Shown: positions 1 to 64,000 of the stretch, one piece after another
How the letters are laid out: the number at the start of each line of letters is the position of its first letter
How positions within the stretch are numbered: position 1 is the stretch's first letter
NCBI RefSeq assembly: GCF_016765655.2
Contig: NZ_CP086106.1
Coordinates: 979,501 to 1,043,500, forward strand
DNA length: 64,000 nt
Direction: 5' to 3'
Origin: Skermanella mucosa
Lineage (GTDB): Bacteria > Pseudomonadota > Alphaproteobacteria > Azospirillales > Azospirillaceae
Position numbers and translations under genes: made by a program
Notes under the pieces: generated by a model
What the model saw: the letters and a program-made list of their open reading frames with translations, nothing else
Told to the model about the DNA's origin: nothing
Databases searched by the model: none

Positions 1-1924
1 GCCAGTTCACCCGCGACACGTTGAGCTGGTAATCGTCCGAATAGATCTTCCGGATCATCCTGTCGCGGGTCTCGGCGTCGTGCAGGAACTTCACCATGAA
101 CGCGCCGTCGCGCTCGTCGACGACCGTGACCGGCATCACCCCGACATCGGCGACATGGAGCAGGAAACCCTCGCCGACATCCGTCGGGACGGTCCCATGG
201 ATGCGCGCTCCGCCGATCGAGATATCGATCAGGCGCGCCGGGATCAGGTCGCCGGCCAGTTCCATCTCGACCTGCTCGTCGGTCGGATAGCGTTCGTCGC
301 CGCGCAGCCGGGGCAGTTCGATGCAGACGGTCATCGCCAGCAGCAGGACGATCAGGTTGTAGAAGCTCCAGAACAGGATCACCAGCTTGCCGTCCCCGGC
401 GCCGCCGTCCGGGGCGTAATCCGACAGCATGGCATAGGCCATGCCGCCGGCCGTCATCAGCGCCAGCGCGCCGAACCGCCGCATCATGACCCATTGCACG
501 ATCCGCCGGCTGCGCTCGCCTCCCTTGGCGGTGACCTTGAACTTCTGGCCCTCGGGCCGCAGCAGGCCGGTGAATACCGCCCGGTTGATCTCGAACATGG
601 TCAGCACCTGGCTGACATCGTTCATGATCGGGATGATCTTGCCGTGCGTGGTCCAGTTCAGCGCGATCATGACGGCGACGAAATAGGGTATGAAATATAC
701 CACCACGTCGTGGAACGGCGCGTTCACCGCGCTGATGCCGAACCACCAGTAGAGCGCCGGGATCAGCAGGCAGACCAGCCGGAAATAGAAGGTCGAGCTC
801 CAGTAGAGCAGGGCGTCCAGCAGGCCGAGCCGGTCCATCCAGTCCAACCGGTTGCGCCGGAACGGGCTGAGCGGGCCGCGGACGATCTGCATCAGCCCCA
901 GGCACCAGCGCCCGCGCTGGGTCACGTACTCCTTCATCCCCTCCGGGGCCAGGCCGTCGCTCAGCCGCTCGTTCAGGTAGACGGTACGCAGCCCATGCTG
1001 CTTCAGGCGCAGCGTGACCAGGAAGTCCTCGGTCACGCTGTCGGTCGGGAAGCCGCCGATCGCCTTCAGCCCGTCCCACCGCATCATCGAGGAGGTGCCG
1101 CAGCAGAAGGCGATGCCCCAGGCGTCGCGGCAGGCCATGAGATGGTCGAAGAAGAAGCGCTGCTCGTCCGGATAGGCCCGGCCGATCCGCAGGTTCGACT
1201 GGATCGGGTCGGGATTGAAGAAATGCTGCGGCGTCTGGACAAGCCCGACCGTCGGGTCGTGGAACAGGGCCAGCGTGCGGCTGACGAAGTCGTCGTGGGC
1301 GACGAAGTCGGCGTCGAGCACGACGATGAATTCCGGTTCCCTTTCCAGGGTCGCCAAGTGCGCCAGGCCGTTGTTGATGTTGCCGGCCTTGGCGTGGCTG
1401 TTGTCGGACCGCGTCAGGTAACCGATGCCCCGGGCGGCGCACAGATCGCGCAGCCAGTCCCGCCGGCCGTCGTCCAGCACCCAGACCCGGAGCGCGGGGT
1501 GGTCGATGCCCACCGCGCCGGCGATCGTCCGCGACAGGATCGCCTCTTCCTCGTTGTAGGTGGTGATCAGGACGTCCACTTGGGGCGGCCGGTCGGCCGG
1601 CCACCACCGCGCGTTCGCCGTCGCCTCGTCCCGCCGGTCGCGGGTCCTGGACAGGATCAGCGACGACAGGGTAGACCCCAGCATCACCAGGGTTTCCAGC
1701 GTCATGAAGGCGGCGCCGCAGACGAAATCGGCGTCGAGCGCCGGCGGCGGCAGCGTCTCGGCCAGCCGCCACGCGATATAGCGCCAGCCCATGCCGACCG
1801 ACACCAGGAACAGCACGGCGCGCACCCGCACGTCGGAGGTCGAGCAGAACGGCAGCACCGCCAGGGCCAGCCCGGCGATCACCAGCGACGGCGCCATGCC
1901 GGCCTCCAGGGCCGAGAAGACCAT
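1..1924 (-). CDS. PilZ-domain family-2 polysaccharide synthase (cellulose synthase-like), 3' end beyond window
   Basis: Membrane glycosyltransferase that probably polymerises a beta-glucan from UDP-sugar and threads it through the inner membrane. The reading frame on the reverse strand starts at an ATG at 1924 and is open to base 1, so the C-terminus is missing. Near the N-terminus there are hydrophobic segments, then the processive GT2 signature: LDDG near residue 155, LDADF near 203, TED near 295 and QRGRW near 333. Further membrane segments follow. A PilZ domain sits near the visible end, with RGDER (RxxxR) and DISIGGAR ((D/N)xSxxG), the c-di-GMP binding motifs, so activity is probably c-di-GMP-dependent. 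The start lies 4 bases after the stop of the HlyD-like gene, implying translational coupling. The adaptor plus synthase pairing resembles bgsBA (mixed-linkage glucan) of Sinorhizobium more than a full bcs operon, because no BcsB is visible here. The polymer cannot be named from sequence. Confidence 0.88.
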   Translation of the reverse strand, partial: MVFSALEAGMAPSLVIAGLALAVLPFCSTSDVRVRAVLFLVSVGMGWRYIAWRLAETLPPPALDADFVCGAAFMTLETLVMLGSTLSSLILSRTRDRRDEATANARWWPADRPPQVDVLITTYNEEEAILSRTIAGAVGIDHPALRVWVLDDGRRDWLRDLCAARGIGYLTRSDNSHAKAGNINNGLAHLATLEREPEFIVVLDADFVAHDDFVSRTLALFHDPTVGLVQTPQHFFNPDPIQSNLRIGRAYPDEQRFFFDHLMACRDAWGIAFCCGTSSMMRWDGLKAIGGFPTDSVTEDFLVTLRLKQHGLRTVYLNERLSDGLAPEGMKEYVTQRGRWCLGLMQIVRGPLSPFRRNRLDWMDRLGLLDALLYWSSTFYFRLVCLLIPALYWWFGISAVNAPFHDVVVYFIPYFVAVMIALNWTTHGKIIPIMNDVSQVLTMFEINRAVFTGLLRPEGQKFKVTAKGGERSRRIVQWVMMRRFGALALMTAGGMAYAMLSDYAPDGGAGDGKLVILFWSFYNLIVLLLAMTVCIELPRLRGDERYPTDEQVEMELAGDLIPARLIDISIGGARIHGTVPTDVGEGFLLHVADVGVMPVTVVDERDGAFMVKFLHDAETRDRMIRKIYSDDYQLNVSRVNW

Positions 1925-1928
1925 CGGC

Positions 1929-3137
1929 CTACAGGCCCAGCCAGGAGCGCAGCCGTCCGGTCGCGCCGCCGATGCCGGAGAACGAGATCTTGCCGGTCCG
2001 GCCGACCGCGCAGTTCGCCTCCGGGTCGTGCAGCAGGCCGGGCACCGACAGGGCCACGTCGTAGCGCTGGAGATGGTCCGGCCCCGGGCTGATCGCCATG
2101 TTGTTGTAGACCGTCGCGGCGCCCGAGCCGGCGAGCCGGAGGACCACCGCGTCGTAGCTCCGGCGCGTGCCGGCCAGCCGGAACCGGGCGGGGTCGCCGA
2201 CCCGCAGGCGGTTGTAGTCGCGCTCGCCGACCGACGCGGTGACCACCGTGGTCGAGCAGTCCAGCAGACGCAGGATGTCCTGGCCCTTGCGGGCATATTC
2301 GCCGGCGCCCAGCGCCGCTTCCCAGACCCGGCCGTCCACGGGGGAGTTCAGGAACGCCTCGCGCATCCGGCCGACCCGCTGGCGCTCCACGGCGATGTGG
2401 TCGCGCACCTTGGCGAGCCGGCCGGTGCGCTCCTCCAGGCCGGCGCGCAGTTCGGCGGCCAGCAGGTCCAGTTCCATCGTCCGCTGGCTGGAATAGGGCG
2501 TGTCGTTGTAGCTGTCGCCCAGGAAGGTGCCCTTGGAGGCCGCCGCGTGCTGGATCCTCAGCGTCTCGACCCGGGCGGCGGCCGCCTTCGCGGCCAGGGC
2601 CGCGACGCTGTGGCTGGCGCTCGCCTTGTCCAGCACGGCCGCGGACTGGATGCCCTTGGCCTTCAGCTCCTCGGCCCGCACCAGGGTGGCTTCGGACTCG
2701 TGGCTGGTCGCCCGCGCGCCGGCCAGCATGGCCTCCGCCTCGTCGATCTGGGCGCGGAGCTGGCGGAGCCGGCCCTCCTGGTAGGACAAGGTACGTCCGG
2801 CCAGTTCCGCCCTGCTGCCCTTCAGGTCGGCGAGCCTGGCCCGGAGCAGGGCGGTCTCCGCCGCCAAGGCGTCGGCGGCGCGCTCCAGGTCCTGGACCCG
2901 CGCATCGTCGGCCCGCTCGTCCGTGACGCTGCCCAGCGGCTCGCGGGCATGGACGCGCTGGCCGATCGCCAGGGGTTTCATTTCCAGATACCCGTCGATC
3001 GGAGACCTGACCATGGCGACCCGGGCATTGATCACGGCATCGCTGCTCACGATCGAGAAACCTTCACCGATCAGGATATATACACCCAAACCGGATATTA
3101 CCGCTCCGGCTATCAGCTTAGCCGATTTGTTGGGCAC
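1929..3137 (-). CDS. HlyD-family membrane fusion/periplasmic adaptor protein
   Basis: Protein of 402 residues with one N-terminal membrane segment (about residues 7-27), a short lipoyl-like half with RSPIDGYLEMKPLAIGQRV, a long alpha-helical hairpin rich in Ala/Arg/Glu (about 75-260, coiled coil), then the second lipoyl half and a beta-barrel region. This is the domain order of HlyD/EmrA-type adaptors. No ABC or MFS pump is adjacent; the partner is the GT2-PilZ synthase immediately downstream. Its likely job is therefore to carry or organise the exported polysaccharide across the periplasm, as proposed for BgsB and Alg44-like proteins. The role in secretion is inferred from context; the family assignment is secure. 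Confidence 0.85.
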   Translation of the reverse strand: MPNKSAKLIAGAVISGLGVYILIGEGFSIVSSDAVINARVAMVRSPIDGYLEMKPLAIGQRVHAREPLGSVTDERADDARVQDLERAADALAAETALLRARLADLKGSRAELAGRTLSYQEGRLRQLRAQIDEAEAMLAGARATSHESEATLVRAEELKAKGIQSAAVLDKASASHSVAALAAKAAAARVETLRIQHAAASKGTFLGDSYNDTPYSSQRTMELDLLAAELRAGLEERTGRLAKVRDHIAVERQRVGRMREAFLNSPVDGRVWEAALGAGEYARKGQDILRLLDCSTTVVTASVGERDYNRLRVGDPARFRLAGTRRSYDAVVLRLAGSGAATVYNNMAISPGPDHLQRYDVALSVPGLLHDPEANCAVGRTGKISFSGIGGATGRLRSWLGL

Positions 3138-3242
3138 CTTGATCTTCCCATATAGTATACTTCCAACTCCAGAAAGTATTACTGGAAGATTGTTGAGAAT
3201 CGGTAAGCGTACCGGGATATGCAGGGCGTCGGCGCCGACGGG

Positions 3243-4610
3243 TCAGACCGGCAGCCGCACCACCGCGCGCAGGCCGCCGCGCGGGCTTTCCGCCAGCGTG
3301 ATGTCGCCGCCGTGGCTTCGGATCACGTCGCGGGCGATGGTCAGGCCCAGGCCGACGCCGCCGGTCGACCGGTTGCGCGACTCCTCCAGCCGGAAGAAGG
3401 GGCGGAACACGTCCTCGTGGGAACCGGCCGGTATGCCGGGACCGTCGTCGTCTACGGTGATCTCGATCGCGTCTTCGCGCCGGCCGGCCTGGACCCAGAC
3501 ATGGTCGGCGTAGCGCCGCGCGTTCCCGATCAGGTTGGCCAGGCAGCGCTTGACCGAGTTCGGGCGGAGCGGCAGGCTCATCTCGTCCTCCAGGTGGACG
3601 TCGACGATTGCCCCGTCCCGGCGCGCGGCGCTGACCGCCTCGTTGATCAGGCGGTTCAGGTCGGTCGGGACCGGCGTCTCGGCGCCCTCGCCGCGGGCGA
3701 AGGCCAGGTAGCCCTCGATCATCTGCTCCATCTCGATCACGTCGGTCTTCAGGTCGTCCACGTCGGGCCCGTCGCCGAACAGTTCCAGCTGGAGCTTCAT
3801 GCGGGTCAGCGGCGTGCGCAGGTCGTGGGAGACGCCGGCCAGCATCTCGGTCCGCTGGCTGATCTGGCGCTGGATGCGCTCGCGCATCACCAGGAAGGCG
3901 GCGGCGGCCTGCCGGACCTCCGAGGCCCCCTCCAGCTTGAACCGGGTCACGTCGCGGCCCTTGCCGAAGGCGTCCGCCGCCGCGGCCAGCCGGCGGATCG
4001 GCCTGATCTGGTTGCGCATGAAGATGATCGCGATGGCGAACAGCACCATGGCGGCGCCGACCATCCAGAGCAGGAAGATATAGGTCGTCGAGCTGAACAG
4101 GCGGCGCTCGGGCGCCATCACCGACAGTACGCCGTCGGCCATCTGCACGCGGATCTCGACCCAGTTGCTGGCGACCCGGGTGTCCACGGTGAAGGGCTTC
4201 CGCACGCGCTCGTCCAGCGCCATGCCGAGCGTGCGCTCCAGCAGGCTGCTCAGCTCCTGCCGCCGGTTCGGGATGACCGCCTCCGGCTCGAAGGTGATGA
4301 TCAGGTCCATGGTGCGCGCCGCCATGGCCAGCGTGTCCGTCCGGTCGGCCATGGAGACGTCGCGTTCCAGCTGCTCGATCACCATGCCGATCTCGCCGGC
4401 CACCGCGAAGGCGAGCCGGTTGGTCATGGTGTCCCAGTGCCGGTCGTAGAAGATCCAGGTGGCGACCACCTGGAGCAGGATCACCGGCGTGACGATGATC
4501 AGGAGCGACCGCCCGAACAGCGTCTGGGGCAGCATCCGCTTGATCAGCCCGCGCGGCCCACGCCGGTCGGGGCCGTAGCTGCGCGCGGTCAGTTCATGTA
4601 TCGCCGTCAT
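3243..4610 (-). CDS. EnvZ-like membrane sensor histidine kinase
   Basis: Two-component sensor of 455 residues. It has an N-terminal membrane segment (about 34-54), a periplasmic region of about 120 residues, a second membrane segment (about 177-198), HAMP, a HisKA dimerisation domain with phospho-acceptor His262 in GVSHDLRTPLTRMK, and a C-terminal HATPase with N box (NLIGNARRYA), G1 (DDDGPGIP) and G2 (GGVGLGLTIA). It autophosphorylates on His262 and should pass phosphate to the OmpR-type regulator encoded 43 bases upstream in the same operon. The signal is unknown. The SHDLRTPLTRMK box and the lack of extra domains place it with EnvZ rather than with hybrid kinases. Confidence 0.9.
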   Translation of the reverse strand: MTAIHELTARSYGPDRRGPRGLIKRMLPQTLFGRSLLIIVTPVILLQVVATWIFYDRHWDTMTNRLAFAVAGEIGMVIEQLERDVSMADRTDTLAMAARTMDLIITFEPEAVIPNRRQELSSLLERTLGMALDERVRKPFTVDTRVASNWVEIRVQMADGVLSVMAPERRLFSSTTYIFLLWMVGAAMVLFAIAIIFMRNQIRPIRRLAAAADAFGKGRDVTRFKLEGASEVRQAAAAFLVMRERIQRQISQRTEMLAGVSHDLRTPLTRMKLQLELFGDGPDVDDLKTDVIEMEQMIEGYLAFARGEGAETPVPTDLNRLINEAVSAARRDGAIVDVHLEDEMSLPLRPNSVKRCLANLIGNARRYADHVWVQAGRREDAIEITVDDDGPGIPAGSHEDVFRPFFRLEESRNRSTGGVGLGLTIARDVIRSHGGDITLAESPRGGLRAVVRLPV

Positions 4611-4653
4611 GGCCCTGCCTCGTGAACCCGGGAATGGGACCCGGCCGGTATAG

Positions 4654-5337
4654 TCATTCCGGTCTCAGAACATAACCCTCGCCGCGCACGGTGTGGAGAT
4701 AGCGCGGAAGCCTGGGGTCGTCCTCCAGCTTGCTGCGCAGGCGACTGACCTGGACGTCCACGGTGCGGGCATTGCCCACGATGCCGGCGCGGTCGGCCAA
4801 CTCCTCGCGGGTCAGGATGGCGCCGGGCCGGCCCGCCAGCACCCTCAGCAGGGCCGCCTCGGCGCTGGTCAGGCGCACCGTCTCGTCGCCGGCGCGCAGT
4901 TCCTCCCGGTCGGGGACGAAGGTCCATTTGCCGATCCGCAGGTCGGCCATCGGCTCGACCGGGCGGGGCACCCGGCGCAGGATCGAGGTGATGCGCAGGA
5001 CCAGTTCGCGCGGCTCGAAGGGCTTGCTCATGTAGTCGTCGGCACCGGCTTCCAGCCCGGCGATGCGGTCGTCCAGCTCGCCCCGCGCGGTCAGCAGCAG
5101 GATCGGCACCTGGCTATCCCGCCGCAGGCTCTCGGTCAGGTCCAGGCCGCTTTCCCCCGGCATCATGACGTCCAGCACGATCAGGTCGAAGGCGAGGCTG
5201 CCGAGCTTGGCCCGGGCGTCGGCCGCGTGCTGCGCGGTGGTCACCATGAACCCGTTCTTCACCAAGTACTTGCGCAGCACCTCCCGCAGCCTCAGGTCGT
5301 CGTCGACCACCAGGATGTGGGGCATCTCCTCGGTCAT
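4654..5337 (-). CDS. OmpR-family response regulator (PetR-like)
   Basis: DNA-binding regulator of 227 residues. The receiver has VVDDD acidic residues, phospho-acceptor Asp56 in IVLDVMMPGESG and conserved Lys in MSKPFEPREL. The C-terminal winged helix (about 130-225) has a typical OmpR/PhoB ending, VDVQVSRLRSKLEDD and RGEGYVLRP. It lies between a MarR-family gene upstream and the EnvZ-like kinase downstream, the order seen for petP-petR in purple alphaproteobacteria. The 14-bp repeat tract separating it from the MarR gene ends a few bases before its start. Probable function: phosphorylation-controlled transcription activator; target genes are unknown. Confidence 0.9.
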   Translation of the reverse strand: MTEEMPHILVVDDDLRLREVLRKYLVKNGFMVTTAQHAADARAKLGSLAFDLIVLDVMMPGESGLDLTESLRRDSQVPILLLTARGELDDRIAGLEAGADDYMSKPFEPRELVLRITSILRRVPRPVEPMADLRIGKWTFVPDREELRAGDETVRLTSAEAALLRVLAGRPGAILTREELADRAGIVGNARTVDVQVSRLRSKLEDDPRLPRYLHTVRGEGYVLRPE

Positions 5338-5346
5338 GGCGGCATC

Positions 5347-5400
5347 CTGTCAGCGTTGTCCGGTCAGCGTTGTTCTGTCAGCGTTGTCCTGTCAGCGTTT
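5347..5400. repeat. 14-bp tandem repeat spanning the MarR stop codon
   Basis: Three full 14-base units plus a 12-base partial unit. In the reverse (coding) direction each unit contains CGCTGAC, and the first TGA is the stop codon of the MarR gene. Since 14 is not a multiple of three, the successive TGA triplets fall in all three reading frames. The tract fills nearly the whole gap between the MarR and OmpR genes. Confidence 0.9.
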
Positions 5401-5898
5401 GGGGGGCGGGCGGTCCATCCTGGCGGTGAATTTCGGGCGGTCCTCGTCGTCGATGATCCCCAGCATGACCTCGCGGAAGCCCTCCACGGCGACGGCGCCG
5501 GCCTTGCGGTAGGCCTTGGCGATCCGCTGGCGCTGGCTCTCGGACAGCTGGCGCTCCAGCTCGACGCCCTTCTCGGTCAGCTCCAGCAACCGCTGGCGGC
5601 GGTCGCGCACGCCCGGCCGCTGGGTCACGAAGCCCAGGCGGACCAGCTCGCTCAGCACGCGCGACAGGCTCTGCTTCGTTATGCGCAGAATCGATAGCAG
5701 CTCTGTAACTGTGATCGCCGGGTTCCGGCCGATGAAGTATATGACCCTGTGATGGGCCCGCCCGAGGCCGATTTTGCCAAGGATTGCATCGGGTTCGGCG
5801 GTGAAGTCGCGATAGGCGTAGAACAGCAGCTCCATGCCCTGGCGCAATTCCTCCTCGCGCAGGAAGAGGGGGTTCACCCCGGTTTTTACGTCAGCCAT
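5392..5898 (-). CDS. MarR-family transcriptional regulator (PetP-like)
   Basis: Winged-helix regulator of 168 residues. The central region carries the MarR fold: a recognition-helix segment AITVTELLSILRITKQSLSRVLSELVRLG written across about residues 60-92, and the wing RRQRLLELTEKG. Flanking helices should form the dimer. It heads an apparent operon with the OmpR-type regulator and EnvZ-type kinase, as petP does for petR in Rhodobacter. It is transcribed divergently from ilvE with only about 75 bases between, so it could also act on the ilvE promoter; that is inference only. Its stop codon lies inside a 14-bp tandem repeat. Confidence 0.88.
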   Translation of the reverse strand: MADVKTGVNPLFLREEELRQGMELLFYAYRDFTAEPDAILGKIGLGRAHHRVIYFIGRNPAITVTELLSILRITKQSLSRVLSELVRLGFVTQRPGVRDRRQRLLELTEKGVELERQLSESQRQRIAKAYRKAGAVAVEGFREVMLGIIDDEDRPKFTARMDRPPPKR

Positions 5899-5975
5899 GT
5901 TGACACAAGTGCAATCCGAATGTTACGTGTTACCCGCCATGCCGAGACATAATCTAACAATGAAAGTGGTTTGTG

Positions 5976-6872
5976 ATGTCCATGCTTCCCTTCGATGACC
6001 GCGAGGGCCAGATCTGGTTCGATGGCGAACTGATCCCGTGGCGCGACGCCAAGGTCCATGTCCTGACCCACGGCCTGCACTATGCAAGCTGTGTATTCGA
6101 AGGTGAGCGGGTTTACAACGGTTCCGTCTTCAAGCTGACGGAACATTCCGAGCGGCTCGCCAAGTCCGCCGAAGTGCTGGGCTTTTCGCTGCCTTACAGC
6201 GTCGAGGAGATCGACGCGGCGACCAACCTGGTGGTCAAGGCGCAGGGCTACACCGACGCCTATGTGCGGCCGGTCGCGTGGCGCGGCAGCGAGATGATGG
6301 GCGTCTCCGCCCAGCAGAACACCATCCACGTGGCGATCGCCTGCTGGGAGTGGCCGAGCTATTTCTCGCCGGAGGCGCGGATGGCCGGCATCAAGCTGCA
6401 GACCAGCAAATGGGCGCGCCCGGCTCCCAACACGGCGCCGACCAGCAGCAAGGCCGCCGGCCTCTACATGATCTGCACCATGAGCAAGCACGCGGCCGAG
6501 AACGAAGGGTTCCACGACGCGCTGATGCTGGACTACCGCGGCCGCGTGGCCGAGGCGACCGGCGCCAACTTCTTCATGGCGGTGGACGGCAAGCTGCACA
6601 CCCCGACACCGGACTGCTTCCTGGACGGCATCACCCGCCGCACCGTGATCGACCTCGCCAAGCGGCGCGGCATCGAGGTGATCGAGCGGGCGATCATGCC
6701 GGACGAACTCAAGACGGCCGAAGAGATCTTCCTGACCGGCACCGCCGCCGAGGTGACCCCGGTCGGCCAGATCGACGACCTGAAGTTCACGCCCGGCCAG
6801 ATGTGCAAGACGCTGATGACCGACTACGACACCCTGGTGCGCGGCGCCACCGCGGCGGCGGCGGCGGAATAG
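5976..6872 (+). CDS. ilvE: Branched-chain amino acid aminotransferase
   Basis: Class IV PLP-dependent aminotransferase, about 298 residues, catalysing reversible transfer of the amino group between Leu/Ile/Val and 2-oxoglutarate, the last step of their synthesis. Family marks include the N-terminal WFDGELIPWRDAKVHVLTHGLHYASCVFEG (split over residues 10-40), the VRPVAWRG region and the C-terminal EIFLTGTAAEVTPV box. Upstream GTG (5973) and downstream ATG (5982) are alternative starts; no strong ribosome site decides between them. A strong hairpin terminator follows at 6902-6931. The C-terminus ends in a run of five alanines encoded by repeated GCG. Divergent from the MarR gene. Confidence 0.9.
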   Translation: MSMLPFDDREGQIWFDGELIPWRDAKVHVLTHGLHYASCVFEGERVYNGSVFKLTEHSERLAKSAEVLGFSLPYSVEEIDAATNLVVKAQGYTDAYVRPVAWRGSEMMGVSAQQNTIHVAIACWEWPSYFSPEARMAGIKLQTSKWARPAPNTAPTSSKAAGLYMICTMSKHAAENEGFHDALMLDYRGRVAEATGANFFMAVDGKLHTPTPDCFLDGITRRTVIDLAKRRGIEVIERAIMPDELKTAEEIFLTGTAAEVTPVGQIDDLKFTPGQMCKTLMTDYDTLVRGATAAAAAE

Positions 6873-6901
6873 CCTGTCGGCTCCGGCCATGGAGTGCTTC
6901 G

Positions 6902-6931
6902 GGGCGGCGGAAGTTTCGGCTTCCGCCGCCC
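6902..6931 (+). terminator. Rho-independent-type terminator after ilvE
   Basis: Perfect 12-bp stem (GGGCGGCGGAAG / CTTCCGCCGCCC) with a 6-base loop, followed by TTCTGCTTTT. It begins 29 bases after the ilvE stop codon. Confidence 0.8.
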
Positions 6932-7234
6932 TTCTGCTTTTGCTCCGGCCGCGCTTCACTTTGAACCGCCCCCGGTCAGCCGATGTAGTGCGGCGTATCA
7001 ATGCTTTCCCTGGCTGTAACGTGCGCGGGCGTACATTGCGAAAGCGACAGATTACGAAAATTACATAGACTTATAAGCTTTGTCATCACCTCTGCGACAT
7101 CTTGTTCAGATACAATCCCGAACTTCCGACTATTGTAGTGTCGGGGCGGGGCTGCCGGTTCTCGGACTGGACGCCCATGGTCTTGGACTGTGCAACCAAT
7201 GCAAATCGGCTTCGGTGGTCAAGGAGGGTTCGTG
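6932..7234 (+). other. Intergenic leader upstream of chemoreceptor gene
   Basis: About 300 bases without a supportable gene, between the ilvE terminator and the chemoreceptor start. The middle (about 7030-7110) is clearly AT-richer than the surroundings and is the likely promoter region. I could not assign confident -35/-10 boxes or a flagellar sigma-28 site. Confidence 0.5.
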
Positions 7235-8908
7235 ATGGGAGGGCGTGTGGAGCAAGGCTTGGAGCCGGTCAGGAGCAGGTTTTCGCTCAAGAGCATCAAT
7301 CAGAAGGTCATCCTGTCTGTTGCGCTGCTGCTGATCGGCGGGCTCGGCGGGCTCGTCGCCTATCAGAGCTACACGTCGCGCGTCCTGGCGCTCAGCACCT
7401 TCGACGACAGCAACGCCATCCTCACCGCGACGCTGAGTGACAACATGTCCAGCGCGGTGAAGTATGCGCGGGCCGAGGCGCTGGCCAACTCCTACAAGGA
7501 GATCGCGCAGAACCCGCGCGCCGGGCTGGACGGGGTGATGGTGCAGGCCATCGACGGCAAGCTCCTCAACGAGTTCGCGCAGCCCGGCTTCGACAAGTCC
7601 CTGCTCCAGGCCTTCGTCGAGTCCCACAAGCTGCCGGCCGACAGCAACATCGTGACGGCCTCGACCGACGACCACACCTACATGATCATCCCGGTGGCGT
7701 TCGGCAGCCAGCGCGAGCGGATCGGCACCCTGGCGGTCGCCTGGAGCCGGGCCGCCGTGATGAAGGCGATCGCGGACGACACCATGGCGTCGGCCCTGAT
7801 CTCCATCGGGATCGTGGCGCTGCTCGTCACCGCGCTCTACCTGCTGCTCCGCCTCGTGGTCATTCGCCCGACCGGGGTCATCTCCGAAGCCATGGCGAAG
7901 ATCACGCGCGGCGACCTGAACTTCGAGCTGGACCTGGTCCGGCGCGGCGACGAGATCGGCACCATGGCGCGCGCGGTCGGCGTGTTCCGCGAGAACGCGC
8001 TCAAGGTCCTCGACTTCGCCCGCGAGCAGGACCGCCTCAAGGCGGAGGCCGAGCAGAAGCGGGTCGAGATGGTCGGCAACATGGCCAACGACTTCGACCG
8101 CAAGATGGCGTCCGTGCTCGACACCGTGTCGCGGTCGGCCGACGAGATGGCCTCCTTCGCCCGCGCCATGTCGGAGAAGATGAACGAGGCCGAGCGCGGC
8201 ACCGCGGAGATCACCCGCGCCACCGACACCACCATTTCCAACGTCGGCAACATCGCCGCGGCGACGGAGGAGCTGTCCGCCACCACCAGCGAGATCGCCC
8301 AGCGGATCAACGAGAGCGTCGACGTCGCCCGCAAGACCGCCAGCGCCGCCGACCAGACCAGCCGGACCATCGCCGACCTCGCCGCCCAGGCGCTCAAGAT
8401 CGGCGACATCGTCCAGCTCATCAACGACATCGCGGGCAAGACGAACCTGCTGGCGCTGAACGCCACCATCGAGGCGGCGCGCGCGGGCGAAGCCGGCCGG
8501 GGCTTCGCCGTCGTCGCGTCGGAGGTCAAGGCCCTGGCCAGCCAGACCGCCCAGGCGACCGACGAGATCACCCACCAGATCATGGGCGTCCAGCAGGTCA
8601 CCAACCGCGCGGTGGAGGAAATCCGCACGATCTCCGCCGTCACCGACGGCGCGCGGGAGATCGCCTCCGGCATCGCCGCCGCCGTGGAGGAGCAGAACAT
8701 CACCACCCAGGACATCTCGCAGGCGGCCGCCCACGCCGCCAACGGCACCCAGGCGGTCGCCAGCAACATCAACGTGGTCACCCTGGGCGTGGTCGACGCC
8801 AGCCAGACGACCCGCCAGCTGCTGGAGGCGAGCCAGGAGGTGACGAAGCAGTTCGACTACCTGCGGACCCAGGTCAAGCAATTCCTCAACGACATGCGGG
8901 CCGCGTAG
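7235..8908 (+). CDS. Methyl-accepting chemotaxis protein
   Basis: Chemoreceptor of 557 residues. ATG 7235 is chosen because AAGGAGGG lies 6 bases upstream; the frame stays open upstream but has no better start. Membrane segment 1 is about residues 20-40, a periplasmic sensor of about 140 residues follows, membrane segment 2 is about 185-205, then HAMP ([18 protein letters not shown]) and a long cytoplasmic coiled coil. The signalling tip [18 protein letters not shown] is intact, so it should couple to CheW/CheA. The periplasmic part has no cysteine-rich or PAS-like mark that identifies a ligand. Stand-alone gene; no che genes nearby. No C-terminal CheR-docking pentapeptide is evident. Confidence 0.93.
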
Positions 8909-8923
8909 GCGCGGCTTCAGTGG

Positions 8924-9021
8924 CGTAGGTCGGCCTTCGCCCGTCAGGGCGAACGCCGACACACTGCGTCAACGCTCCGGCCACGCTGTCGGCGTCGGCC
9001 TTCGGCCGAGGCCGACCTACG
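8924..9021. repeat. REP/BIME-like inverted palindrome pair
   Basis: The 98-base element starts with CGTAGGTCGGCC and ends with its exact reverse complement GGCCGACCTACG. Each arm is itself a palindrome-like hairpin (TTCGCCCgtcaGGGCGAA on the left, TCGGCCttcGGCCGA on the right). It lies between two convergent genes, the typical location of REP/BIME elements. It may also act as a bidirectional transcription or RNA-stability barrier. Confidence 0.7.
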
Positions 9022-9096
9022 GCAAACCGATCAAATCCACTGTGCAGGGCTACTAGCCGCGGCCCGTCCCATCCCATCCCCGTCTCAGCGCCCGCC

Positions 9097-10011
9097 TCAG
9101 CCGACGACCCGGTGCAGGGTGCTGGACAGGGCGTTCTTGATCCTCCGCTGCGCCCTGTTGGACCAGCGCTGCTCATAGGCCCGCTTGCGCTCCAGCCGGG
9201 CGGTCGGCTTGTCCACGTTCCAGGGATAATCGACCGCTACCACCGGCTCCGGCTTCTGCACGGCGAACAGCAGCGAATAGACCTTGCGGGGCCGGTTGGA
9301 CAGATTCGGCCCGGCATAGTGCAGTGTGCGGCTGTGGTGGATCGAGACGGAGCCCTTGCGCAGCGGCACCGTCACGACCTTGTCCAGATCGACCCCGACC
9401 GCCTCCAGGCCCTCGATCCGCTTGTCGTCGCGGTAGTTGCGGTGAGTCAGCATCGGCCCGGTATGGCTCTCCGGAACGAAGGTCAGGCAGCCGTTCTCCT
9501 CGTCCACGTCCTGCAGGGGCAGCCAGATAGTAATGTTCTCCACATGGCTCCCGGCCCGGTGGAACGCCTGGTCCTGGTGCCAGGGGGTGGCGGAGTCGGG
9601 ATGCGGCGGCTTGCTGATCGCGTGGTCGAATGAGAAGCGGGCGTCCGCGCCGAGCAGGGCCTTCGCGACCGCCTCCGCATTGGCCCAGAACGCCGTGCGC
9701 AGCAGTTCCGGCGCGTATTTTGCGGGGTGGAGCAGTTGCGGAAGCTTGAACTCGTCGCCCTGGTCCAGCCCGGCGATGTCGTAGAAATCGCCTTCCTTCC
9801 AGCCGGCACGGGTCCGGAACAGCCGCTGGAAGGAGCGGTCGATCTCGTCGACCTGGGCGGTATCGATGAAGTCGGGGATCGTCAGGTGCCCCTCCTTCCA
9901 GAAAGTGTCGATCTGATGCTTGCTGAGCGCCACCCGGGGCCGGCGCTTCACCAGGTTCCAGCGCATGTCGAACGGGAGCGTCTTGTGGAGAACCACGTCG
10001 AGGACGGTCAA
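9097..10011 (-). CDS. Phytanoyl-CoA dioxygenase (PhyH) family Fe(II)/2-oxoglutarate oxygenase
   Basis: Protein of 304 residues with the PhyH fold. Iron ligands are visible as the HxD of WHQDQAFH (about residue 145) and the distal His in HHSRTLHYAGPN; an Arg following it (RPRKVYSLLF) fits 2-oxoglutarate binding. The start is a TTG at 10011, supported by GGAG seven bases upstream. The substrate cannot be predicted: this family covers fatty acyl-CoA, natural-product and phosphonate hydroxylases. It is a single gene, divergent from the NACHT-LRR gene, with the REP-like palindrome behind it. Confidence 0.85.
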   Translation of the reverse strand: MTVLDVVLHKTLPFDMRWNLVKRRPRVALSKHQIDTFWKEGHLTIPDFIDTAQVDEIDRSFQRLFRTRAGWKEGDFYDIAGLDQGDEFKLPQLLHPAKYAPELLRTAFWANAEAVAKALLGADARFSFDHAISKPPHPDSATPWHQDQAFHRAGSHVENITIWLPLQDVDEENGCLTFVPESHTGPMLTHRNYRDDKRIEGLEAVGVDLDKVVTVPLRKGSVSIHHSRTLHYAGPNLSNRPRKVYSLLFAVQKPEPVVAVDYPWNVDKPTARLERKRAYEQRWSNRAQRRIKNALSSTLHRVVG

Positions 10012-10178
10012 TTCGATCTCCGAACGAAACTAGTTACAGTTGATCCGATGCCGTCATCTTCCACGCCCGGGTAACGGAAATCATTCCGGAAGTTGTTCTA
10101 ATCCGAGGTCGCGGCGCCGGAATCCCGGACACGCCGTCCTGGGCGCAAAGGTCGCGCCGACCGGGTAGGTAAATCGGA

Positions 10179-10207
10179 TTGCGACAGGGATCCGTCCATA
10201 TTACTAC
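10179..10207 (+). promoter_or_regulatory. Candidate promoter of the NACHT-LRR gene
   Basis: TTGCGA and TACTAC are separated by 17 bases and end 34 bases before the chosen ATG. The match to sigma-70 consensus is only moderate. Confidence 0.25.
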
Positions 10208-10241
10208 CAAGTGCGTTTGGTTTTTCATCGGGGATCGAATC

Positions 10242-13200
10242 ATGGTCGGTCGGGCGGAAATCTTCACGAAGATCCTCGGCGGCCCGATCGCGGATTTGCT
10301 CCTGAAGTCCGCGGGACTGGACGGCGTTGCCCGCGGCGCCCATGCCGCCATGGACCTGCTGGCCAAGGATATCGACCAGCGGGAGGCCGCGGACAAGGTC
10401 AAGCGCCTCGCCGACCTTCTCGCCCGGGAGATCGCGACAGAAGGGGCCAAGGCGTTCGACGCGGAGTCCGTCGCCGTCGATGCCGGCCGGGTGGCGGAGG
10501 CATTGGCATCCGCCGTGCGCACCCTCGCGTCCGCCGAGGCGCTGTTGGCTCGGAACCTTGATGCCGGCCGCGTCGCCGCGACCCTGCGGGAGGTCCCAAG
10601 GCCGGACGATCTGGGCACGGCGGAGGCGGAACTCTATGACCATGCCCTGCCCAGGCTGGCCCGAGCGCTGGTCGCCAAGGCCGACTCGCTGCCCCGTTTC
10701 ACAGGGGAGATGTCCCGCGCCTTCCTCGACCGCATCGACGCGCTGCTGGCCGGGCAGGGGCGGATGGCCGGAACCCTGTCGGCCATCGGAGCCGGCGTAT
10801 CCCGCTTGGCGGGTGATTTCGCCGATTACGAAAGCCGCTTCCGGAACTGGATGGCGCGCACCAACGAAACCCTGGAACTGTTCGGCGCCGATATTCCCGA
10901 AGCTGCCAAAGAGCAAGCGCTGTCGGTCGCCTATGTCTCGCTCAGCTTGTCCCGGACCCGCAGGGATGGTGATTCGGAAAGCCGTACCGCCGAAGGTCTG
11001 TTCAATGCGCTGCCGGGTCTGGGCGGCCGGATTCTCATCCGCGGCGATGCCGGCAGCGGCAAGACCACGCTGATGCGATGGGCGACGGTGAAGATGGGGC
11101 AGGGGCTGGACGGCCGGTCATGGGAGACGGCACGCAAGGGTCGATCGGATGAAGACCCGAATCCCCCTCGCGATTGGCGTACGCTGGTCCCCTTCCTGCT
11201 CAGGTTGCGCGAATACGACGGCGACCTGCCAGACGTCGAGAGATTCGCCGACAAGGCCGCGGCCGACATCGGCACTCCGCCGGCGGGATGGATTCTGGAT
11301 GTCCTCAGATCCGGCCAGGGCTTCATCCTGCTCGACGGGGTGGACGAGATCCCGAAGTTCCGCCGAGCCAAATACGCCAAGCGCATCAGATCGTTAACTG
11401 AGAACTATCCCGATTGCCTGTTCGCCGTGACGAGCCGCCCGACGGCGGTGCCCGGCGATTGGCTCGCCGACTGCGGCTTCGTCAATGCCGACATCAACCC
11501 CTTGGCCCCGCTTGACCAGACCCATCTGGTTGAGAAATGGCACCTCGCCATGAGCAGCGGAGCGGACGCGAAGAAGAAGGAAAGCCTCAGGGAGCACGAG
11601 GCGGCACTGAAGGACCGCCTTGTCGCAGAACCAGGACTGGCAAGGCTCGGCAGTAATCCGCTGATGTTGGCGATGCTTTGCGCTCTGCATTACGGCAGTC
11701 GAGGCAATCTGCCTCTACGCCAGTATAAGCTGTGCGACGTCCTGTGCCGGATGCTGGTCCACGACCGCGATATCCTGAGCAGGCTGAATGTCGGGACGAT
11801 CGACCCGGATTACGGCCGCCTCGATGATGATCAGAAGCGCATGCTGCTCCGGGATATCGCCTATCACATGGTGGACGATACCAAGCGGCCGGGGGGATCG
11901 ACCATCAGGCTTGATGCCCTTGACGGCATCCTTAAGGAAGCCCTGGCGAAGTTCGGCCAGACCGTCACTGACCCTGCGGCGCTCCGCGACGTGCTGATCG
12001 ACCGCAGCGGCGTGCTGCGCAAGGCGACCAACGACCATGTGGATTTCATCCACAACACCCTCAAGGAATTCCTCGCCGCCGAGAAATTCATCACCTGTGG
12101 CTTCGCCGAGAAACTGGCGGCGCGGGCGGATCAGCGGGAGTGGTGGCCGGTCATCCTGCTGGCCGCCGGCGGCAACAACCAGGATTTCTCGGATCGGCTG
12201 ATCGGGGATATCCTGGAGGCGGCCTCCAAGGTTCCGGAAAAGAAGAAACGCCCGCTGCACATCCTCGCCTGGACCTGCGGTGTCAATGCGGTCGCAGTCT
12301 CTCCAGAGCTTCGTGCCGAGTTGGCGAACCTTGAAGACGATCTGGTCCCGCCCGCCAATCTTACCGAGGCGGACATGCTCGCCAGCGGCGGGGAGAGGGT
12401 GCTCGATCGCCTGGCCCGTCGAAAACCGCGGGGTACGGCCCAGACCGTCGCGACCATTCGTGCTGTGCGCACGATTGGGACGAGCAAGGCAAAGTGCGAA
12501 ATTCTGAAGTTTCGCGATACCAAAGCCAAGGCTGTCCTTGACGAGCTTGTGCAGATTCTCAATCCCCTAAGCCTGCCGCATGTTTTGGAGCGGCTCCGTA
12601 AGGGAGAAGGTCTGGAAGACGGCTGGCGCCGCTTTGTCAGCGACCTGTCCCCGCTATCCGGCCTCAAGGGGCTGCAATCCCTCGATTTGATGGACACGGG
12701 CGTGACGGACGTGTCAGCGCTGTCCGGCCTCACGGGGCTGGAATACCTCGATTTGGGACGCACGGGCGTGACGGACGTGTCAGCGCTGTCCGGCCTTACG
12801 GGGCTGCAAATCCTCGATTTGAGCGGCACGGGCGTGACGGATGTGTCAGCGCTGTCCGGCCTCACGGGGCTGGAATACCTCGATTTGGGACGCACCGGCG
12901 TGACGGATGTGTCAACGCTGTCCGGCCTCACGGGGCTGCAAATCCTCGATTTGAGCGGCACGGGCGTGACGGATGTGTCAGCGCTGTCCGGCCTCGCGGG
13001 GCTGGAACTCCTCAAATTGGGACGCACGGGCGTGACGGATGTGTCAGCGCTGTCCGGCCTCACGGGGCTGCAAATCCTCGATTTGAGCGGCACGGGCGTG
13101 ACGGATGTGTCAGCGCTGTCCGGCCTCACGGGGCTGGAATACCTCGATTTGAGACGCACGGGCGTGACGGACGTGTCAACGCTGTCCGGCCTCACGGGGC

Positions 13201-13304
13201 TGCAAATCCTCGATTTGAGCGGCACGGGCGTGACGGATGTGCCTGCGATGTCCGGCCTCACGGGACTGCGTATCCTTGGCATGGATCGAGCCTCGCGGGC
13301 GTGA
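10242..13304 (+). CDS. NLR-like protein: helical N-terminus, NACHT NTPase, leucine-rich repeats
   Basis: About 1020 residues. ATG 10242 is preferred over the upstream in-frame ATG because GGGGA precedes it at suitable distance. The N-terminal 230 residues are helical, without a recognisable nuclease or TIR motif, and could be one of the NACHT N-terminal helical domains. The NACHT domain follows, with Walker A GDAGSGKT (about residue 265), Walker B FILLDGVDE and sensor FAVTSRP. A helical region then leads to nine complete 22-residue SDS22/internalin-like LRRs and a tenth broken one. Bacterial NACHT proteins are known antiphage sensors, so an immune role is the best guess; the LRR would be the ligand-sensing end. 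A frameshift near 13287-13296 removes the LRR cap (see findings). The gene is monocistronic and next to an orphan phage-like gene. Confidence 0.85.
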   Translation: MVGRAEIFTKILGGPIADLLLKSAGLDGVARGAHAAMDLLAKDIDQREAADKVKRLADLLAREIATEGAKAFDAESVAVDAGRVAEALASAVRTLASAEALLARNLDAGRVAATLREVPRPDDLGTAEAELYDHALPRLARALVAKADSLPRFTGEMSRAFLDRIDALLAGQGRMAGTLSAIGAGVSRLAGDFADYESRFRNWMARTNETLELFGADIPEAAKEQALSVAYVSLSLSRTRRDGDSESRTAEGLFNALPGLGGRILIRGDAGSGKTTLMRWATVKMGQGLDGRSWETARKGRSDEDPNPPRDWRTLVPFLLRLREYDGDLPDVERFADKAAADIGTPPAGWILDVLRSGQGFILLDGVDEIPKFRRAKYAKRIRSLTENYPDCLFAVTSRPTAVPGDWLADCGFVNADINPLAPLDQTHLVEKWHLAMSSGADAKKKESLREHEAALKDRLVAEPGLARLGSNPLMLAMLCALHYGSRGNLPLRQYKLCDVLCRMLVHDRDILSRLNVGTIDPDYGRLDDDQKRMLLRDIAYHMVDDTKRPGGSTIRLDALDGILKEALAKFGQTVTDPAALRDVLIDRSGVLRKATNDHVDFIHNTLKEFLAAEKFITCGFAEKLAARADQREWWPVILLAAGGNNQDFSDRLIGDILEAASKVPEKKKRPLHILAWTCGVNAVAVSPELRAELANLEDDLVPPANLTEADMLASGGERVLDRLARRKPRGTAQTVATIRAVRTIGTSKAKCEILKFRDTKAKAVLDELVQILNPLSLPHVLERLRKGEGLEDGWRRFVSDLSPLSGLKGLQSLDLMDTGVTDVSALSGLTGLEYLDLGRTGVTDVSALSGLTGLQILDLSGTGVTDVSALSGLTGLEYLDLGRTGVTDVSTLSGLTGLQILDLSGTGVTDVSALSGLAGLELLKLGRTGVTDVSALSGLTGLQILDLSGTGVTDVSALSGLTGLEYLDLRRTGVTDVSTLSGLTGLQILDLSGTGVTDVPAMSGLTGLRILGMDRASRA
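12657..13304 (+). repeat. 66-bp tandem DNA repeats encoding LRRs
   Basis: Nine 66-base units plus a broken tenth. Units alternate between two types, one encoding LEYLDLGRTGVTDVSA and the other LQILDLSGTGVTDVSA, giving a 132-base higher-order repeat. Same-type units are nearly identical at the DNA level, including synonymous positions, which indicates recent duplication or gene conversion. Confidence 0.9.
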
Positions 13305-13661
13305 CGGACATGGCCGCATTCTTCGATTTGAAGACGAGACCATTCATTGCGGGCTATGGAGCGCCCCGTTAATGAAGATGGCGCCGCAATCCTGAGCGCC
13401 ACCGTGGATCACCTCTGCGGAATTAGCCGTCTCCCCTGTGCGTCGATGCGCCGGGCGCAGGCTGTGCCCTCGATGATCGCAGGTAGCGCAAGTCACATTC
13501 CCCGTACCGCCGGTGCCCGCTTCGCCGGGCCTGCCAGAGGGGTTCCCCCAATACGTGTCCATCCGTGTTCGCTAAACCCCAGTCCGATTCAATGTTCTTG
13601 TTTTGTTCAAAAAACTCCGATAAGTTTATGCATCCACCGTTCCTGCCCAAGGTCCGCCGCC
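13305..13661 (+). other. Out-of-frame LRR tail and intergenic region
   Basis: Bases 13301-13372 continue the LRR protein in another frame (GVTDMAAFF, then a short tail ending in GYGAPR and TAA), so they are the detached 3' end of the NACHT-LRR gene. From 13373 to 13661 I see no supportable gene. The AT-rich stretch 13590-13630 is the probable promoter region of the next gene. Confidence 0.6.
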
Positions 13662-14330
13662 ATGCAACCAGCCCCCGGTACCTCCTCAACCCCGGTGATC
13701 CGCCTGACCGCCCGCCAGGAGGCGTTCTGCCAAGCCATGGCCGCCAATGTGGGCGGGGCGGAGGCGGCCCGGCGGGCGGGCTATTCGCCGAACGGGGCGA
13801 AGCAGCGCGGCGCCTTCCTGATGACCCAGCCGGAGATCCGCATCCGCGTCGATCAGCTCCGCGCCGCCCGCGCCGGCAGCCACGAGGCCGACCTGGAGGA
13901 GGCGGCGGAGACCGTCAAGACCATCATCGCCGAGGCCATGGACAAGAGGTCGCTGTCGCTCGCCCTGCGCGCGGTCGAATTGCGGCTCAAGCTGCGCGGC
14001 GTGATCCGGGACAAGCGGATTCCCCACCACTATGTCAGCGACGCCCCGCACCCCGACGCCGACCTGGAGCAGCTTGATTTCGACCCGGCCGAGGATGACG
14101 ACACCCCCGCCGCCGAGATGCCGTCAGAGACCCCGGAAGAGGCCACGTCAGAGGCTGCGGCCGAGGCGCCGGCCGAAACAGTGACCCCGGATAGTGACCC
14201 TGCGCCCGCGCCCGTCACCTCTCCGGCCGGGCGGCCGACGTCGGCAAACCCCACGCAGAAGCCGTTCCGCCACCGCGAGCGGGGCGGCAGCCCGGGCCGC
14301 GAAGGGCACCGGGACCGCCGCGCCGCTTAA
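13662..14330 (+). CDS. Phage terminase small subunit-like protein (orphan)
   Basis: About 222 residues from ATG 13662. Residues about 12-75 match the helix-turn-helix of terminase small subunits: LTARQEAFCQAM, then GGAEAARRAGYSPNGAKQRG and a basic helix. In phages this subunit recognises DNA for packaging. Here no large terminase, portal or capsid gene follows, and the C-terminal third (from about residue 125) is a low-complexity Pro/Ala/Glu/Thr tail ending in Arg/Gly-rich sequence. It may be a prophage remnant or a domesticated DNA-binding protein. The frame is open much further upstream (to 13347) but without homology-like sequence. Confidence 0.65.
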   Translation: MQPAPGTSSTPVIRLTARQEAFCQAMAANVGGAEAARRAGYSPNGAKQRGAFLMTQPEIRIRVDQLRAARAGSHEADLEEAAETVKTIIAEAMDKRSLSLALRAVELRLKLRGVIRDKRIPHHYVSDAPHPDADLEQLDFDPAEDDDTPAAEMPSETPEEATSEAAAEAPAETVTPDSDPAPAPVTSPAGRPTSANPTQKPFRHRERGGSPGREGHRDRRAA

Positions 14331-14349
14331 ACCGGCCCCGCCGCCCGCC

Positions 14350-15660
14350 TCAGAATTTATAGCGCAGGGCCGCCGCGATGATGTCGACGCTGCCCTCGCT
14401 CACGGCGCGGGTGTTGGTGGACAGCGCCGCGGCGGCGCCGGGCTGGGTGGTGTTGATGTTGGCGTCGTCGATGATGATGTGGGTATAGGCCACGTCCACG
14501 ACGAAGCTCTCCGACAGGGCATAGGAGGCGCCGGCGCTCAGCCAGTAGCGGTCGGCGTCCGGCGTCCGGGTCGAGCGGAAATTGTCCACCGTCGGGGTCT
14601 CGTCGTACTGGAAGCCGCCGCGCACCGTCCAGGCGTCGTTGAGCTCGTACTGGGCGCCGACGGCCAGCGAGAAGGTGTCCTCGTAGTTCTGGCCGACGAC
14701 CTGATCGGGCAGACCCGGCCGCTGGACCCGGATCTCCTCGAAGTTGCTCCAGCCGTACCAGTTGTACTCCGCCATCAGGGTCAGCTTCGGAGTCAGCTCG
14801 TGGGCGACGCCGACCGCGATGATGTCGGGCAGGTTGAGGTCCGCGGTGCCGGGCGAGTTGTTGAACGTGGTGCCGGCACGGCTCAGCTGGACGTCGCCGT
14901 CAAGCGTGTGCTCGATCTGGGACCGGTAATGGATACCGATCCGGGTCGTCGGGATAGGCTCGAACAGCACGCCGACATTGTAGCCGAAGGTCCAGTCGTC
15001 GCCCTCGACCTTGGAGATGATGTCGGGTCCGGTCCCGGTGAACACCGCGTTGGTCAGCTTGGCGTCGGCATACTGGATGTCGATGCCGCCGCCGATCGAG
15101 ATCCAGTCGTTGACCCGGTACGCGACGCTGGGCGCGATGTTCAGGGTCAGCAGGTCCGTCTCGATCGAGTCGTAGCGCCCGAACCAGTTCGCGTCGTACT
15201 TGTTGGCGAGGCCGAACGGGGCGGAGATGCCAAGGCCCACCCACAGGTCCCGGTCCATCAGCGGATAGGCGAAATAGGCGTTCGGCACCGGCGTCGGGTC
15301 ATAGGGGTTGCCGCCGTCGTTGCCGCCGATCGGGCGGGTCAGGGCGCCGGCAGGTGTCTGGACGGTCGCGGTCGATCCGCGGTTCTCCAGGTCGGCGCGC
15401 GGGATCAGGAGATGGACGCCGGCGGTGGCTTCGGGGCCTTCCAGCCGGGTCATGCCGGCGGGATTGAAGAAGATGGTGCTGGCGTCTTCGCTGATCGCGG
15501 ACTCGCCGGCGAAAGCGCGGCCGAGCCCGGTGACGCTCTGCTCCTTGATGTAGAAGCCGGCGGCTTCGGCGGCCTGGGTGCCGGCGAGCAGGGCGATCGC
15601 CGAGGTGGCGGCCAGGACGGACGCCGACGTACGTCCCGGGAAACGCTTGAAGGGGGTCAT
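14350..15660 (-). CDS. FadL/OmpP1/TodX-family outer membrane transporter
   Basis: Outer membrane beta-barrel of 436 residues for uptake of long-chain fatty acids or other hydrophobic compounds. It has a signal peptide (about 1-33, cleavage near AEA-AGFY), then the FadL N-terminal hatch sequence FYIKEQSVTGLGRAFAGESA and NPAGMTRL. Alternating beta strands fill the rest, ending in the terminal aromatic signature RYKF. Upstream, at 15742-15757, is a palindrome matching the LiuR-type operator, which would link it to fatty acid or branched-chain amino acid catabolism. It is encoded alone. Confidence 0.9.
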   Translation of the reverse strand: MTPFKRFPGRTSASVLAATSAIALLAGTQAAEAAGFYIKEQSVTGLGRAFAGESAISEDASTIFFNPAGMTRLEGPEATAGVHLLIPRADLENRGSTATVQTPAGALTRPIGGNDGGNPYDPTPVPNAYFAYPLMDRDLWVGLGISAPFGLANKYDANWFGRYDSIETDLLTLNIAPSVAYRVNDWISIGGGIDIQYADAKLTNAVFTGTGPDIISKVEGDDWTFGYNVGVLFEPIPTTRIGIHYRSQIEHTLDGDVQLSRAGTTFNNSPGTADLNLPDIIAVGVAHELTPKLTLMAEYNWYGWSNFEEIRVQRPGLPDQVVGQNYEDTFSLAVGAQYELNDAWTVRGGFQYDETPTVDNFRSTRTPDADRYWLSAGASYALSESFVVDVAYTHIIIDDANINTTQPGAAAALSTNTRAVSEGSVDIIAAALRYKF

Positions 15661-15741
15661 TGGGTGTCTTCTCCCGATTGATTCTTTCTTCTGCGGATCG
15701 TTGATCTTTTCCGCAGGTATGGGAGAAAGGGGTAATGGCAG

Positions 15742-15757
15742 TTTACGTAAACGTCAA
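15742..15757 (-). promoter_or_regulatory. LiuR-like operator upstream of fadL-type gene
   Basis: TTTACGTAAACGTCAA on the plus strand, containing the perfect 12-bp palindrome GTTTACGTAAAC (15741-15752). It lies 82-97 bases upstream of the FadL start. The sequence resembles the binding motif reported for the MerR-family regulator LiuR in proteobacteria, as I remember it. The TTGACG at the site could also be the -35 box, which would fit repression. Confidence 0.45.
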
Positions 15758-15777
15758 GCTTCCCGTGAAGGATTTGA

Positions 15778-15808
15778 GACGAAGCGCCCGCAGGTGTGGC
15801 GCTTCGTC
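15778..15808 (-). terminator. Hairpin downstream of CBS-domain gene
   Basis: Perfect 11-bp stem (GACGAAGCGCC / GGCGCTTCGTC) with a 9-base loop, 55 bases after the CBS gene stop. On the minus strand it is followed by TCAAATCCTT, a weak T tract. Confidence 0.45.
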
Positions 15809-15833
15809 AACACGGCACCTATCCGGGAGCGCC

Positions 15834-15880
15834 GGTCAACCCTGTCCGGTCACCCCTGTCCAGTCACCCCTGTCCAGTCA
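15834..15880. repeat. 14-bp tandem repeat spanning the CBS gene stop codon
   Basis: Three 14-base units plus a partial one. In the coding direction each unit reads TGACTGGACAGGGG or a close variant. The second TGA is the actual stop codon of the CBS gene; the others sit in other frames. The unit is similar to, but not the same as, the one at 5347-5400 (about 10 of 14 positions). Confidence 0.9.
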
Positions 15881-16298
15881 CGTAGCCGCGCAGGGTCTCC
15901 ACCTCCAGCTCGGTTTCGTCCAGCCGCTGCTTGACCACGTCGCCGATGCTGATCATGCCCAGCAGCTTGCCGTTCTCGACCACCGGAATATGGCGGAAGC
16001 GCCGCGTCGTCATGATGGTCATGATCTCGGCGATGGTGTCGGTGGGGGAGCACTGCTGCACCTCACGGGTCATGACCTCCTCGACCCGCCGGTTCAGCGC
16101 GTCGGCGCCGAATCGGGTCAGGGCGCGGATGATGTCGCGCTCGGAGATGATGCCGCGGATGCCTTCGCTGCCGTCCAGCACCAGGATGGCGCCGATCCGG
16201 TTGTCGGTCAGCAGGTTCGCGGCCTCCCCGATGGTTCGCTCGGGCGCGATGGAAACGACCTTGGAGCCCTTGCGCTTGATGACGGCTGCGACATGCAT
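15864..16298 (-). CDS. CBS-domain pair protein
   Basis: Small cytoplasmic protein of 144 residues made of two CBS motifs (a Bateman module), which usually binds adenine nucleotides such as AMP, ATP or NADH as an energy sensor. The start at 16298 (MHVAAVIKRKG) is fixed by a strong AAGGAGGAG ribosome site; the open frame runs 70 codons further upstream but that part is not credible protein. CBS1 is about residues 8-60 and contains GIISERDIIRAL; CBS2 is about 78-130 with RHIPVVENGKLLGMISIGD. Stand-alone CBS proteins of this type are common in alphaproteobacteria. The C-terminal codons lie within a 14-bp tandem repeat. Confidence 0.9.
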   Translation of the reverse strand: MHVAAVIKRKGSKVVSIAPERTIGEAANLLTDNRIGAILVLDGSEGIRGIISERDIIRALTRFGADALNRRVEEVMTREVQQCSPTDTIAEIMTIMTTRRFRHIPVVENGKLLGMISIGDVVKQRLDETELEVETLRGYVTGQG

Positions 16299-16432
16299 GG
16301 ACCTGCTCCTCCTTGTCAGGGCGGTCCGTGCGGAAGATGCGGCCGGACCGCCATCGTTGGTCTTGTCGATGGACAGGCCATGATACGTCCATTCCAGGGT
16401 CGCCGTGCAAGCCGGAGTTGTCGCTCCTCTCT

Positions 16433-16960
16433 TTATTGTCCCGGCCCCGAAGGCCCGATTTGAGGCGAACGCCCGGGAACCTGGGCCAGGCAGTTCTCGA
16501 TAATGGTCTGGCACTGGGCCAGTTGGCTGCCCCCGATGCCCTCCGGGCCGCCATAGACGATCCGCTCGACCACACCGTCGCGGAGCGTGAAGGTCGCTTG
16601 GCAGCTGAAGTTTCGGAAATCGTAGGTCGGCGCGAAGGAGCCGTAGTAGGGAAAACCGTAGCCATAGCCGTGATACGGATAGCGGCTGAAGCCGATCAGC
16701 GGCGTATGGCTCTGATAGACCACCGTCCGGTTGCTGGTGTAGGTGAAATATTCCAGGTTGTCGACCGTCGCCGTCCGTTCCGGGACGCCGGCGCAGGACA
16801 GCAGCGTCTCCTTCGGCATGCCGACGAAAGCCGTCTGCGCGAACAGCGCCTCATCGGCGCGCGGGTTGGCGCAGGACGCCAGCGCCGCGGCGCAGATACC
16901 CAGCAGGGCGAGGCGCACCGGCAGGGTCGAACGCAGGGGGAATGCCGCAAGGGAGATCAT
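16433..16960 (-). CDS. Uncharacterised lipoprotein
   Basis: Exported protein of 175 residues with a signal peptide and lipobox LASC (Cys at about residue 29), so it is probably an outer- or inner-membrane lipoprotein. After the lipobox comes GMPKETLLSCAGVPERTA, which resembles the start of SmpA/BamE-like folds, then a Tyr/Gly-rich stretch (YPYHGYGYGFPYYG) and the segment CQATFTLRDGVVERIVYGG. A proline/glycine tail ends the protein. Specific function is unknown. It is 15 bases downstream of the FAD oxidase gene and could be cotranscribed. Confidence 0.75.
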   Translation of the reverse strand: MISLAAFPLRSTLPVRLALLGICAAALASCANPRADEALFAQTAFVGMPKETLLSCAGVPERTATVDNLEYFTYTSNRTVVYQSHTPLIGFSRYPYHGYGYGFPYYGSFAPTYDFRNFSCQATFTLRDGVVERIVYGGPEGIGGSQLAQCQTIIENCLAQVPGRSPQIGPSGPGQ

Positions 16961-16975
16961 CGTTCGCTTCCTCGT

Positions 16976-18118
16976 TCAGGGCGCCCGCAACCGCTCCGGC
17001 GCCAGATCCACCGCCTTCACGCCGAGGGCGGCGAGATCCTCCGGCACCCTGCCGTCGGCCAGCAGCCCGGCGGCTGTCCGCGCCATGCCCGGCGCGGTCT
17101 GGATGCCGTAGCCGCCCTGGCCGGCCAGCCAGAAGAACCCTTCGGCTTCCGGGTCGGGTCCCACCACCGGGCTCTTGTCCGGGGCGAAGGTCCGAAGCCC
17201 GGCCCAGCGGTGGCTGATCCGCCGGACCTTGAACAGGCATGCCCGCTCGATCCGGTCAACCGTCAGGGCGATATCGAGTTCCTCCGGCTGGACGTCGCAG
17301 GGCTCGACCGGCGTCTCGTCGGCCGGCGAGCCGAGCAGCCGGCCGCCCTCCGGCTTGAAATAGAACGTCTCGTCCACGTCGCACACCATCGGCCAGCGGG
17401 GCAGGCCGGCCTCGTCGGGAATCGGCGTGGGGTCGAAGGTGATCGCGGTCCGGCGTTTCGGCATCAGCCCGACCGGCGCCAGCCCGGCCATTCCGGCGAC
17501 CGCGTCGGCCCAGGCCCCGGCGGCGTTCACGACCCAGGGGGCATCGAAGGCCCCGGCGCGGGTCTCCGCCCGCCAAATCCCGTCCCGGCGGGCCAGCGCC
17601 ATCAGCTCCGCGTCGGTCGCGACCTCGCCGCCCCGGGCGCGCAGCCCGCGCAGATAGCCCTGGTGTATCGCGGCGACGTCCATGTCCATGGCGTCCGGCT
17701 CCCATACCGCGCCCGCCACATAGTCGGGCCGCAGCATCGGGGCGAGTCCCAGGGTGGCGTCGCGGTCCAGCAGACTGACCGACGGCGTCAGCACGCTGCC
17801 GGATCGGAACGCCTGGTCCAGGCTGTCCGTCTGGTCCTCGCGACCGACCAGCACCACGCCGCGCGGGGTCAGCACCGGATGCTCGGCGAAGCCGGAGGCC
17901 ACGGCGGCGTCGTAGAAGGGGCGGCTGCCGACGGTCAGCGCCCGGATCACCGCGTTGCCGTAAGTTTCGGTATAGAGGGCGGCGGAGCGGCCGGTCGAGT
18001 GATAGCCCGGCTGTGCCTCGCGCTCCAGCAGCACGACCCGGCCGCGGGACGAGAGCTCATACGCCGCGGAGGCTCCGGCGATGCCGCCGCCGATGATCAG
18101 GAAGTCGCAGGAAGTCAT
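16976..18118 (-). CDS. FAD-dependent oxidase of the DAO (D-amino acid/glycine oxidase) family
   Basis: Protein of 380 residues. The N-terminal Rossmann motif DFLIIGGGIAGASAAYEL binds FAD; the acidic end of the second strand is VVLLERE. GYHSTGRSAALY is typical of the DAO superfamily, and near the C-terminus GPDPEAEGFFWLAGQGGYGIQ forms the second FAD-contacting segment. Members oxidise amines such as sarcosine, D-amino acids or hydroxyglutarate-type substrates; which one cannot be told from sequence. The GYHSTGRSA stretch is often seen in glycerol-3-phosphate/D-2-hydroxy-type enzymes of alphaproteobacteria. No dedicated transporter is adjacent. Confidence 0.85.
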   Translation of the reverse strand: MTSCDFLIIGGGIAGASAAYELSSRGRVVLLEREAQPGYHSTGRSAALYTETYGNAVIRALTVGSRPFYDAAVASGFAEHPVLTPRGVVLVGREDQTDSLDQAFRSGSVLTPSVSLLDRDATLGLAPMLRPDYVAGAVWEPDAMDMDVAAIHQGYLRGLRARGGEVATDAELMALARRDGIWRAETRAGAFDAPWVVNAAGAWADAVAGMAGLAPVGLMPKRRTAITFDPTPIPDEAGLPRWPMVCDVDETFYFKPEGGRLLGSPADETPVEPCDVQPEELDIALTVDRIERACLFKVRRISHRWAGLRTFAPDKSPVVGPDPEAEGFFWLAGQGGYGIQTAPGMARTAAGLLADGRVPEDLAALGVKAVDLAPERLRAP

Positions 18119-18230
18119 GGTGCGCAGTACCGGTCCGCCGTCGATGTTCAGGGATTTCCCATAGTCTATGCCCTGCGGACCGCTTAGTCACATCCCCTGG
18201 AGGAGGATGGACACGGAAGAACTGGCGGGA

Positions 18231-21200
18231 TCAGGCGGCGCCCCGCAACTCCTCGGCGCGGCGCAGATCGACGGAAACCAGCTGGGAAACGCCGCGTTCG
18301 CCCATGGTGACGCCGAACAGCCGGTCCATGCGGGCCATGGTCAGGCGGTGGTGGGTGATGATCAGGAAACGGGTGGCGCCGACCCGGGCCATCTCCTCGA
18401 CCAGGGTGCAGAAGCGGTCGACGTTCGCCTCGTCCAGCGGGGCGTCCACCTCGTCCAGCACGCAGATCGGCGCCGGGTTGGTCAGGAACACGGCGAACAG
18501 CAGCGACAGCGCGGTCAGCGCCTGCTCGCCCCCCGACAGCAGGGACAGCACCTGGAGCCGCTTGCCCGGCGGGCTGGCATAGATCTCCAGCCCGGCGTCC
18601 AGCGGGTCCTCCGCCTCGGTCAGCTTCAAGTACGCCTTGCCGCCGCCGAACAGCCGGACGAACATGTCCTGGAAATGCCGGTCCACCGTCTCGAACGAGG
18701 CCAGCAGCCGCTCCCGCGCCTCCTTGTTGAGGCTGGAGATGCCCTGGCGAAGCCGGCCGATGGCGGATACGAGGTCGGCGCGCTCGGCCTGCATGCCGGC
18801 GATCTGCTGGTCCAGCTCGGCCGCCTCGGCTTCAGCCAGCAGGTTGACCGGACCCATGTTCTCCCGTTCGCGCACCAGCTTGTCCAGCCGGGCCTCGACC
18901 CCGGCCGGGTCGGGAAGCGGCTCGCCGGGCGGCAGGTCGGCCAGGGCGGCCGTCTGCTCCGGCGCGCATTCCAGCTTCTCGGCGATCCGCTCGCGCACCG
19001 CGTCCAGCGTCTGGCGGGCCGAGGCCACGGCGGCTTCCGCCCGCACCCGGGCCTCGCGGGCGTCGCCCAGCCCCGTCTCGGCCTGTTTCAGGCGCTTCTC
19101 GGTGGCGGCCAGCGTCGCTTCGGCCTCGTTCAGGGTATCGGCGGCGCGCTTGCGCACCCGCTCGGCGTCGGCGATCCGGGTCGCCAGGTCGGCGCGCTCG
19201 GACTCGATCTCGTCCGGCCGGCCGGCCAGTTCCTCCAGTTCGGCCTTCGCGGTCTCGGCGCGCTCCATCAGCTCGGCGAGGCGTTCGTCCGCCCCTTCGG
19301 ACCGGCCGGTCCAGCCGCGCCGTTCCGCCTCGATCGCGGCGAGGCGCTGGCGCCGCCCCTGGGCCTCGCGCAGGATGCGGTCCAGCGCGTTCTGCCGGCC
19401 GGAAAGCTCGGCGCGGGTCTCGGCCAGGGTGGCGCGCAGGTCGGCGACCCGCTCCCGCGCCTGTCCCGATTCGGGCAGCGAGTCCAGGGCGGAGCGGGCC
19501 TCGGCGAACTGGCGCTCGGCCTCCCGCCGGTCGGCGTCGAGGCGTTCCACCGCCTCGGTCAGGGCGGTCAGGCGGGAGGCCGCGGCGGCGGCGGCCTGGG
19601 CCAGCTTGGCGTGCTGGTCGCGGGCGCGGCCGACCGCTCCGAAGGCGTCCCGCACGGCGTCGCGGCAGCGCCGTTCCTGGGTCGCGGCCTCCGAGGCGGC
19701 GGTGCGGGCGGTCTCGAACTCCTCCCGCGCGTGGGCGGAGGTATCCTCGGCGCTCTCCAGCTCCAGGCGAAGCTCGGCGAGGCGGTTGCGCTGCTTCAGC
19801 CGGATCGCGGCGGCCGTCGGCGCTCCCGCCGCGACCGAGAGCCCGTCCCACCGCCAGGACGCGCCGTCGCGCGTGACCAGGATCTGGCCGGGCAGCAGGG
19901 TCGGGGCCAGCGCGTTGCCCTCCGCCGTACCCGCGACGACGCCGATATGGTCGAGGCAGCGGGCCAGGGCAGGGGGCGCCGTGACCCGGGAGGCCAGCGG
20001 CTCCGCCCCCGCCGGCAGGGGCGCGGTATGGTCGAGCGCCGGGTGCGCCCGCCAATGGACCGCCGCGGCCTCGTCCAGCGGGGCGGTCAGGTCGTCGCCC
20101 AGCGCCGCGGCGATCGCCACCTCGTAGTCCGGCGCCACGGTGACGGCATCGATCAGCGGCGGGAACAGGTCGCCGGAGCCGGACTCGAGAAGCTCCGACA
20201 GCGCCCTTTCCTCCGCCTTCAGCCGGGCGCGGGCACCGTCGGCCGCCTGCTGGGCCTCGCGGCTGCGGGCCTGGGCCGCTTCCGCCGCCATCTTGGCGTG
20301 TTCCGCCGCCTCGGCCCGGTCGCGGGCGAGGTCCAGCGCCTCCTCCGCGGCGGCGACGGCTTCCTCCGCCGCCTCGATGTCGGGCCGGGACGCCAGTTCG
20401 GACTCCAGGGCGGCGCGCTGGCGCTGCTGCTCGTCGAGCCGGCGGATCGCGGTCGCCAGCCGCTGCTCCAGCTCGGCGGACTGCCGCTGGAGGGCGGTTC
20501 GGCGGGCCTCGTCCGCAGCGGTCCGCTCGGTCAGCGCCGTCAGTTCGCGGTCCAGGCCCTCGACCCGCTCGCGCGCCTCGGCCAGGGACTCGCGGGCGGC
20601 CTCCTCGACGGCGGCCTCGTCGCCCTGTTCCTCGACCAAGCCGTCCCGCTCGTCGGCGAGACGGGCCAGCGCCGTCCCGGCGTCCTCCGCCAGCGCCCGC
20701 TCGCGCGCCAGGTCGGTCGCGACCTGGGCCAGCCGGCGCTGGTTGGCGGTCCGGGCCTCGGCGACCCGCTTCTCCTCCGCGTCAAGCGCCTCGCGGGCGA
20801 TCACCAACCGCTGGAGCGCCTGGGCCGCCTGGGCTTCGGCCTGGCGGAGGCGGGGCAGCCCTTCGGCGTCGGCGGCGCGCCGGGTGGTCTCGGCCGCGAC
20901 CTCGCCCATGCGGTCGCGCACCAGCACCTCGGCGTCGTTGAAGGCGAGCCGCGCCGCCGCGAGCGCCGCCTGGGCCGCGACCCAGCGGATATGGAGCAGT
21001 ACCGCCTCGGTCCGGCGGACCTGTTCGCTGAGGTTGCGGTAGCGGGAGGCTTGCCGCGCCTGCTTGCGCAGCGTGCCGAGCTGGGCGTCCATGGTGACGA
21101 TGACGTCGTCCAGGCGCATCAGGTTGGCCTCGGCCGCCTTGAGGCGCAGCTCGGCCTCGTGGCGCCGGGAATGCAGCCCGGTGATGCCGGCCGCTTCCTC

Positions 21201-21692
21201 CAGCAGGACGCGGCGCTCGGTCGGCTTGGCGTTGATGATGGTGCCGATGCGGCCCTGGCTTACCAATGCCGGGGAATTGGCGCCGCTGGCATTGTCGGCG
21301 AACAGCAGCTGGACGTCGCGGGCGCGCACCAGCTTGCCGTTGATCCGGTAGTCCGACCCGGAGCCGCGCTCGATCTTGCGCTGGATCTCCAGGTCGTCGA
21401 ACTCGTTGAAGCCGGCGGGGGCGGTGCGCCGCGAATTGTCCACCCCCAGCGTCACCTCTGCGATGTTGCGGGCCGGCCGCTTGTCGGTCCCGCCGAAGAT
21501 GACGTCGTCCATGTCGTCGCCGCGCATCTTCTTGGCCGAGGTCTCGCCCATGACCCAGCGGAGCGCTTCCACCAGGTTGGACTTGCCGCAGCCGTTGGGG
21601 CCGACGATGCCGGTCATGCCCGGCTCGATCACCAGTTCGGTGGGGTCGACGAACGACTTGAAGCCCGAGATGCGGAGCTTTACGAACTGCAC
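18231..21692 (-). CDS. smc: Chromosome segregation protein SMC
   Basis: Condensin core ATPase of 1153 residues. The N-terminal head has Walker A GPNGCGKSNLVEAL (about residue 32). It is followed by a long coiled coil rich in Ala/Glu/Arg, a hinge at about residues 500-620, a second coiled coil, and a C-terminal head with signature LLSGGEQALTALSLLFA and Walker B CVLDEVDAPLDEANV. Length matches the bacterial family. It loads on DNA as a dimer with ScpA and ScpB to organise and segregate the chromosome. It is the last of three genes read DUF721, dsbA-like, smc, an arrangement common in Rhodospirillales. A 1286-codon open frame on the other strand is an artefact of base composition. Confidence 0.96.
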   Translation of the reverse strand: MQFVKLRISGFKSFVDPTELVIEPGMTGIVGPNGCGKSNLVEALRWVMGETSAKKMRGDDMDDVIFGGTDKRPARNIAEVTLGVDNSRRTAPAGFNEFDDLEIQRKIERGSGSDYRINGKLVRARDVQLLFADNASGANSPALVSQGRIGTIINAKPTERRVLLEEAAGITGLHSRRHEAELRLKAAEANLMRLDDVIVTMDAQLGTLRKQARQASRYRNLSEQVRRTEAVLLHIRWVAAQAALAAARLAFNDAEVLVRDRMGEVAAETTRRAADAEGLPRLRQAEAQAAQALQRLVIAREALDAEEKRVAEARTANQRRLAQVATDLARERALAEDAGTALARLADERDGLVEEQGDEAAVEEAARESLAEARERVEGLDRELTALTERTAADEARRTALQRQSAELEQRLATAIRRLDEQQRQRAALESELASRPDIEAAEEAVAAAEEALDLARDRAEAAEHAKMAAEAAQARSREAQQAADGARARLKAEERALSELLESGSGDLFPPLIDAVTVAPDYEVAIAAALGDDLTAPLDEAAAVHWRAHPALDHTAPLPAGAEPLASRVTAPPALARCLDHIGVVAGTAEGNALAPTLLPGQILVTRDGASWRWDGLSVAAGAPTAAAIRLKQRNRLAELRLELESAEDTSAHAREEFETARTAASEAATQERRCRDAVRDAFGAVGRARDQHAKLAQAAAAAASRLTALTEAVERLDADRREAERQFAEARSALDSLPESGQARERVADLRATLAETRAELSGRQNALDRILREAQGRRQRLAAIEAERRGWTGRSEGADERLAELMERAETAKAELEELAGRPDEIESERADLATRIADAERVRKRAADTLNEAEATLAATEKRLKQAETGLGDAREARVRAEAAVASARQTLDAVRERIAEKLECAPEQTAALADLPPGEPLPDPAGVEARLDKLVRERENMGPVNLLAEAEAAELDQQIAGMQAERADLVSAIGRLRQGISSLNKEARERLLASFETVDRHFQDMFVRLFGGGKAYLKLTEAEDPLDAGLEIYASPPGKRLQVLSLLSGGEQALTALSLLFAVFLTNPAPICVLDEVDAPLDEANVDRFCTLVEEMARVGATRFLIITHHRLTMARMDRLFGVTMGERGVSQLVSVDLRRAEELRGAA

Positions 21693-21750
21693 GGCGCGGC
21701 CGACCCCAATCCTGTCCAGTACCTGCTGCGATCGCCGGCCCGAGCGCCGC

Positions 21751-22521
21751 TCAGGAACCCAGCTTGTCGAGCACGCGGGCGAACTCGTCGATCGGCTGGG
21801 CGCCGACGATCTTCTCCGTGGTGTCGCCGCGCAGGATCACGAAGGTCGGCGTGGACTGGACCTGGTACTTCTGCTCGGCCTCCAGCCGGCGCTCGATCAG
21901 CTTGTTGGCCAGCGCCTCGTTGCCCATGCAGGCCTGGAACTGCTGCTCGCCGACGCCCGCCAGCTTGCCGGTCTGGGCCAGGGCCTGGGCCGGATCGCTG
22001 GCGCCCGCCCACTTGTTCTGGCTCTTGAACAGCACGTCGAGGAAGCCGAAGTACCGCTCCGGGTTGGAGCAGCGGGCCAGCATGCTGGCCTGGAGCGCCG
22101 CCCGGTCGAACGGGAAGTCGCGGAACACCAGCTTGGCCTTGCCGGTGTCGATATAGTCCTTCTTCAGCTGCGGCAGCGTGTTGGCATGGAAGCTGGCGCA
22201 GTGCGGGCAGGTCAGCGAGGAATATTCCAGGATTGTGATCGGCGCGTTGGGGTCGCCCAGCACGCGCTCGCTCAGCGGGTCGTTCTTCTCGGCGGCCTGG
22301 GCCACCTGGGCCTGGGTCGCCTGACCCTGGGCGAGCTGGGCCTGGACCACCTGGGTCGGCTTGGGCGTGGAGTCGTCGTCCGGGACGGCCCCGGCCTGTG
22401 CGGGCACGATGACTTCGGGTGCCGGTTTCTCCTTGGCGATGACGCCTGTGTTCACGAGGCCGGCTCCGGCCCCGACAGCGACCACGGCAACCATGGCCAA
22501 TCCCAGCATATAGCGGCGCAA
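21751..22521 (-). CDS. DsbA-family thiol:disulfide oxidoreductase, membrane-anchored
   Basis: Periplasmic thioredoxin-fold protein of about 256 residues. The frame contains ATG 22536, TTG 22521 and ATG 22510; TTG 22521 is preferred because AGGAGG lies 5 bases before it. An N-terminal membrane segment (LGLAMVAVVAVGAGAGL) is followed by a Gln/Ala/Pro-rich linker of about 60 residues, then the catalytic domain with active site CPHC in EYSSLTCPHCASFH and the cis-proline loop STPTFVI. It resembles the DsbA/ScsC-type proteins of alphaproteobacteria in which a fixed membrane anchor replaces a cleaved signal. Downstream of DUF721 and upstream of smc. Confidence 0.9.
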   Translation of the reverse strand: MRRYMLGLAMVAVVAVGAGAGLVNTGVIAKEKPAPEVIVPAQAGAVPDDDSTPKPTQVVQAQLAQGQATQAQVAQAAEKNDPLSERVLGDPNAPITILEYSSLTCPHCASFHANTLPQLKKDYIDTGKAKLVFRDFPFDRAALQASMLARCSNPERYFGFLDVLFKSQNKWAGASDPAQALAQTGKLAGVGEQQFQACMGNEALANKLIERRLEAEQKYQVQSTPTFVILRGDTTEKIVGAQPIDEFARVLDKLGS

Positions 22522-22604
22522 GATGCCCTCCTGCATACAAGAGCTAGTGAGTATAAGGTTGGCTCACCCGGTCGGGCAAGCACTGGACGGGGTAGGCGGC
22601 CGGA

Positions 22605-23069
22605 TCAGGAATTCGTCTTGGCATGGATCGCCCTTCCCAGGCGGACCAGCGCGTCGCGGAGCGACGGGTCGTCGACCGGGCCGGCGGCCCGCTGGATCCC
22701 GGCTTCCTCCTCCGCCGTCATGGGGCGCTGGACCTTCGGGCGCCGCGGCGCACCGGGCAGCGGTCCCTGGATCAGCTTGATCCGCTCGACGGCGCGGAAG
22801 CCGAAGAAGGCGTTGATCCGCTCGATCACCTGCGGTTCGGAGTGCTGGACATCGAGCGCCGCGGCGCCTGAAACCTTGAGGTGCAGCGTGGCGCCCTCGC
22901 GCTGGCCGGGCGGAAAGGCCAGCTTCTGGGGCAGGGTGCTGCGGGCCAGTTCCGGCCCCATGATGGTCGGCCAGTCCGTGATCAGCGTGCCGAACGCCAT
23001 GCCGCGCTTGCCCAGCGCCTTGCCGGCCACCTTGGGCACGATCCTGGCGAGAGGGCGGGGGGCTGCCAT
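22605..23069 (-). CDS. DUF721 (DciA-like) protein
   Basis: Protein of 154 residues; start at ATG 23069 with GGAG eight bases upstream (a longer frame to 23231 is not credible). The DUF721 core is visible: AFGTLITDWPTIMGPELARST, then LHLKVSGAAALDVQHSEPQVIERINAFFG and the short KLIQGPLP segment. Members related to DciA help load the replicative helicase; the alphaproteobacterial forms are less studied. The C-terminal 40 residues are an extension. It is divergent from mutY with about 110 bases between, and probably cotranscribed with the dsbA-like gene and smc. Confidence 0.85.
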   Translation of the reverse strand: MAAPRPLARIVPKVAGKALGKRGMAFGTLITDWPTIMGPELARSTLPQKLAFPPGQREGATLHLKVSGAAALDVQHSEPQVIERINAFFGFRAVERIKLIQGPLPGAPRRPKVQRPMTAEEEAGIQRAAGPVDDPSLRDALVRLGRAIHAKTNS

Positions 23070-23178
23070 TTGGGGATCTCCGAAACGTGAGGGACTGAGG
23101 CGGGTGGGTAAACGGAGCGCAGAGACTATTCTCATCGAAGCTATTGTTAAAGCACCTGTTGCGGGGCGACAACACACC

Positions 23179-24306
23179 ATGACACTGCACTCGAAACCAA
23201 GTCTTTTCCCCGCACCGCCCGCCCGGGCCATGCGACCGGACGAGCTGGCCCGGTCGATGCTGGGCTGGTACGACCGCCACCGGCGCGTGCTACCCTGGCG
23301 CGCGCCGGCCGGCGGGACCGCCGATCCCTACCACGTCTGGCTGTCAGAAATCATGCTGCAGCAGACGACGGTCGTCACCGTCGGACCCTATTTCCAGGAG
23401 TTCCTGCGGCGCTGGCCGACCGTCGCCGATCTGGCGGCGGCCGACCTGGATGCCGTCCTCCACGCCTGGGCGGGGCTCGGCTACTACGCGCGGGCGCGCA
23501 ACCTTCACAAGTGCGCCCGGGTGGTGGTCGACCGGTACGGCGGCCGGTTTCCGGATAATGAACAGGAATTGCGGCAACTTCCGGGCATCGGCGCCTACAC
23601 CGCCGCGGCCGTCGCCGCAATCGCCTTCGACCGCCGCGCCACCGTGCTGGACGGCAACGTGGAGCGGGTCATGGCGCGGCTTTTCGCGGTCGAGGAACCG
23701 CTGCCGGGCTCCAAGGAGAAGCTCCGCGCGCTGGCCGACACCATCACGCCCGACCGGCGCCCCGGCGACTACGCCCAGGCCGTGATGGACCTGGGCGCCA
23801 CGGTCTGCACGCCGCGCAAGCCGAAATGCCCGCAATGCCCGTGGCACGACGGCTGCGCCGCCCGGGCCGCCGGCATCGCCGAGTCGCTGCCGCGCAAGAC
23901 GCCCAAGGCCGACAAGCCGACCCGCCGCGGCATGGCGTTCTGGCTGCTCAACCCCGAAGGCGCGGTGCTGCTGCGGCGCCGGCCGGAGAACGGCCTGCTG
24001 GGCGGCATGATCGAGGTGCCGTCGGGCGACTGGCTGGAGCGGCCGGCGCAGAGCCTGGCCGCGGCCTCGGTCCAGGCGCCTGCCGCCGCGGCCTGGCGGC
24101 TGCTGCCCGGGCTGGTCCGCCATACCTTCACCCATTTTCACCTGGAACTTCAGGTCGCGGCAGCCCGACTCGGCGCCGGGGACGGCGACGGCTGGAAGCG
24201 GGCCGACGGCATCTGGGTGCCGGTCGACCGGCTGTCGGAACACGCCGTTCCCACGGTGATGCGCAAGGTGGTACGGCACGCGCTGGGCAGCATTGGAGTT
24301 CCTTGA
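23179..24306 (+). CDS. mutY: A/G-specific adenine glycosylase MutY
   Basis: Base-excision repair enzyme of 375 residues that removes adenine opposite 8-oxoguanine. It has catalytic Glu in SEIMLQQTTV, the helix-hairpin-helix LPGIGAYTAAAVAAIA, the conserved Asp in TVLDGNVERVMAR, and the iron-sulfur cluster ligands spaced C-x6-C-x2-C-x5-C (CTPRKPKCPQCPWHDGC). The C-terminal NUDIX-like domain that recognises 8-oxoG is present (about 245-370), including HTFTHFHLEL. All key residues are intact. The stop codon overlaps the region just ahead of the next gene's start, so the VWA gene is probably cotranscribed. Confidence 0.96.
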   Translation: MTLHSKPSLFPAPPARAMRPDELARSMLGWYDRHRRVLPWRAPAGGTADPYHVWLSEIMLQQTTVVTVGPYFQEFLRRWPTVADLAAADLDAVLHAWAGLGYYARARNLHKCARVVVDRYGGRFPDNEQELRQLPGIGAYTAAAVAAIAFDRRATVLDGNVERVMARLFAVEEPLPGSKEKLRALADTITPDRRPGDYAQAVMDLGATVCTPRKPKCPQCPWHDGCAARAAGIAESLPRKTPKADKPTRRGMAFWLLNPEGAVLLRRRPENGLLGGMIEVPSGDWLERPAQSLAAASVQAPAAAAWRLLPGLVRHTFTHFHLELQVAAARLGAGDGDGWKRADGIWVPVDRLSEHAVPTVMRKVVRHALGSIGVP

Positions 24307-25020
24307 ATGACGCCTATCCGGACCTTGGCTGCGGCCGCGATCCTCCTTCTGGCGGGTAGCCCGGCGCGGGCCGACCAGCCGGTCGACCTCGAACTGGTGA
24401 TGGCCGTGGACGCGTCGGGCAGCATCACGACGGGCGCGCTGGAATTCCAGCTGCGCGGCCACGCCGCCGCCTTCCGCAGCGCCGAGGTGGCGGAGTCCCT
24501 GACCGTCGGCGGCACCCGGTCGGTCGCGGTCACGCTGGTGCAGTGGGCGGGACCCAACACGCTGGAGACCGTGGTGCCCTGGACGCGCGTCGCCGACGCC
24601 GCCGACGCCAAGGGCTTCGCCGACCGCATCGGCGCCGCGACGCGACCTCCCCTGGACGGCAGCACCGCGATGGGCAGCGCCATCGACCGGGCCGCCGGCT
24701 TGTTCGACGGCAACGGCTTCGAGGCGCCGCGCCGCGTCATCGACATCTGCAGCAACGGCTTCAGCAACAGCGGCGTGGACGTCGAGGGTGCCCGCGACCG
24801 CGCCGTGGCGCGGGGCGTCACGATCAACGCCCTGGCGATCCTGGACGAGTACGACTGGCTGGAGGAGTATTACGCGGAAAGCGTCATCGGCGGCCCGTTT
24901 TCCTTCGTCCGCACCGCCGAGAACCGCGACAGCTTCGCCGACGCGATCCTCCGCAAGCTGGTCGAGGAGATCGCGGGCGTGGACGGGATACGGGAGGGCC
25001 TGCGGTTGGCGGCGCGCTGA
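24307..25020 (+). CDS. DUF1194 von Willebrand factor A-like exported protein
   Basis: Exported protein of 237 residues. The signal peptide (about 1-22, ending SPARA-DQP) is followed by a VWA fold with MIDAS-type DASGSI at about residue 36 and a conserved threonine-containing GSTAMGSAID at about 120. ICSNGFSNSG and INALAILDEYDW are DUF1194 marks. VWA domains bind divalent metal and often act in protein assembly or adhesion; no specific role is known for DUF1194. Starts directly at the end of mutY with no spacer. Confidence 0.88.
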   Translation: MTPIRTLAAAAILLLAGSPARADQPVDLELVMAVDASGSITTGALEFQLRGHAAAFRSAEVAESLTVGGTRSVAVTLVQWAGPNTLETVVPWTRVADAADAKGFADRIGAATRPPLDGSTAMGSAIDRAAGLFDGNGFEAPRRVIDICSNGFSNSGVDVEGARDRAVARGVTINALAILDEYDWLEEYYAESVIGGPFSFVRTAENRDSFADAILRKLVEEIAGVDGIREGLRLAAR

Positions 25021-25049
25021 TCAACCGGTCCGTTTGTCGGGGGAGATCA

Positions 25050-26048
25050 TCAATGCGCGCCTTGGGCGTCGTTCGCCAGCATCGTCTCCTCCGTCCGCTT
25101 CGGTTCCGGGTCGGCGGGCGTCCTGCCGGGCGGGATCAGGCCGTCGCGCCGGCGCAGCAGGTTGTGGATCGCGGTCGCGGCGACCGCCGCTTGGCCCATG
25201 GAGACGGAGATCTGGTTCAGCCCCTCCACCACGTCGCCGACGGCGTAGAAACCGGGGATGGAGGTCTGGCAGTGGCTGTCCACGACCAGGCGGCCCTGGT
25301 TGTTCATCTCGGCGCCGAGCTGTCCCGCGAGGGTCGAGCGGGCCAGCGTGCCGAGGGCGGAATAGAGCGTGTCGAAGGCCAGCTCGGTTCCGCTCTTCAG
25401 GATCACCTTGGTGATCCGGCCGGCCTCTTCGGTCACCCGCTCCACCTGCTCCTCGACGATCGCGACGCCCAGGTCCGACAGCTTGGCCCTGTCGTCGGCC
25501 GTCAGGTTCATGGGCGTGCCCAGCGTCAGCAGGGTCAGGTCCGACGTATATCCTCGGATGAACAGCACCTCGCCCAGGGCGTCGCGGCCATGGCCGATCA
25601 CCGCCACCTTGGTGTCGATCACCTCGTAGGCGTCGCAGATCGGGCAGACGCGGATCAGGCCGCGCTGCACCGTGTCGAACAGGTTGGGCAGGCGGGGCTG
25701 GTCGTCGATCACGCCGGTAGCGAGGATGACGGTCTCGGCGTCCAGCTCGACGCCGTCGGCGGTGGTGGCTCGGAAGCCCCGGTCGCCCAGGCGGCAGAGC
25801 GAGGCGATCGACCCGGTCTCGATGCGGGTGCCGTACTGCCGGGCCTGGCAGCGCATCCGCTCCAGCAGCTCGATGCCGTTGATGCCTTCCATGAAGCCGG
25901 CGTGGTTGTGGGAGGTCGGAATCCACGAGCAGCGGCTCTTGGCCTCGTCCACCACCAGGATGTTGCGCCTGAAACGCACGAGATAGATGGCGGCCGTCAA
26001 TCCGCCGGGTCCGCCGCCGACGATCAGGCAATCGAGCATGCCGGTCAT
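25050..26048 (-). CDS. Thioredoxin reductase-like NAD(P)/FAD oxidoreductase
   Basis: Flavoprotein of 333 residues from ATG 26048. FAD-binding GGGPGGLTAAIYL at residue 10, NAD(P)-binding VAVIGHGRDALGEV at about 165, and a C-terminal FAD motif GFYAVGDVVEGLNQ. Between the two nucleotide folds is a CxxC as VCPICDAYEV (about 150), the redox pair of low-molecular-weight thioredoxin reductases, although TrxB proper has CATCDG. It could therefore be a thioredoxin reductase paralogue or a ferredoxin/flavodoxin reductase-like enzyme with disulfide chemistry. The stop region has two adjacent TGA codons. No thioredoxin gene is adjacent. Confidence 0.82.
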   Translation of the reverse strand: MTGMLDCLIVGGGPGGLTAAIYLVRFRRNILVVDEAKSRCSWIPTSHNHAGFMEGINGIELLERMRCQARQYGTRIETGSIASLCRLGDRGFRATTADGVELDAETVILATGVIDDQPRLPNLFDTVQRGLIRVCPICDAYEVIDTKVAVIGHGRDALGEVLFIRGYTSDLTLLTLGTPMNLTADDRAKLSDLGVAIVEEQVERVTEEAGRITKVILKSGTELAFDTLYSALGTLARSTLAGQLGAEMNNQGRLVVDSHCQTSIPGFYAVGDVVEGLNQISVSMGQAAVAATAIHNLLRRRDGLIPPGRTPADPEPKRTEETMLANDAQGAH

Positions 26049-26170
26049 GGTTATTTTCGACTCCAACGCTGTGGCTGAAGCCATCAACGGGACTCGGTGC
26101 CGGCCGTTCCCGGATAGTTTGGGCGGGGTGACGCGCGGTTCCGAGTCCGCGCGTCACCCCGCAGGCCGGT

Positions 26171-26198
26171 ATCAGCCGGCCAGTATCAGCCGGCCAGC
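26171..26198. repeat. 14-bp direct duplication spanning the malate synthase stop codon
   Basis: Two 14-base units. In the coding direction GGCTGATACTGGCC is repeated with one change; the first TGA ends malate synthase and the second lies 14 bases on in another frame. A partial third copy may follow. Confidence 0.8.
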
Positions 26199-28366
26199 CT
26201 GGCCTTCAGCTCGCGCCGGCGCCGGTGCAGGACCGGCTCGGTGTAGCCGTTGGGCTGCTCGCGGCCCTTCAGCACGAGGTCGAGGGCCGCCTGGAAGGCG
26301 ATGCTGCCGTCGAAGTCGTCGGCCATCGGACGGTAGTCCGGGTCACCGGCGTTCTGCCGGTCGACCACCGCGGCCATCCGCCTCATCGTCTCGACCACCT
26401 GTTCTTCCGAGCAGATGCCGTGGCGCAGCCAGTTGGCGATGTGCTGGCTGGAGATGCGGAGCGTCGCGCGGTCCTCCATCAGGCCGACATTGTTGATGTC
26501 GGGCACCTTGGAGCAGCCGACGCCCTGGTCGATCCAGCGGACCACGTAGCCCAGGATGCCCTGCGCGTTGTTGTCCAGCTCCTGCTGGATCGCCTCGGGC
26601 GTCCAGTTCGGCCGCTCGACCAGCGGGATGGTCAGGATCTCGTCCACCTTCGCCCGCTTCTTCCCGGCAAGCTCGGCCTGGCGCGCGGCCACGTCGACCT
26701 TGTGGTAGTGCAGCGCGTGCAGCGTCGCGGCGGTGGGCGAGGGGACCCAGGCGGTGTTGGCGCCGGCCTGCGGGTGGCCGATCTTGGCCGCCAGCATCTC
26801 GGCCATGCGGTCGGGCATCGCCCACATGCCCTTGCCGATCTGGGCCTTGCCCTTCAGCCCGGCGGCAAGGCCGGTATCGACGTTCCAATCCTCGTAGGCC
26901 TTGATCCAGTTGGCGCCCTTCATGTCGCCCTTGCGCAGCACGGCGCCGGCTTCCATGCAGGTGTGGATCTCGTCGCCGGTGCGGTCCAGGAACCCGGTGT
27001 TGATGAAGGCGACGCGGTCCTTGGCGGCGCGGATGCACTCCTTGAGGTTCACCGTGGTGCGGCGCTCCTCGTCCATGATGCCCATCTTGACCGTGTACTT
27101 GGGCAGGCCCAGGGCGTCCTCGACCCGGCCGAACAGCTCGTCGGCGAAGGCCACTTCCTCCGGCCCGTGCATCTTGGGCTTCACGATGTAGAGCGAGCCG
27201 GCGCGGCTGTTGCGGAGATCCCCTTCGCCCTTCTTCAGATCGTGCATCGCGATCAGGGTCGTGAACACCGCATCCAGGATGCCTTCCGGCGCCTCGCTGC
27301 CGTCATCGAGCTTGACCGCGTCGATCGTCATCAGGTGGCCGACGTTGCGCACCAGCATCAGGCTGCGGCCGGGCAGGGTCAGGGTGCCGCCGTCGGGCCT
27401 GGTATAGGTGCGGTCCGGGTTCAGCCGGCGCTCGATCCGCTTGCCGCCCTTCTCCAGGGTGGCGGTGAGCTTGCCGGTCATCAGGCCGAGCCAGTTGCGG
27501 TAGACGGTGACCTTGTCCTCCGCATCGACCGCGGCGACCGAGTCCTCGCAGTCCATGATGGTGGTCAGCGCCGACTCCGCCACGACGTCGGCGATACCGG
27601 CCGGGTCGTCCTTGCCGATGAAGTGCTGGCGGTCGAAGCGGATCTCCAGGTGCAGGCCGTGGTTGGCCAGCAGCACGGCGGACGGGGAATCCCCCTCGCC
27701 CTGGTATCCCGCGAACCGCGCCGGGTCCTTCAGGCCGGTGGTACGGCCGTCCTTCAGCGTGACGGCCAGCTTGCCCCCCGCAACGGCGTAGCCGGCGGCT
27801 TCGGCGTGGGAGCCGTCGGCGAGCGGGGCCGCCTCGTCCAGCACCTGGCGCGCGAAGGCGATCACCTTGGCGCCGCGATGCGGATCATAGCCGCCGGCCG
27901 GCGTCTTCCCGTCTTCGGAGGGGATGGCGTCGGTGCCGTAGAGCGCGTCGTACAGGCTGCCCCAGCGGGCGTTCGCCGCGTTCAGCGCGTAGCGGGCGTT
28001 CATTACCGGAACGACCAGCTGGGGACCGGCGATCGTCGAGATCTCGGGATCGACGTTGGCGGTCGCGGCTGTGAAATCCGCGCCCTCGGGCAGCAGATAG
28101 CCGATATCGCGCAGGAAGCCCTTGTACTCCTCCAGGTCGATCGGACGGCCGCGATGCTCGCCGTACCAGGCGTCGATCCGGGCCTGCAGGTCGTCGCGCT
28201 TGGCCAGGAGCGCGCGGTTCCGGGGAGTCAGGTCGTGCAGGATGGAATCCAGCGCGGTCCACAGCTGGCTGGGTTCCACGCCGGTTCCGGGCAGCGCTTC
28301 CTTTTCGACGAATTCTTGAAGCTCGGCGGCGACCTGTAGTCCGCCGATCTGGATCCAATCACTCAA
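26186..28366 (-). CDS. glcB: Malate synthase G
   Basis: Glyoxylate-cycle enzyme of 726 residues that condenses glyoxylate with acetyl-CoA to malate. The start is a TTG at 28366: AGGAGG lies exactly 7 bases upstream, and the length then fits GlcB (about 723 residues in E. coli). No in-frame ATG sits near. Family landmarks include [33 protein letters not shown] with the catalytic acidic cluster, [13 protein letters not shown] and [13 protein letters not shown]. The stop codon is inside a 14-bp duplication. It is a single gene; no isocitrate lyase or glyoxylate oxidase gene is nearby. Confidence 0.95.
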
Positions 28367-28683
28367 AACCCATCCTCCTGCATTTCGTTCGTATTCATTT
28401 CGAATCGTCCGGCACGTCGCCGGAGCGCATGCCCCGTATATAGTCAGGCCAAGCGTGTTTGTGCACCGCGTCAACGTCAGAGTCAAAAATGCAGTCGGCA
28501 TGGCTGGTGTTCCCCGGGTTGCAGCCGGAGTTGCGGCGCCGGCCGGCCGGGGGCTATAGGTCCGGCACGGGAACCGGCGTTGCAAGTCCGGACGGGCTGC
28601 CCCACATCATCGCCACCGCCGCAGCTCCCCGGGTCCGTATCCCGGGGCTGCAACGCTCGAAATCACCATGGAGACGAGAGACC
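28367..28683 (+). other. Intergenic region between glcB and the DUF2780 gene
   Basis: No supportable gene in 317 bases. The left part (28380-28500) contains the AT-richer promoter zone for the divergent glcB gene. The right part holds the hairpin at 28621-28651. An open frame crosses the region but only its 3' part, from 28684, looks like protein. Confidence 0.5.
28621..28651 (+). promoter_or_regulatory. GC-rich leader hairpin before DUF2780 gene
   Basis: GCAGC/CCCGGG pairs with CCCGGG/GCTGC around a 7-base loop (11 pairs with a 2-base bulge). It ends 32 bases before the ATG. It may be a transcript 5' structure; there is no T tract, so it is not a standard terminator. Confidence 0.35.
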
Positions 28684-29238
28684 ATGCGGCAATTCCTTTC
28701 CTCGCGGGTCCTTTCCTCGCGGGTCCTTTCCTCGCGGATCCTGCTGCTCGCAACCGCCCTGATGTTCGCCGTGGCAACCGGCATGCCCCGTGCCGCCCAG
28801 GCGGCCGACGCCGGGGGGCTGGTGAACGCTCTGACGTCGCAGCTCGGCGTCAGCAAGCCGCAGGCGGAGGGCGGCGCCGGCGCCCTGTTCAACCTCGCCA
28901 AGCAGCGCATGAACTCGGACCAGTTCGGCCAAGTGGAAAGCCAGGTGCCGGGTATCGGCGGGCTGATGGGCGCCGCGCCCGGCGGGTCGAATGGCAGCGG
29001 ATCGGCGAGCGGCGGATCAGGTGGCGGCTTGGCCGGCATGGCGTCCGGCGCGCTCGGCGGCATGTCCGGCGGGAGCGGCGGCGGCCTCGGTGCCCTGGCA
29101 CCGCTGGCGGGATCCTTCTCGTCCCTCGGCCTGTCGCCGGACATGGCGACCAAATTCCTGCCGGTAGTCCTGGAATACCTCAACTCCAGCGGCGGGGGCG
29201 GAGCAGCCGGCCTGCTCAAGGGCGCGCTGACGGGCTGA
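28684..29238 (+). CDS. DUF2780-type exported protein, Gly/Ser-rich
   Basis: Exported protein of 184 residues. The signal peptide is unusual: after MRQF the motif LSSRV/I is repeated three times, from three in-frame 15-bp DNA repeats, before the hydrophobic core and a cleavage near AQA-ADA. The mature part has VNALTSQLGVSKPQAEGGAGALFNLAK, the DUF2780 (VcgC/VcgE-like) signature, then a Gly/Ser-rich linker (about 105-145) and a hydrophobic C-terminal segment, MATKFLPVVLEYL, with a final glycine-rich end. The function of this family is unknown. Confidence 0.75.
   Translation: MRQFLSSRVLSSRVLSSRILLLATALMFAVATGMPRAAQAADAGGLVNALTSQLGVSKPQAEGGAGALFNLAKQRMNSDQFGQVESQVPGIGGLMGAAPGGSNGSGSASGGSGGGLAGMASGALGGMSGGSGGGLGALAPLAGSFSSLGLSPDMATKFLPVVLEYLNSSGGGGAAGLLKGALTG
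28696..28740 (+). repeat. 15-bp in-frame triplication in a signal peptide
   Basis: Three 15-base copies of CTTTCCTCGCGGGTC (last copy with one change) encode LSSRV-LSSRV-LSSRI in the N-terminal region of the DUF2780 protein. The repeat lengthens the positively charged n-region without shifting frame. Confidence 0.9.
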
Positions 29239-29241
29239 CGG
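29226..29241 (+). repeat. 8-bp duplication at the DUF2780 gene stop codon
   Basis: GCTGACGG occurs twice in tandem; the second TGA is the stop codon and the first lies out of frame. Confidence 0.6.
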
Positions 29242-29272
29242 GCGCCGGCCAGCGCAGGGGGCGCCCGATCAC

Positions 29273-29782
29273 ATGCTTGCGGTCCTCGCCGACTACGGCG
29301 CCTTCGCGCACGAACTGGTGCCGTCCTCGGCGCTTCCGGCCGCGTTCCGCGCGCTGCTGGACCATGGGAGGTCGATGACTTCCGTGCTGTCGGACCATTG
29401 GCGGTCCGAAATCGTCGCCGAGGTCGCCAGCCACGACTTGGCCGGAGGGACGGCGGCGCTGGTCCGCCGGGTCGTCCTGAGGACGGAACCCGGCCGACTG
29501 CCGGTCGAGATCGCGGAGATCCGGGTGGAGTCCGGCGCGTTCGACGACGCGCTGCTGCGGCGGCTTGCCGGGACCTCGGTCCCGTTCGGCAGATCGCTTC
29601 AACGGGAGGGGATCACCTTCGCCACCGAGCCGGTCGCCTTCTTCAGGGTGGCGGCGGCCGGAGCCCTGGCCGCGGCCGGGCGGGTGGAGGAGGGCACCGT
29701 CCTGTTCGGGCGGCGGGCCAGGCTTCTCGGCCATGACGGCCGGACGCTGGCGGAAACCGTGGAGATACTGCCGCGGGCGTGA
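29273..29782 (+). CDS. Chorismate lyase (UbiC)-like fold protein
   Basis: Protein of 169 residues whose pattern fits the chorismate lyase/UTRA fold: HGRSMTSVLSDHW, then RRVVLRTEPGRLPVEIAEIRV, PFGRSLQREGI and FFRV, and the end GRRARLLGHDGRTLAETVEILP. In UbiC the equivalent arginine and glutamate residues bind chorismate and release pyruvate, giving 4-hydroxybenzoate for ubiquinone. The match is by eye and other members of this fold bind different ligands, so activity is unproven. It starts 34 bases after the DUF2780 gene. Confidence 0.5.
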   Translation: MLAVLADYGAFAHELVPSSALPAAFRALLDHGRSMTSVLSDHWRSEIVAEVASHDLAGGTAALVRRVVLRTEPGRLPVEIAEIRVESGAFDDALLRRLAGTSVPFGRSLQREGITFATEPVAFFRVAAAGALAAAGRVEEGTVLFGRRARLLGHDGRTLAETVEILPRA

Positions 29783-29792
29783 CCCGCCGCGG

Positions 29793-30413
29793 TCAGCCGA
29801 GAGTCCCGATCAGCCGGGCGACCTCCGCGGCGCGGGCTTGCCACAGCGCCGAGCCGGTGTCCATCTCGTCCCGCGCCGAACCGGCCTGCGCCATGACGAC
29901 CGTCTTGCCCGCCGGAAACCGGGCGGCCAGGGCCGGCGAGGCCGTGATGATCAGGTCGGCCCGCCGTGCTAGCTCGCCTTCCAGCCGCTCCAGCGGGCAG
30001 TTCGCGATCCCGCCATGCCGCCCGAAGTCGGTGTCGCAGTGATAGACCACGGCATGTTCGTCCAATTCGCCGACCGCGTCGATCGCCGTCGGGCGGGACG
30101 TCAGCAGGATCGGCCGCCGTACGCCCAGGGCTGCCATGGCGGTGCGGATCTGGTGGCCCAGCAGCTGCTGGTTGGCCGCCCGGGCGGCTTGGTCGGCCGG
30201 GAAGGGCAGTGTCAGCGGTGCCAGGATCCTGTCCGGCCGGTAGCCGTCCCCGGGCGACGCGGTCTTCAGGCGGGGGCAGGTGGGGCAGCAGCCGAGGGTG
30301 GGTGAATTGACCCAGACAACCTTGCGTCCGGCGCCGAGATGGCGGACCAGATGATAGGTGCCGCTCGTCGGCCAACCCCAGTTTTCCCCGAAGACGACAA
30401 GATCTATGCTCAT
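29793..30413 (-). CDS. Short glycosyltransferase-like protein (N-terminal domain only)
   Basis: Protein of 206 residues. It begins DLVVFGENWGWPTSGTYHLVRHL and contains VVYHCDTDF and LARRADLIITASPALAARF, all features of the N-terminal Rossmann domain of GT4-type glycosyltransferases. A normal enzyme has a second domain of about 180 residues that binds the sugar nucleotide, including an E-x7-E motif. Here the protein stops before it, so it is either a truncated pseudogene-like remnant or a stand-alone acceptor-domain protein. There is no sign of the missing part downstream (29783-29792 is followed by a convergent gene). Confidence 0.6.
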   Translation of the reverse strand: MSIDLVVFGENWGWPTSGTYHLVRHLGAGRKVVWVNSPTLGCCPTCPRLKTASPGDGYRPDRILAPLTLPFPADQAARAANQQLLGHQIRTAMAALGVRRPILLTSRPTAIDAVGELDEHAVVYHCDTDFGRHGGIANCPLERLEGELARRADLIITASPALAARFPAGKTVVMAQAGSARDEMDTGSALWQARAAEVARLIGTLG

Positions 30414-30767
30414 GTCGCTGTGCTCCCAGTGAGTGCCTTACCTTGGGCAGCATGGATTGCATGGATCGTGCCGTTCGGCTTAGTACGGTAGGAACACGGA
30501 TTCCGGCGGTCGGGGGCGGCTTCCGGTTTGCGATTCGCAATTCAGATTGCTTGAGCGGCCCGTGGCTTTGACGATTTACTGCGGACCGTGCGATTTGCCA
30601 CGCGGACTGCGGCGCTGCCGGTCGCCCGGGTACGGGGGGCGCGGTGGAACGGGGCGGGGACAGGCGTGTTCCTGCCCGGCCGGGTTCGGAATGTATAACC
30701 GCCACGGCTATGCAAACCTGCGCCGGCAACCTTTGATTATCAGCACCTTCCCCGGGACGGGTTTTTC
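30414..30767 (+). other. Intergenic region before the SLC13 permease
   Basis: 354 bases with no supportable gene. TATAAC at about 30693 is a possible -10 box for the permease, without a convincing -35. No repeat or strong hairpin was noticed. Confidence 0.4.
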
Positions 30768-32543
30768 ATGTCATTCAGCCAGGCAGCCGCCTTCTCCATC
30801 GTCATCGGCATGGTCGTCCTGTTCATCTGGGACCGGATCCGCTACGACGTGGTGGCGCTCGGCGCGTTGCTGGCCGCGGTGGTCTGCGGGATCGTCCCGG
30901 TCGACAAGGCCTTCAGCGGGTTCAGCGACGACATCGTCATCATCGTGGCGTCCGCCCTGGTGGTCAGCGCCGCGGTCGGCCGTTCAGGCATCGTCGAGAC
31001 GATCCTCCAGCCTTTCGTCGGCCACATGAAGACCACCGACTCCCAGGTCGCGATCCTGGTGTCGATCGTGACCGTGCTGTCCGGCTTCATGAAGAACATC
31101 GGCGCGCTGGCGATCTTCATGCCGATCGCCTTCCAGATCTCGCGGCGGACCGGCAAGCCGGCATCGCGCCTGCTGATGCCGCTGTCGTTCGGGTCACTCC
31201 TGGGCGGCGTCGCGACGCTGGTCGGCACATCGCCCAACATCATCGTGTCGCGCATGCGCGAGGACATCGTGGGCGAGCCGTTCCGCATGTTCGACTTCGC
31301 CCCGGTCGGGGCCGGGCTCGCCGCGGCCGGAGTGGTCTTCCTGGTGTTCGGCTGGCGCCTGCTGCCGCGCAAGCGCGGGCGCGGCCCCAGCGACCAGATG
31401 TTCTCGATCGAGAACTACACCACGGAAGTGCGCCTTACGCCCGGCTCGCCCCTGGTCGGCAAGACCGTCTTCGACCTTGAGAGCATGGCGGAGGCCGACA
31501 TCACGGTCTCCGGCATCATCCGCGAGGGGTACCGGCGCTACGTGCCGTCCGGCACCTGGACGCTGTTCGCCGACGACCTCCTGGTCCTGGAGGGCGAGAC
31601 GCACGCCCTGGAGAAGCTCGTCAAGGACGCCAAGCTGGAACTGATCGGCATGAAGAAGGACGGCAAGGTCGCGTCGGCCCGGCGCGGCGAGGTCGGCATG
31701 GTCGAGGCGGTGGTCACCCAGGGTTCCCAGATGCTCGGCCGGTCGGCCGAGCAGTTGAACCTGCGCGAACGGTTCGGGGTCAACCTTGTCGCGGTCAGCC
31801 GGCGCGGCCGGCAGATCAGCCAGCGCCTGCGCCGGGTCCGTTTCCAGCAGGGTGACCTTCTGGTGCTCCAGGGCGTCAAGGACGCCATGCCGGAAACCCT
31901 GGCGGCGCTGGGCTGCCTGCCGCTCGCCGAGCGGAACCTGCAGCTCGGCCGTAAGCGCCACGCCTATCTGCCGATCTCGGTGCTGGCGATCGCCATGGTG
32001 CTGGTGGCGATCCAGGCGGTGAGCGTCACCATCGCCTTCTTCGGGGCGGCGGTCGTGCTGCTGCTCACCCGCGTCCTGAGCCCGCAGGAAGCCTACGAGG
32101 TTGTCGACTGGCCGATCCTGATCCTGCTCGGTGCGCTGATCCCGGTCAGCGACGCGCTGCGCACCACCGGCGGCACGGACCTGATCGCCGGCTGGCTGTC
32201 GGGCGCCGCCGCGGCGCTGCCGCCCCTGGGGGCGCTGGGGCTGATCCTGACGGTCGCGATGGCGGTGACGCCGTTCCTCAACAATGCCGCGACGGTCCTG
32301 GTGATGGCGCCGATCGGCGCGGGCCTGGCGCAGCGGCTGGGGCTCAACCCCGATCCGTTCCTGATGGCGGTGGCGGTCGGCGCCGCGTGCGATTTCCTCA
32401 CCCCGATCGGCCACCAGTGCAACACGCTGGTGATGGGGCCGGGGGGATATCGTTTCGGGGATTACTGGCGGCTGGGCCTGCCGCTTTCGGTGCTGGTCGT
32501 CGTGCTCGGCACGTTCCTGATCAGCGTGTTCTGGCCCATGTGA
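30768..32543 (+). CDS. SLC13/DASS-type permease with two TrkA-C (RCK_C) domains
   Basis: Membrane transporter of 591 residues. About five N-terminal membrane segments (MSFSQAAAFSIVIGMVVLFIW onward) include the SLC13-like VGTSPNIIVS motif. A cytoplasmic insert of about 200 residues (about 210-400) holds two RCK_C domains, each with the pattern GSPLVGKTVFDLE or GSQMLGRSAEQLN and ending in LLVLEGE or LLVLQGV. The second half of the membrane domain contains PFLNNAATVLVMAP and TPIGHQCNTLV, the inverted-repeat counterpart. Proteins of this build are sodium- or proton-driven carriers for dicarboxylates, sulfate or other anions; the substrate is open. Followed by a 13-bp stop-codon repeat. Confidence 0.9.
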   Translation: MSFSQAAAFSIVIGMVVLFIWDRIRYDVVALGALLAAVVCGIVPVDKAFSGFSDDIVIIVASALVVSAAVGRSGIVETILQPFVGHMKTTDSQVAILVSIVTVLSGFMKNIGALAIFMPIAFQISRRTGKPASRLLMPLSFGSLLGGVATLVGTSPNIIVSRMREDIVGEPFRMFDFAPVGAGLAAAGVVFLVFGWRLLPRKRGRGPSDQMFSIENYTTEVRLTPGSPLVGKTVFDLESMAEADITVSGIIREGYRRYVPSGTWTLFADDLLVLEGETHALEKLVKDAKLELIGMKKDGKVASARRGEVGMVEAVVTQGSQMLGRSAEQLNLRERFGVNLVAVSRRGRQISQRLRRVRFQQGDLLVLQGVKDAMPETLAALGCLPLAERNLQLGRKRHAYLPISVLAIAMVLVAIQAVSVTIAFFGAAVVLLLTRVLSPQEAYEVVDWPILILLGALIPVSDALRTTGGTDLIAGWLSGAAAALPPLGALGLILTVAMAVTPFLNNAATVLVMAPIGAGLAQRLGLNPDPFLMAVAVGAACDFLTPIGHQCNTLVMGPGGYRFGDYWRLGLPLSVLVVVLGTFLISVFWPM

Positions 32544-32592
32544 AGCCAGGGTATGAATCCAGGTTGCGAACCCGGGTCGTGAACCCGGAGAT
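32541..32592. repeat. 13-bp tandem repeat starting at the permease stop codon
   Basis: Four degenerate 13-base units of the form TGAAnCCnGGnTn begin exactly at the TGA of the SLC13 gene. Three of four units retain TGA, placing stops in two reading frames; the third unit has CGA instead. Confidence 0.75.
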
Positions 32593-32605
32593 CGCCTTGG
32601 GAACC

Positions 32606-32623
32606 GATCCTGCGGGCAGGATC
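32606..32623. other. Small perfect hairpin
   Basis: GATCCTGC and GCAGGATC separated by two bases, in the gap between the permease and cold-shock genes. Confidence 0.5.
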
Positions 32624-32630
32624 CGTGGAA

Positions 32631-32662
32631 GGAGGCGGTGCCGGATCCCCGGTACCGCCTCC
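32631..32662. terminator. Hairpin between convergent permease and cold-shock genes
   Basis: GGAGGCGGTGCCGG pairs with CCGGTACCGCCTCC around a 4-base loop (13 of 14 pairs). It lies between two convergent genes, so it could terminate both, although no T tract follows on either side. Confidence 0.5.
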
Positions 32663-32702
32663 GATTCCCTGATCGACCCGTTCTCCCGGTCGCGGGCCTT
32701 GG

Positions 32703-32912
32703 TCAGACCCGCTTCAGGTTGACAGCCGAGGTCTTCCCCTTGCGGGGGTCGTTCTCGAGGTCGAAGCTGACGGTGTCACCGTCGTTGAGGCCGCTCATGC
32801 CCGAGCGCTCGACGGCGGAGATGTGAACGAAGACGTCGGGCCCACCCTGATCGGGCTGGATGAAGCCATACCCTTTCGTGGCATTGAACCATTTGACGGT
32901 ACCAGTCGGCAT
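32703..32912 (-). CDS. Cold-shock domain protein
   Basis: Nucleic-acid-binding protein of 69 residues. ATG 32912 gives the canonical start MPTGTVKWFNATKGYGFI; the frame continues upstream but without family resemblance. RNP1 (KGYGFI) and RNP2 (VFVHISAV) are intact, and the C-terminus RKGKTSAVNLKRV is typical. CspA-type proteins act as RNA chaperones. The 237-base gap to the divergent next gene leaves room for a long 5' leader, as many csp mRNAs have; I did not resolve a conserved structure in it. Confidence 0.93.
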   Translation of the reverse strand: MPTGTVKWFNATKGYGFIQPDQGGPDVFVHISAVERSGMSGLNDGDTVSFDLENDPRKGKTSAVNLKRV

Positions 32913-33149
32913 TTTCTTGGTCTCCCTGACCGTATTATCAATCGCCCCAACCCTGTCTCGCCTTACGGCATGTTGCAAGCCGCAAATGTCACGAATGGCG
33001 CGCGCGACAGTGGTATGCCTTCTCGACAATCTTTCTTGCAGCCTTCCCGTGCAGGCGTGACCTTCCGGCTCTCCACGTGTTCTGTGATGTCGAAGGATCG
33101 CAACGGTGCCGATCCATAACGTTTATCCGAAGCACCAGGGAAAGATCAG

Positions 33150-34088
33150 ATGACAGGACATCGTCCGCTGCGAGAGGGTGTGTACGACACATCCAATGGA
33201 ACCGGTGCCCGCAGGGGCGCCCTTTCCGACACGGTCGCGGTTCAGCCGGGCCTTTATCGCAGGATTTCATGGGGCGCCGTGCTCGGCGGCACGCTGATGG
33301 TGGTGGCGGTCCAGCTGCTCCTCAGCATGCTGGGCCTGGGCCTCGGCCTGACCACGGTCGATCCGGCTCAGGGAGCGGCGGGGACTCCCGAGGCGACCAC
33401 CATGGGCACCACCGCCGTCGTGTGGTGGGCCGTCAGCTATCTGGTGGCCCTGATCATCGGCGGCTACGTCGCCGCGCGCCTGGCGGGTGCGTTCGAAAAG
33501 ACCGACGGCGTTCTTCACGGGCTGCTGACCTGGGCGCTGGCCCTGGTGGTCAGCTTCTGGCTCCTGACCTCCGCGATCGGCAGCGTGATCGGCGGCGCCT
33601 TCAACGTGGTCGGCAACGCCGTTTCCGGCATCTCCAGCACTGTGGCCGACGCCGTTCCGCAGGTGGCGGACGCCAGCGGCCTCTCCGCCGAGCAGATCCA
33701 GCAGCGGGTGCAGAACCTGATGCGTCCGGCCGACCAGACCGGGCAGAGCCCGGAGGCGGCGCAGAACGAACTGGTCTCGCTGGTTCCGCGCATCGTCAGC
33801 GGCGGCCAGGAGGGTGAGCAGGCCCAGCAGCGCGCGGTCCAGATCGTCAGCCAGCAGGCCGGCATCAGCGAGGAAGAGGCGCGCGCCCGAGTCGACCAGC
33901 TTCGCCAGCAGGCCGAACAGACTGCGCAGCAGGCCGAGCAGACCGCTCGCCAGGCGGCGGATACCACCGCCAACGCGGTGAGCCAGGCATCGCTCTGGGG
34001 CTTCGGTGCCCTGCTCCTGGGGGCGATCGCCGCCGCCATCGGCGGTACTTCGGGGACCCGCCGCCGCGACGAGCTGAACGCGGCGTAA
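33150..34088 (+). CDS. Uncharacterised membrane protein with glutamine-rich helical linker
   Basis: Protein of 312 residues with a polar N-terminus (about 40 residues), three membrane segments (about 42-68, 88-112 and 120-150), a periplasmic or cytoplasmic helical stretch from 165 to 275 with Gln/Ala-rich repeats (QQAEQTAQQAEQTARQA), and a final membrane segment at about 282-300. The paired glycine motifs WGAVLGGTLMVV and IIGGYVAARLAG resemble YrzE-like membrane proteins. Function unknown. Preceded by GGGAAAG as ribosome site and followed by a hairpin terminator at 34109. Confidence 0.75.
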   Translation: MTGHRPLREGVYDTSNGTGARRGALSDTVAVQPGLYRRISWGAVLGGTLMVVAVQLLLSMLGLGLGLTTVDPAQGAAGTPEATTMGTTAVVWWAVSYLVALIIGGYVAARLAGAFEKTDGVLHGLLTWALALVVSFWLLTSAIGSVIGGAFNVVGNAVSGISSTVADAVPQVADASGLSAEQIQQRVQNLMRPADQTGQSPEAAQNELVSLVPRIVSGGQEGEQAQQRAVQIVSQQAGISEEEARARVDQLRQQAEQTAQQAEQTARQAADTTANAVSQASLWGFGALLLGAIAAAIGGTSGTRRRDELNAA

Positions 34089-34108
34089 CGGAAGCGCCTG
34101 CAGGCATC

Positions 34109-34136
34109 GGAACCGGCCGGCTTCCGCCGGGTGGTT
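34109..34136 (+). terminator. Terminator after the membrane protein gene
   Basis: GGAACC-CCGGC pairs with GCCGG-GGTTCC with a two-base mismatch and a TTCC loop, followed by TTTGTCTT. Confidence 0.65.
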
Positions 34137-34205
34137 CCTTTGTCTTAACCCTTTTGTTCCATGATGCGGGCTCTCGTCGCCGTCACCGGTCCGAAGGCCC
34201 GCATC

Positions 34206-34388
34206 ATGTCCTCCACGCTCTGGATGCTCGTCTGCCTGTACCTGATCATCGCTGCCGTTTCCGTGATGGAAGCCGGCTTCGTGGCGAGCCGCCCAAGCCG
34301 TTCGGCTTCATTCGCCGTGTGTGTCGTCGCCCTGATCCATGGGCTGGGGTGGCCCCTGCGCATATCCCTCGGCGCCCGCCGGCCGTGA
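34206..34388 (+). CDS. Possible small two-span membrane protein
   Basis: Sixty residues from ATG 34206 (an in-frame ATG at 34161 is also possible). Two hydrophobic segments, LWMLVCLYLIIAAVSVM and SFAVCVVALIHGLGWPL, are separated by a short Arg/Ser-rich loop. I do not recognise the family. Its position after a terminator and before the SET operon suggests an independent transcript. It may be spurious. Confidence 0.4.
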   Translation: MSSTLWMLVCLYLIIAAVSVMEAGFVASRPSRSASFAVCVVALIHGLGWPLRISLGARRP

Positions 34389-34468
34389 TCACCCCATTAA
34401 TTAGTTAACTCATAATTAACTATGACCCGCCACCCTGGGCGCTCCTGGCGCTTGATTTCGGGTGGGAA

Positions 34469-35056
34469 ATGGATGCGATCGATCTGAGGCCCCGGCAGAA
34501 AGTTGCGGCCCCCAAACCACAGCAGAAGCTTGCCCAATACCTTTACCTCTTCGTGGCCCCTTCGGCGGCCGCGGGCCTCGGGCTGTTCACGTCGCGGCCG
34601 GTCCGCGCCGGATCGAGCGTCCTGACGGTGACCGACCCGGACTATCTGGCGCGGGCGATGAGCCGCCGGGACATCATCCGGGCCGGCTACAGCCATGCCG
34701 ATATCTTCCAGGTCGGGACCGACCTTTTCATCCCGCCCTACGGCGGCCCCGACGATTTCACCAATCACAGCTGCGAGCCCAATTGCGGGCTGAGGGTCCG
34801 GCCCGATGGCTTCTCCATGGTCGCCCTGTACGATATCGAGGCCAACGAGGAATTGACCTACGACTATTCGACCCACCAGGAGCATCCGGACGAGGACATG
34901 GCCTGCGCCTGCGGATCGCGGACCTGCCGCGGCACCGTCCGCAGCTTCTCGGCCCTGCCGGCCGGGCTGAGGAAGCGTTACCTGGATCTCGGCGTCGTGG
35001 CGGACTTCGCCGCCGCCGCGGTCCGCCAAGACGCGGCACTGGCCCTGCCGTTCTAG
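34469..35056 (+). CDS. SET-domain protein (lysine methyltransferase-like)
   Basis: Protein of 195 residues with a complete compact SET domain: an N-terminal AAGLGLFTSRPVRAGSSVL corresponding to the SET-N strand, NHSCEPNCGLR with the SAM-binding NHS motif, and EELTYDYS with the catalytic tyrosine. A post-SET-like cysteine set, CACGSRTC, follows. Such proteins transfer methyl groups to lysine; bacterial SET proteins are uncommon and their targets mostly unknown. It is first in a run of four same-strand genes, 22 bases ahead of the NTT-like protein, whose product or whose kinase partner could be its target. That link is inference. Confidence 0.85.
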   Translation: MDAIDLRPRQKVAAPKPQQKLAQYLYLFVAPSAAAGLGLFTSRPVRAGSSVLTVTDPDYLARAMSRRDIIRAGYSHADIFQVGTDLFIPPYGGPDDFTNHSCEPNCGLRVRPDGFSMVALYDIEANEELTYDYSTHQEHPDEDMACACGSRTCRGTVRSFSALPAGLRKRYLDLGVVADFAAAAVRQDAALALPF

Positions 35057-35077
35057 GCCGGGCAGGCGGGAACGGGA

Positions 35078-37804
35078 ATGTCCAAGCCGTCGATGGCGCT
35101 GCCGTCCTTCCTGAGACGGTATTTCGAAGTTCCGGCCTGCGTCGTCGAACTGGCGGTCCTGGGAGCCCTGGCGTCCGGCGGCATCCTGGTCCTGACCACC
35201 AGCAGCGCCGCGCTCTTCCTGGCCAAGGAAGGCAGCGACGCCATGCCGGTCTTCTACATCCTGCTCGCCGCCGTCTCGATCCCGCTGGCGTCGGCCGTCT
35301 CGGCGGTGCTGTCGCGCTGGCTGACGCTGCGGGTCTCCGCGGCCCTGTGCCTCGCCTCGGCCCTGATGGGGATGGTTCTTTGGGCGATGGCCGTCGCGGA
35401 GACCCCGGGCGCCACCCACGCCGCCTACATCGCGGCCTACAGCCTGGAGATCCTCTACGACACGCTCTTCTGGCTGCTCGCATCGGAATACCTGACGACG
35501 CTCGACATGAAGCGGCACGCGGCCCAGCTTGCCATGGCCTTCGGCGCCGGCGGCGTCGGCGGCGGGCTGATCGGCTCGGCACTTTCCCACGTCGTCGCGA
35601 CCCAGACGCTGTTCCTGGTGTCGTCGGTCCTGTTCGGCCTCGCCCTCCTGCAGTGCCTGCGCATCGGGCGGCGGCTCGAACGGCTGGGCGACGGGGAAGA
35701 CGAGGACGAGTGCGGAATCCTGGACGCGCTGCGGTCCCTGGGCGGTACCATCGCCGGCTTTCCCCTGATCGCCGCGATCGGCCTCGGTATCCTGCTGATG
35801 TCGGCCCTGTTCTGCCTCCAGGACTACCTGGCGATGGTGGTCTATGCCGAAGCCTTCGAGGACGAGGATGCGCTGGCCGGGTTCCTGGCCCTCGTCTATT
35901 CCGCCCAGCAGGCGGCGGAGCTTGTCATCCTGGCGCTGTTCGGGCGGCTCGTCCTGGAACGGGGAAGCCCGCTGCTGCGCAACCTGATCTTTCCGGCGAC
36001 CACCCTGCTGAGCCTGGCCGGGCTCTTCCTCGTCTGGGGCCTGCCCGCCGCCATCGTCATGCACATGAACGCCAACGCGGTGTCGAACGCGATCTTCGAA
36101 CCGGTCAAGACGCTGAACTATGCCGCGATCCCCTACCGGGTCCTGGGGCAGGTTCGCATGCTGGTGGAGGGGGCCATCTACCCCGCCGGCATCGCGCTGT
36201 CCGGCGTCGGCCTGCTGTGGCTCCAGGGCTGGGCGGACACGCGCACCGTCCTGCTGGTCACCATGGGCCTCGCGGCGCTGTTCGCCGCCGTCTGTGCTTC
36301 CATCGGCGTGGGATTCCTGCCCAGCCTGCTGAAAAGCCTGCGCCGGCGGGCGGCCGGTCCGCTCGACTCCAGGCGGCGTGGGGGAGCGCACCGGTTCTCC
36401 CGGGCCGACATCCTGGCGCTCCATGCCCATCCCGATCCCCAGGTCCGGCGCCACGCCGGGGAGCTGGCCAGGAAGTTCGCTCCCGACCTGGCTCTCGACC
36501 TGGCTCTCGACGGGGGGGCCGGGCGGCCCGCCCAGGCGCCGGCGTCGCGGGGTGCCGTCGTCGTCCTGGACCCGGTGCGCCATATCCAGGCGCTGGCGCG
36601 CATGCTGGAGCAGGGATCCGCGGAAGCGCGACAGAACGCCGCGGAGGCGCTGGGCCGGTGCGGCGACGCCGCCGTTCCGGAGATCCTGCCTCGGCTCGCC
36701 TCCCGCCGGCCCGAGGTTGCCAATGCGGCCGTGCTGGCGTTGGGGGCAATCGGGACGCGCCGCGCCCGGCGCATCCTGCTGGACCATTTGGCCCCGCTCT
36801 ACCGGCAGGCCCATTACAATCTTCACGGACTGGCGGCGGTCACGGGACTGTTCGACCCGTCCCAATCGCTGGTCGACGTGATGACCGCCGCCATCCGGGC
36901 GAGCAACCGGCGCATCATCTGGCGGGTGCTGATGGTCAAGGCGGCGCTGGGCAACAAGCGCGACATCCGGTTGCTTTACAGCCTCGCCCACTCGTCGGAC
37001 GCCCGCATACGGGCGGATGCCATCGAGGCGCTTTCAAGCCTGCCGACCGGCCGCTTCATCCGCCCGGTGCTGGCCCTGCTGGAAGCGGGCGCGGGCGATG
37101 CGCCGCCTGCGGCGGACTCCCCGCGAGCGGTGCGGTCGCCGACCCAGGCGGCGGGCGCCGTGATGAGGGCGGCTTCGGCCGACCGTTGGACCCGCTTGCT
37201 GGCCGCCCGCCTGCTCGACGACGCCGCGGTTCCCGCCACCGGAGAAAACGCCATGCTCGATCTGATCCTGTTCCTCAAGACGCTTCCCCTGTTCCAGGCG
37301 CTGACCCTGGAGGAGGTGGGCTTCTTGGCGGAGCGGGCCGAAACCGCGACGCCCTCCGCCGGAACCTCCCTGTTCGAGGCCGGCGAGCCGATCCGCTATC
37401 TCTCGGTGATCCGCGCCGGCACCGCCGAACTGCGGATCGACGGGGTGCCGGTGGACCGGATCGGCGCCGGAGGCGCGTTCGGCGAGACCGCGTTCCTGGA
37501 GGACGCGAGCTACCCCTTGGGCGGCATCGCCGTGACGGATATGGTCGTGCTGCGGTTCCACCGCGCGCTGATCGCCGACCTGGTTGCCGAACACCCCATG
37601 GCGCTGCCGCCGCTCCTCGCGGACTGGCAGCGCCGGCTCGCCCGCCTCTACGGCCGGCTGGCCGAGCAGACCGCGCCCGGTCCGGGCAGGACCGGCGCCC
37701 GGCTCCAGCTGATCCACAGGACCGAGATCCAAGCTGCCGCCACCGCCACCGCCACCGATGTCCATGCCGCCGCCCGGCAGGGGAGCCCCGACGAATGCGC
37801 CTGA
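35078..37804 (+). CDS. NTT-like membrane protein fused to HEAT-like repeats and cyclic-nucleotide-binding domain
   Basis: Protein of 908 residues. Residues about 20-425 form roughly 12 membrane segments, with similarity to nucleotide transporter (ADP/ATP translocase-like) or MFS proteins: FGAGGVGGGLIGSALS and SNAIFEPVKTLNYAAIP. A helical-repeat region (about 445-700) with HEAT-like units (AEALGRCGDAAVPEILPRLAS, then VANAAVLALGAIG) follows. The last 130 residues are a CRP/CAP-type cyclic-nucleotide-binding fold: LPLFQALTLEEVGFLAE, SLFEAGEPIRYLSVIRAG and GAGGAFGETAFLED. This could make transport or signalling responsive to a nucleotide. The stop overlaps the start of the CHASE4 kinase gene (ATG 37795), so the two are translationally coupled. 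Confidence 0.85.
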   Translation: MSKPSMALPSFLRRYFEVPACVVELAVLGALASGGILVLTTSSAALFLAKEGSDAMPVFYILLAAVSIPLASAVSAVLSRWLTLRVSAALCLASALMGMVLWAMAVAETPGATHAAYIAAYSLEILYDTLFWLLASEYLTTLDMKRHAAQLAMAFGAGGVGGGLIGSALSHVVATQTLFLVSSVLFGLALLQCLRIGRRLERLGDGEDEDECGILDALRSLGGTIAGFPLIAAIGLGILLMSALFCLQDYLAMVVYAEAFEDEDALAGFLALVYSAQQAAELVILALFGRLVLERGSPLLRNLIFPATTLLSLAGLFLVWGLPAAIVMHMNANAVSNAIFEPVKTLNYAAIPYRVLGQVRMLVEGAIYPAGIALSGVGLLWLQGWADTRTVLLVTMGLAALFAAVCASIGVGFLPSLLKSLRRRAAGPLDSRRRGGAHRFSRADILALHAHPDPQVRRHAGELARKFAPDLALDLALDGGAGRPAQAPASRGAVVVLDPVRHIQALARMLEQGSAEARQNAAEALGRCGDAAVPEILPRLASRRPEVANAAVLALGAIGTRRARRILLDHLAPLYRQAHYNLHGLAAVTGLFDPSQSLVDVMTAAIRASNRRIIWRVLMVKAALGNKRDIRLLYSLAHSSDARIRADAIEALSSLPTGRFIRPVLALLEAGAGDAPPAADSPRAVRSPTQAAGAVMRAASADRWTRLLAARLLDDAAVPATGENAMLDLILFLKTLPLFQALTLEEVGFLAERAETATPSAGTSLFEAGEPIRYLSVIRAGTAELRIDGVPVDRIGAGGAFGETAFLEDASYPLGGIAVTDMVVLRFHRALIADLVAEHPMALPPLLADWQRRLARLYGRLAEQTAPGPGRTGARLQLIHRTEIQAAATATATDVHAAARQGSPDECA

Positions 37805-39789
37805 TACACCGTGTCATCCTTATCCTGTCGGCAGCGGCGCTCGCGATGCTGGTGGGCAATGCCCTGATCGTCCACCTGATCGTCGGCGAGGAGTTCAGGT
37901 CGATCGAGAGCGCCCTGGCGGAGCGCAACGCCGACCGCGCGGTCGATGCCGTTTCGGACAACCTGGCCCATCTGCGCGGCTCCGCCCTGGACTGGGCCAC
38001 CTGGGACAGCAGCTACCGGTTCATGCGGGGCGAGGGCGTCCGGGAGTTCGTCGGGCAGAACCTGGTGCCGCAGAGCTTCCAGGGCATCAGGGTCAACCTG
38101 ATGTATTTCGTCCGGTTCGACGGCACGGTGGCCTGGGGGGATATCCTCGACCTCTCGGCGGGCGAGGCCGTGGACCTGCCGGAAATGTCCAAGGAGCTGC
38201 TGACGCCGGCCCAGCTCGCCCTGTTCTCCACCGGGGAGGAGGAGGTGACCGCCACCCCGTCGGGCATCCTGATGACGTCCAGGGGGCCGATGCTGGTCGT
38301 CAGCGCACCGATCCTCCGGGCCGACGGCACGGGACCGGCCGCCGGCTTCCTGCTGCTGGGGCGCTTCCTGGATGCCGGCCTGGTGGACCGGCTCGGCCGG
38401 CAGGTCCATGCCCGCTTCACCCTCGATCCGATCGACGCCGCCGGCGGCAAGGTCTCCGGCGGTGCCGGGGACGGCCCGGCGGCACCGGCCGTCCAGGAAC
38501 CGACCGGGGAACTGCAGCGGGACCGCAGGGCGGAGGCGCCGCGGAACCGGGAGGTGACGGTGGGCAAGGATCACCTGACGGTCCGCACGGTGCTCAACGA
38601 CATCGCGGGCAAGCCCGCCCTGGCTCTGGAGACCAGTTACGCCCGCACCATCAGCGAGGCCGGAAGCAGCATGGTCAACTACGTGATCGCGCTGATGGCC
38701 GCGGTGCTGGCGCTCGCCGGCCTGGCGATCCTGCTGATGCTGAACCGGACGGTCGTCAAGCCGGTCGCCCGCCTGATGCGGCGCGTCCTGGAGGCACGCG
38801 GCGGCACCATTCCGGAGTCCGGCCCGGAGTTCGCCGCGTCGGCCAGCTTCTCCGCCGCCGGGGAATCGCCCGACGAGATCGTGATCCTGGAGAACGAGTT
38901 CGAGCGCACGATCCAGCAGCTCGACGAGACCCAGAAACGGCTGGTCGAGCAGAGCTTCTATACCGGCATGGCGGAGCTGGTCGGCGGCATGACCCACAAT
39001 GTCCGGAACGCGCTGACCCCGATCTCGATCAAGCTTTGGCATATCGGGCGGGCGCTCGACATGGCCCATCTCGACAGGATGGAGGCGGCCGTCGGGCGCG
39101 TCGAGGCGGCGACCGCCGACCGACAGGACTGCGCCCTCGCCGTGACGTACCTGAAAGCCTGCATGGAGCATCTGCGCACCAGCCACTCGACCATCGAGAC
39201 CGACATCGGCGTGATCGGCGACCAGGCGACTCAGATCGAGCAGATCTTCTATGACCATGAGCGTTTCAGCCGGGCAAAACGTCAGGTTGAGACAATCGAC
39301 ATCTCCCGTGTGGTCGACGAGGCCTCGAAACTGTTGCAGAATGGCGAGAAGATCAGGATCGCGGTGGCGCCCGGCGTGGCGAAGCTGCCCGCCGTTCGCG
39401 GCCATCACGTGGTCCTGACCCAGGTGTTCGGCAACCTGATCGTGAATGCCGAGGAGGCGATCCTGGCCGCGGGTCGCGGGGCCGGAACGATCTCGATCGA
39501 TGGCGAACTGGTGAGGCGCGACGGCGTGGACATGGTGGAACTGCACGTTTCCGACGATGGGCAGGGTATTCCGGAGGACAAGCTGGACCGGATCTTCGAG
39601 CGCGGCTACAGCACCCGCCGGGTCCACAGCGGCGGCATCGGTCTGCACTGGTGCGCGAACAGCCTGGCGGGAATGGGCGGCGGCATCTGGGCGGTCAGCG
39701 ACGGCATCGGCCGGGGCGCGCGGATGGTGGTCCGGCTCCCGGCCAGGAAGAGGGTCTTCAATTTCGACAGCCTGAAAGAGACGGCATGA
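37795..39789 (+). CDS. CHASE4-domain sensor histidine kinase
   Basis: Sensor kinase of 664 residues. Membrane segment 1 is about residues 6-27; the periplasmic part carries a CHASE4-like sequence (SALDWATWDSSYRFM, then LMYFVRFDGTVAWG) and a Pro/Ala/Glu-rich linker near 225-265. Membrane segment 2 is about 300-322. The cytoplasmic part has a coiled-coil connector, phospho-acceptor His in GGMTHNVRNALTPI, and an HATPase with NLIVNAEEAIL, DDGQGIPEDKL and GGIGLHWCANSL. The THNVRNALTP H-box is of the non-EnvZ class. It overlaps the upstream gene by 10 bases and the downstream receiver by ATGA, so all are coexpressed; the receiver is the expected partner. Confidence 0.9.
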   Translation: MRLIHRVILILSAAALAMLVGNALIVHLIVGEEFRSIESALAERNADRAVDAVSDNLAHLRGSALDWATWDSSYRFMRGEGVREFVGQNLVPQSFQGIRVNLMYFVRFDGTVAWGDILDLSAGEAVDLPEMSKELLTPAQLALFSTGEEEVTATPSGILMTSRGPMLVVSAPILRADGTGPAAGFLLLGRFLDAGLVDRLGRQVHARFTLDPIDAAGGKVSGGAGDGPAAPAVQEPTGELQRDRRAEAPRNREVTVGKDHLTVRTVLNDIAGKPALALETSYARTISEAGSSMVNYVIALMAAVLALAGLAILLMLNRTVVKPVARLMRRVLEARGGTIPESGPEFAASASFSAAGESPDEIVILENEFERTIQQLDETQKRLVEQSFYTGMAELVGGMTHNVRNALTPISIKLWHIGRALDMAHLDRMEAAVGRVEAATADRQDCALAVTYLKACMEHLRTSHSTIETDIGVIGDQATQIEQIFYDHERFSRAKRQVETIDISRVVDEASKLLQNGEKIRIAVAPGVAKLPAVRGHHVVLTQVFGNLIVNAEEAILAAGRGAGTISIDGELVRRDGVDMVELHVSDDGQGIPEDKLDRIFERGYSTRRVHSGGIGLHWCANSLAGMGGGIWAVSDGIGRGARMVVRLPARKRVFNFDSLKETA

Positions 39790-40328
39790 GGACGACCCAA
39801 CCTTTCCGCGTCCTGGCGGCTGATGACGAGCCCATGCTGCTCGACAGCTACCGCTATGTCATCGACGACCTGGCGCCGAGGCGCGACCGCATCACCGAAA
39901 TCGAGGAACAGCTTTTCGGCCGGTCGGAAGACCCCGCGAACCTGGAAGTGGAACTGGTCTGCGTGCGCCAGGGTGAGCCGGCGGTCGCCCAGGTCCTGGA
40001 GGGGCTGCGGACAGGTCGGCCGTTCGGCGCGGCGTTCCTGGACGTCCGGATGCCGCCCGGCATCTCCGGACTGGAGGCGGCCAAGCGCATCCGGGAACTG
40101 GACGGCCTGATCAGCATCGTGATCGTCAGCGGCTTCACCGGGGTGGACGCCCGGGAGATCACCCGCGACATTCCGCCGGCCGACCGCCTGTTCTTCCTGG
40201 CCAAGCCGTTCCAGGCCCGCGAACTCCAGCAATATGTCCTGTCCTTCTCCGCCCGGCACGAGAGCGACCGGAAGATGCTGGAGGCGGAAGCCGCGCGGAG
40301 CCGGAACCTGCACCAGTATTGTGGCTGA
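39786..40328 (+). CDS. Single-domain response regulator with insert
   Basis: Receiver protein of 180 residues. Acidic pocket AADDEP (about residue 13), phospho-acceptor Asp in AAFLDVRMPPG (about 90), SG in IVIVSGF and Lys in FFLAKPFQ are intact. The receiver is about 35 residues longer than usual between strands 1 and 3 (segment around DRITEIEEQLFGRSEDPANL), an insertion also seen in receivers paired with this type of kinase. There is no DNA-binding domain; the C-terminal helix is charged. It probably relays phosphate within the SET/NTT/kinase operon. Confidence 0.85.
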   Translation: MRTTQPFRVLAADDEPMLLDSYRYVIDDLAPRRDRITEIEEQLFGRSEDPANLEVELVCVRQGEPAVAQVLEGLRTGRPFGAAFLDVRMPPGISGLEAAKRIRELDGLISIVIVSGFTGVDAREITRDIPPADRLFFLAKPFQARELQQYVLSFSARHESDRKMLEAEAARSRNLHQYCG

Positions 40329-40434
40329 CGGTTCCGCGGACGGGTGTCCGCGGGCGACTGGTTAACCGCTCGGAAATGCATTCCCGCTAGGCTGCGGCGG
40401 CAAGCCGCTCAGTCCTATCCGGGGTCACAGTTCC

Positions 40435-41028
40435 ATGCGCCGTCCCGTCGCCGCCATCGCCCTCCTGCTCGGCCTCGGCGCCTGCCAGGCCGCTCCGCCC
40501 AGGCCGGAGGCGACGGTCGCCGCCCCTCCGGCACCCGCCGCGGCCCCGCGGTTCGAGGCGGTGCCGGGGAAGTGGGTCGCGGCCAAGGCGGCCAACCTGC
40601 GCGCCGGGCCGGGGACGGATTTTCCGATCGTCGGCGGGGTGCGGCCGGGCGACCCGCTCGACGTGCTGGGCCGGCCGCCGGGAACCGAATGGCTCGCGCT
40701 GCGGCAAGGGAATTCACAGGTCTTCATCCATAAGCGGCTGACCCACCAGACCGACGAGCCTCCGCCGGTGACCCAGCGGGTCGTCGTCGCCATGCCGGCC
40801 CCAATCCGCCAAGCCGCCCCGGCACCGGCCGCCGACGCGCCGGCCCCGGTCCCGGCGACCGTGCCGGCCAGCACGCCCGTGGCCGCGCCAGCGGCAGCGG
40901 CCGGCGCGCCGGCGGGCGCACCGGTCGCCCTGGCGGGTGGGCGGACCCAAACAGGGGCGGCGCCGAGGGGCGTCGGCGACTGGGTGGCGACCGGCGATCC
41001 CGTGCCGCTCAGGCCGATCGCCCGCTGA
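40435..41028 (+). CDS. SH3-domain lipoprotein
   Basis: Exported protein of 197 residues with a lipobox LGAC (Cys at residue 17), a short Pro/Ala linker, then one bacterial SH3 domain (about 48-105): WVAAKAANLRAGPGTDFPIVGGV and GTEWLALRQGNSQVFIHKRL. SH3b domains bind cell-wall peptides. The remaining 90 residues are Ala/Pro-rich and low complexity. Last 20 bases overlap the end of the convergent CHASE4/PAS kinase gene. Confidence 0.8.
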   Translation: MRRPVAAIALLLGLGACQAAPPRPEATVAAPPAPAAAPRFEAVPGKWVAAKAANLRAGPGTDFPIVGGVRPGDPLDVLGRPPGTEWLALRQGNSQVFIHKRLTHQTDEPPPVTQRVVVAMPAPIRQAAPAPAADAPAPVPATVPASTPVAAPAAAAGAPAGAPVALAGGRTQTGAAPRGVGDWVATGDPVPLRPIAR

Positions 41029-43045
41029 CCGAGCGCAACGCCGCCCGCCGTTTCGGGGCGGGCAAGGTGACGGTCACCGTCGTGCCGCGTTCCGGCTCGC
41101 TGGCCAGGTCGAGTTCGCCGCCGTGGAGTTCCGCCAGCATCTTGGCCAGCGGCAAGCCGAGACCGGTGCCCTGGTGCCGCCGCGACATCGAATCGTCGAT
41201 CTGGCGGAAAGGCTCCAGGGCGATCCGGATGTCCTCCGGCCGCATCCCGACGCCGGTATCCCGCACGCTGATCTCCAGGCCGCCTTCGGCCGGCCAGCGG
41301 ACGGCGATATCGACGCGTCCCCCGCCCGGGGTGAACTTCACCGCGTTGGACAGCAGGTTCAGGATGATCTGGCGTAGCCGCACCTTGTCGGCGGTGATCT
41401 CGACCGGATGCGGGGGCAGGCTGGTTTCCAGCGTCACGTTGCCCTGGTCCGCCTCGCTCTCCATCAGGTCGGCGCAGGATCTCACCAGGGCGGAGACATC
41501 GACGGTTTCCGGGTGAAGCTCCATGCGCCCGGCCTCGACCTTCGACAGGTCGAGCACGTCGCTGATGACCTCCAGCAAATGCGAGCCGGAGGAGTTGATG
41601 GCGGCGGCATATTCCTTCTGCTTGGGTGTCAGCGGCCCGAAGAACTCGCGCAGCAGCATGTCGGAGAAACCGATGATCGCATTCAGCGGCGTGCGCAGTT
41701 CGTGGCTCATGTTCGCCAGGAAATGGCTCTTGACCCGGCTCGCCGCTTCCGCCTCCGCGCAGGCGTCGAGCGCCCGCTGTTCCGCCAGGCGCCGCGCGGT
41801 CACGTCGGTGTGGGTTCCGATCATGCGGCGCGCGGCGCCCGCCGCGTTGCGGGTCACGACCCTGCCGCGCGCCAGGATCCAGTGCCAACCGCCGTCCTTC
41901 GCCCGCATCCGGTGCTCGACCTCGTATGTCGCGCTGCGGCCCTGGCGGCATTCGGCCAGCGCCCGCATCACTTCGGGCAGGTCGTCCGGATGGACCAGGC
42001 TCTCCCACGCGCCGGTCCTGGGTTCGATCTCGTCCGGCCGGTAGCCCAGCATGGTCGCCCAGCGCGCGCTGAAATGGGCCTCGCCGGTCTCGATGTTCCA
42101 GTCCCACAGCCCGTCGCGCGCCGCGTCCATCGCCAGCGCCAGCCGCTCCTCGCTGGTGGCCAGGTGCTCGGCGAACTGCCGGACCCGCGACAGGACGAGG
42201 GCGAGCAGCAGGCCCATGATCAGGCCGACCGCCAGCAGAGGGGGCAGGAACCAGGTGAGGAAGTCGCGCCCCGGCGTGGGAGGTTTCCAGCTCAGCGTCG
42301 CCAGCCTGTTTCCCAGGGGGGTCATCAAGGGTGCCGTCAGCGAGCCCGCTTTCTCCGCTTCGGGCGGCAGGATCGCGAAGTCGTTGACATGGGCGGTCTG
42401 GCCGATGAGTTCGAGGAACTTGCCGTCCATCCTGCGCAGGATGGCCAGCGTGCCCAGCGGCGGCGGTTCCGCGAAATCGGTGCTTCCCGCCTCCGGCGTG
42501 AAGCGCGAGACCGCCGCGATATGGATCGAGCCGCCCAGGTCCAGGATACCCGTGGCCACCACGGGTTCCGATGGCCCGGACGCCATGGCCTGCCGCAACA
42601 GCTGGCGGAGTTCCGGATCGGCGCCGATCTCCCGGCCGGCCTCCGCTCCGCCCTCGAACCGCTCGTCGGTACGGCCGTAGATCTGCGAGCCGCTTTCGTT
42701 GAATACGAAGACCGCGGCCGCGGCATGCTGGTCGATCAGGTAGTCTCCGAAGTCGCTGTCGGCGTAATCGGCATCGAACTCGATGAAGAGGCGGGTGATC
42801 GGCTCGTCCCACCAGGTATAGTCCTTGGCGAGCACGGCGAGCGCGGTCTTCTCTTCCGACAAGGCATGCTCGACCATCCGCCTGGAGTCGACCGCAGCCT
42901 TCCTGTCCTGCCAGAATGCCGAGATGCTCGCCAGCCCGAAGATGGTCGCGGCGCCCACGGCGAACATGAAGACGACAGGAATTACGAGACGCCGAACGAG
43001 CGGTGAGCCCGGAAGCACTATCATCCAGCCCCCTTCAGAGAGCAC
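41009..43045 (-). CDS. CHASE4-PAS hybrid-type sensor histidine kinase
   Basis: Sensor kinase of 678 residues. Membrane segment 1 is about 18-42; the CHASE4 sensor (about 60-230) has AKDYTWWDEPITRLFIEF. Membrane segment 2 is about 268-290. A PAS domain with PAC (about 305-430) carries AARDGLWDWNIETGEAHFS and WHWILARGR. HisKA has His in NMSHELRTPLNAIIGF, and the HATPase has NLLSNAVKF, DTGVGM and GTGLGLPLA. ATG 43024 is an alternative start. No receiver or DNA-binding regulator is adjacent, so it is an orphan kinase; the 20-base overlap with the convergent SH3 gene is unusual. Confidence 0.92.
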   Translation of the reverse strand: MLSEGGWMIVLPGSPLVRRLVIPVVFMFAVGAATIFGLASISAFWQDRKAAVDSRRMVEHALSEEKTALAVLAKDYTWWDEPITRLFIEFDADYADSDFGDYLIDQHAAAAVFVFNESGSQIYGRTDERFEGGAEAGREIGADPELRQLLRQAMASGPSEPVVATGILDLGGSIHIAAVSRFTPEAGSTDFAEPPPLGTLAILRRMDGKFLELIGQTAHVNDFAILPPEAEKAGSLTAPLMTPLGNRLATLSWKPPTPGRDFLTWFLPPLLAVGLIMGLLLALVLSRVRQFAEHLATSEERLALAMDAARDGLWDWNIETGEAHFSARWATMLGYRPDEIEPRTGAWESLVHPDDLPEVMRALAECRQGRSATYEVEHRMRAKDGGWHWILARGRVVTRNAAGAARRMIGTHTDVTARRLAEQRALDACAEAEAASRVKSHFLANMSHELRTPLNAIIGFSDMLLREFFGPLTPKQKEYAAAINSSGSHLLEVISDVLDLSKVEAGRMELHPETVDVSALVRSCADLMESEADQGNVTLETSLPPHPVEITADKVRLRQIILNLLSNAVKFTPGGGRVDIAVRWPAEGGLEISVRDTGVGMRPEDIRIALEPFRQIDDSMSRRHQGTGLGLPLAKMLAELHGGELDLASEPERGTTVTVTLPAPKRRAALRSVSGRSA

Positions 43046-43309
43046 TATCGCCCTTTGTTCGACATTATTAAGGCCTGGCCGCCTTGATCAACAGTCTAAA
43101 GGTTCTCCTGCATCTGAGAAAGGTGATAGCGGGGGTGTCGGTGCAATCAAAACATGGTGCAGACAGGTCTTTTTTGAAGTTGCATTGCCGGCAGGGATGA
43201 CGTTTACGTTTGCGTCAACCCAGTCATGGATAGTTGCTCCCGGAACAGACCCGACTCTCTTGTTCGCCGACATTCGCCGGGCGCGCTGCCTTCCGCAGGC
43301 GCATGGACC

Positions 43310-44173
43310 TCAATCATCCTCCTCCTTCACCTGCGCATGGGCGAGCAGAGCCACCAGTCCCACTCCGCCGACGACGTTGCCCAGCAACGTCGGCAGCAGG
43401 AACCCGATCGCGTATTCGCTCCAGTCCACCGCTCCGGCGAAGGCGGCATAGGCCACTTCCACCGATCCGGCGATGATGTGGGAAAGCTGCCCGAGGGCCA
43501 CCAGATAGGTCAGCCCGATGATCACGAAGGGCTTCGCCGAACCGGCCAGGGGCAGCAGCCAGACGAGCAGGGCGATGATCCAGCCGGCGAAGATGGCTTT
43601 GGCGAACGTGGCCGTGGGGCTCGGCTCCGCGGCATGGACGCCAAGCTGGAGGAACTGTTCCTTGGCTTCGGGCGAGAACACCCCGGTCGATTCGACGGCG
43701 AAGGCGAAGATCAGCGTGCCGAGGATGTTGGCCATGAAGACGATGGCCCAGAGCCTGACCACGTCGCGCAGGCCGACCCAGCTCCGCTCGTACAGGAGGG
43801 GAAGGATCACGGTCAGCGTGTTTTCCGTGAACAGCTGCTGCCGGCCCAGGATGACGATCAGGAAGCCGAAGCTGTAGCCGAAGCTGCTGATCAGCGGCCG
43901 CCACGGTTCGTCGGGCAGGCCGGCGCGGAGCAGCCCGTCGCCGACCATGGAGAAGCCCATGGAGAGCCCGGCTGCCAGCGCAGACCACATCAGCGAGGAT
44001 GTCGGGCGGCGCAGTTCCTCCTCGCCTTCTATGCGCACCGCCTCATGGACGATGAGGGTGCGGGGAGCGGAGATGCTGTCGGCGTCCTTACGCTCTTGCG
44101 AGGCGAGCTTGGAGGAGGGAACGTGGCGGGTATCTACCATGGATGGGTCCGATCTGACGGTTGACCCAGCCAT
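43310..44173 (-). CDS. Formate/nitrite transporter (FNT) family channel, YfdC-like
   Basis: Membrane protein of about 287 residues; TTG 44185, ATG 44173 and ATG 44140 are possible starts and none has a clear ribosome site. Six membrane segments from about residue 60 match the FNT fold: SSLMWSALAAGLSMGFSMV, the second-helix FTENTLTVILPLL and the fifth-helix segment SHIIAGSVEVAYA that holds the conserved His. Members are pentameric channels for formate, nitrite or hydrosulfide; the EELRRP N-terminal mark resembles YfdC-type rather than FocA. It is 264 bases from the kinase gene and downstream of opgH with a 30-60 base gap. Confidence 0.85.
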   Translation of the reverse strand: MAGSTVRSDPSMVDTRHVPSSKLASQERKDADSISAPRTLIVHEAVRIEGEEELRRPTSSLMWSALAAGLSMGFSMVGDGLLRAGLPDEPWRPLISSFGYSFGFLIVILGRQQLFTENTLTVILPLLYERSWVGLRDVVRLWAIVFMANILGTLIFAFAVESTGVFSPEAKEQFLQLGVHAAEPSPTATFAKAIFAGWIIALLVWLLPLAGSAKPFVIIGLTYLVALGQLSHIIAGSVEVAYAAFAGAVDWSEYAIGFLLPTLLGNVVGGVGLVALLAHAQVKEEDD

Positions 44174-44203
44174 AACGGATAGCAACGCCGATCGGCGCAG
44201 GCA

Positions 44204-46123
44204 TCAATCCGCGTCGGCCGTTTCCCCGGCGAGCGCCGAAGGCCGGTAGAGGGATTGCGGCACCATGGGGATCGGCGAGCGCCGGGGCAGTGCAGGGCGT
44301 GCGCCGGCTCCGGCGAAGCCGTCGCCCGGGCCGGGGGCACGCAGGCGGGCCGCCAGTTCGGTCAACTCGGGCTCGGGCACGACCTCCGCCGGGATCAGGA
44401 ACAGGCCGAGGCGGCGGGCCGCCAGCCCGGCGTCGCGCCGGCTCGACCAGCTCGTCAGGACCGGGCTGAGCACCAGGCCGGCGATGATCGGCGACATCCA
44501 CCAGAACAGCACGGGACCGACCAGCAGGGCCGTCGAGGCCAGGACGAGGCCCAGGATCACATGCACCGCATGGCGCTGGAACGCCTCGCCCAGCCCCACG
44601 CCGCGGTCGCCGCGCGGCTGGGCGTCCCAGGAGACGATCCGCCCGGCCAGGGTGGAGACGACGAAACGCGTGTAATAGGCCATGTGGACCGGCGCCTGCA
44701 GCGTCGAAAACACCTGTTCCAGCAACGCGCTGGCCAGCAGGCGCGGGGCGCCGCCGAATCCGGCCCGCGCCCTGGCGTCGGCCAGGACGGCCGCCAGGCT
44801 CAGCAGCTTGGGCAGGAACAGCAGCGTCAGGGTCAGGGCGAACATGGCGGCCGCCGCGGCGCCGGGATTGAACAGGCCGGAGGTCAGCAGGCCGTAGCCG
44901 CCGCGCTCCTCCCCCAGGATCAGCTGGCCGGCCGACAGCACCAGGAAGGCGAACCACACCGGGGCGGAGACGTAGCACATGATGCCCATCAGGATGTGCA
45001 GGCGGCCCGGCCAGCGGATGCCGTGGGCCGGCAGGAAGCGCATGTGCTGGAGGTTGCCTTGCGCCCAGCGCCGGTCGCGGCCGGCATAGTCGATGGTGTT
45101 GGCGGGGATCTCCTCCCAGGTGCCGCCGAGCAGGGGGAGCACCCAGGTCTCCCACGGGCCGCGCCGCATGAGGCAGGCTTCGACCACGTCGTGGCACAGG
45201 ATCTCGCCGCCCAGCGGGGCCTTGCCGGGAAGCACCGGCAGGTCGCAGTGGTCCATGAAGGCCTTGACCCGGACGATGGCGTTGTGGCCCCAGTAGTTGG
45301 CGTCTTCCTGCTGCCAGAAGTTCAGTCCCAGGACCGACAGCGGCGTGTAGAGGTTGGCGGCGAACTGGTGGATGCGGGAGAACAGCGTTTCCCGATTGAC
45401 CGGATGGGAAACGGTCTGGATCAGGCCGATCCGGGAGTTGTCCTCCATCAGCCGGATCATGCGGCGGATCGTGTCGCCGCCCATCAGGCTGTCGGCGTCC
45501 AGCACCACCATGAAATCGTACCGGTGTCCCCAATTGATGCAGAAATCGGCGAGGTTGCCGGCCTTGCGCCCGCCATTGTCCTGGCGCCTGCGGTAGAACA
45601 CCGCCGGAAGCCCCGGCTGACCGGCGAACTCCGCCAGCAGGGCGTCGTAGGCTCGCTCCTCCGCCCGCCAGATCGCCTCGTCGCGGGTGTCGCTCAGGAC
45701 GAACAGGTCGATCCGCCCGACCTCGCCGGTCCGCTCCAGCGAGCGGGCCATCACCGCGACGGCGGCGAACACCGCGGCGACGTCCTCGTTGTAGATCGGG
45801 AGCACCACCGCGGTCCTCGCCCTGGGCGGGGTCATGACGTCGATTCCGGCGGCGGCCCGCTCCAGCGGCGGAAAGGCGCGCCTGCCCAGGCAATGCACGA
45901 CGAATCCCAGCACCACCTGCCAGCCGTTCAGCGCCAGCCAGCCCAGGTTGAGCGTGAACAGGATCACCAGCACCCAGTCCAGGCCGGTCCGGGGTCCGCC
46001 CATCGCCTCGGCCGCAAGCACCGCCGAAAGCAGGGTCAGGAAAAGCGCCGGGCCCAGAAACAATGCCCTGCGCACCGCAAGGGACAGGCGCGGCGAAGTC
46101 TCGGCCGAGGGATCGAGCGTCAT
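44204..46123 (-). CDS. opgH: Glucans biosynthesis glucosyltransferase H
   Basis: Inner-membrane GT2 of 639 residues that elongates beta-1,2-linked osmoregulated periplasmic glucan (OPG). Two N-terminal membrane segments are followed by the catalytic domain with LPIYNED (about 108), LDADSLMGGD (about 210) and the acceptor motif RDRRWAQGNLQH (about 345), then further membrane segments. Length is shorter than the 840-residue enterobacterial form because of a shorter N-terminus. It is divergent from the opgD-like gene across 74 bases, so the two are probably controlled together. Confidence 0.93.
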   Translation of the reverse strand: MTLDPSAETSPRLSLAVRRALFLGPALFLTLLSAVLAAEAMGGPRTGLDWVLVILFTLNLGWLALNGWQVVLGFVVHCLGRRAFPPLERAAAGIDVMTPPRARTAVVLPIYNEDVAAVFAAVAVMARSLERTGEVGRIDLFVLSDTRDEAIWRAEERAYDALLAEFAGQPGLPAVFYRRRQDNGGRKAGNLADFCINWGHRYDFMVVLDADSLMGGDTIRRMIRLMEDNSRIGLIQTVSHPVNRETLFSRIHQFAANLYTPLSVLGLNFWQQEDANYWGHNAIVRVKAFMDHCDLPVLPGKAPLGGEILCHDVVEACLMRRGPWETWVLPLLGGTWEEIPANTIDYAGRDRRWAQGNLQHMRFLPAHGIRWPGRLHILMGIMCYVSAPVWFAFLVLSAGQLILGEERGGYGLLTSGLFNPGAAAAAMFALTLTLLFLPKLLSLAAVLADARARAGFGGAPRLLASALLEQVFSTLQAPVHMAYYTRFVVSTLAGRIVSWDAQPRGDRGVGLGEAFQRHAVHVILGLVLASTALLVGPVLFWWMSPIIAGLVLSPVLTSWSSRRDAGLAARRLGLFLIPAEVVPEPELTELAARLRAPGPGDGFAGAGARPALPRRSPIPMVPQSLYRPSALAGETADAD

Positions 46124-46197
46124 GGAACAGGTGGCCTTCCGGGAAGTTATTGCTGGGCACGGCGCCCCCTGAATGGAGCCGAGGACAGGGCTTATCG

Positions 46198-47778
46198 ATG
46201 AACCACCGCGCCGACGATTTTATTCTGTGGAAACGGTTGTTTTCACGCAGGTCGTTCTTATCCGGATCCGCCGGCGTGGGAAGCGCCTTGCTGCTGTGCG
46301 GTCCCGGCATAGGGAGCAATCGTGGCATCGCAAGGGCGGAGGGAAGCTTCGGGTTCGAGCAGGTCAAGCGCATGGCGGCCGAGCGGGCGTCCCGGCCCTA
46401 CCAGCCGCCCGAGGAGACCATGCCGGCGGTGCTGCGCGACATGAGCTACGACCAGTACCGCGCGATCCGTTTCCGCCCGTCCAGCGCCCTGTGGGCCGAC
46501 GGGAACGGTTTCAAGGCGCAGTTCTTCCATCGGGGCTTCCTTTATCGGCGGCGGGTCCGCGTCGGCATCGTCGAGGACGGCATCGTGACGCCGGTGGCCT
46601 ACCGTCCGGACATGTTCGACCTCGGCGGCCTCGACGTCCCGGACCTGCCGGACCTCGGGTTCGCCGGGATTCGGCTGCACCATCCCGCCGGCGGGGGCTC
46701 CACCGGCGACGAGTTCGCGGTGTTCCTCGGCGCGTCCTATTTCCGGCTGATCGCCCGGGGGCAGGAATACGGGATTTCCGGCCGGGGGGTAGCGGTCAAT
46801 ACCGGCGGTTCCGAGCCGGAGGAATTTCCCGATTTCACGGAATTCTGGATCGAGCGCCCGGAAGCGGGAGCGGAGGAGATCACCGTGCTGGCGCTGCTCG
46901 ACGGGCCGAGCGTGACCGGCGCCTTCCGGTTCCGGCTGCGACCCGGCGACACCACCCGGGCGCGGGTAGACGCCTCCCTGGTCCTGCGCCGGCCGGTCGG
47001 CCAGCTCGGCCTGGCGCCGCTGACCAGCATGTTCCTCCATGGCGAGAACGGCCCGCGCGGTTTCGACGATTTCCGGCCGGAGATGCACGACAGCGACGGG
47101 CTGCTGATGCTGGACGGCGCCGGGGAGTGGAGCTGGCGCCCGCTGGTCAACGGCCGCCCGTCGCCGCTCGCCACCGGCTACGCGATGGCCGGACCCGGCG
47201 GCTTCGGCCTGATGCAGCGGGACCGCGACTTCGCCAGCTACCTGGATGTCCAGGCGATGCACGAGCGCCGGCCCAGCCTCTGGGTCGAGCCGCGGGGCGA
47301 CTGGGCGCAGGGCGTTCTCGAACTCTACGAATTCCCCTCCCTGGAGGAGTACAACGACAACATCGTGGCCTACTGGGTGCCGCGACGGCCGCCGGATCCG
47401 GGCCGGCCGCTGGATTTCGGCTATGACTTGACCGTGATGGACGGCGGCACCGGCCTGTACCCGCTGGGGCGGGTGACGGGGACGCATATCGGCTCGGCCG
47501 AACGGCTGCGTCCGACGGTGCCGCCCTCGCCGGAGCGCCGGTTCTTCGTGGTGGATTTCGAGGGGGACGGGCTGCCGGGTCACGGCGCCGGCCTTTCCGC
47601 TGATGTCACCGCTTCCGCCGGCGCGGTGGTCGAGCCGGTGGTCGAGCATGTGCCGCAAACCGGGGGCTGGCGCCTGTATTTCGAGTATCGGCCGGTTGAA
47701 GATGCGCCGGCGGAGCTGGCGGCGCGGCTGATGCGGAGCGATCGGGTCATGACGGAGACATGGCGCTTTACCTGGTGA
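46198..47778 (+). CDS. opgD: Periplasmic glucan biosynthesis protein, OpgG/OpgD family, Tat-type signal
   Basis: Protein of 526 residues. A twin-arginine signal (SRRSFL, arginines 17-18, before a hydrophobic stretch) means Tat export; OpgD in E. coli is Tat-exported while OpgG is Sec-exported, so OpgD is the better label, though the choice is tentative. The family core starts FGFEQVKRMAAERA and includes QYRAIRFRP, FLGASYFRLIARGQEYGISGRGVAV and LYEFPSLEEYNDNIVAYW. It probably shapes or branches the backbone released by OpgH. The stop begins a 15-bp repeat that also encodes the end of the convergent UDG-family gene. Confidence 0.88.
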   Translation: MNHRADDFILWKRLFSRRSFLSGSAGVGSALLLCGPGIGSNRGIARAEGSFGFEQVKRMAAERASRPYQPPEETMPAVLRDMSYDQYRAIRFRPSSALWADGNGFKAQFFHRGFLYRRRVRVGIVEDGIVTPVAYRPDMFDLGGLDVPDLPDLGFAGIRLHHPAGGGSTGDEFAVFLGASYFRLIARGQEYGISGRGVAVNTGGSEPEEFPDFTEFWIERPEAGAEEITVLALLDGPSVTGAFRFRLRPGDTTRARVDASLVLRRPVGQLGLAPLTSMFLHGENGPRGFDDFRPEMHDSDGLLMLDGAGEWSWRPLVNGRPSPLATGYAMAGPGGFGLMQRDRDFASYLDVQAMHERRPSLWVEPRGDWAQGVLELYEFPSLEEYNDNIVAYWVPRRPPDPGRPLDFGYDLTVMDGGTGLYPLGRVTGTHIGSAERLRPTVPPSPERRFFVVDFEGDGLPGHGAGLSADVTASAGAVVEPVVEHVPQTGGWRLYFEYRPVEDAPAELAARLMRSDRVMTETWRFTW

Positions 47779-48511
47779 CGTCCAGTCGTCGGGCGTCCAG
47801 TCGTTGGGCGGCCAGCCGCTCCGCCGCCGCCGTCAGGCAGGCCGAGATCCGGCGTGCCACGTCGGGGCTGGTGCAGACATAGGTCGGGCTGGGGTGCGGC
47901 ATGGCAAGGCACGGGATGTTCCGGGCCTCCAGCAGGCCCCGGGCGGCCTCGGCCTTGCGCCCGGCGGTGACGGCCAGCTCCAGCCCCGGCAGCAGGTCCA
48001 GGAAGTCGGGCAGGTGGAGCAGCCCTTGGGCGACCTGGGCCCGGGTCGGGTTGCGGTTGGGCGTGCCCGGAACCTGGATCAGCCACGGGACGATGTTCCA
48101 GATCACCGTTTCCGCACGGGCGATGCCGGCCTGTTCCAGGAAACGGAACAGGTTCGCGGCGGTCCCCGTGGGGTTGTCCCGCGACACGAACCCGGTGGTC
48201 AGCATCTTGGGTCCCGGCGTTTCCAGCAGGATCAGCAGCCTTGCCGACACGCCGCCGTCGAGCGGGTCGGCCAGCGGAACCGGGCTGCCCATGCGGGTAG
48301 CCAGATCCCTGGCGTACCGCGTCAGCGGCCGCACGTGCGCGCTGTCCGTCAGCGTCCCGCGCCGGGCCAGCTCGCCCGGATCGCGGAGCGCCTTGGGGAG
48401 TGAAGCCCGGGGCGAGACCTGATGTGGGATGGTGGTACGGTCAGTCAATTTCGGATTTGATTTTAATTTTGGGCAGGTACTTTGTAGTAGAGGCAAGAAT
48501 TTGAACCGCAT
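47768..48511 (-). CDS. Uracil-DNA glycosylase superfamily protein
   Basis: About 247 residues if it starts at ATG 48511; the frame is open to 48625 and the start is uncertain. LLILLETPGPKM is in the position of the UDG GxEPG-like loop, with NIVPWLIQVPG later and the C-terminal loop AMPHPSPT matching the conserved HPSP motif. The LLETPGP loop lacks the usual acidic residue, so it may not remove uracil; related family members have other or no known activity. It is divergent from the inositol synthase gene across a gap that holds the 16-bp palindrome. Its last codons lie in a 15-bp repeat. Confidence 0.75.
   Translation of the reverse strand: MRFKFLPLLQSTCPKLKSNPKLTDRTTIPHQVSPRASLPKALRDPGELARRGTLTDSAHVRPLTRYARDLATRMGSPVPLADPLDGGVSARLLILLETPGPKMLTTGFVSRDNPTGTAANLFRFLEQAGIARAETVIWNIVPWLIQVPGTPNRNPTRAQVAQGLLHLPDFLDLLPGLELAVTAGRKAEAARGLLEARNIPCLAMPHPSPTYVCTSPDVARRISACLTAAAERLAAQRLDARRLDVTR
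47777..47821. repeat. 15-bp tandem repeat at converging gene ends
   Basis: Three 15-base units, GACGTCCAGTCGTCG and variants, begin within the opgD stop codon. They encode RLDA/RLDV in the C-terminus of the UDG-family protein on the other strand. Confidence 0.7.
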
Positions 48512-48571
48512 TCCACAAAAGGAAACATAGTATCCAGATGTATATTTGGGTAGCCCGGATGAACGCAACTT

Positions 48572-48587
48572 CTCGCCAATTGGCGAG
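48572..48587. promoter_or_regulatory. Perfect 16-bp palindrome, candidate operator of the inositol cluster
   Basis: CTCGCCAATTGGCGAG is its own reverse complement. It lies 92 bases before the inositol synthase ATG and 61 bases from the UDG-family start. Its length and symmetry suit a dimeric repressor such as a TetR, LacI or GntR type, but no such regulator is encoded in the cluster. Confidence 0.5.
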
Positions 48588-48678
48588 TGTCCTGTTTGGA
48601 TCTGCCAACCATCCTCCGTTCCCACAGATGCGAGTTCAAAGTCGGCGCGCCCGCGTCCGACGAAATTCCGGAGGATTT

Positions 48679-49944
48679 ATGAGCGAGATGCCTGCACGCC
48701 GTCTCGGCGTTGCAATCGTTGGTTTGGGTGGGGCTGTCGCAACGACGGTCGCAGCCGGGCTGGAAATGATCCGCCGCGGCGCCGTCGATCTGTCGGGTTT
48801 GCCGCTGGCCGATGCCAACCACGCCGGATTGGCGCCCTACCAGAACATCAGCCTGGCCGGCTGGGATCTCTATCCGGACGATCTCGCCTCCGCCGTCAGG
48901 CAGCACGGCGTCCTGGGACCGGCCGAGCTTGATCTGGTCCGCACCCAGTTGGAAGCGGTCCGGCCCTGGCCCGCCGTCGGCAACGTCAAGTTCTGCCGCA
49001 ACGTCGCCGGCCGCGAGGGAGCGAACCTGACCTCCATGCGCGACCAGGTGGCGAGCCTGAAGGACGACCTGACCCGGTTCAAGGCCGACAGCGGCGTCGA
49101 CGACGTGGTGGTGGTCCACCTCGCCTCGACCGAGCGGCTGGTCGATACCAAGCTGCCGCAGTTCGCGACGCCGGAAGCGTTCGAGATGGCCCTCGACGCC
49201 GACGATCCGGAGATCGGTCCGGCGATGCTCTATGCCTATGCCGCGATCACCAGCGGCATCCCGTACGGAAACTTCACCCCCAGCGTCTCGGCCGACATCC
49301 CGGCGCTGAAGGAGCTGGCGCGGCGGCACGGCACCCCGATCGCCGGCAAGGACGGCAAGACCGGGCAGACCCTGATCAAGACCGTTATTGCGCCGGCGCT
49401 GCGCGGGCGCTCGCTGAAGGTGGACGGCTGGTACTCCACCAATATCCTCGGCAACCGGGACGGGCTGGCACTGGACGATCCGAGTTCGCTGGCGTCCAAG
49501 CTGGACACCAAGGGGTCGGTGCTTGACAGCATCCTCGGCTACAAGGTCGAGAACCACAAGGTGTTCATCCACTACTACCCGCCGCGCGGCGACGACAAGG
49601 AGGCCTGGGACAATATCGACCTGACCGGCTTCCTCGGCCACCGCATGCAGATGAAGATCAACTTCCTGTGCAAGGACTCGATCCTGGCGGCCCCGCTGGT
49701 GATCGAGATCGCCCGGTGCCTGGATCTGGCGAAGCAGCGCGGACAGGGCGGCGTGCTGGAGGAGCTTGGCGTCTTCTTCAAGGCGCCGCTGATGACGAAC
49801 GGCGCCGAGCCGGAGCACGCCTGGCCCGAGCAGGAGCGCCGGTTCCGGGCTTGGCTCGACGGGGCGGACAGCCCGGTAACCGCGACGGAACGCAGCGAGC
49901 AGTCCCTGAAAGCGGCCGCGGCGAGCCTTGCCGATGTCGGTTGA
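48679..49944 (+). CDS. ino1: Inositol-3-phosphate synthase
   Basis: Enzyme of 421 residues that converts glucose-6-phosphate to 1D-myo-inositol-3-phosphate using NAD. ATG 48679 follows CCGGAGGA. The Rossmann motif VAIVGLGGAVATTVAAG is at residue 10. GKDGKTGQTLIKT, SLKVDGWYSTNILGNRDG and the catalytic lysine region (NHKVFIHYYPPRGDDKEAWDNIDL and MKINFLCKDSILAAPL) are typical of bacterial and archaeal forms. Ino1 supplies inositol for mycothiol, phosphatidylinositol or compatible solutes; here it opens a nine-gene cluster, so a dedicated product is likely. Its stop overlaps the start of the HD gene. Confidence 0.95.
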   Translation: MSEMPARRLGVAIVGLGGAVATTVAAGLEMIRRGAVDLSGLPLADANHAGLAPYQNISLAGWDLYPDDLASAVRQHGVLGPAELDLVRTQLEAVRPWPAVGNVKFCRNVAGREGANLTSMRDQVASLKDDLTRFKADSGVDDVVVVHLASTERLVDTKLPQFATPEAFEMALDADDPEIGPAMLYAYAAITSGIPYGNFTPSVSADIPALKELARRHGTPIAGKDGKTGQTLIKTVIAPALRGRSLKVDGWYSTNILGNRDGLALDDPSSLASKLDTKGSVLDSILGYKVENHKVFIHYYPPRGDDKEAWDNIDLTGFLGHRMQMKINFLCKDSILAAPLVIEIARCLDLAKQRGQGGVLEELGVFFKAPLMTNGAEPEHAWPEQERRFRAWLDGADSPVTATERSEQSLKAAAASLADVG

Positions 49945-50830
49945 CCAGTCCCTGCTTCCGCTGCTGCGGGAGATCAACGACCTGAAGCGGGTGCGGGCCG
50001 CCGGCATCGAGGGAACCTTGGCGGCGCGCGCTTTCCGGCGCGCCTGGGGGCGGCTGGCGGCGGGGGACTCCCCCGCCACCGTCGCCCTGCGGGAAACCGC
50101 GCTGGCGGTGGCCGCCGCCCGGCTCGGCGGCATCGACCGCGCCATGCTGACCCGCGCAGGGCTCGACGACGATGCCGCGACGGGGGTGCTTCGGAACGGC
50201 TTCGACGCCGTCGCCGGCCCGGTCGACCCGATACTGGCGGCGGCGCTGCGCGACCATCTGGGCGAGCATGATCCCGCCGCCGCGGAGCCGCCGGCCTTCG
50301 TCCATGACCTGGAGCGGCAGCCGCGCGCGGGCGCCACCCGGCCGGGACATCCCCGGCTGGTGCTGGAGCCGCCGGAAAGCCATGCCGACCATTGCTTCGT
50401 CACGGCCGTCACCGCGGCGCTGGTCAGCCCTTCCTACGGGGCCGACCCGGCGGCGCCGTTCCTGGCCGGACTGTGCCACCATTTCCACAACGCCACGCTG
50501 CCCGACAGCGGCTTCGCGGGGGAGGTGCTGCTGGGCGACCATCTGGACTCCATCATCCGGACCCTGACCTACGAGGTCGTCGCGACCTTGCCCGACCATC
50601 TGGCGCACGCCTGCGAACAGGCCCGCAAGCTCCTGCCGCACGCGGAAACGCCGGAAGCCAGGGCCTTCCATGCGGGCGACGTGATCGACCGCATCCTCCA
50701 GATGGACCATTACGCCCGGGCCGCCGGCTTCGAACTGCGCCACGCGGTCGAGGAGATGGAACTGGTCCATGCCGGTCCGCTCCAGGATTTCCAGACCGGC
50801 ATGCTGCGCGACGTCGGGCTGATGCGGTGA
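49934..50830 (+). CDS. HD-superfamily hydrolase, HD_3-like
   Basis: About 298 residues, starting at ATG 49934 inside the end of ino1 (a TTG at 49928 is also in frame). The second half shows an HD fold like YfbR-type nucleotidases: ESHADHCFVTAV (about 145), the metal-site segment AGLCHHFHNA, LGDHLDSI, and GDVIDRILQMDHYARAAGF with the distal Asp. The usual HD pair reads HH here, a change that could alter the metal site. The N-terminal 120 residues have no recognised domain. Given its neighbours, a phosphatase acting on inositol phosphate or a phosphorylated pseudodisaccharide is the simplest hypothesis. Coupled to the methyltransferase by a GTGA overlap. Confidence 0.65.
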   Translation: MSVDQSLLPLLREINDLKRVRAAGIEGTLAARAFRRAWGRLAAGDSPATVALRETALAVAAARLGGIDRAMLTRAGLDDDAATGVLRNGFDAVAGPVDPILAAALRDHLGEHDPAAAEPPAFVHDLERQPRAGATRPGHPRLVLEPPESHADHCFVTAVTAALVSPSYGADPAAPFLAGLCHHFHNATLPDSGFAGEVLLGDHLDSIIRTLTYEVVATLPDHLAHACEQARKLLPHAETPEARAFHAGDVIDRILQMDHYARAAGFELRHAVEEMELVHAGPLQDFQTGMLRDVGLMR

Positions 50831-51990
50831 CGGAAGCCCTGCCCCTGCTGAGCCCGACGACCGGCCGGCCGCTGCACGCCGAAGGTCCGGGCTGTCTCAC
50901 CGACGGGACGGAACGCTGGCCCGTGGTCGCCGGCATCCCGTTCCTGCGCACCGGCCGGGAGGGTTTGCGCGATGCGGCGCTGGCTGCGATCGACCGCGGT
51001 GACGAGCGCGCGGCGCTGGCGCTGCTGCTGCGCGACCAGGACGACTGGGCCCGCATCCCGCCGCCCTCGTTGGACACCGCAGGCCGTCTCGCCGACGCCG
51101 TCGGGCACATGACCCTGCGCGAGGCCATGGCGGCGCTGAACTTCGGGCCGGTGGCCCACTACTTCGCCCACCGCTGGTCGGCGCCGACCTTTCTGTCCGC
51201 CCTGGGACTGCTGGAGGCCCGCTGGACCGATCCGCCGCTGGTGCTGGAGATCGCCTGCGGCATCGGACAGATCCTGCGCGACCTGGACCGGCGCGGGACG
51301 GCCGTGGCCGGGATCGACGTGGTGTTCGCCAAGCTGTGGCTCGCCAAGGCTTTCCTGATTCCCGACGCCCCGCTGGTCTGCGCCGACGTCACGTCCGGTA
51401 TCCCGATGGCGCTGCCGGAGGGGACGGCGATCCTGTGCCACGACGCCTTCTATTTCATGCCGGAGCAGGAGCGGATCGCCGGTCATCTGATGCGGGCCGC
51501 CGGAGCCTCGGGAACGGTGCTGATCGGGCACGCCCACAATGTGCGGTTCGAGCATGGCATCGCCGGCCGGCCGCGCACGCCGGAGGAATACGCGGCGCTG
51601 TTCCCCGGCTGCCAGCTCTACGACGACGCCGAACTGGCCCGCTCCCCGACGCCCACCCGCACGGCGGAGGAACTGGCGGCGGTCGAGGCGGTCTCGCTCG
51701 CCTGGAGCGCCGGGACGGTCGATACCCGTCCGGTAGACCTCCGCTCGCCGCCGCCCGGCGCCCGGCTCCGGATCAATCCCTTGCTGGAGCGTGACGGAAA
51801 CCGCCTGCGGCCGGTCTGGCCGACGCCCGCCTTCGCCCGCGAATACGCATCGGCGACTTATCTGGAGGCCGAGATTCCGCCCGAAGACCTGCCCGAAGAC
51901 ACCCTGGGCGGCGACTTCCGCATCGACGATCCCCGGATCCGGGACTTGGCCCGGCGCCGCATCCTGCTTGACCTGCCGGAGCGCTGGTGA
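50827..51990 (+). CDS. SAM-dependent methyltransferase with Trm112-like N-terminus
   Basis: Protein of 387 residues starting at GTG 50827, overlapping the previous stop. Residues about 7-42 (LLSPTTGRPLHAEG, then WPVVAGIPFLR) look like a Trm112/UPF0434-type domain without cysteines. The class I methyltransferase core has motif I LEIACGIGQILRDL (about 140), an acidic AGIDVVFAK strand and ILCHDAFYFM (motif IV). The last 120 residues are an uncharacterised extension. Such enzymes in sugar pathways methylate hydroxyl or amino groups of sugars; the target is unknown. Followed directly by the Gfo/Idh gene (TGATG overlap). Confidence 0.82.
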   Translation: MTEALPLLSPTTGRPLHAEGPGCLTDGTERWPVVAGIPFLRTGREGLRDAALAAIDRGDERAALALLLRDQDDWARIPPPSLDTAGRLADAVGHMTLREAMAALNFGPVAHYFAHRWSAPTFLSALGLLEARWTDPPLVLEIACGIGQILRDLDRRGTAVAGIDVVFAKLWLAKAFLIPDAPLVCADVTSGIPMALPEGTAILCHDAFYFMPEQERIAGHLMRAAGASGTVLIGHAHNVRFEHGIAGRPRTPEEYAALFPGCQLYDDAELARSPTPTRTAEELAAVEAVSLAWSAGTVDTRPVDLRSPPPGARLRINPLLERDGNRLRPVWPTPAFAREYASATYLEAEIPPEDLPEDTLGGDFRIDDPRIRDLARRRILLDLPERW

Positions 51991-52979
51991 TGGCTGGCCG
52001 GGAATTGGGCTGGGCCGTGGTCGGCTGCGGCTGGGTGGCCCGCGACTACGTCATCCCGGCGATCCACGCGGCACGGAACGGCCGCGTCGTGGCGCTCTGC
52101 GACCGCGACCCCTCGGGGCTGGGCAGCCTCGGCACCTCGGACTTGGCGGCCGTGCTGTCCGATCCCGCCGTCCGGGCCGTCTATGTCGCGACGCCCAACG
52201 ACCAGCACATGCCGGTGGTCGCCGCCTGCGCCGCCGCCGGCAAGCATGTCCTGTGCGAGAAGCCGATGGCGACCCATTCGGCCGACGCGGAGATCATGGT
52301 GGCCGCCTGCAAGGAGGCCGGGGTGACCCTGGGCATCGCCTATGACCAGCGGTTCCACGCCGCCCATGTGCGCCTTCGGGAACTGGTCGCGGCAGGGGCG
52401 CTCGGCACGGTGACCCAGGCCCGCATCTTCTACGCCTGCTGGCTGCCGCCGGACTGGAGCCCCACGGATCGGAGTTCCGGCGACAACTGGCGGGCCGATC
52501 CGAACCGGGCGGGGGGCGGCGCCCTGTGGGACCTGGCTCCCCACGGCATCGACCTGCTGGAGGTGCTGCTCGGCGGCTCCTGGGCGGAGCTTCGGGCGCT
52601 TGTCCAGCGGCGGGTCCATGACTATCCCGTGGACGACGGCGCCGTGCTGACCGGCCGGTTCGAGGACGGGACGCTGGGCACCATCCAGGTCGCCTACAAC
52701 TGCCCCGACGCCTATCCCAGGCGGACGCTGGAACTGGTCGGGACCCGGGCCATGGCGGTCGCCACCGACACCATGGGCCAAACGCCCGGCGGCACCCTTG
52801 CCCTGATCGATGCCAGGACCGGCGCGCGTTCCGAAGTGCCGGTCCCCGGCGCCGACCGCAGCCCGTTCCTGAACCAGATCGAGGCGTTCGGCGACGCCGT
52901 CCTGGCCGGCCGGCCCTTTCCCTATCCCTCCGGGCGCGACCTGCGCCTGTTCACCCTGATGGAGCGATCATGCCGCTGA
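51990..52979 (+). CDS. Gfo/Idh/MocA-family NAD(P)-dependent oxidoreductase
   Basis: Protein of 329 residues. N-terminal Rossmann motif WAVVGCGWVARDYVIPAI, then ALCDRDPSGL and YVATPNDQH. Catalytic EKPM (about 93) and DLAPHGIDLLEVLLGG (about 185) with the family's conserved Asp and His. This family includes inositol 2-dehydrogenase and many sugar 3-dehydrogenases. In a cluster that starts with inositol synthesis, oxidation of an inositol or amino-inositol ring, or of the sugar, is the likely reaction. The stop overlaps the next start by 10 bases. Confidence 0.88.
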   Translation: MAGRELGWAVVGCGWVARDYVIPAIHAARNGRVVALCDRDPSGLGSLGTSDLAAVLSDPAVRAVYVATPNDQHMPVVAACAAAGKHVLCEKPMATHSADAEIMVAACKEAGVTLGIAYDQRFHAAHVRLRELVAAGALGTVTQARIFYACWLPPDWSPTDRSSGDNWRADPNRAGGGALWDLAPHGIDLLEVLLGGSWAELRALVQRRVHDYPVDDGAVLTGRFEDGTLGTIQVAYNCPDAYPRRTLELVGTRAMAVATDTMGQTPGGTLALIDARTGARSEVPVPGADRSPFLNQIEAFGDAVLAGRPFPYPSGRDLRLFTLMERSCR

Positions 52980-53803
52980 CCCAGTATGCCTGCTCCCACT
53001 GCGGGTTCTGGCAACCCTGGTTCGCCGGGCAGGACCCGATCGGCTGCCCCGTCTGCATGGACGTGCGGAACGCCCTGCCGCCGGACGGCTGGGACTTCCG
53101 CACGGCCGGGGACCTGACCGGCAAGGTCACCACCCGCTGGGCCGAGGCGATGCCCGGCATCGTCGGCTTCTCCTGCGAGCCGGCCTTCGGGCTCGGCTCG
53201 ACCGGCTGGCTGCTGCTCCGCGAGGAGGGCAACATCGCCTTCGAGGGCGCGCCTTTCTACACGCCGGAAGCGCTGGACGAGATCGAGCGGCTGGGCGGCA
53301 TCAGCATCCTGGCCGGCTCCCACCCCCACGGTTTCGGCGCCCTCTGGCAATTGGCCGAGCGGTTCGACCCGACCGTGGTGATCCACCGCGACGGGCTGCG
53401 CTACACCAAGGCGTTCCGGGTCTCGTGGCCGTCCGACGACGTCCACGCGCTGGCGCCCGGCCTGACCATGATCGCGACCCAGGGCCATTACGAGGGCCAT
53501 GCCGTGCTGCACGACGCCCGCGACCGGGCGCTGTTCTGCGGCGACTGCCTGAAGGTGGACCTGGACGGCGAGGGCCGGCCGGTGGCGCTGAGCTGCCACA
53601 AGGGCTTCCACTACCAGATCCCGCTGAGTCACGACGAGATCAGGCGCTACCGGGCCGTCTTCGCGGAACTGGATTTCGACCACGTCTTCACCCCGTTCGA
53701 GCATGCCGCCGGCGTCACCCGAGCCCACGCGCTGGGCCTGTTCGACCGCCTGCTGGCGGGCGCGCCCAGCACCCGCCCGTTTCCGCTGGAGAGCCTCGCA
53801 TGA
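52970..53803 (+). CDS. Metallo-beta-lactamase-fold protein with zinc-ribbon-like N-terminus
   Basis: Protein of 277 residues. Two CxxC pairs (CSHC at residue 8 and CPVC at 26) form a rubredoxin- or zinc-ribbon-like N-terminus. The rest is an MBL fold with a degenerate HxHxDH site (SHPHGFGALW), then HYEGHAVLHD and the Asp of ALFCGDCLKV, and a late His in CHKGFHYQ. The first metal box lacks its Asp-His, which is a known variant in some MBL proteins. Many MBL proteins with a small metal-binding N-terminus are redox or hydrolase enzymes of unknown substrate. Linked by an ATGA overlap to the YcaO gene. Confidence 0.82.
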   Translation: MPLTQYACSHCGFWQPWFAGQDPIGCPVCMDVRNALPPDGWDFRTAGDLTGKVTTRWAEAMPGIVGFSCEPAFGLGSTGWLLLREEGNIAFEGAPFYTPEALDEIERLGGISILAGSHPHGFGALWQLAERFDPTVVIHRDGLRYTKAFRVSWPSDDVHALAPGLTMIATQGHYEGHAVLHDARDRALFCGDCLKVDLDGEGRPVALSCHKGFHYQIPLSHDEIRRYRAVFAELDFDHVFTPFEHAAGVTRAHALGLFDRLLAGAPSTRPFPLESLA

Positions 53804-55260
53804 GCCTGCAACCCGTCATCAAGGCCTATACGGACAACCTGCCGCCAGGCGAGCTGGAGCATTTCCGGGTGGACGGGCTGGACCGCATCGGCGTGCCGGT
53901 CGTGTTCGCCTGCCACCGGCAGCAGGACGGGTCCCAGTTCGACAGCTTCGGCTATGGTGCCAGCTTCGACCAGGCGCTGGTCGGCGTGCTAGGCGAGCTG
54001 GCCGAGAATGTCCAGGCCGACACCGTGCTTCGGCGGCTGGAGCGGGTGACCGGCAGCTACGACGACCTCGTGGCGGCCCGGGGGGAACGCGGCGTCTGCG
54101 ACCCGCTGACCCTGTGCCTGCCGGCCGGATCCGACTATGCCCCGGACAAGCCGCTGACCTGGGTGGCGGCGCGGCGCTTTCCGTCGGGCGAGCCGGTCCT
54201 TGTGCCGTACGAGTTCGCGGCCTGCTACCGGTCGCAGCTGGACGGCATCGAGCCGCTGACGACGCCGATCACCAACGGGCTGGGCGCCGGCGACGGCTTC
54301 GAGCGGGCGCTGGTCCATGGGCTCCTGGAACTGCTCCAGCGCGACGGCAACTGCACCGGCTTCCGCGCCATGGACCAGGGGCGCGTGCTCGACCTGTCCG
54401 GAGTCAAGGATCCCGACACGCTGCGGCTCCTGGCGCACCTGGACCGGCTGGGCATCGACGTGATCGCCAAGCTGGCCGCGACGGATTTCGGGCTGGTCAA
54501 CCTCTATGTGGTGGGTTCCGACCGCGACGGCCGCTCGACCGTGCCGATCATGCAGACCGCCTGCGGCGAGGCCTGCGACCTGGACCGCGAGCGGGCGCTG
54601 AACAAGGCCCTGCTGGAGTTCTGCTCCAGCCGGTCGCGCAAGGCCATGTCCCACGGCCCGCTGGACCTCATCGAGCGGATCGCCCCCGAAGGCTACCTGG
54701 ACCGCTACCGCGCCCGCCACGTCGCAAGCGCCGAGGAGCCGCGCGCGGTCGAGGCCATGGCCGCCTGGTGCGGCCTGTCGGCCGGCGAGCTGCGCGGGTT
54801 GCTGGCGGACACCGTGCTGTCCCGGCGGACGACGGAAAGCTTCGCCGATCTTCCGGAATCCCCCGCCGACACCCCGGCCGAGCGGCTGGAAAGGATCTCC
54901 GCGATCCTTGCCGAGGCGGGCTTCGACATCCTCTACCTGGACCTGTCGCCGCCCGACGGCGCGATCTCCGCCGTCAAGGCGATCGTCCCTGGATTGGAGT
55001 GCGAGACCATGAGCTACCACCGCATCGGTGAGCGCGGCCTCCGCCGCCTGATGGAGCGGGGCAGCCCGCTCGCCGGCGTCGGGACCCCGCCGGACGGGGC
55101 CGCCGCCGTGCCGCTTCCCCGCGAGGCGGTCGAGCGGCTGGGCGGCCCGGCCTGGCTCGACACCGCCGCCATCGACCGGATCGTCGGCCGGCTCTACCCG
55201 CTGTACCGCGAGCCGGAAAGCCACGCCGTCCGCTTCGCGCTCGAAACCGCGCGATCCTGA
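53800..55260 (+). CDS. Stand-alone YcaO-domain protein
   Basis: Protein of 486 residues. YcaO signature elements are visible: FGYGASFDQALVGVLGELAENV (split over residues 49-70), TNGLGAGDGFERALVHGLLELLQRD (about 158-182) and the later ERALNKALLEFCSSRSR. YcaO enzymes use ATP to activate an amide for attack by a thiol, hydroxyl or amine, making azolines, thioamides or amidines. Here the ERD typical of the third motif reads QRD. No TfuA, ocin-ThiF or dehydrogenase partner and no precursor peptide gene was seen in the cluster, so the substrate is probably not a ribosomal peptide. It starts by ATGA overlap with the MBL gene. Confidence 0.85.
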   Translation: MSLQPVIKAYTDNLPPGELEHFRVDGLDRIGVPVVFACHRQQDGSQFDSFGYGASFDQALVGVLGELAENVQADTVLRRLERVTGSYDDLVAARGERGVCDPLTLCLPAGSDYAPDKPLTWVAARRFPSGEPVLVPYEFAACYRSQLDGIEPLTTPITNGLGAGDGFERALVHGLLELLQRDGNCTGFRAMDQGRVLDLSGVKDPDTLRLLAHLDRLGIDVIAKLAATDFGLVNLYVVGSDRDGRSTVPIMQTACGEACDLDRERALNKALLEFCSSRSRKAMSHGPLDLIERIAPEGYLDRYRARHVASAEEPRAVEAMAAWCGLSAGELRGLLADTVLSRRTTESFADLPESPADTPAERLERISAILAEAGFDILYLDLSPPDGAISAVKAIVPGLECETMSYHRIGERGLRRLMERGSPLAGVGTPPDGAAAVPLPREAVERLGGPAWLDTAAIDRIVGRLYPLYREPESHAVRFALETARS

Positions 55261-55286
55261 ACAGACCAAAGCCGAGAGGCCCGGAA

Positions 55287-56165
55287 ATGCCCCTGCGTTT
55301 CGCCTACAACACTAACGGCGCCGCCAACCACCGGCTGGACGACGCGCTCTCCCTGATCGCCGACAGCGGCTATGACGGGGTGGCGCTGACCCTGGACCAC
55401 CACCATTTCGACCCGTTCGCCCCCGACCTGGAGGGCAGGGCGGAGGCGCTGGCTTCCCGGCTGCGCGGCCTTGGCCTCGGCTTGGTGATCGAGACGGGCG
55501 CGCGCTACCTGCTCGACCCCCGCGTCAAGCACGAGCCGACCCTGCTGAATCCCTCTCCGGAAGGCCGCGCCCGGCGCGTCGATTTCCTGTCCCGCTGCGT
55601 GCGCATCGCGGCGATCTGCCAGGCGGAGGCCGTCTCCTTCTGGGCAGGCGTGCCGCAGCCGGGCGTCGATCCCGCGACCGCCTGGGGCTGGCTGGTCGAG
55701 GGCGTCGCCCAGGTCGCCGAGGCCGCCGCCGCGGACGGCGTCACCGTCGCCCTGGAGCCGGAGCCCGGCATGCTGGTGGAGACCGTGGACGATTACCGGC
55801 GGTTAAAGGCCGACTTGGCGGAGCGGACCCCGGCGCCGCTACGCCTGGCACTCGACACCGGCCACCTGCTGGTCACGGGAGAGCGCGACCCCGCGGCCGC
55901 CGTGGAGGAGTTCGCCGGCGACCTCGGCACCGTCGCGATCGAGGACATGCGCCGCGGCGTCCACGAGCATCTCCCCTTCGGCCAGGGCGACATGGACATC
56001 CCGGCGGTCCTGTCGGCGCTGGAAGCGATCGGGTTCGACCGGCTGGTCTGCGTCGAGCTGTCGCGGGAGAGCCACCGCGCCCACCTCGCCGTTCCCGAAA
56101 GCCTCCAGTGGCTGAAGTCGCGGCTCCCCGCCGCCTCCGGCCGGTCCCTGAAGCGGAGTGCCTGA
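55287..56165 (+). CDS. Sugar phosphate isomerase/epimerase-like TIM barrel
   Basis: Protein of 292 residues of the xylose isomerase-like/AP endonuclease 2 superfamily. Metal-ligand motifs are visible in strand order: ALEPEPG (Glu, about 157), LALDTGH (Asp and His, about 195), IEDMRRGVHEH (about 222) and VCVELSRESH (Glu, about 256). Family members include inosose isomerase and dehydratase (IolI, IolE), myo-inositol-related enzymes. In this cluster an inosose or aminosugar isomerisation or dehydration is plausible. The gap to YcaO is 26 bases, and 3 bases separate it from the GT4 gene. Confidence 0.85.
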   Translation: MPLRFAYNTNGAANHRLDDALSLIADSGYDGVALTLDHHHFDPFAPDLEGRAEALASRLRGLGLGLVIETGARYLLDPRVKHEPTLLNPSPEGRARRVDFLSRCVRIAAICQAEAVSFWAGVPQPGVDPATAWGWLVEGVAQVAEAAAADGVTVALEPEPGMLVETVDDYRRLKADLAERTPAPLRLALDTGHLLVTGERDPAAAVEEFAGDLGTVAIEDMRRGVHEHLPFGQGDMDIPAVLSALEAIGFDRLVCVELSRESHRAHLAVPESLQWLKSRLPAASGRSLKRSA

Positions 56166-56168
56166 ACC

Positions 56169-57440
56169 ATGCGTATCTGCTTCATCAGCCGGCGCTTCTT
56201 CCCCGCGATCTCGGGCATGAGCGTCTATGCCGCCAACCTGCTGCGCGAACTGGTCGTCGGCGGGCATGACGTCGTGATGATCTCCCAGTACCGCGACGAC
56301 CCCGCGGGCTCCGCCGTCTATGGCGGCGGCCCGCCGCCCGCGGTGCCCGGCGTCAAGGTGATCGGGCTGGAATCCCTGGGCGAGCAGGAGGTCGGCCACG
56401 GCCGGCCGGCCGATTTCGAAGCCGACATGGAGGCGATGGTCGCCGCGGCCCTGGCCGAGCATGCCGCCGCGCCGTTCGACCTCGTCCACGCCCAGTACGG
56501 TTATCCCTGCGGGCTGGCGGCGCTGGAGATCAGCCGGCGGCTGGGCATCCCCAACGTGGTGTCGATCCAGGGGGGCGACGGCCACTGGGTCGGCACCTGC
56601 TGCGCCACCCACAAGCAGGCCATGCTGGCGGTCCTGGGCCATGCCGGCGCCCTGATCATTGGCAGCCGGAGCTTCGCCGAGGAGGTCCGCGACCATCACG
56701 GCACCGACCTGGACCGCTTCGTCATCGTGCCGGGAGCCACCGACACCGAACGCTTCCATCCGCGCGCCGACCGCGACATCGGCGACCTGCAGGACGCGCC
56801 GGTGCTGCTCTATCACGGCCGCGTCGATCGCCGTAAAGGCGTGATGGAACTGCTCGACGCCTTCGCCCGGCTTCGGGAGTCGAGGCCCACCCTGCGGCTG
56901 ATCGTCTCCGGCATCGGGCCGGACCTGGAGGCGGTGCGGGAGCGGGCATCCGCCGCGGAGTTCGCCGGGGCCGTTACGCTGACCGGGCATGCCGACTATT
57001 TCGCCGCCGCCGAGGTCTACCGCCGGGGGGACGTCTTCGTCTCGCCGACATACTCGGAGGGCTTCTCCAACACGATCCTGGAAGCCATGGCGAGCGGCCT
57101 GCCGATCGTCTCGACCAACGCGGTCGGCGTGGTCGATTGCCTGACCGACGGGTCCAACGCCCTGCTGGTGGAACCGCGCGACGTGGACGGCCTGGCATCG
57201 GCGATCGGCCGGATGCTCGACGACGGGGCCTTGCGCCGGCGGCTGGCCCACCAGTCACTGGAGGAGGTGCGCAGCCTTTATTCCTGGCACGCGATCGGCC
57301 GCCGCATCCAGGAAATCTACGCCCGGCTCGGAGGAACGAAGCCCGACACGTCCTGGACCGGCATCTACGATCCGGCCGAGGTCACGCGGGAGACCGCCGA
57401 TCCGACCTGCCGGTTCCGGGCGGCCCCGCATCTGCTCTAG
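56169..57440 (+). CDS. GT4 family glycosyltransferase, MshA-like
   Basis: Retaining glycosyltransferase of 423 residues with the GT-B fold. The N-domain starts CFISRRFFPAISGMSVYAANLLREL with a glycine-rich acceptor loop. The C-domain has LLYHGRVDRRKGVMELLDAF and the nucleotide-sugar motif SPTYSEGFSNTILEAMA, in which the two glutamates are seven residues apart (E-x7-E). MshA of actinobacteria, also GT4, joins GlcNAc to inositol-3-phosphate. Its neighbours ino1 and PIG-L make that reaction a reasonable prediction here too, but many GT4 enzymes look alike. It ends 28 bases before the deacetylase. Confidence 0.88.
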   Translation: MRICFISRRFFPAISGMSVYAANLLRELVVGGHDVVMISQYRDDPAGSAVYGGGPPPAVPGVKVIGLESLGEQEVGHGRPADFEADMEAMVAAALAEHAAAPFDLVHAQYGYPCGLAALEISRRLGIPNVVSIQGGDGHWVGTCCATHKQAMLAVLGHAGALIIGSRSFAEEVRDHHGTDLDRFVIVPGATDTERFHPRADRDIGDLQDAPVLLYHGRVDRRKGVMELLDAFARLRESRPTLRLIVSGIGPDLEAVRERASAAEFAGAVTLTGHADYFAAAEVYRRGDVFVSPTYSEGFSNTILEAMASGLPIVSTNAVGVVDCLTDGSNALLVEPRDVDGLASAIGRMLDDGALRRRLAHQSLEEVRSLYSWHAIGRRIQEIYARLGGTKPDTSWTGIYDPAEVTRETADPTCRFRAAPHLL

Positions 57441-57468
57441 ACCTGCCCAAGCCAGAGGAGGCGCCCCC

Positions 57469-58245
57469 GTGCCGTCACGCACAGCGCTGTTCATCTCCCC
57501 CCATCTCGACGACGTCGCCTTTTCCTGCGGCGGGACGCTGGCCATGCTGAAGGCGGCGGGCTGGCGCACCGTGCTGGCCACCGTCTTCACGCGGTCCGTC
57601 CCCGACCCGAGCGGGTTCGCGCTCGCCTGCCAGACCGACAAGGGTTTGGCTCCCAAGGTGGACTATATGGCGGTCCGGCGGGAGGAGGATGCCGCCTTCG
57701 GGCGGACGCTGGAAGTGGACGAGGTCCATTGGCTCGATCTGGCCGAGGCGCCGCATCGGGGTTACGGCTCCGCCGCCGAACTCTTCTCGGTTATCCGGCC
57801 GGGGGACGAGATCTGGCGGGAGGCGGCGCACCGGATCGGCACGCTTGCCGGCCGGGTCGGGCCTGACCTGATGTTCGGGTGCCAGGCGATCGGCAACCAT
57901 GTGGACCACCGCCAGACCGTCAGGGCGATGGTCGAACTGGGCCGGCCCGTCGCCTGGTACAGGGACCTCCCCTACGTGATCCGGGCGCCGGAAGAGGCGC
58001 CGCCGCCGGGGCTGCCCGGCGGTCTGGTGCCGCTGGCGATTCCGGTCTCCGACCATCTCCCGGCCAAGGTCGCGGGGGCCTGCCGCTACGCCACCCAGTT
58101 GCCGTTCCAGTTCGGCGGGGCGGATCGGGTCGGTCCGGCGCTAACGGCCTTCGCCGCGGACGAGGCGAGACGGGCCGGCGGGTCCGGGTATGCCGAGCGC
58201 TTCCTGATCGACCCCTTGGCTGCAAAGTCCGTCAGTTCTGCATGA
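57469..58245 (+). CDS. PIG-L family N-acetyl-sugar deacetylase (MshB/BshB-like)
   Basis: Zinc-dependent deacetylase of 258 residues. GTG 57469 is the start, with GAGGAGGCG upstream. The zinc motifs are complete: PHLDD (His12, Asp14, Asp15) and HVDH (about 144). MshB and BshB remove acetyl from GlcNAc-inositol or GlcNAc-malate during mycothiol and bacillithiol synthesis. Placed last in the cluster after a GT4, it should expose the amine of the aminosugar for later coupling. No MshC-like cysteine ligase or MshD acetyltransferase gene exists in this window. The 3' end overlaps the convergent membrane-protein gene by 14 bases. Confidence 0.9.
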   Translation: MPSRTALFISPHLDDVAFSCGGTLAMLKAAGWRTVLATVFTRSVPDPSGFALACQTDKGLAPKVDYMAVRREEDAAFGRTLEVDEVHWLDLAEAPHRGYGSAAELFSVIRPGDEIWREAAHRIGTLAGRVGPDLMFGCQAIGNHVDHRQTVRAMVELGRPVAWYRDLPYVIRAPEEAPPPGLPGGLVPLAIPVSDHLPAKVAGACRYATQLPFQFGGADRVGPALTAFAADEARRAGGSGYAERFLIDPLAAKSVSSA

Positions 58246-58531
58246 CGCCGGCGGCGGGGGCCGCCGCCTGCGCCGTCGCCGAGCGGCGCCGCAGCCAGAC
58301 GGTCAGGTAGGTCCCGAGGCAGCCGCCGGCGCACATGAACAGGATGTAGACCGAGTTCTCGGCGTACTGGACGACCACGGCGGCGCTCAGCATGTGCCAG
58401 ACGAAAGCCAGCATCGCTGCCATCTCCGCCTGCATCGAGACGATGTAGTAGGTGTAGCGGGCATACAGGAAGTCCAGCGCGAACGCGGACAGGAACACGG
58501 CGGCGGCGATCGTCGGGCTGATGTCGAACAT
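58232..58531 (-). CDS. Small uncharacterised membrane protein
   Basis: Ninety-nine residues from ATG 58531 (ATG 58588 is possible upstream). Three hydrophobic segments, IAAAVFLSAFALDFLYA, MAAMLAFVWHMLSAAVVV and YILFMCAGGCLGTYLTVWL, are followed by a basic C-terminus. Pattern and length fit small bacterial membrane proteins of unknown function. It is convergent with the deacetylase gene. Confidence 0.7.
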   Translation of the reverse strand: MFDISPTIAAAVFLSAFALDFLYARYTYYIVSMQAEMAAMLAFVWHMLSAAVVVQYAENSVYILFMCAGGCLGTYLTVWLRRRSATAQAAAPAAGVMQN

Positions 58532-58680
58532 GGCTGCGGGCTTTGCGAAAGATGTTGTCCTGAAGACTGCCCGCAGGTTATGGCGCATTAAGGTTAACTG
58601 TCAGTAAATCGTGGGCGCGTGATATGTTGCCGGGTAGCGGGTTAAGGTTGACAAGCCACCCCGGAGTCCGACCCCCACCC

Positions 58681-59085
58681 ATGAGAATATTGCTGCTTGA
58701 AGGCGACCTCATTCTGGCCGAAGCCCTCGCCGAGGCCTTGCGTGGGGCCGGATACGATCCGATCGGACCCGTCGCCGAGGTGGATGACGCCATAGCCCTG
58801 GCGGAACAGTTCCGCCCCGACCTGGCGCTGATCAACATCGACCTCCCGGCCGGACGCGGCCTCGGCGTGGTCGTCGCCCGGACGATCGCCCGCAACTGGA
58901 ACATCAAGTCGTTGTTCACCGCGGGCGACAAGGAGATTGCCCGGCGGAACCGCGATGTTGCCTTCGGTTACTTCGCCGGTCCCGCGACGGTCGGTGAGCT
59001 GGTCGAGTGTATCGACGCGATCCGGTTGATCCGCAAGGGGGAGTTCCCGATGCGGATTCCCAGGCAGTTGTCGCCGTTCCTTTGA
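58681..59085 (+). CDS. Degenerate receiver-domain (pseudo-receiver) protein
   Basis: Protein of 134 residues with the fold of a single receiver domain: RILLLEGDLILAEALAEAL, then PDLALINIDLPAGRG and FGYFAGPATVGEL. The phospho-acceptor position, normally Asp in LIDxxLP, reads Asn. One acidic-pocket residue is Gly (EGD for EDD), and the conserved Lys before the final helix is Gly. It cannot be phosphorylated in the usual way and may act by protein binding. No kinase or regulator adjoins it. Confidence 0.8.
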   Translation: MRILLLEGDLILAEALAEALRGAGYDPIGPVAEVDDAIALAEQFRPDLALINIDLPAGRGLGVVVARTIARNWNIKSLFTAGDKEIARRNRDVAFGYFAGPATVGELVECIDAIRLIRKGEFPMRIPRQLSPFL

Positions 59086-59191
59086 GGACGGCTATGCTGC
59101 GTCGCAGCAGAAGCGTCGTTTTGTCACAATCCCGATGAGCATTCATCCGCTTATCGTGTTTGCTGCAATGCAGCATAACGCGAGGTATCCG

Positions 59192-59410
59192 ATGCTCGTC
59201 ACGCTCTCGATGGTGTTTTGCCTGATCGCCGATCCGACCCAGTGCCGGACGGTCACTCCCCTGATCCCCGACGACCAGTATCTCACCATGTCGAACTGCC
59301 CCATCGCGGGGCAGACCGAGGGAGCCCGGTGGGTCGGCGAGCATCCGAATTACCGCATGACCCGTGTTCGCTGCCGGATGGGCAACAAACCGACGGAACG
59401 GAGCATCTGA
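59192..59410 (+). CDS. Small exported cysteine-containing protein
   Basis: Seventy-two residues. ATG 59192 is preferred because GAGG lies 6 bases upstream. A short hydrophobic N-terminus (MLVTLSMVFCLIAD) may be a signal peptide; the rest contains three further cysteines and a basic C-terminus. I do not recognise the family. Confidence 0.6.
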   Translation: MLVTLSMVFCLIADPTQCRTVTPLIPDDQYLTMSNCPIAGQTEGARWVGEHPNYRMTRVRCRMGNKPTERSI

Positions 59411-59480
59411 TTCCGCGGACCCGGTCGGCCTCGCCGGTGTGATCCGTCGGCGAGGGTACCCCGGATCGGGTGGTGACGGA

Positions 59481-60320
59481 TCAGGTCGTGACGTTGATGC
59501 TGATCGCCGCCGTCGTGCCGGTCGAGATGCTGCCGGACAGCAGGTTCAGGCTGACATTCGTGGTCATGCCGGGCGTCCCGTTGTCGTAGGACGTGCTGAT
59601 CACCGATGCCGACTTGCCTTCGTTGGTCAGAGCCATGAAGCGTTTGGGATCGATCGCGATGTTGTCGGCCGTCGTGGTCGAACTATCGGCGGCGGTGAAG
59701 GACCGCAGCGAGTAGGTGTTGGTCACCCCGCCGTCCGTCGACGTCACGTCGAAGAAATCGGACATCTTCAAGCCGCGTGTCCCGAAGCCGAACAACTCGG
59801 ACTCGTTGTTCAGGAAGCCGTCCGCGTTGACATCGTAGCCCAGCATGGTCTGGGAATTGAAGCCGCCGAACTTGTCGGCCGCCGCCTTGTAGGCGTCGTA
59901 TGCCCGCGACTGGAAGGCGTCGAGGTATTGTTGCTTGGTCGTCGGGTCGGTGATCCAAGTTGGATCTTCCGCGGTCGGGTAGGCGCCCTGCTTCAGTTCC
60001 AGGAAGACGGCGGAGTCCATCGTATCGAAGTTGACCAGCGAGCCGAACTTGGCGGCGTTGTCGCTCGTCAGGTTGGTGGCGCTGATCGAGATGTCGCCGT
60101 TGAGCTTGCCGCTGCTGTAATCATAGGAGAGCGCGTCGCCCAGAGTGGAGAATTTCTGCTCCTTGACCGCGGTTCCGCTCTCCGTGAACTTGGCGGCGGC
60201 TTCCGCCTGCCGTTCCGGCGTCAGCGAATCCCAGATGCGCTTGCGGTCGTCCGCTGCGAGCCGCAGGTTCGAGAGATACCCGGAAGGCATGCTGGCGGCG
60301 GTTGCCGAGGTCGTAGACAT
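59481..60320 (-). CDS. Uncharacterised protein with EF-hand-like motif
   Basis: Protein of 279 residues rich in Thr/Ser/Asp/Asn. The segment DVNADGFLNNESE (about residue 160) resembles a calcium-binding EF-hand or dockerin loop. No signal peptide or membrane segment is visible. Low-complexity Thr/Ser stretches near the C-terminus suggest an extracellular or flagellar-type protein exported by an unconventional route. GGAGAGTGGG precedes the ATG. I do not recognise a named family. Confidence 0.65.
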   Translation of the reverse strand: MSTTSATAASMPSGYLSNLRLAADDRKRIWDSLTPERQAEAAAKFTESGTAVKEQKFSTLGDALSYDYSSGKLNGDISISATNLTSDNAAKFGSLVNFDTMDSAVFLELKQGAYPTAEDPTWITDPTTKQQYLDAFQSRAYDAYKAAADKFGGFNSQTMLGYDVNADGFLNNESELFGFGTRGLKMSDFFDVTSTDGGVTNTYSLRSFTAADSSTTTADNIAIDPKRFMALTNEGKSASVISTSYDNGTPGMTTNVSLNLLSGSISTGTTAAISINVTT

Positions 60321-60555
60321 CGCCCACTCTCCATCCTATGCGTTCTGCGTCGGACCAATGCAAATGGTGTGCCTCAGTTTTCGATGCACGGATCAAGGGT
60401 ATACCAAACGCAGAGGATTCACAAGCGGGTCCCGAGCCGGATATTCCTGCTACCCGCTGCGGCAAGTCTTGCCGGGCCGCTCGCGGTCCAGGTGGCGCCC
60501 TTTGCCGGGTCGGGGGAACCGGAACCGCCCGGCGTTGTTGGGAAGTCCGACCGTC

Positions 60556-61380
60556 ATGTTGATCGAAGGCCGCTCTCCGATCATGTCCGCGCCCAGTGTG
60601 AACCGATCGCCGGTGCCGTTCAGCCCAAGTTTCCGCTGGGCCGGATACCTGCTGGGTTTTTCCTTCGGCGGATTCTTTGACGGCATCCTGCTGCACCAGA
60701 TCCTGCAATGGCATCATCTGCTGAGCGGACTGGACAGTCCCGCGCTGGCGGACATCCAGGTCCAGATCCTCGCCGACGGCCTGTTCCATCTCGCCATGTA
60801 CGCGGTCGCCGGGGCGGGGCTCTGGCTGCTTTGGCGGACCAGGCGGGAGTTCGGCGGGGACGGAGCCGACAGGCTGCTGTTCGGCACCTTCCTGGTCGGC
60901 TTCGGCGTCTGGCACGTCGTGGACGCCGTCCTGAACCACTGGATCCTTGGACTGCACCATATCCGGATGGACAGCGACAGCCCGCTGATCTGGGACATGG
61001 TCTTCTTCGTGTTCGGTATCGCGGTGATCGCCGCCGGGTGGGTGACCCTTCGACGTGGACCGAACGGCGGGGGAGGGGGGAGCAGGGGAACCCTGGCGGC
61101 ATCCGTGCTGACCCTGGCCGTCGTGATCGCCGGCCAGGTGGCGCTCCTGCCGCCGGCCGGCGTATCGACGGTGACGGCATTGTTCCCGCCGGGCACCGCT
61201 CCGGGAGCGGTGCTGGCAGCTGCGGCGACCGTCGACGGCCGCGTGATCGCGGGCGCCGACGGGGTCTGGATCATCGACGTGCCGGACAGATTCCGGGCGC
61301 TCGAACTCTACCGTGAAGGCGCCGTCCATGTGGGCGGATCGCTCTTCCCGATCGGCTGCTTTTCGGCCGGGCTGTCCTGA
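60556..61380 (+). CDS. DUF2243 integral membrane protein
   Basis: Protein of 274 residues from ATG 60556 (ATG 60583 also possible). After a polar N-terminus the sequence FGGFFDGILLHQILQWHHLLS is the DUF2243 signature with conserved His residues, followed by FHLAMYAVAGAGLWLLW, FGVWHVVDAVLNHWILGLHHIRMDS and further spans. The conserved histidines could bind haem or metal. The C-terminal 80 residues after the last strong span form an additional exported-looking domain. Function unknown. Confidence 0.85.
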   Translation: MLIEGRSPIMSAPSVNRSPVPFSPSFRWAGYLLGFSFGGFFDGILLHQILQWHHLLSGLDSPALADIQVQILADGLFHLAMYAVAGAGLWLLWRTRREFGGDGADRLLFGTFLVGFGVWHVVDAVLNHWILGLHHIRMDSDSPLIWDMVFFVFGIAVIAAGWVTLRRGPNGGGGGSRGTLAASVLTLAVVIAGQVALLPPAGVSTVTALFPPGTAPGAVLAAAATVDGRVIAGADGVWIIDVPDRFRALELYREGAVHVGGSLFPIGCFSAGLS

Positions 61381-61387
61381 GCGGCGC

Positions 61388-61798
61388 TCAGCCCGGGGTG
61401 CAGCCCGGCGGCATCAGGTACAGCGAGCCGTCGGCGCGCTTGATCACGTAGCAGTTGGAACCTTCGTAGGCGAGGATCGACAGGCTGTTGAACCCCCGCA
61501 GCCCCTTCAGCTCTTTAGGAAGATTGGTCGGCGAGATCTTGACGGGCTTGCCCCGGGCCGGCGAGTTCGGATGGTCCTCGACCAGCGCGCCGACCAGTTC
61601 ACCCCTGCTGTTCAGGATCAGCGCCAGCGTCGGATCGGCAATGCCGGCCTTCCGCAGGGTATCGACCGTGGCCTGATCGAGCTGGGCCGTCGGCAGATCG
61701 GCCTCGGGCGCCGCGATCTGGGCACCGGCAGGAACGGTCGTGAAGAACAATGCGGCGAAAACACCTGCCGCGGCAATCCTCAGGAATGAACAAGGCAT
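61388..61798 (-). CDS. Uncharacterised exported protein
   Basis: Protein of 136 residues with a signal peptide (cleavage near AGA-QIA). The mature part contains one cysteine pair (NCYVIKRADGSLYLMPPGC) and no known motif. It begins 35 bases after the TPR/barrel gene, with AGGAG nine bases before the ATG, and is probably in the same transcript. Confidence 0.75.
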   Translation of the reverse strand: MPCSFLRIAAAGVFAALFFTTVPAGAQIAAPEADLPTAQLDQATVDTLRKAGIADPTLALILNSRGELVGALVEDHPNSPARGKPVKISPTNLPKELKGLRGFNSLSILAYEGSNCYVIKRADGSLYLMPPGCTPG

Positions 61799-61833
61799 GA
61801 CGGGCGCTCCTTGAATTAGAGGATCCTCAGGGT

Positions 61834-64000
61834 TCAGAAGGTAAGGGAAAGCCGGCCCAGCACCGTGCGCGCCGGGATGAAGCGTGGGCGTGTCAGCGAG
61901 TTGGTGACCGAGTCGAGATCCTGGTACAGGAATTCTTCGTCTAAAATATTCCGGACTTCAAGGCTGATCGATCCGCGGCGGTTGGGAAGCCGGAAGCCGA
62001 GCGATGCATCGACCGTGACGAAGTTCTCGCGCGTCTGGTCGAAGGACTGCGGCAGGCGCTCCTCGACCTGCTGGCTCACGAAGTTCGCCCCGACGCGGGC
62101 GAACAGTCCGTTGTCGGCGAAATAGCGGACCTGGACCGGCACCGTCAGGGTGCGCAGCTCCGCGACGTCGATCTGCCGGTTGGTATTTTCGATGTCCTGC
62201 CACTGGGCTTCCGCCGAGACCGCCCAGTCCCGGGAGGCGGCCCAGTAGAGATAGGCCCGCGCTTCGTCCTCCTCGCGCTCGTCGGTCCGGTACTCCGGCG
62301 GGTCGCGCTGCACGACCAGCGGCACGTCCAGATCCCGGCGGGTATACTCGACCCCGCCGAAGAGGGAACCGAAGCTGCCGCGGGCCAGCGTGGCATCAAG
62401 ACCGATGCCCTTGACCCAGGCGCTGGTCTGGTTGAACTCGTCGGTGAACTGGTTGAAGCCGGCGATCTGCGTCGGTTCAAGGGTCTGGTCGACGATCAGG
62501 AGCCGCTTGAAGGTCCGGAACGCAGCGGCGCGCACCCGCAGCCCGTCGTTGACCTGCCACTGGATGCCGGCTTTCGGATTGACCTCGCTGAAGTCGAGCG
62601 CGCCGTTCTCGAACTTGTCGCCGCTGAGGCCGAGCGTCACGGTCACGTCGCGCACGGGGGTCAGGTTGACGTACCCGTAGGCGTTGGTCTGCCGGTTCGT
62701 GAACCGCGCGGTGGTCGGGAAGCTCTGGCCCAGCGCCGGGATATCGAGGGTCGCGACGTTCCGCTGGCGGATGCTGGCGAAACCGCCGCCCGCCGTCACG
62801 TTGAACAGGTTGCCCCGGTAGATGCCCTGGACTTGCGTGTCGGTCCCGGTCTGCTTGATGTCGTCCGTGAAGGTGAAATCTTCCTCGGCCTGGACCTGGT
62901 GCGACTCCCGGTCGCTGACGATCACCGAGGCCAGCAGGTCCACGCGCGGCGTGGGCGAGTAGCGCAGGCCGACCCGGGCGGTGTCCTGGTCGATGTCGGT
63001 GCGGCTGTCGCGCGAGAAGTCGTCGGGGTCGAAATTCTGCACCAGGTCGCCCTGTTCGCTGCGGCGGGACCGCAATTCCGCCTGGAGACTCAGGGTATCG
63101 GTCAGCGCCGCCTGCCCGAACAGCGTGTAGATGTCGTACTCGACGTCGTTGTTCTCGCGATAGCCGTCGCTCTGGTAGTGGAACTGGCCGGCGCTGAAGG
63201 CCGCCCGACCGACGATGCCCGAAAGCGTCACTTCGTCCGCGCGGGTGTCCAGGTTCCCGACGATGCCGGCGGCGTTCAGGCGGATCTGGTCGCGCTCGAA
63301 CAGCGCGCCGTATTCGTTGAAGCCGGCTTCGGACGGAAGCGCGCCGGGCAGGATTTCCAGGTCCGTCGTGCTCAGGCTGGGCTGCACCGGGTCGATGGTG
63401 ATCGGCTGGAGGAGCTGCGACCGGAGCAAGGCGCTGGACCGGGCGATCTCGTGGCGCTCCTGCTGGCCGTAAAGGTCGGACAGGAAGCGCTCGACCGACG
63501 CGCTGCCGGGATCGGCGGCAAGCGACGCCGACCCGACGGGCAGACCGAGCCGCTCGAATCCCAGGTCCCGGTAGATCCGGCCCAGCCCGGCGCCGCGGGT
63601 CGCCAGGTCCTGGTTCAGCAGCAGGCGAGAACGGAAAGGCGCGCGGTTGTCGTTCAGCTCGATGGAGCGCTGGATTTCCGCCAGCGCCTCGACCGGCTGG
63701 TTGGCCGCCCGCAGCCGCAGACCCTCGAAGAGGAAGGGCGTCGGATCGTTCGGGTCGAGCTGCTTGGCGATCTCGTACTGTCCCGCCGCGCGGTCGTCGC
63801 GCCGTTCCTCGTCGTAGCCGCGGCCGAGATAGCTTCGGACCAGGGCGTTCTCGGTATCCAGGCCGGCGGCGATCTCGATCTCGTTGCGTCCCGCTTCCAG
63901 GCGGCCTTGCCGGATCAGGGCCAGGCCCATTCCCAGGCGGGGCTGCGGGTCGGCGGGCTCCAGCCGGATCGCGCGCTCGAACACCGCCTGCGCTTCCTGC
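61834..64000 (-). CDS. TPR plus TonB-receptor-like outer membrane barrel, 5' end beyond window
   Basis: At least 722 residues; the frame is open to the right edge, so the true N-terminus is missing. TPR-like helical repeats occupy the visible first 130 residues (QEAQAVFERAIRLEPADPQPR and a second unit ending in KQLDPNDPTPFLFEG). The remainder is a beta-rich barrel that ends NILDEEFLYQDLD, then RTVLGRLSLTF with a terminal Phe, as in TonB-dependent receptors. The receptor plug domain that normally precedes such a barrel is absent from the visible part. TPR-plus-barrel proteins sometimes accompany FecR/CHASE2 genes; none is in view. Confidence 0.8.
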   Translation of the reverse strand, partial: QEAQAVFERAIRLEPADPQPRLGMGLALIRQGRLEAGRNEIEIAAGLDTENALVRSYLGRGYDEERRDDRAAGQYEIAKQLDPNDPTPFLFEGLRLRAANQPVEALAEIQRSIELNDNRAPFRSRLLLNQDLATRGAGLGRIYRDLGFERLGLPVGSASLAADPGSASVERFLSDLYGQQERHEIARSSALLRSQLLQPITIDPVQPSLSTTDLEILPGALPSEAGFNEYGALFERDQIRLNAAGIVGNLDTRADEVTLSGIVGRAAFSAGQFHYQSDGYRENNDVEYDIYTLFGQAALTDTLSLQAELRSRRSEQGDLVQNFDPDDFSRDSRTDIDQDTARVGLRYSPTPRVDLLASVIVSDRESHQVQAEEDFTFTDDIKQTGTDTQVQGIYRGNLFNVTAGGGFASIRQRNVATLDIPALGQSFPTTARFTNRQTNAYGYVNLTPVRDVTVTLGLSGDKFENGALDFSEVNPKAGIQWQVNDGLRVRAAAFRTFKRLLIVDQTLEPTQIAGFNQFTDEFNQTSAWVKGIGLDATLARGSFGSLFGGVEYTRRDLDVPLVVQRDPPEYRTDEREEDEARAYLYWAASRDWAVSAEAQWQDIENTNRQIDVAELRTLTVPVQVRYFADNGLFARVGANFVSQQVEERLPQSFDQTRENFVTVDASLGFRLPNRRGSISLEVRNILDEEFLYQDLDSVTNSLTRPRFIPARTVLGRLSLTF

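Follow-up and report, generated by a model that had tools for sequence, protein, structure and literature searches.

A compact cluster of nine genes

The window, that is, the whole stretch of DNA analysed, comprises 64,000 nucleotides from Skermanella mucosa. Nine genes at 48679-58245 are all encoded on the + strand, with all frames open and a GC3 of 0.87-0.94 across the nine frames. Pfam matches back all nine families that an earlier note on this DNA had named on the one strand. From 5' to 3' the junctions measure -11, -4, -4, -10, -4, +26, +3 and +28 bases; the compactness noted earlier therefore holds, although the count of junctions that overlap or span fewer than 30 bases is eight of eight rather than seven. 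The genes are:

48679..49944, + strand: ino1, inositol-3-phosphate synthase, 421 aa (PF07994 4.5e-59, PF01658 1.1e-34)
49934..50830, + strand: HD-domain protein, possible phosphohydrolase, 298 aa (HD_3 24.2 bits)
50827..51990, + strand: SAM-dependent methyltransferase (MT), 387 aa (Methyltransf_11 26.5 bits, cut-off 21.2)
51987..52979, + strand: Gfo/Idh/MocA oxidoreductase, 330 aa (PF01408, PF22725)
52970..53803, + strand: MBL-fold protein with N-terminal CxxC...CxxC, 277 aa (Lactamase_B 26.9 bits, cut-off 22.7)
53800..55260, + strand: YcaO protein, 486 aa (PF02624 8e-54, 183.6 bits, cut-off 25.7)
55287..56165, + strand: sugar-phosphate isomerase/epimerase-type TIM barrel, 292 aa (AP_endonuc_2 PF01261 2.3e-38, 132.7 bits)
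56169..57440, + strand: GT4 glycosyltransferase, 423 aa (PF13692, PF00534)
57469..58245, + strand: PIG-L deacetylase, 258 aa (PF02585 56.0 bits)

When the nine proteins were compared with NCBIfam, no cut-off was reached among the matches listed.

The gene order is conserved across two phyla

We compared 33 related loci, every one located via its YcaO gene. The search for the same order in other genomes, which the earlier note had proposed, finds it in distant ones: 23/33 loci carry ino1-HD-MT-Gfo-YcaO-TIM-GT4-PIG-L complete and in the same order, seven end at contig or stretch edges, and in three a single gene was not found (MT in L042, PIG-L in L063, ino1 in L067). Carriers include Skermanella (5/5 genomes), Acetobacteraceae and, on a plasmid, Hymenobacter (Bacteroidota), in whose locus the MT was not found; two phyla are thus represented. 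The cluster YcaO is present in 108/111 genomes of the genus that we read as Methylobacterium. Scattering of the genes in relatives, which would have spoken against a cluster, is not what the 33 loci display.

Pairwise distances of eight of the genes correlate at 0.73-0.96 in a hand-picked sample of 13 loci (12 for MT and PIG-L), with shared descent of the hosts contributing to these values. We also surveyed 72,556 plasmid records (E cut-offs: YcaO 1e-20, HD 1e-8, GT4 1e-40, MT 1e-8, PIG-L 1e-10). YcaO, HD and GT4 are restricted to the same four cluster-bearing records; MT occurs in three of these four, and PIG-L in all four plus one weak match. Relatives of the TIM barrel occur without the cluster in 37 plasmid records, as do weak relatives of the MBL protein in 35.

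The MBL gene accompanies YcaO even when it is unlinked. In a sample of one family, comprising 22 genomes with the cluster YcaO and 177 without, the MBL protein (E<=1e-40) is found in 21/22 and 0/177, respectively (Fisher p 1.8e-27 by genome, 1e-6 by genus), and in 13/21 genomes it lies distant from the cluster. It was located in 16/16 genomes queried, 13 of them with the gene distant or on a separate contig; it sits inside the cluster in G546 and close by in G542 and G589. Among five unlinked loci listed, no neighbours are conserved between genera. The Gfo-YcaO gap of seven Methylobacterium loci holds only a longer YcaO N-terminus, and six-frame reading of these loci in search of a substitute for the MBL protein yielded no conserved protein. 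Across 22 aligned rows H118, H120, H173, D192 and H210 are invariant. The usual MBL motif is HxHxDH, in place of which the cluster protein reads HxHxxG.

That nine unrelated genes have become neighbours by chance is next to impossible: this explanation is already refuted by an order kept in two phyla and by the co-occurrence of MBL and YcaO across genomes.

Neighbouring genes and upstream signals

Three genes adjoin or lie close to the cluster on its upstream side:

44204..46123, - strand: mdoH-type glucosyltransferase (NF003958 699.4 bits, cut-off 419)
46063..47778, + strand: mdoG-type periplasmic glucan gene (PF04349 565.6 bits)
47771..48625, - strand: UDG-superfamily protein, a divergent neighbour and candidate associated gene (PF03167 37.2 bits)

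The UDG gene adjoins the cluster in 4/4 further Skermanella and 11/12 Methylobacterium loci, and in the family sample described above it is found (E<=1e-20) in 16/22 genomes with YcaO versus 2/177 others. The Roseomonas plasmid carries a UDG relative at a different site. Genes similar to mdoH are close to the cluster also in L027, L069 and the Roseomonas locus L039.

The pattern GGAAC-N17/18-GTT precedes ino1 by 88-103 bases in 10/29 loci, the window being among the 29, against an expectation of 0.010 per 300 bases. These are 8/12 Methylobacterium loci, two of the 12 being near-identical (L040, L044), and 2/3 loci of genus g270; no ino1 gene of Skermanella, Acetobacteraceae or Hymenobacter is preceded by the pattern. 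The general stress-response consensus published for M. extorquens is GAAC-N16,17-C/GGTT (PMC4814048). This stricter form occurs in merely 2/28 loci (background 0.012 per 300 bases), and neither pattern precedes the MBL gene (0/13). Because of these counts and the three lineages that lack the pattern, we treat a putative general stress-response promoter before ino1 as a lead, not a result. A scan for sigma-70 promoters found none, and terminator-like sites are at chance level (4 vs 3.6).

Ino1 and the TIM barrel recur in ebo clusters

Ino1 is 35-36% identical to the Ino1 proteins of three Streptomyces ebo clusters, while its match to the second Ino1 of its own genome is merely local, at 28%. 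The TIM barrel shares 51-56% identity with its counterparts in the same three ino1-type clusters and 47-48% with the one in the Gemmatirosa ebo cluster; its model (pLDDT 90) has UlaE (3cqj) as best Foldseek match, with a TM of 0.79-0.80. As a lead, this similarity suggests that Ino1 and the TIM barrel may form a module that the cluster shares with ino1-type ebo clusters, and since the pair recurs in both Streptomyces and Gemmatirosa we place the TIM barrel near the cyclitol step.

The comparison covered three Streptomyces loci plus Gemmatirosa, and the likeness lies in Ino1 as the cyclase and in the TIM barrel. The ebo clusters have EboA (Streptomyces), TatD, UbiA, EboE and a phosphodiesterase, whereas HD, GT4, PIG-L, YcaO, MBL and this MT are not annotated alongside in the three Streptomyces loci, and tblastn did not detect them in the Gemmatirosa stretch. 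Could the nine genes be a divergent ebo-type cluster, making a cyclitol carrier that brings metabolites to the periplasm? The identities just given and the periplasmic-glucan genes mdoH and mdoG close to the cluster in several lineages argue for it. However, matches to EboA, EboE (NF035939) and UbiA-type proteins are absent among the nine, although the EboA model does match a Streptomyces EboA; the HD protein, considered as a divergent EboA, was rejected at an hhalign probability of 0.1; and the similarity of the TIM barrel to EboE is weak and local (E 0.005). We hold an ebo-type carrier to be very improbable.

Protein families point to a probable cyclitol-aminosugar pathway

Our best reading is an uncharacterised cyclitol-aminosugar pathway in which YcaO would act on a small molecule. 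With a probability of roughly 0.6, the nine genes make up one undescribed pathway to a small inositol-derived glycoside. Gene set, order, open frames, co-inheritance and co-occurrence with an unlinked MBL gene are direct observations; each reaction, the order of reactions and the non-peptide substrate of YcaO are predicted from protein families. Ino1 would cyclise glucose-6-phosphate to inositol phosphate, and the TIM barrel and Gfo/Idh may isomerise or oxidise the cyclitol. GT4 would add an N-acetylaminosugar, the HD protein might take off the phosphate, PIG-L would free the amine, and in most lineages the MT would cap a hydroxyl or amine. YcaO may spend ATP activating an amide-type group of this molecule, turning it into an amidine, thioamide or oxazoline/thiazoline, although its target may instead be a peptide or protein. 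The MBL protein could hydrolyse or transfer an intermediate. Pfam finds neither an amide-forming ligase nor an aminotransferase among the nine genes, so the amide lacks an explained source within the cluster. The promiscuity of the GT4, Gfo/Idh and TIM families also counts against this pathway, as do the plasmids that carry TIM or weak MBL relatives without the cluster and the missing MT of Hymenobacter.

The HD_3 match of the HD protein is barely above threshold (cut-off 22.5), and its AlphaFold model (pLDDT 87) has no Foldseek match at E<=0.001: the best rows by E are unrelated folds with a probability of about 0.1, and the HD-fold matches are to HDDC2, with probabilities of 0.95-1.0 at E 0.37-1.4. 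H150, H153, H182, H183, H185 and D249 are invariant in 23/23 rows, and HH stands at the position of HD in classical HD hydrolases. This HH, together with the poor Foldseek E values (0.37 and up), makes phosphatase activity doubtful. The HH dyad prompted us to consider a MIOX/PhnZ-type diiron oxygenase, which was dropped as HDDC2 is favoured (PhnZ probability 0.09); the model supports either fold, HDDC2-like or diiron oxygenase, weakly. For Gfo/Idh, with E91, K92, P93, D182 and H186 invariant, the nearest PDB profile match is 1,5-anhydrofructose reductase (207 bits), versus 98 bits for inositol 2-dehydrogenase (4hkt).

In the full-text literature, as far as its contents were available to us, we found no published description of a matching gene set or pathway, in agreement with the earlier note, which knew of none. 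The nearest comparisons each share only some families. Inositol-derived aminoglycosides, e.g. fortimicin, are alike in Ino1, an inositol-dehydrogenase-type Gfo/Idh, GT4, PIG-L and MT. A PLP aminotransferase is a feature of such clusters, and Pfam finds none among the nine genes, nor a resistance or transporter family; YcaO and MBL are extra. Glycopeptide deacetylases are among the closest solved relatives of PIG-L (teicoplanin Orf2* and Dbv21, 105-110 bits; the nearest is deacetylase 6iiy, 111 bits), and its H12, D14, D15, H144, D146 and H147 are invariant, but the nine genes include no glycopeptide pathway.

The proposed pathway could give YcaO enzymes a small-molecule substrate, and the shared Ino1-TIM module would connect ebo clusters, which are poorly understood, with the synthesis of inositol. 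The leaf bacteria of the genus Methylobacterium, nearly all of whose genomes carry the cluster YcaO, have been studied extensively, and their laboratory strains are amenable to genetics.

Alternative products

Mycothiol biosynthesis (Ino1, MshA, MshB, MshC, MshD) has inositol-phosphate synthase, GT4 and PIG-L in common with the cluster. The mycothiol-style view of the earlier note survives insofar as Ino1, GT4 and PIG-L belong to one conserved pathway; identity with MshA and MshB is not specifically supported. GT4 scores 94.1 bits against MshA (TIGR03449, cut-off 462.5), one of 41 GT4-type NCBIfam models it matches (25 of the 41 listed), and 85.5 bits against BshA, also below cut-off; Ino1 scores 35.4 bits against the mycothiol INO1 (TIGR03450, cut-off 638); PIG-L has no NCBIfam match, and MshB reaches 25 bits in the PDB profile comparison, below the glycopeptide deacetylases given above. 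A mycothiol-like low-molecular-weight thiol or redox cofactor, with sulfur inserted by YcaO into a GlcN-inositol scaffold, would account for these three genes and for a YcaO closest to the McrA-glycine thioamidation type (TIGR03266, 99.1 bits, cut-off 365; nearest PDB sequence MJ1094, 100.7 bits). Yet Pfam finds no cysteine ligase (MshC) family among the nine genes, Gfo/Idh, TIM, MT, HD, MBL and YcaO are added, and these bacteria normally rely on GSH as their thiol, all of which leaves such a cofactor improbable.

Characterised YcaO enzymes are known to use peptides or proteins as substrates, which favours a RiPP cluster, in which YcaO modifies a ribosomal peptide that the sugar genes decorate. 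The YcaO domain is in common with MJ1094 and SagD-type cyclodehydratases, and the SagD model (TIGR03604) scores 113.7 bits; its cut-off of 219.25 is not reached, however, the setting is one of sugar and cyclitol genes with no peptide substrate gene seen, and gaps of at most 28 bases leave a precursor no room between genes. We examined 799 small ORFs situated inside 19 loci or up to 3 kb away. Matches across lineages (E<=1e-3) were returned for 87; the 25 of these listed are weak and scattered, with no precursor peptide at an evident conserved place. We give a RiPP little credence.

A photoprotective product is possible, if rather unlikely in its specific form: a UV-absorbing, mycosporine-like cyclitol of the enaminone or amidine type built on inositol, with Gfo/Idh and TIM supplying keto/enol chemistry, the MT methylating and YcaO joining an amine. 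Mycosporine-like amino acid pathways feature the ATP-grasp MysC and the DHQ-synthase-type MysA, neither family of which Pfam finds among the nine genes; none of the enzymes is diagnostic of a chromophore, and our literature search found no paper joining YcaO with mycosporine. Methylobamine, the compound named for Methylobacterium UVA absorbance, is a brominated alkaloid, yet a halogenase family is absent from the nine genes (Pfam). Scytonemin is a sunscreen. The related ebo cluster is reported to take part in its synthesis. Two carriers come from air or are so named (Hymenobacter volaticus, Skermanella aerolata), whereas others are of different origin, e.g. tick (Roseomonas). Neighbours of DNA-repair type, namely UDG in Skermanella and Methylobacterium and two spore-photoproduct-lyase-family genes in Roseomonas, favour a photoprotectant, although UDG was not found in the stretches fetched from Acetobacteraceae, L027 and Hymenobacter. 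The near-universal presence of YcaO in Methylobacterium also favours a photoprotectant, as do the UVA-absorbing compounds reported in this genus (Yoshida 2017, Kamo 2018). A slightly longer shot is that YcaO acts on a sugar or cyclitol, activating the N-acyl group of an inositol-aminosugar or joining an amine to a keto-cyclitol, and that the product is a stress-induced photoprotectant of nearly all Methylobacterium, shared horizontally with bacteria of exposed surfaces. Activation of the N-acyl group by YcaO is conceivable because the vicinal amido-alcohol of the aminosugar is similar to the Ser/Thr site at which cyclodehydratases act.

Conservation of the nine-gene cluster

All nine frames of the cluster are open and lie on one strand (48679-58245), neighbouring genes being spaced by -11 to +28 bases in the window sequence: ino1, HD, methyltransferase (MT), Gfo/Idh, MBL, YcaO, TIM barrel, GT4 and PIG-L. 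The earlier note had assigned family names to these genes from the sequence and proposed that they form an undescribed pathway; Pfam agrees with the names. The same order, which the note proposed to seek in other genomes, does recur: four other Skermanella genomes have it in full, as do a genome of another genus of the same family (locus L027), one Acetobacteraceae MAG and a plasmid of Roseomonas haemaphysalidis. On a Hymenobacter volaticus plasmid (L042) the order is kept, MT was not found in the locus, and Gfo/Idh and GT4 are each split over two reading-frame pieces. The regions concerned are 13081-14129 and 17350-18581 of the locus; the annotation gives Gfo/Idh as a pair of genes and the GT4 matches fall in two frame pieces, possibly through frameshifts or sequence errors. 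In Methylobacterium bullatum and M. aquaticum 22A the order holds for eight genes, MBL being absent from its position.

We recovered 33 related loci, all via YcaO and not counting the window. The eight core genes (all but MBL) are present and in order in 23 of these; seven break off at a contig or stretch boundary (L024, L055, L056, L057, L059, L068 and L071), and in the other three one core gene was not found (MT in L042, PIG-L in L063, ino1 in L067). MBL lies between Gfo/Idh and YcaO in 10 loci, on the other strand nearby in 3, and is absent from the stretch in 20. The Gfo/Idh-YcaO gaps of L040, L044, L045 and L046 share similar short stretches when translated in several frames, a pattern that would suit a small repeated DNA element standing where other lineages have MBL.

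Using a YcaO profile (E<=1e-40; source genome counted where drawn), we found the gene in 6/398 genomes of the phylum sample, 3/385 of the class sample and 6/82 of the window's order, including 5/5 of the genus. It is present in 22/199 genomes from the family of genome G146 and in 108/111 from its genus, which we read as Methylobacterium in the GTDB sense because G146 matches M. bullatum at 92-99% across the eight genes. Among the three misses, G1026, an assembly of 500 contigs, has a 196-aa open frame for TIM and so may carry the cluster; TIM was not found in G1031 and G1050 at E<=1e-20. In a 99-genome sample, six YcaO orthologues score at least 711 bits and other YcaO proteins at most 80 bits.

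Evidence for a single pathway

Three tests support the nine genes forming one pathway. In the 199-genome sample, MBL (E<=1e-40) occurs in 21 genomes, all within the 22 YcaO carriers; the sole carrier lacking an MBL match, G688, is an 82%-complete MAG. The YcaO, MBL and UDG surveys of this sample used identical settings and their listed genomes agree; since the listings do not name every genome lacking a match, the identity of the sample is assumed. The Fisher p value for MBL-YcaO co-occurrence is 1.8e-27 by genome and, given also by genus because the sampled genomes are related, 1e-6. Of the 21 genomes, 13 have MBL distant from the cluster or on a separate contig and 7 have it on a contig that also bears cluster genes, G605 being counted in neither group.

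Among 72,556 plasmid records, surveyed for YcaO, HD, GT4, MT, PIG-L, TIM and MBL, YcaO (E 1e-20), HD (1e-8) and GT4 (1e-40) match the same four and nowhere else. MT is found in three of these four cluster carriers and PIG-L in all four plus one weak match; TIM (37 records) and weak MBL relatives (35 records) are more widely spread. Finally, the distances of the eight genes correlate pairwise at 0.73-0.96 across 13 loci.

The concatenated tree and those of GT4, ino1 and HD place the Hymenobacter copy with Skermanella and L027, and the cluster has therefore likely been transferred between phyla, although some gene trees conflict: those of YcaO and TIM do not show this grouping.

Enzyme relatives and the nature of the product

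Among the matches listed for the nine proteins (for GT4, the best 25 of 41 families), none reaches its NCBIfam cut-off. The closest solved relative of YcaO is MJ1094 (100.7 bits); the cluster YcaO scores 99.1 bits against a cut-off of 365 for the McrA-glycine thioamidation model and 113.7 against 219.25 for SagD. PIG-L is nearest to an unnamed deacetylase (111 bits) and the teicoplanin and Dbv21 deacetylases (105-110 bits), with MshB at 25 bits. GT4 is closest to 6kih (113.8 bits), followed by 3c4q, which we take to be MshA (97.2 bits), and BshA (86 bits). For Gfo/Idh, 1,5-anhydrofructose reductase is closest (207 bits), with inositol 2-dehydrogenase at 98 bits. MT matches phosphoethanolamine methyltransferases at 26 bits, and MBL resembles PqsE over 43 residues. 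The predicted TIM model (pLDDT 90) has UlaE as its best Foldseek match, with Art22, tagatose epimerases and IolI among the matches listed; the HD model (pLDDT 87) has no Foldseek match at E<=0.001, its HD-fold matches being HDDC2 with poor E-values. The same genome has a second inositol-phosphate synthase gene (G000:C1:3760145-3760471), which differs widely in sequence from the one in the cluster.

No paper in the full texts searched, with most subscription journals and bioRxiv preprints outside their scope, brings together three or more members of the set YcaO, inositol-3-phosphate synthase, glycosyltransferase and PIG-L, and none there combines YcaO with mycosporine. YcaO literature touching Methylobacterium or Skermanella comes down, in these texts, to a single paper, a passage of which concerns a Roseomonas mucosa YcaO in azole peptides. 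Among the matches listed in the same texts no description of the cluster appears; with MIBiG likewise outside the scope, its novelty is not proven. The cluster is a real, conserved pathway and, as far as could be searched, an undescribed one; its product, step order and YcaO substrate we infer. A sunscreen product would suit the habitat of the carriers, the neighbour genes and the UVA-absorbing compounds reported for Methylobacterium, but none of the three could be tied to these genes.

A possible link to ebo clusters

Of the 37 plasmid matches to TIM, 25 are Streptomyces records. The three Streptomyces loci examined read ino1 - UbiA - TIM - EboA - TatD - EboE - phosphodiesterase, and in one (L104) the EboA-domain and EboE models exceed their cut-offs. 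A Gemmatirosa locus holds relatives of the Streptomyces ebo genes except EboA, which tblastn did not detect there. These loci (L104, L105, L106 and L107) are ebo clusters with ino1 as cyclase and a second TIM-barrel gene. The window Ino1 is 35-36% identical to the Streptomyces ebo proteins over about 400 residues and 44.5% to that of Gemmatirosa over 373, closer than to its own genome's second Ino1 (28% over 182). The ebo/scytonemin paper (PMC6282210) describes EboD as a homologue of sugar phosphate cyclases and considers it likely that the ebo product contains a cyclitol. From these relatives and that view of ebo, Ino1 and TIM may be read as a cyclitol module common to two otherwise different pathways. 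EboA, EboE and UbiA were not found among the nine cluster proteins; we therefore reject the cluster as an ebo cluster.

Neighbouring genes and a promoter element

In the window the cluster is flanked by a candidate tenth gene:

47771-48625, - strand, UDG-superfamily gene

It adjoins the cluster in 4/4 other Skermanella and 11/12 Methylobacterium loci, and in G629 and G662 it adjoins MBL. In the 199-genome sample UDG (E<=1e-20) occurs in 16/22 YcaO genomes vs 2/177 others, also when unlinked (e.g. G523, G559, G613); the association is weaker by genus (p 0.0075), and UDG relatives occur in 65 plasmid records, mostly without a YcaO match. The gene may serve DNA repair or be a pathway member.

Four lineages have mdoH-like glucosyltransferase genes close to the cluster (the window, 44204-47778; L027; L069; and the Roseomonas plasmid, L039). 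In L039 the gene directly follows PIG-L with a 4-base overlap, and two spore-photoproduct-lyase-family genes lie downstream of the cluster (18798-20919). An ECF-sigma-like element, GGAAC-N17/18-GTT, is conserved 88-103 bases upstream of ino1 in L040, L044-L046, L058, L060, L062, L066, L063 and L064, the last two alone having the strict M. extorquens consensus.
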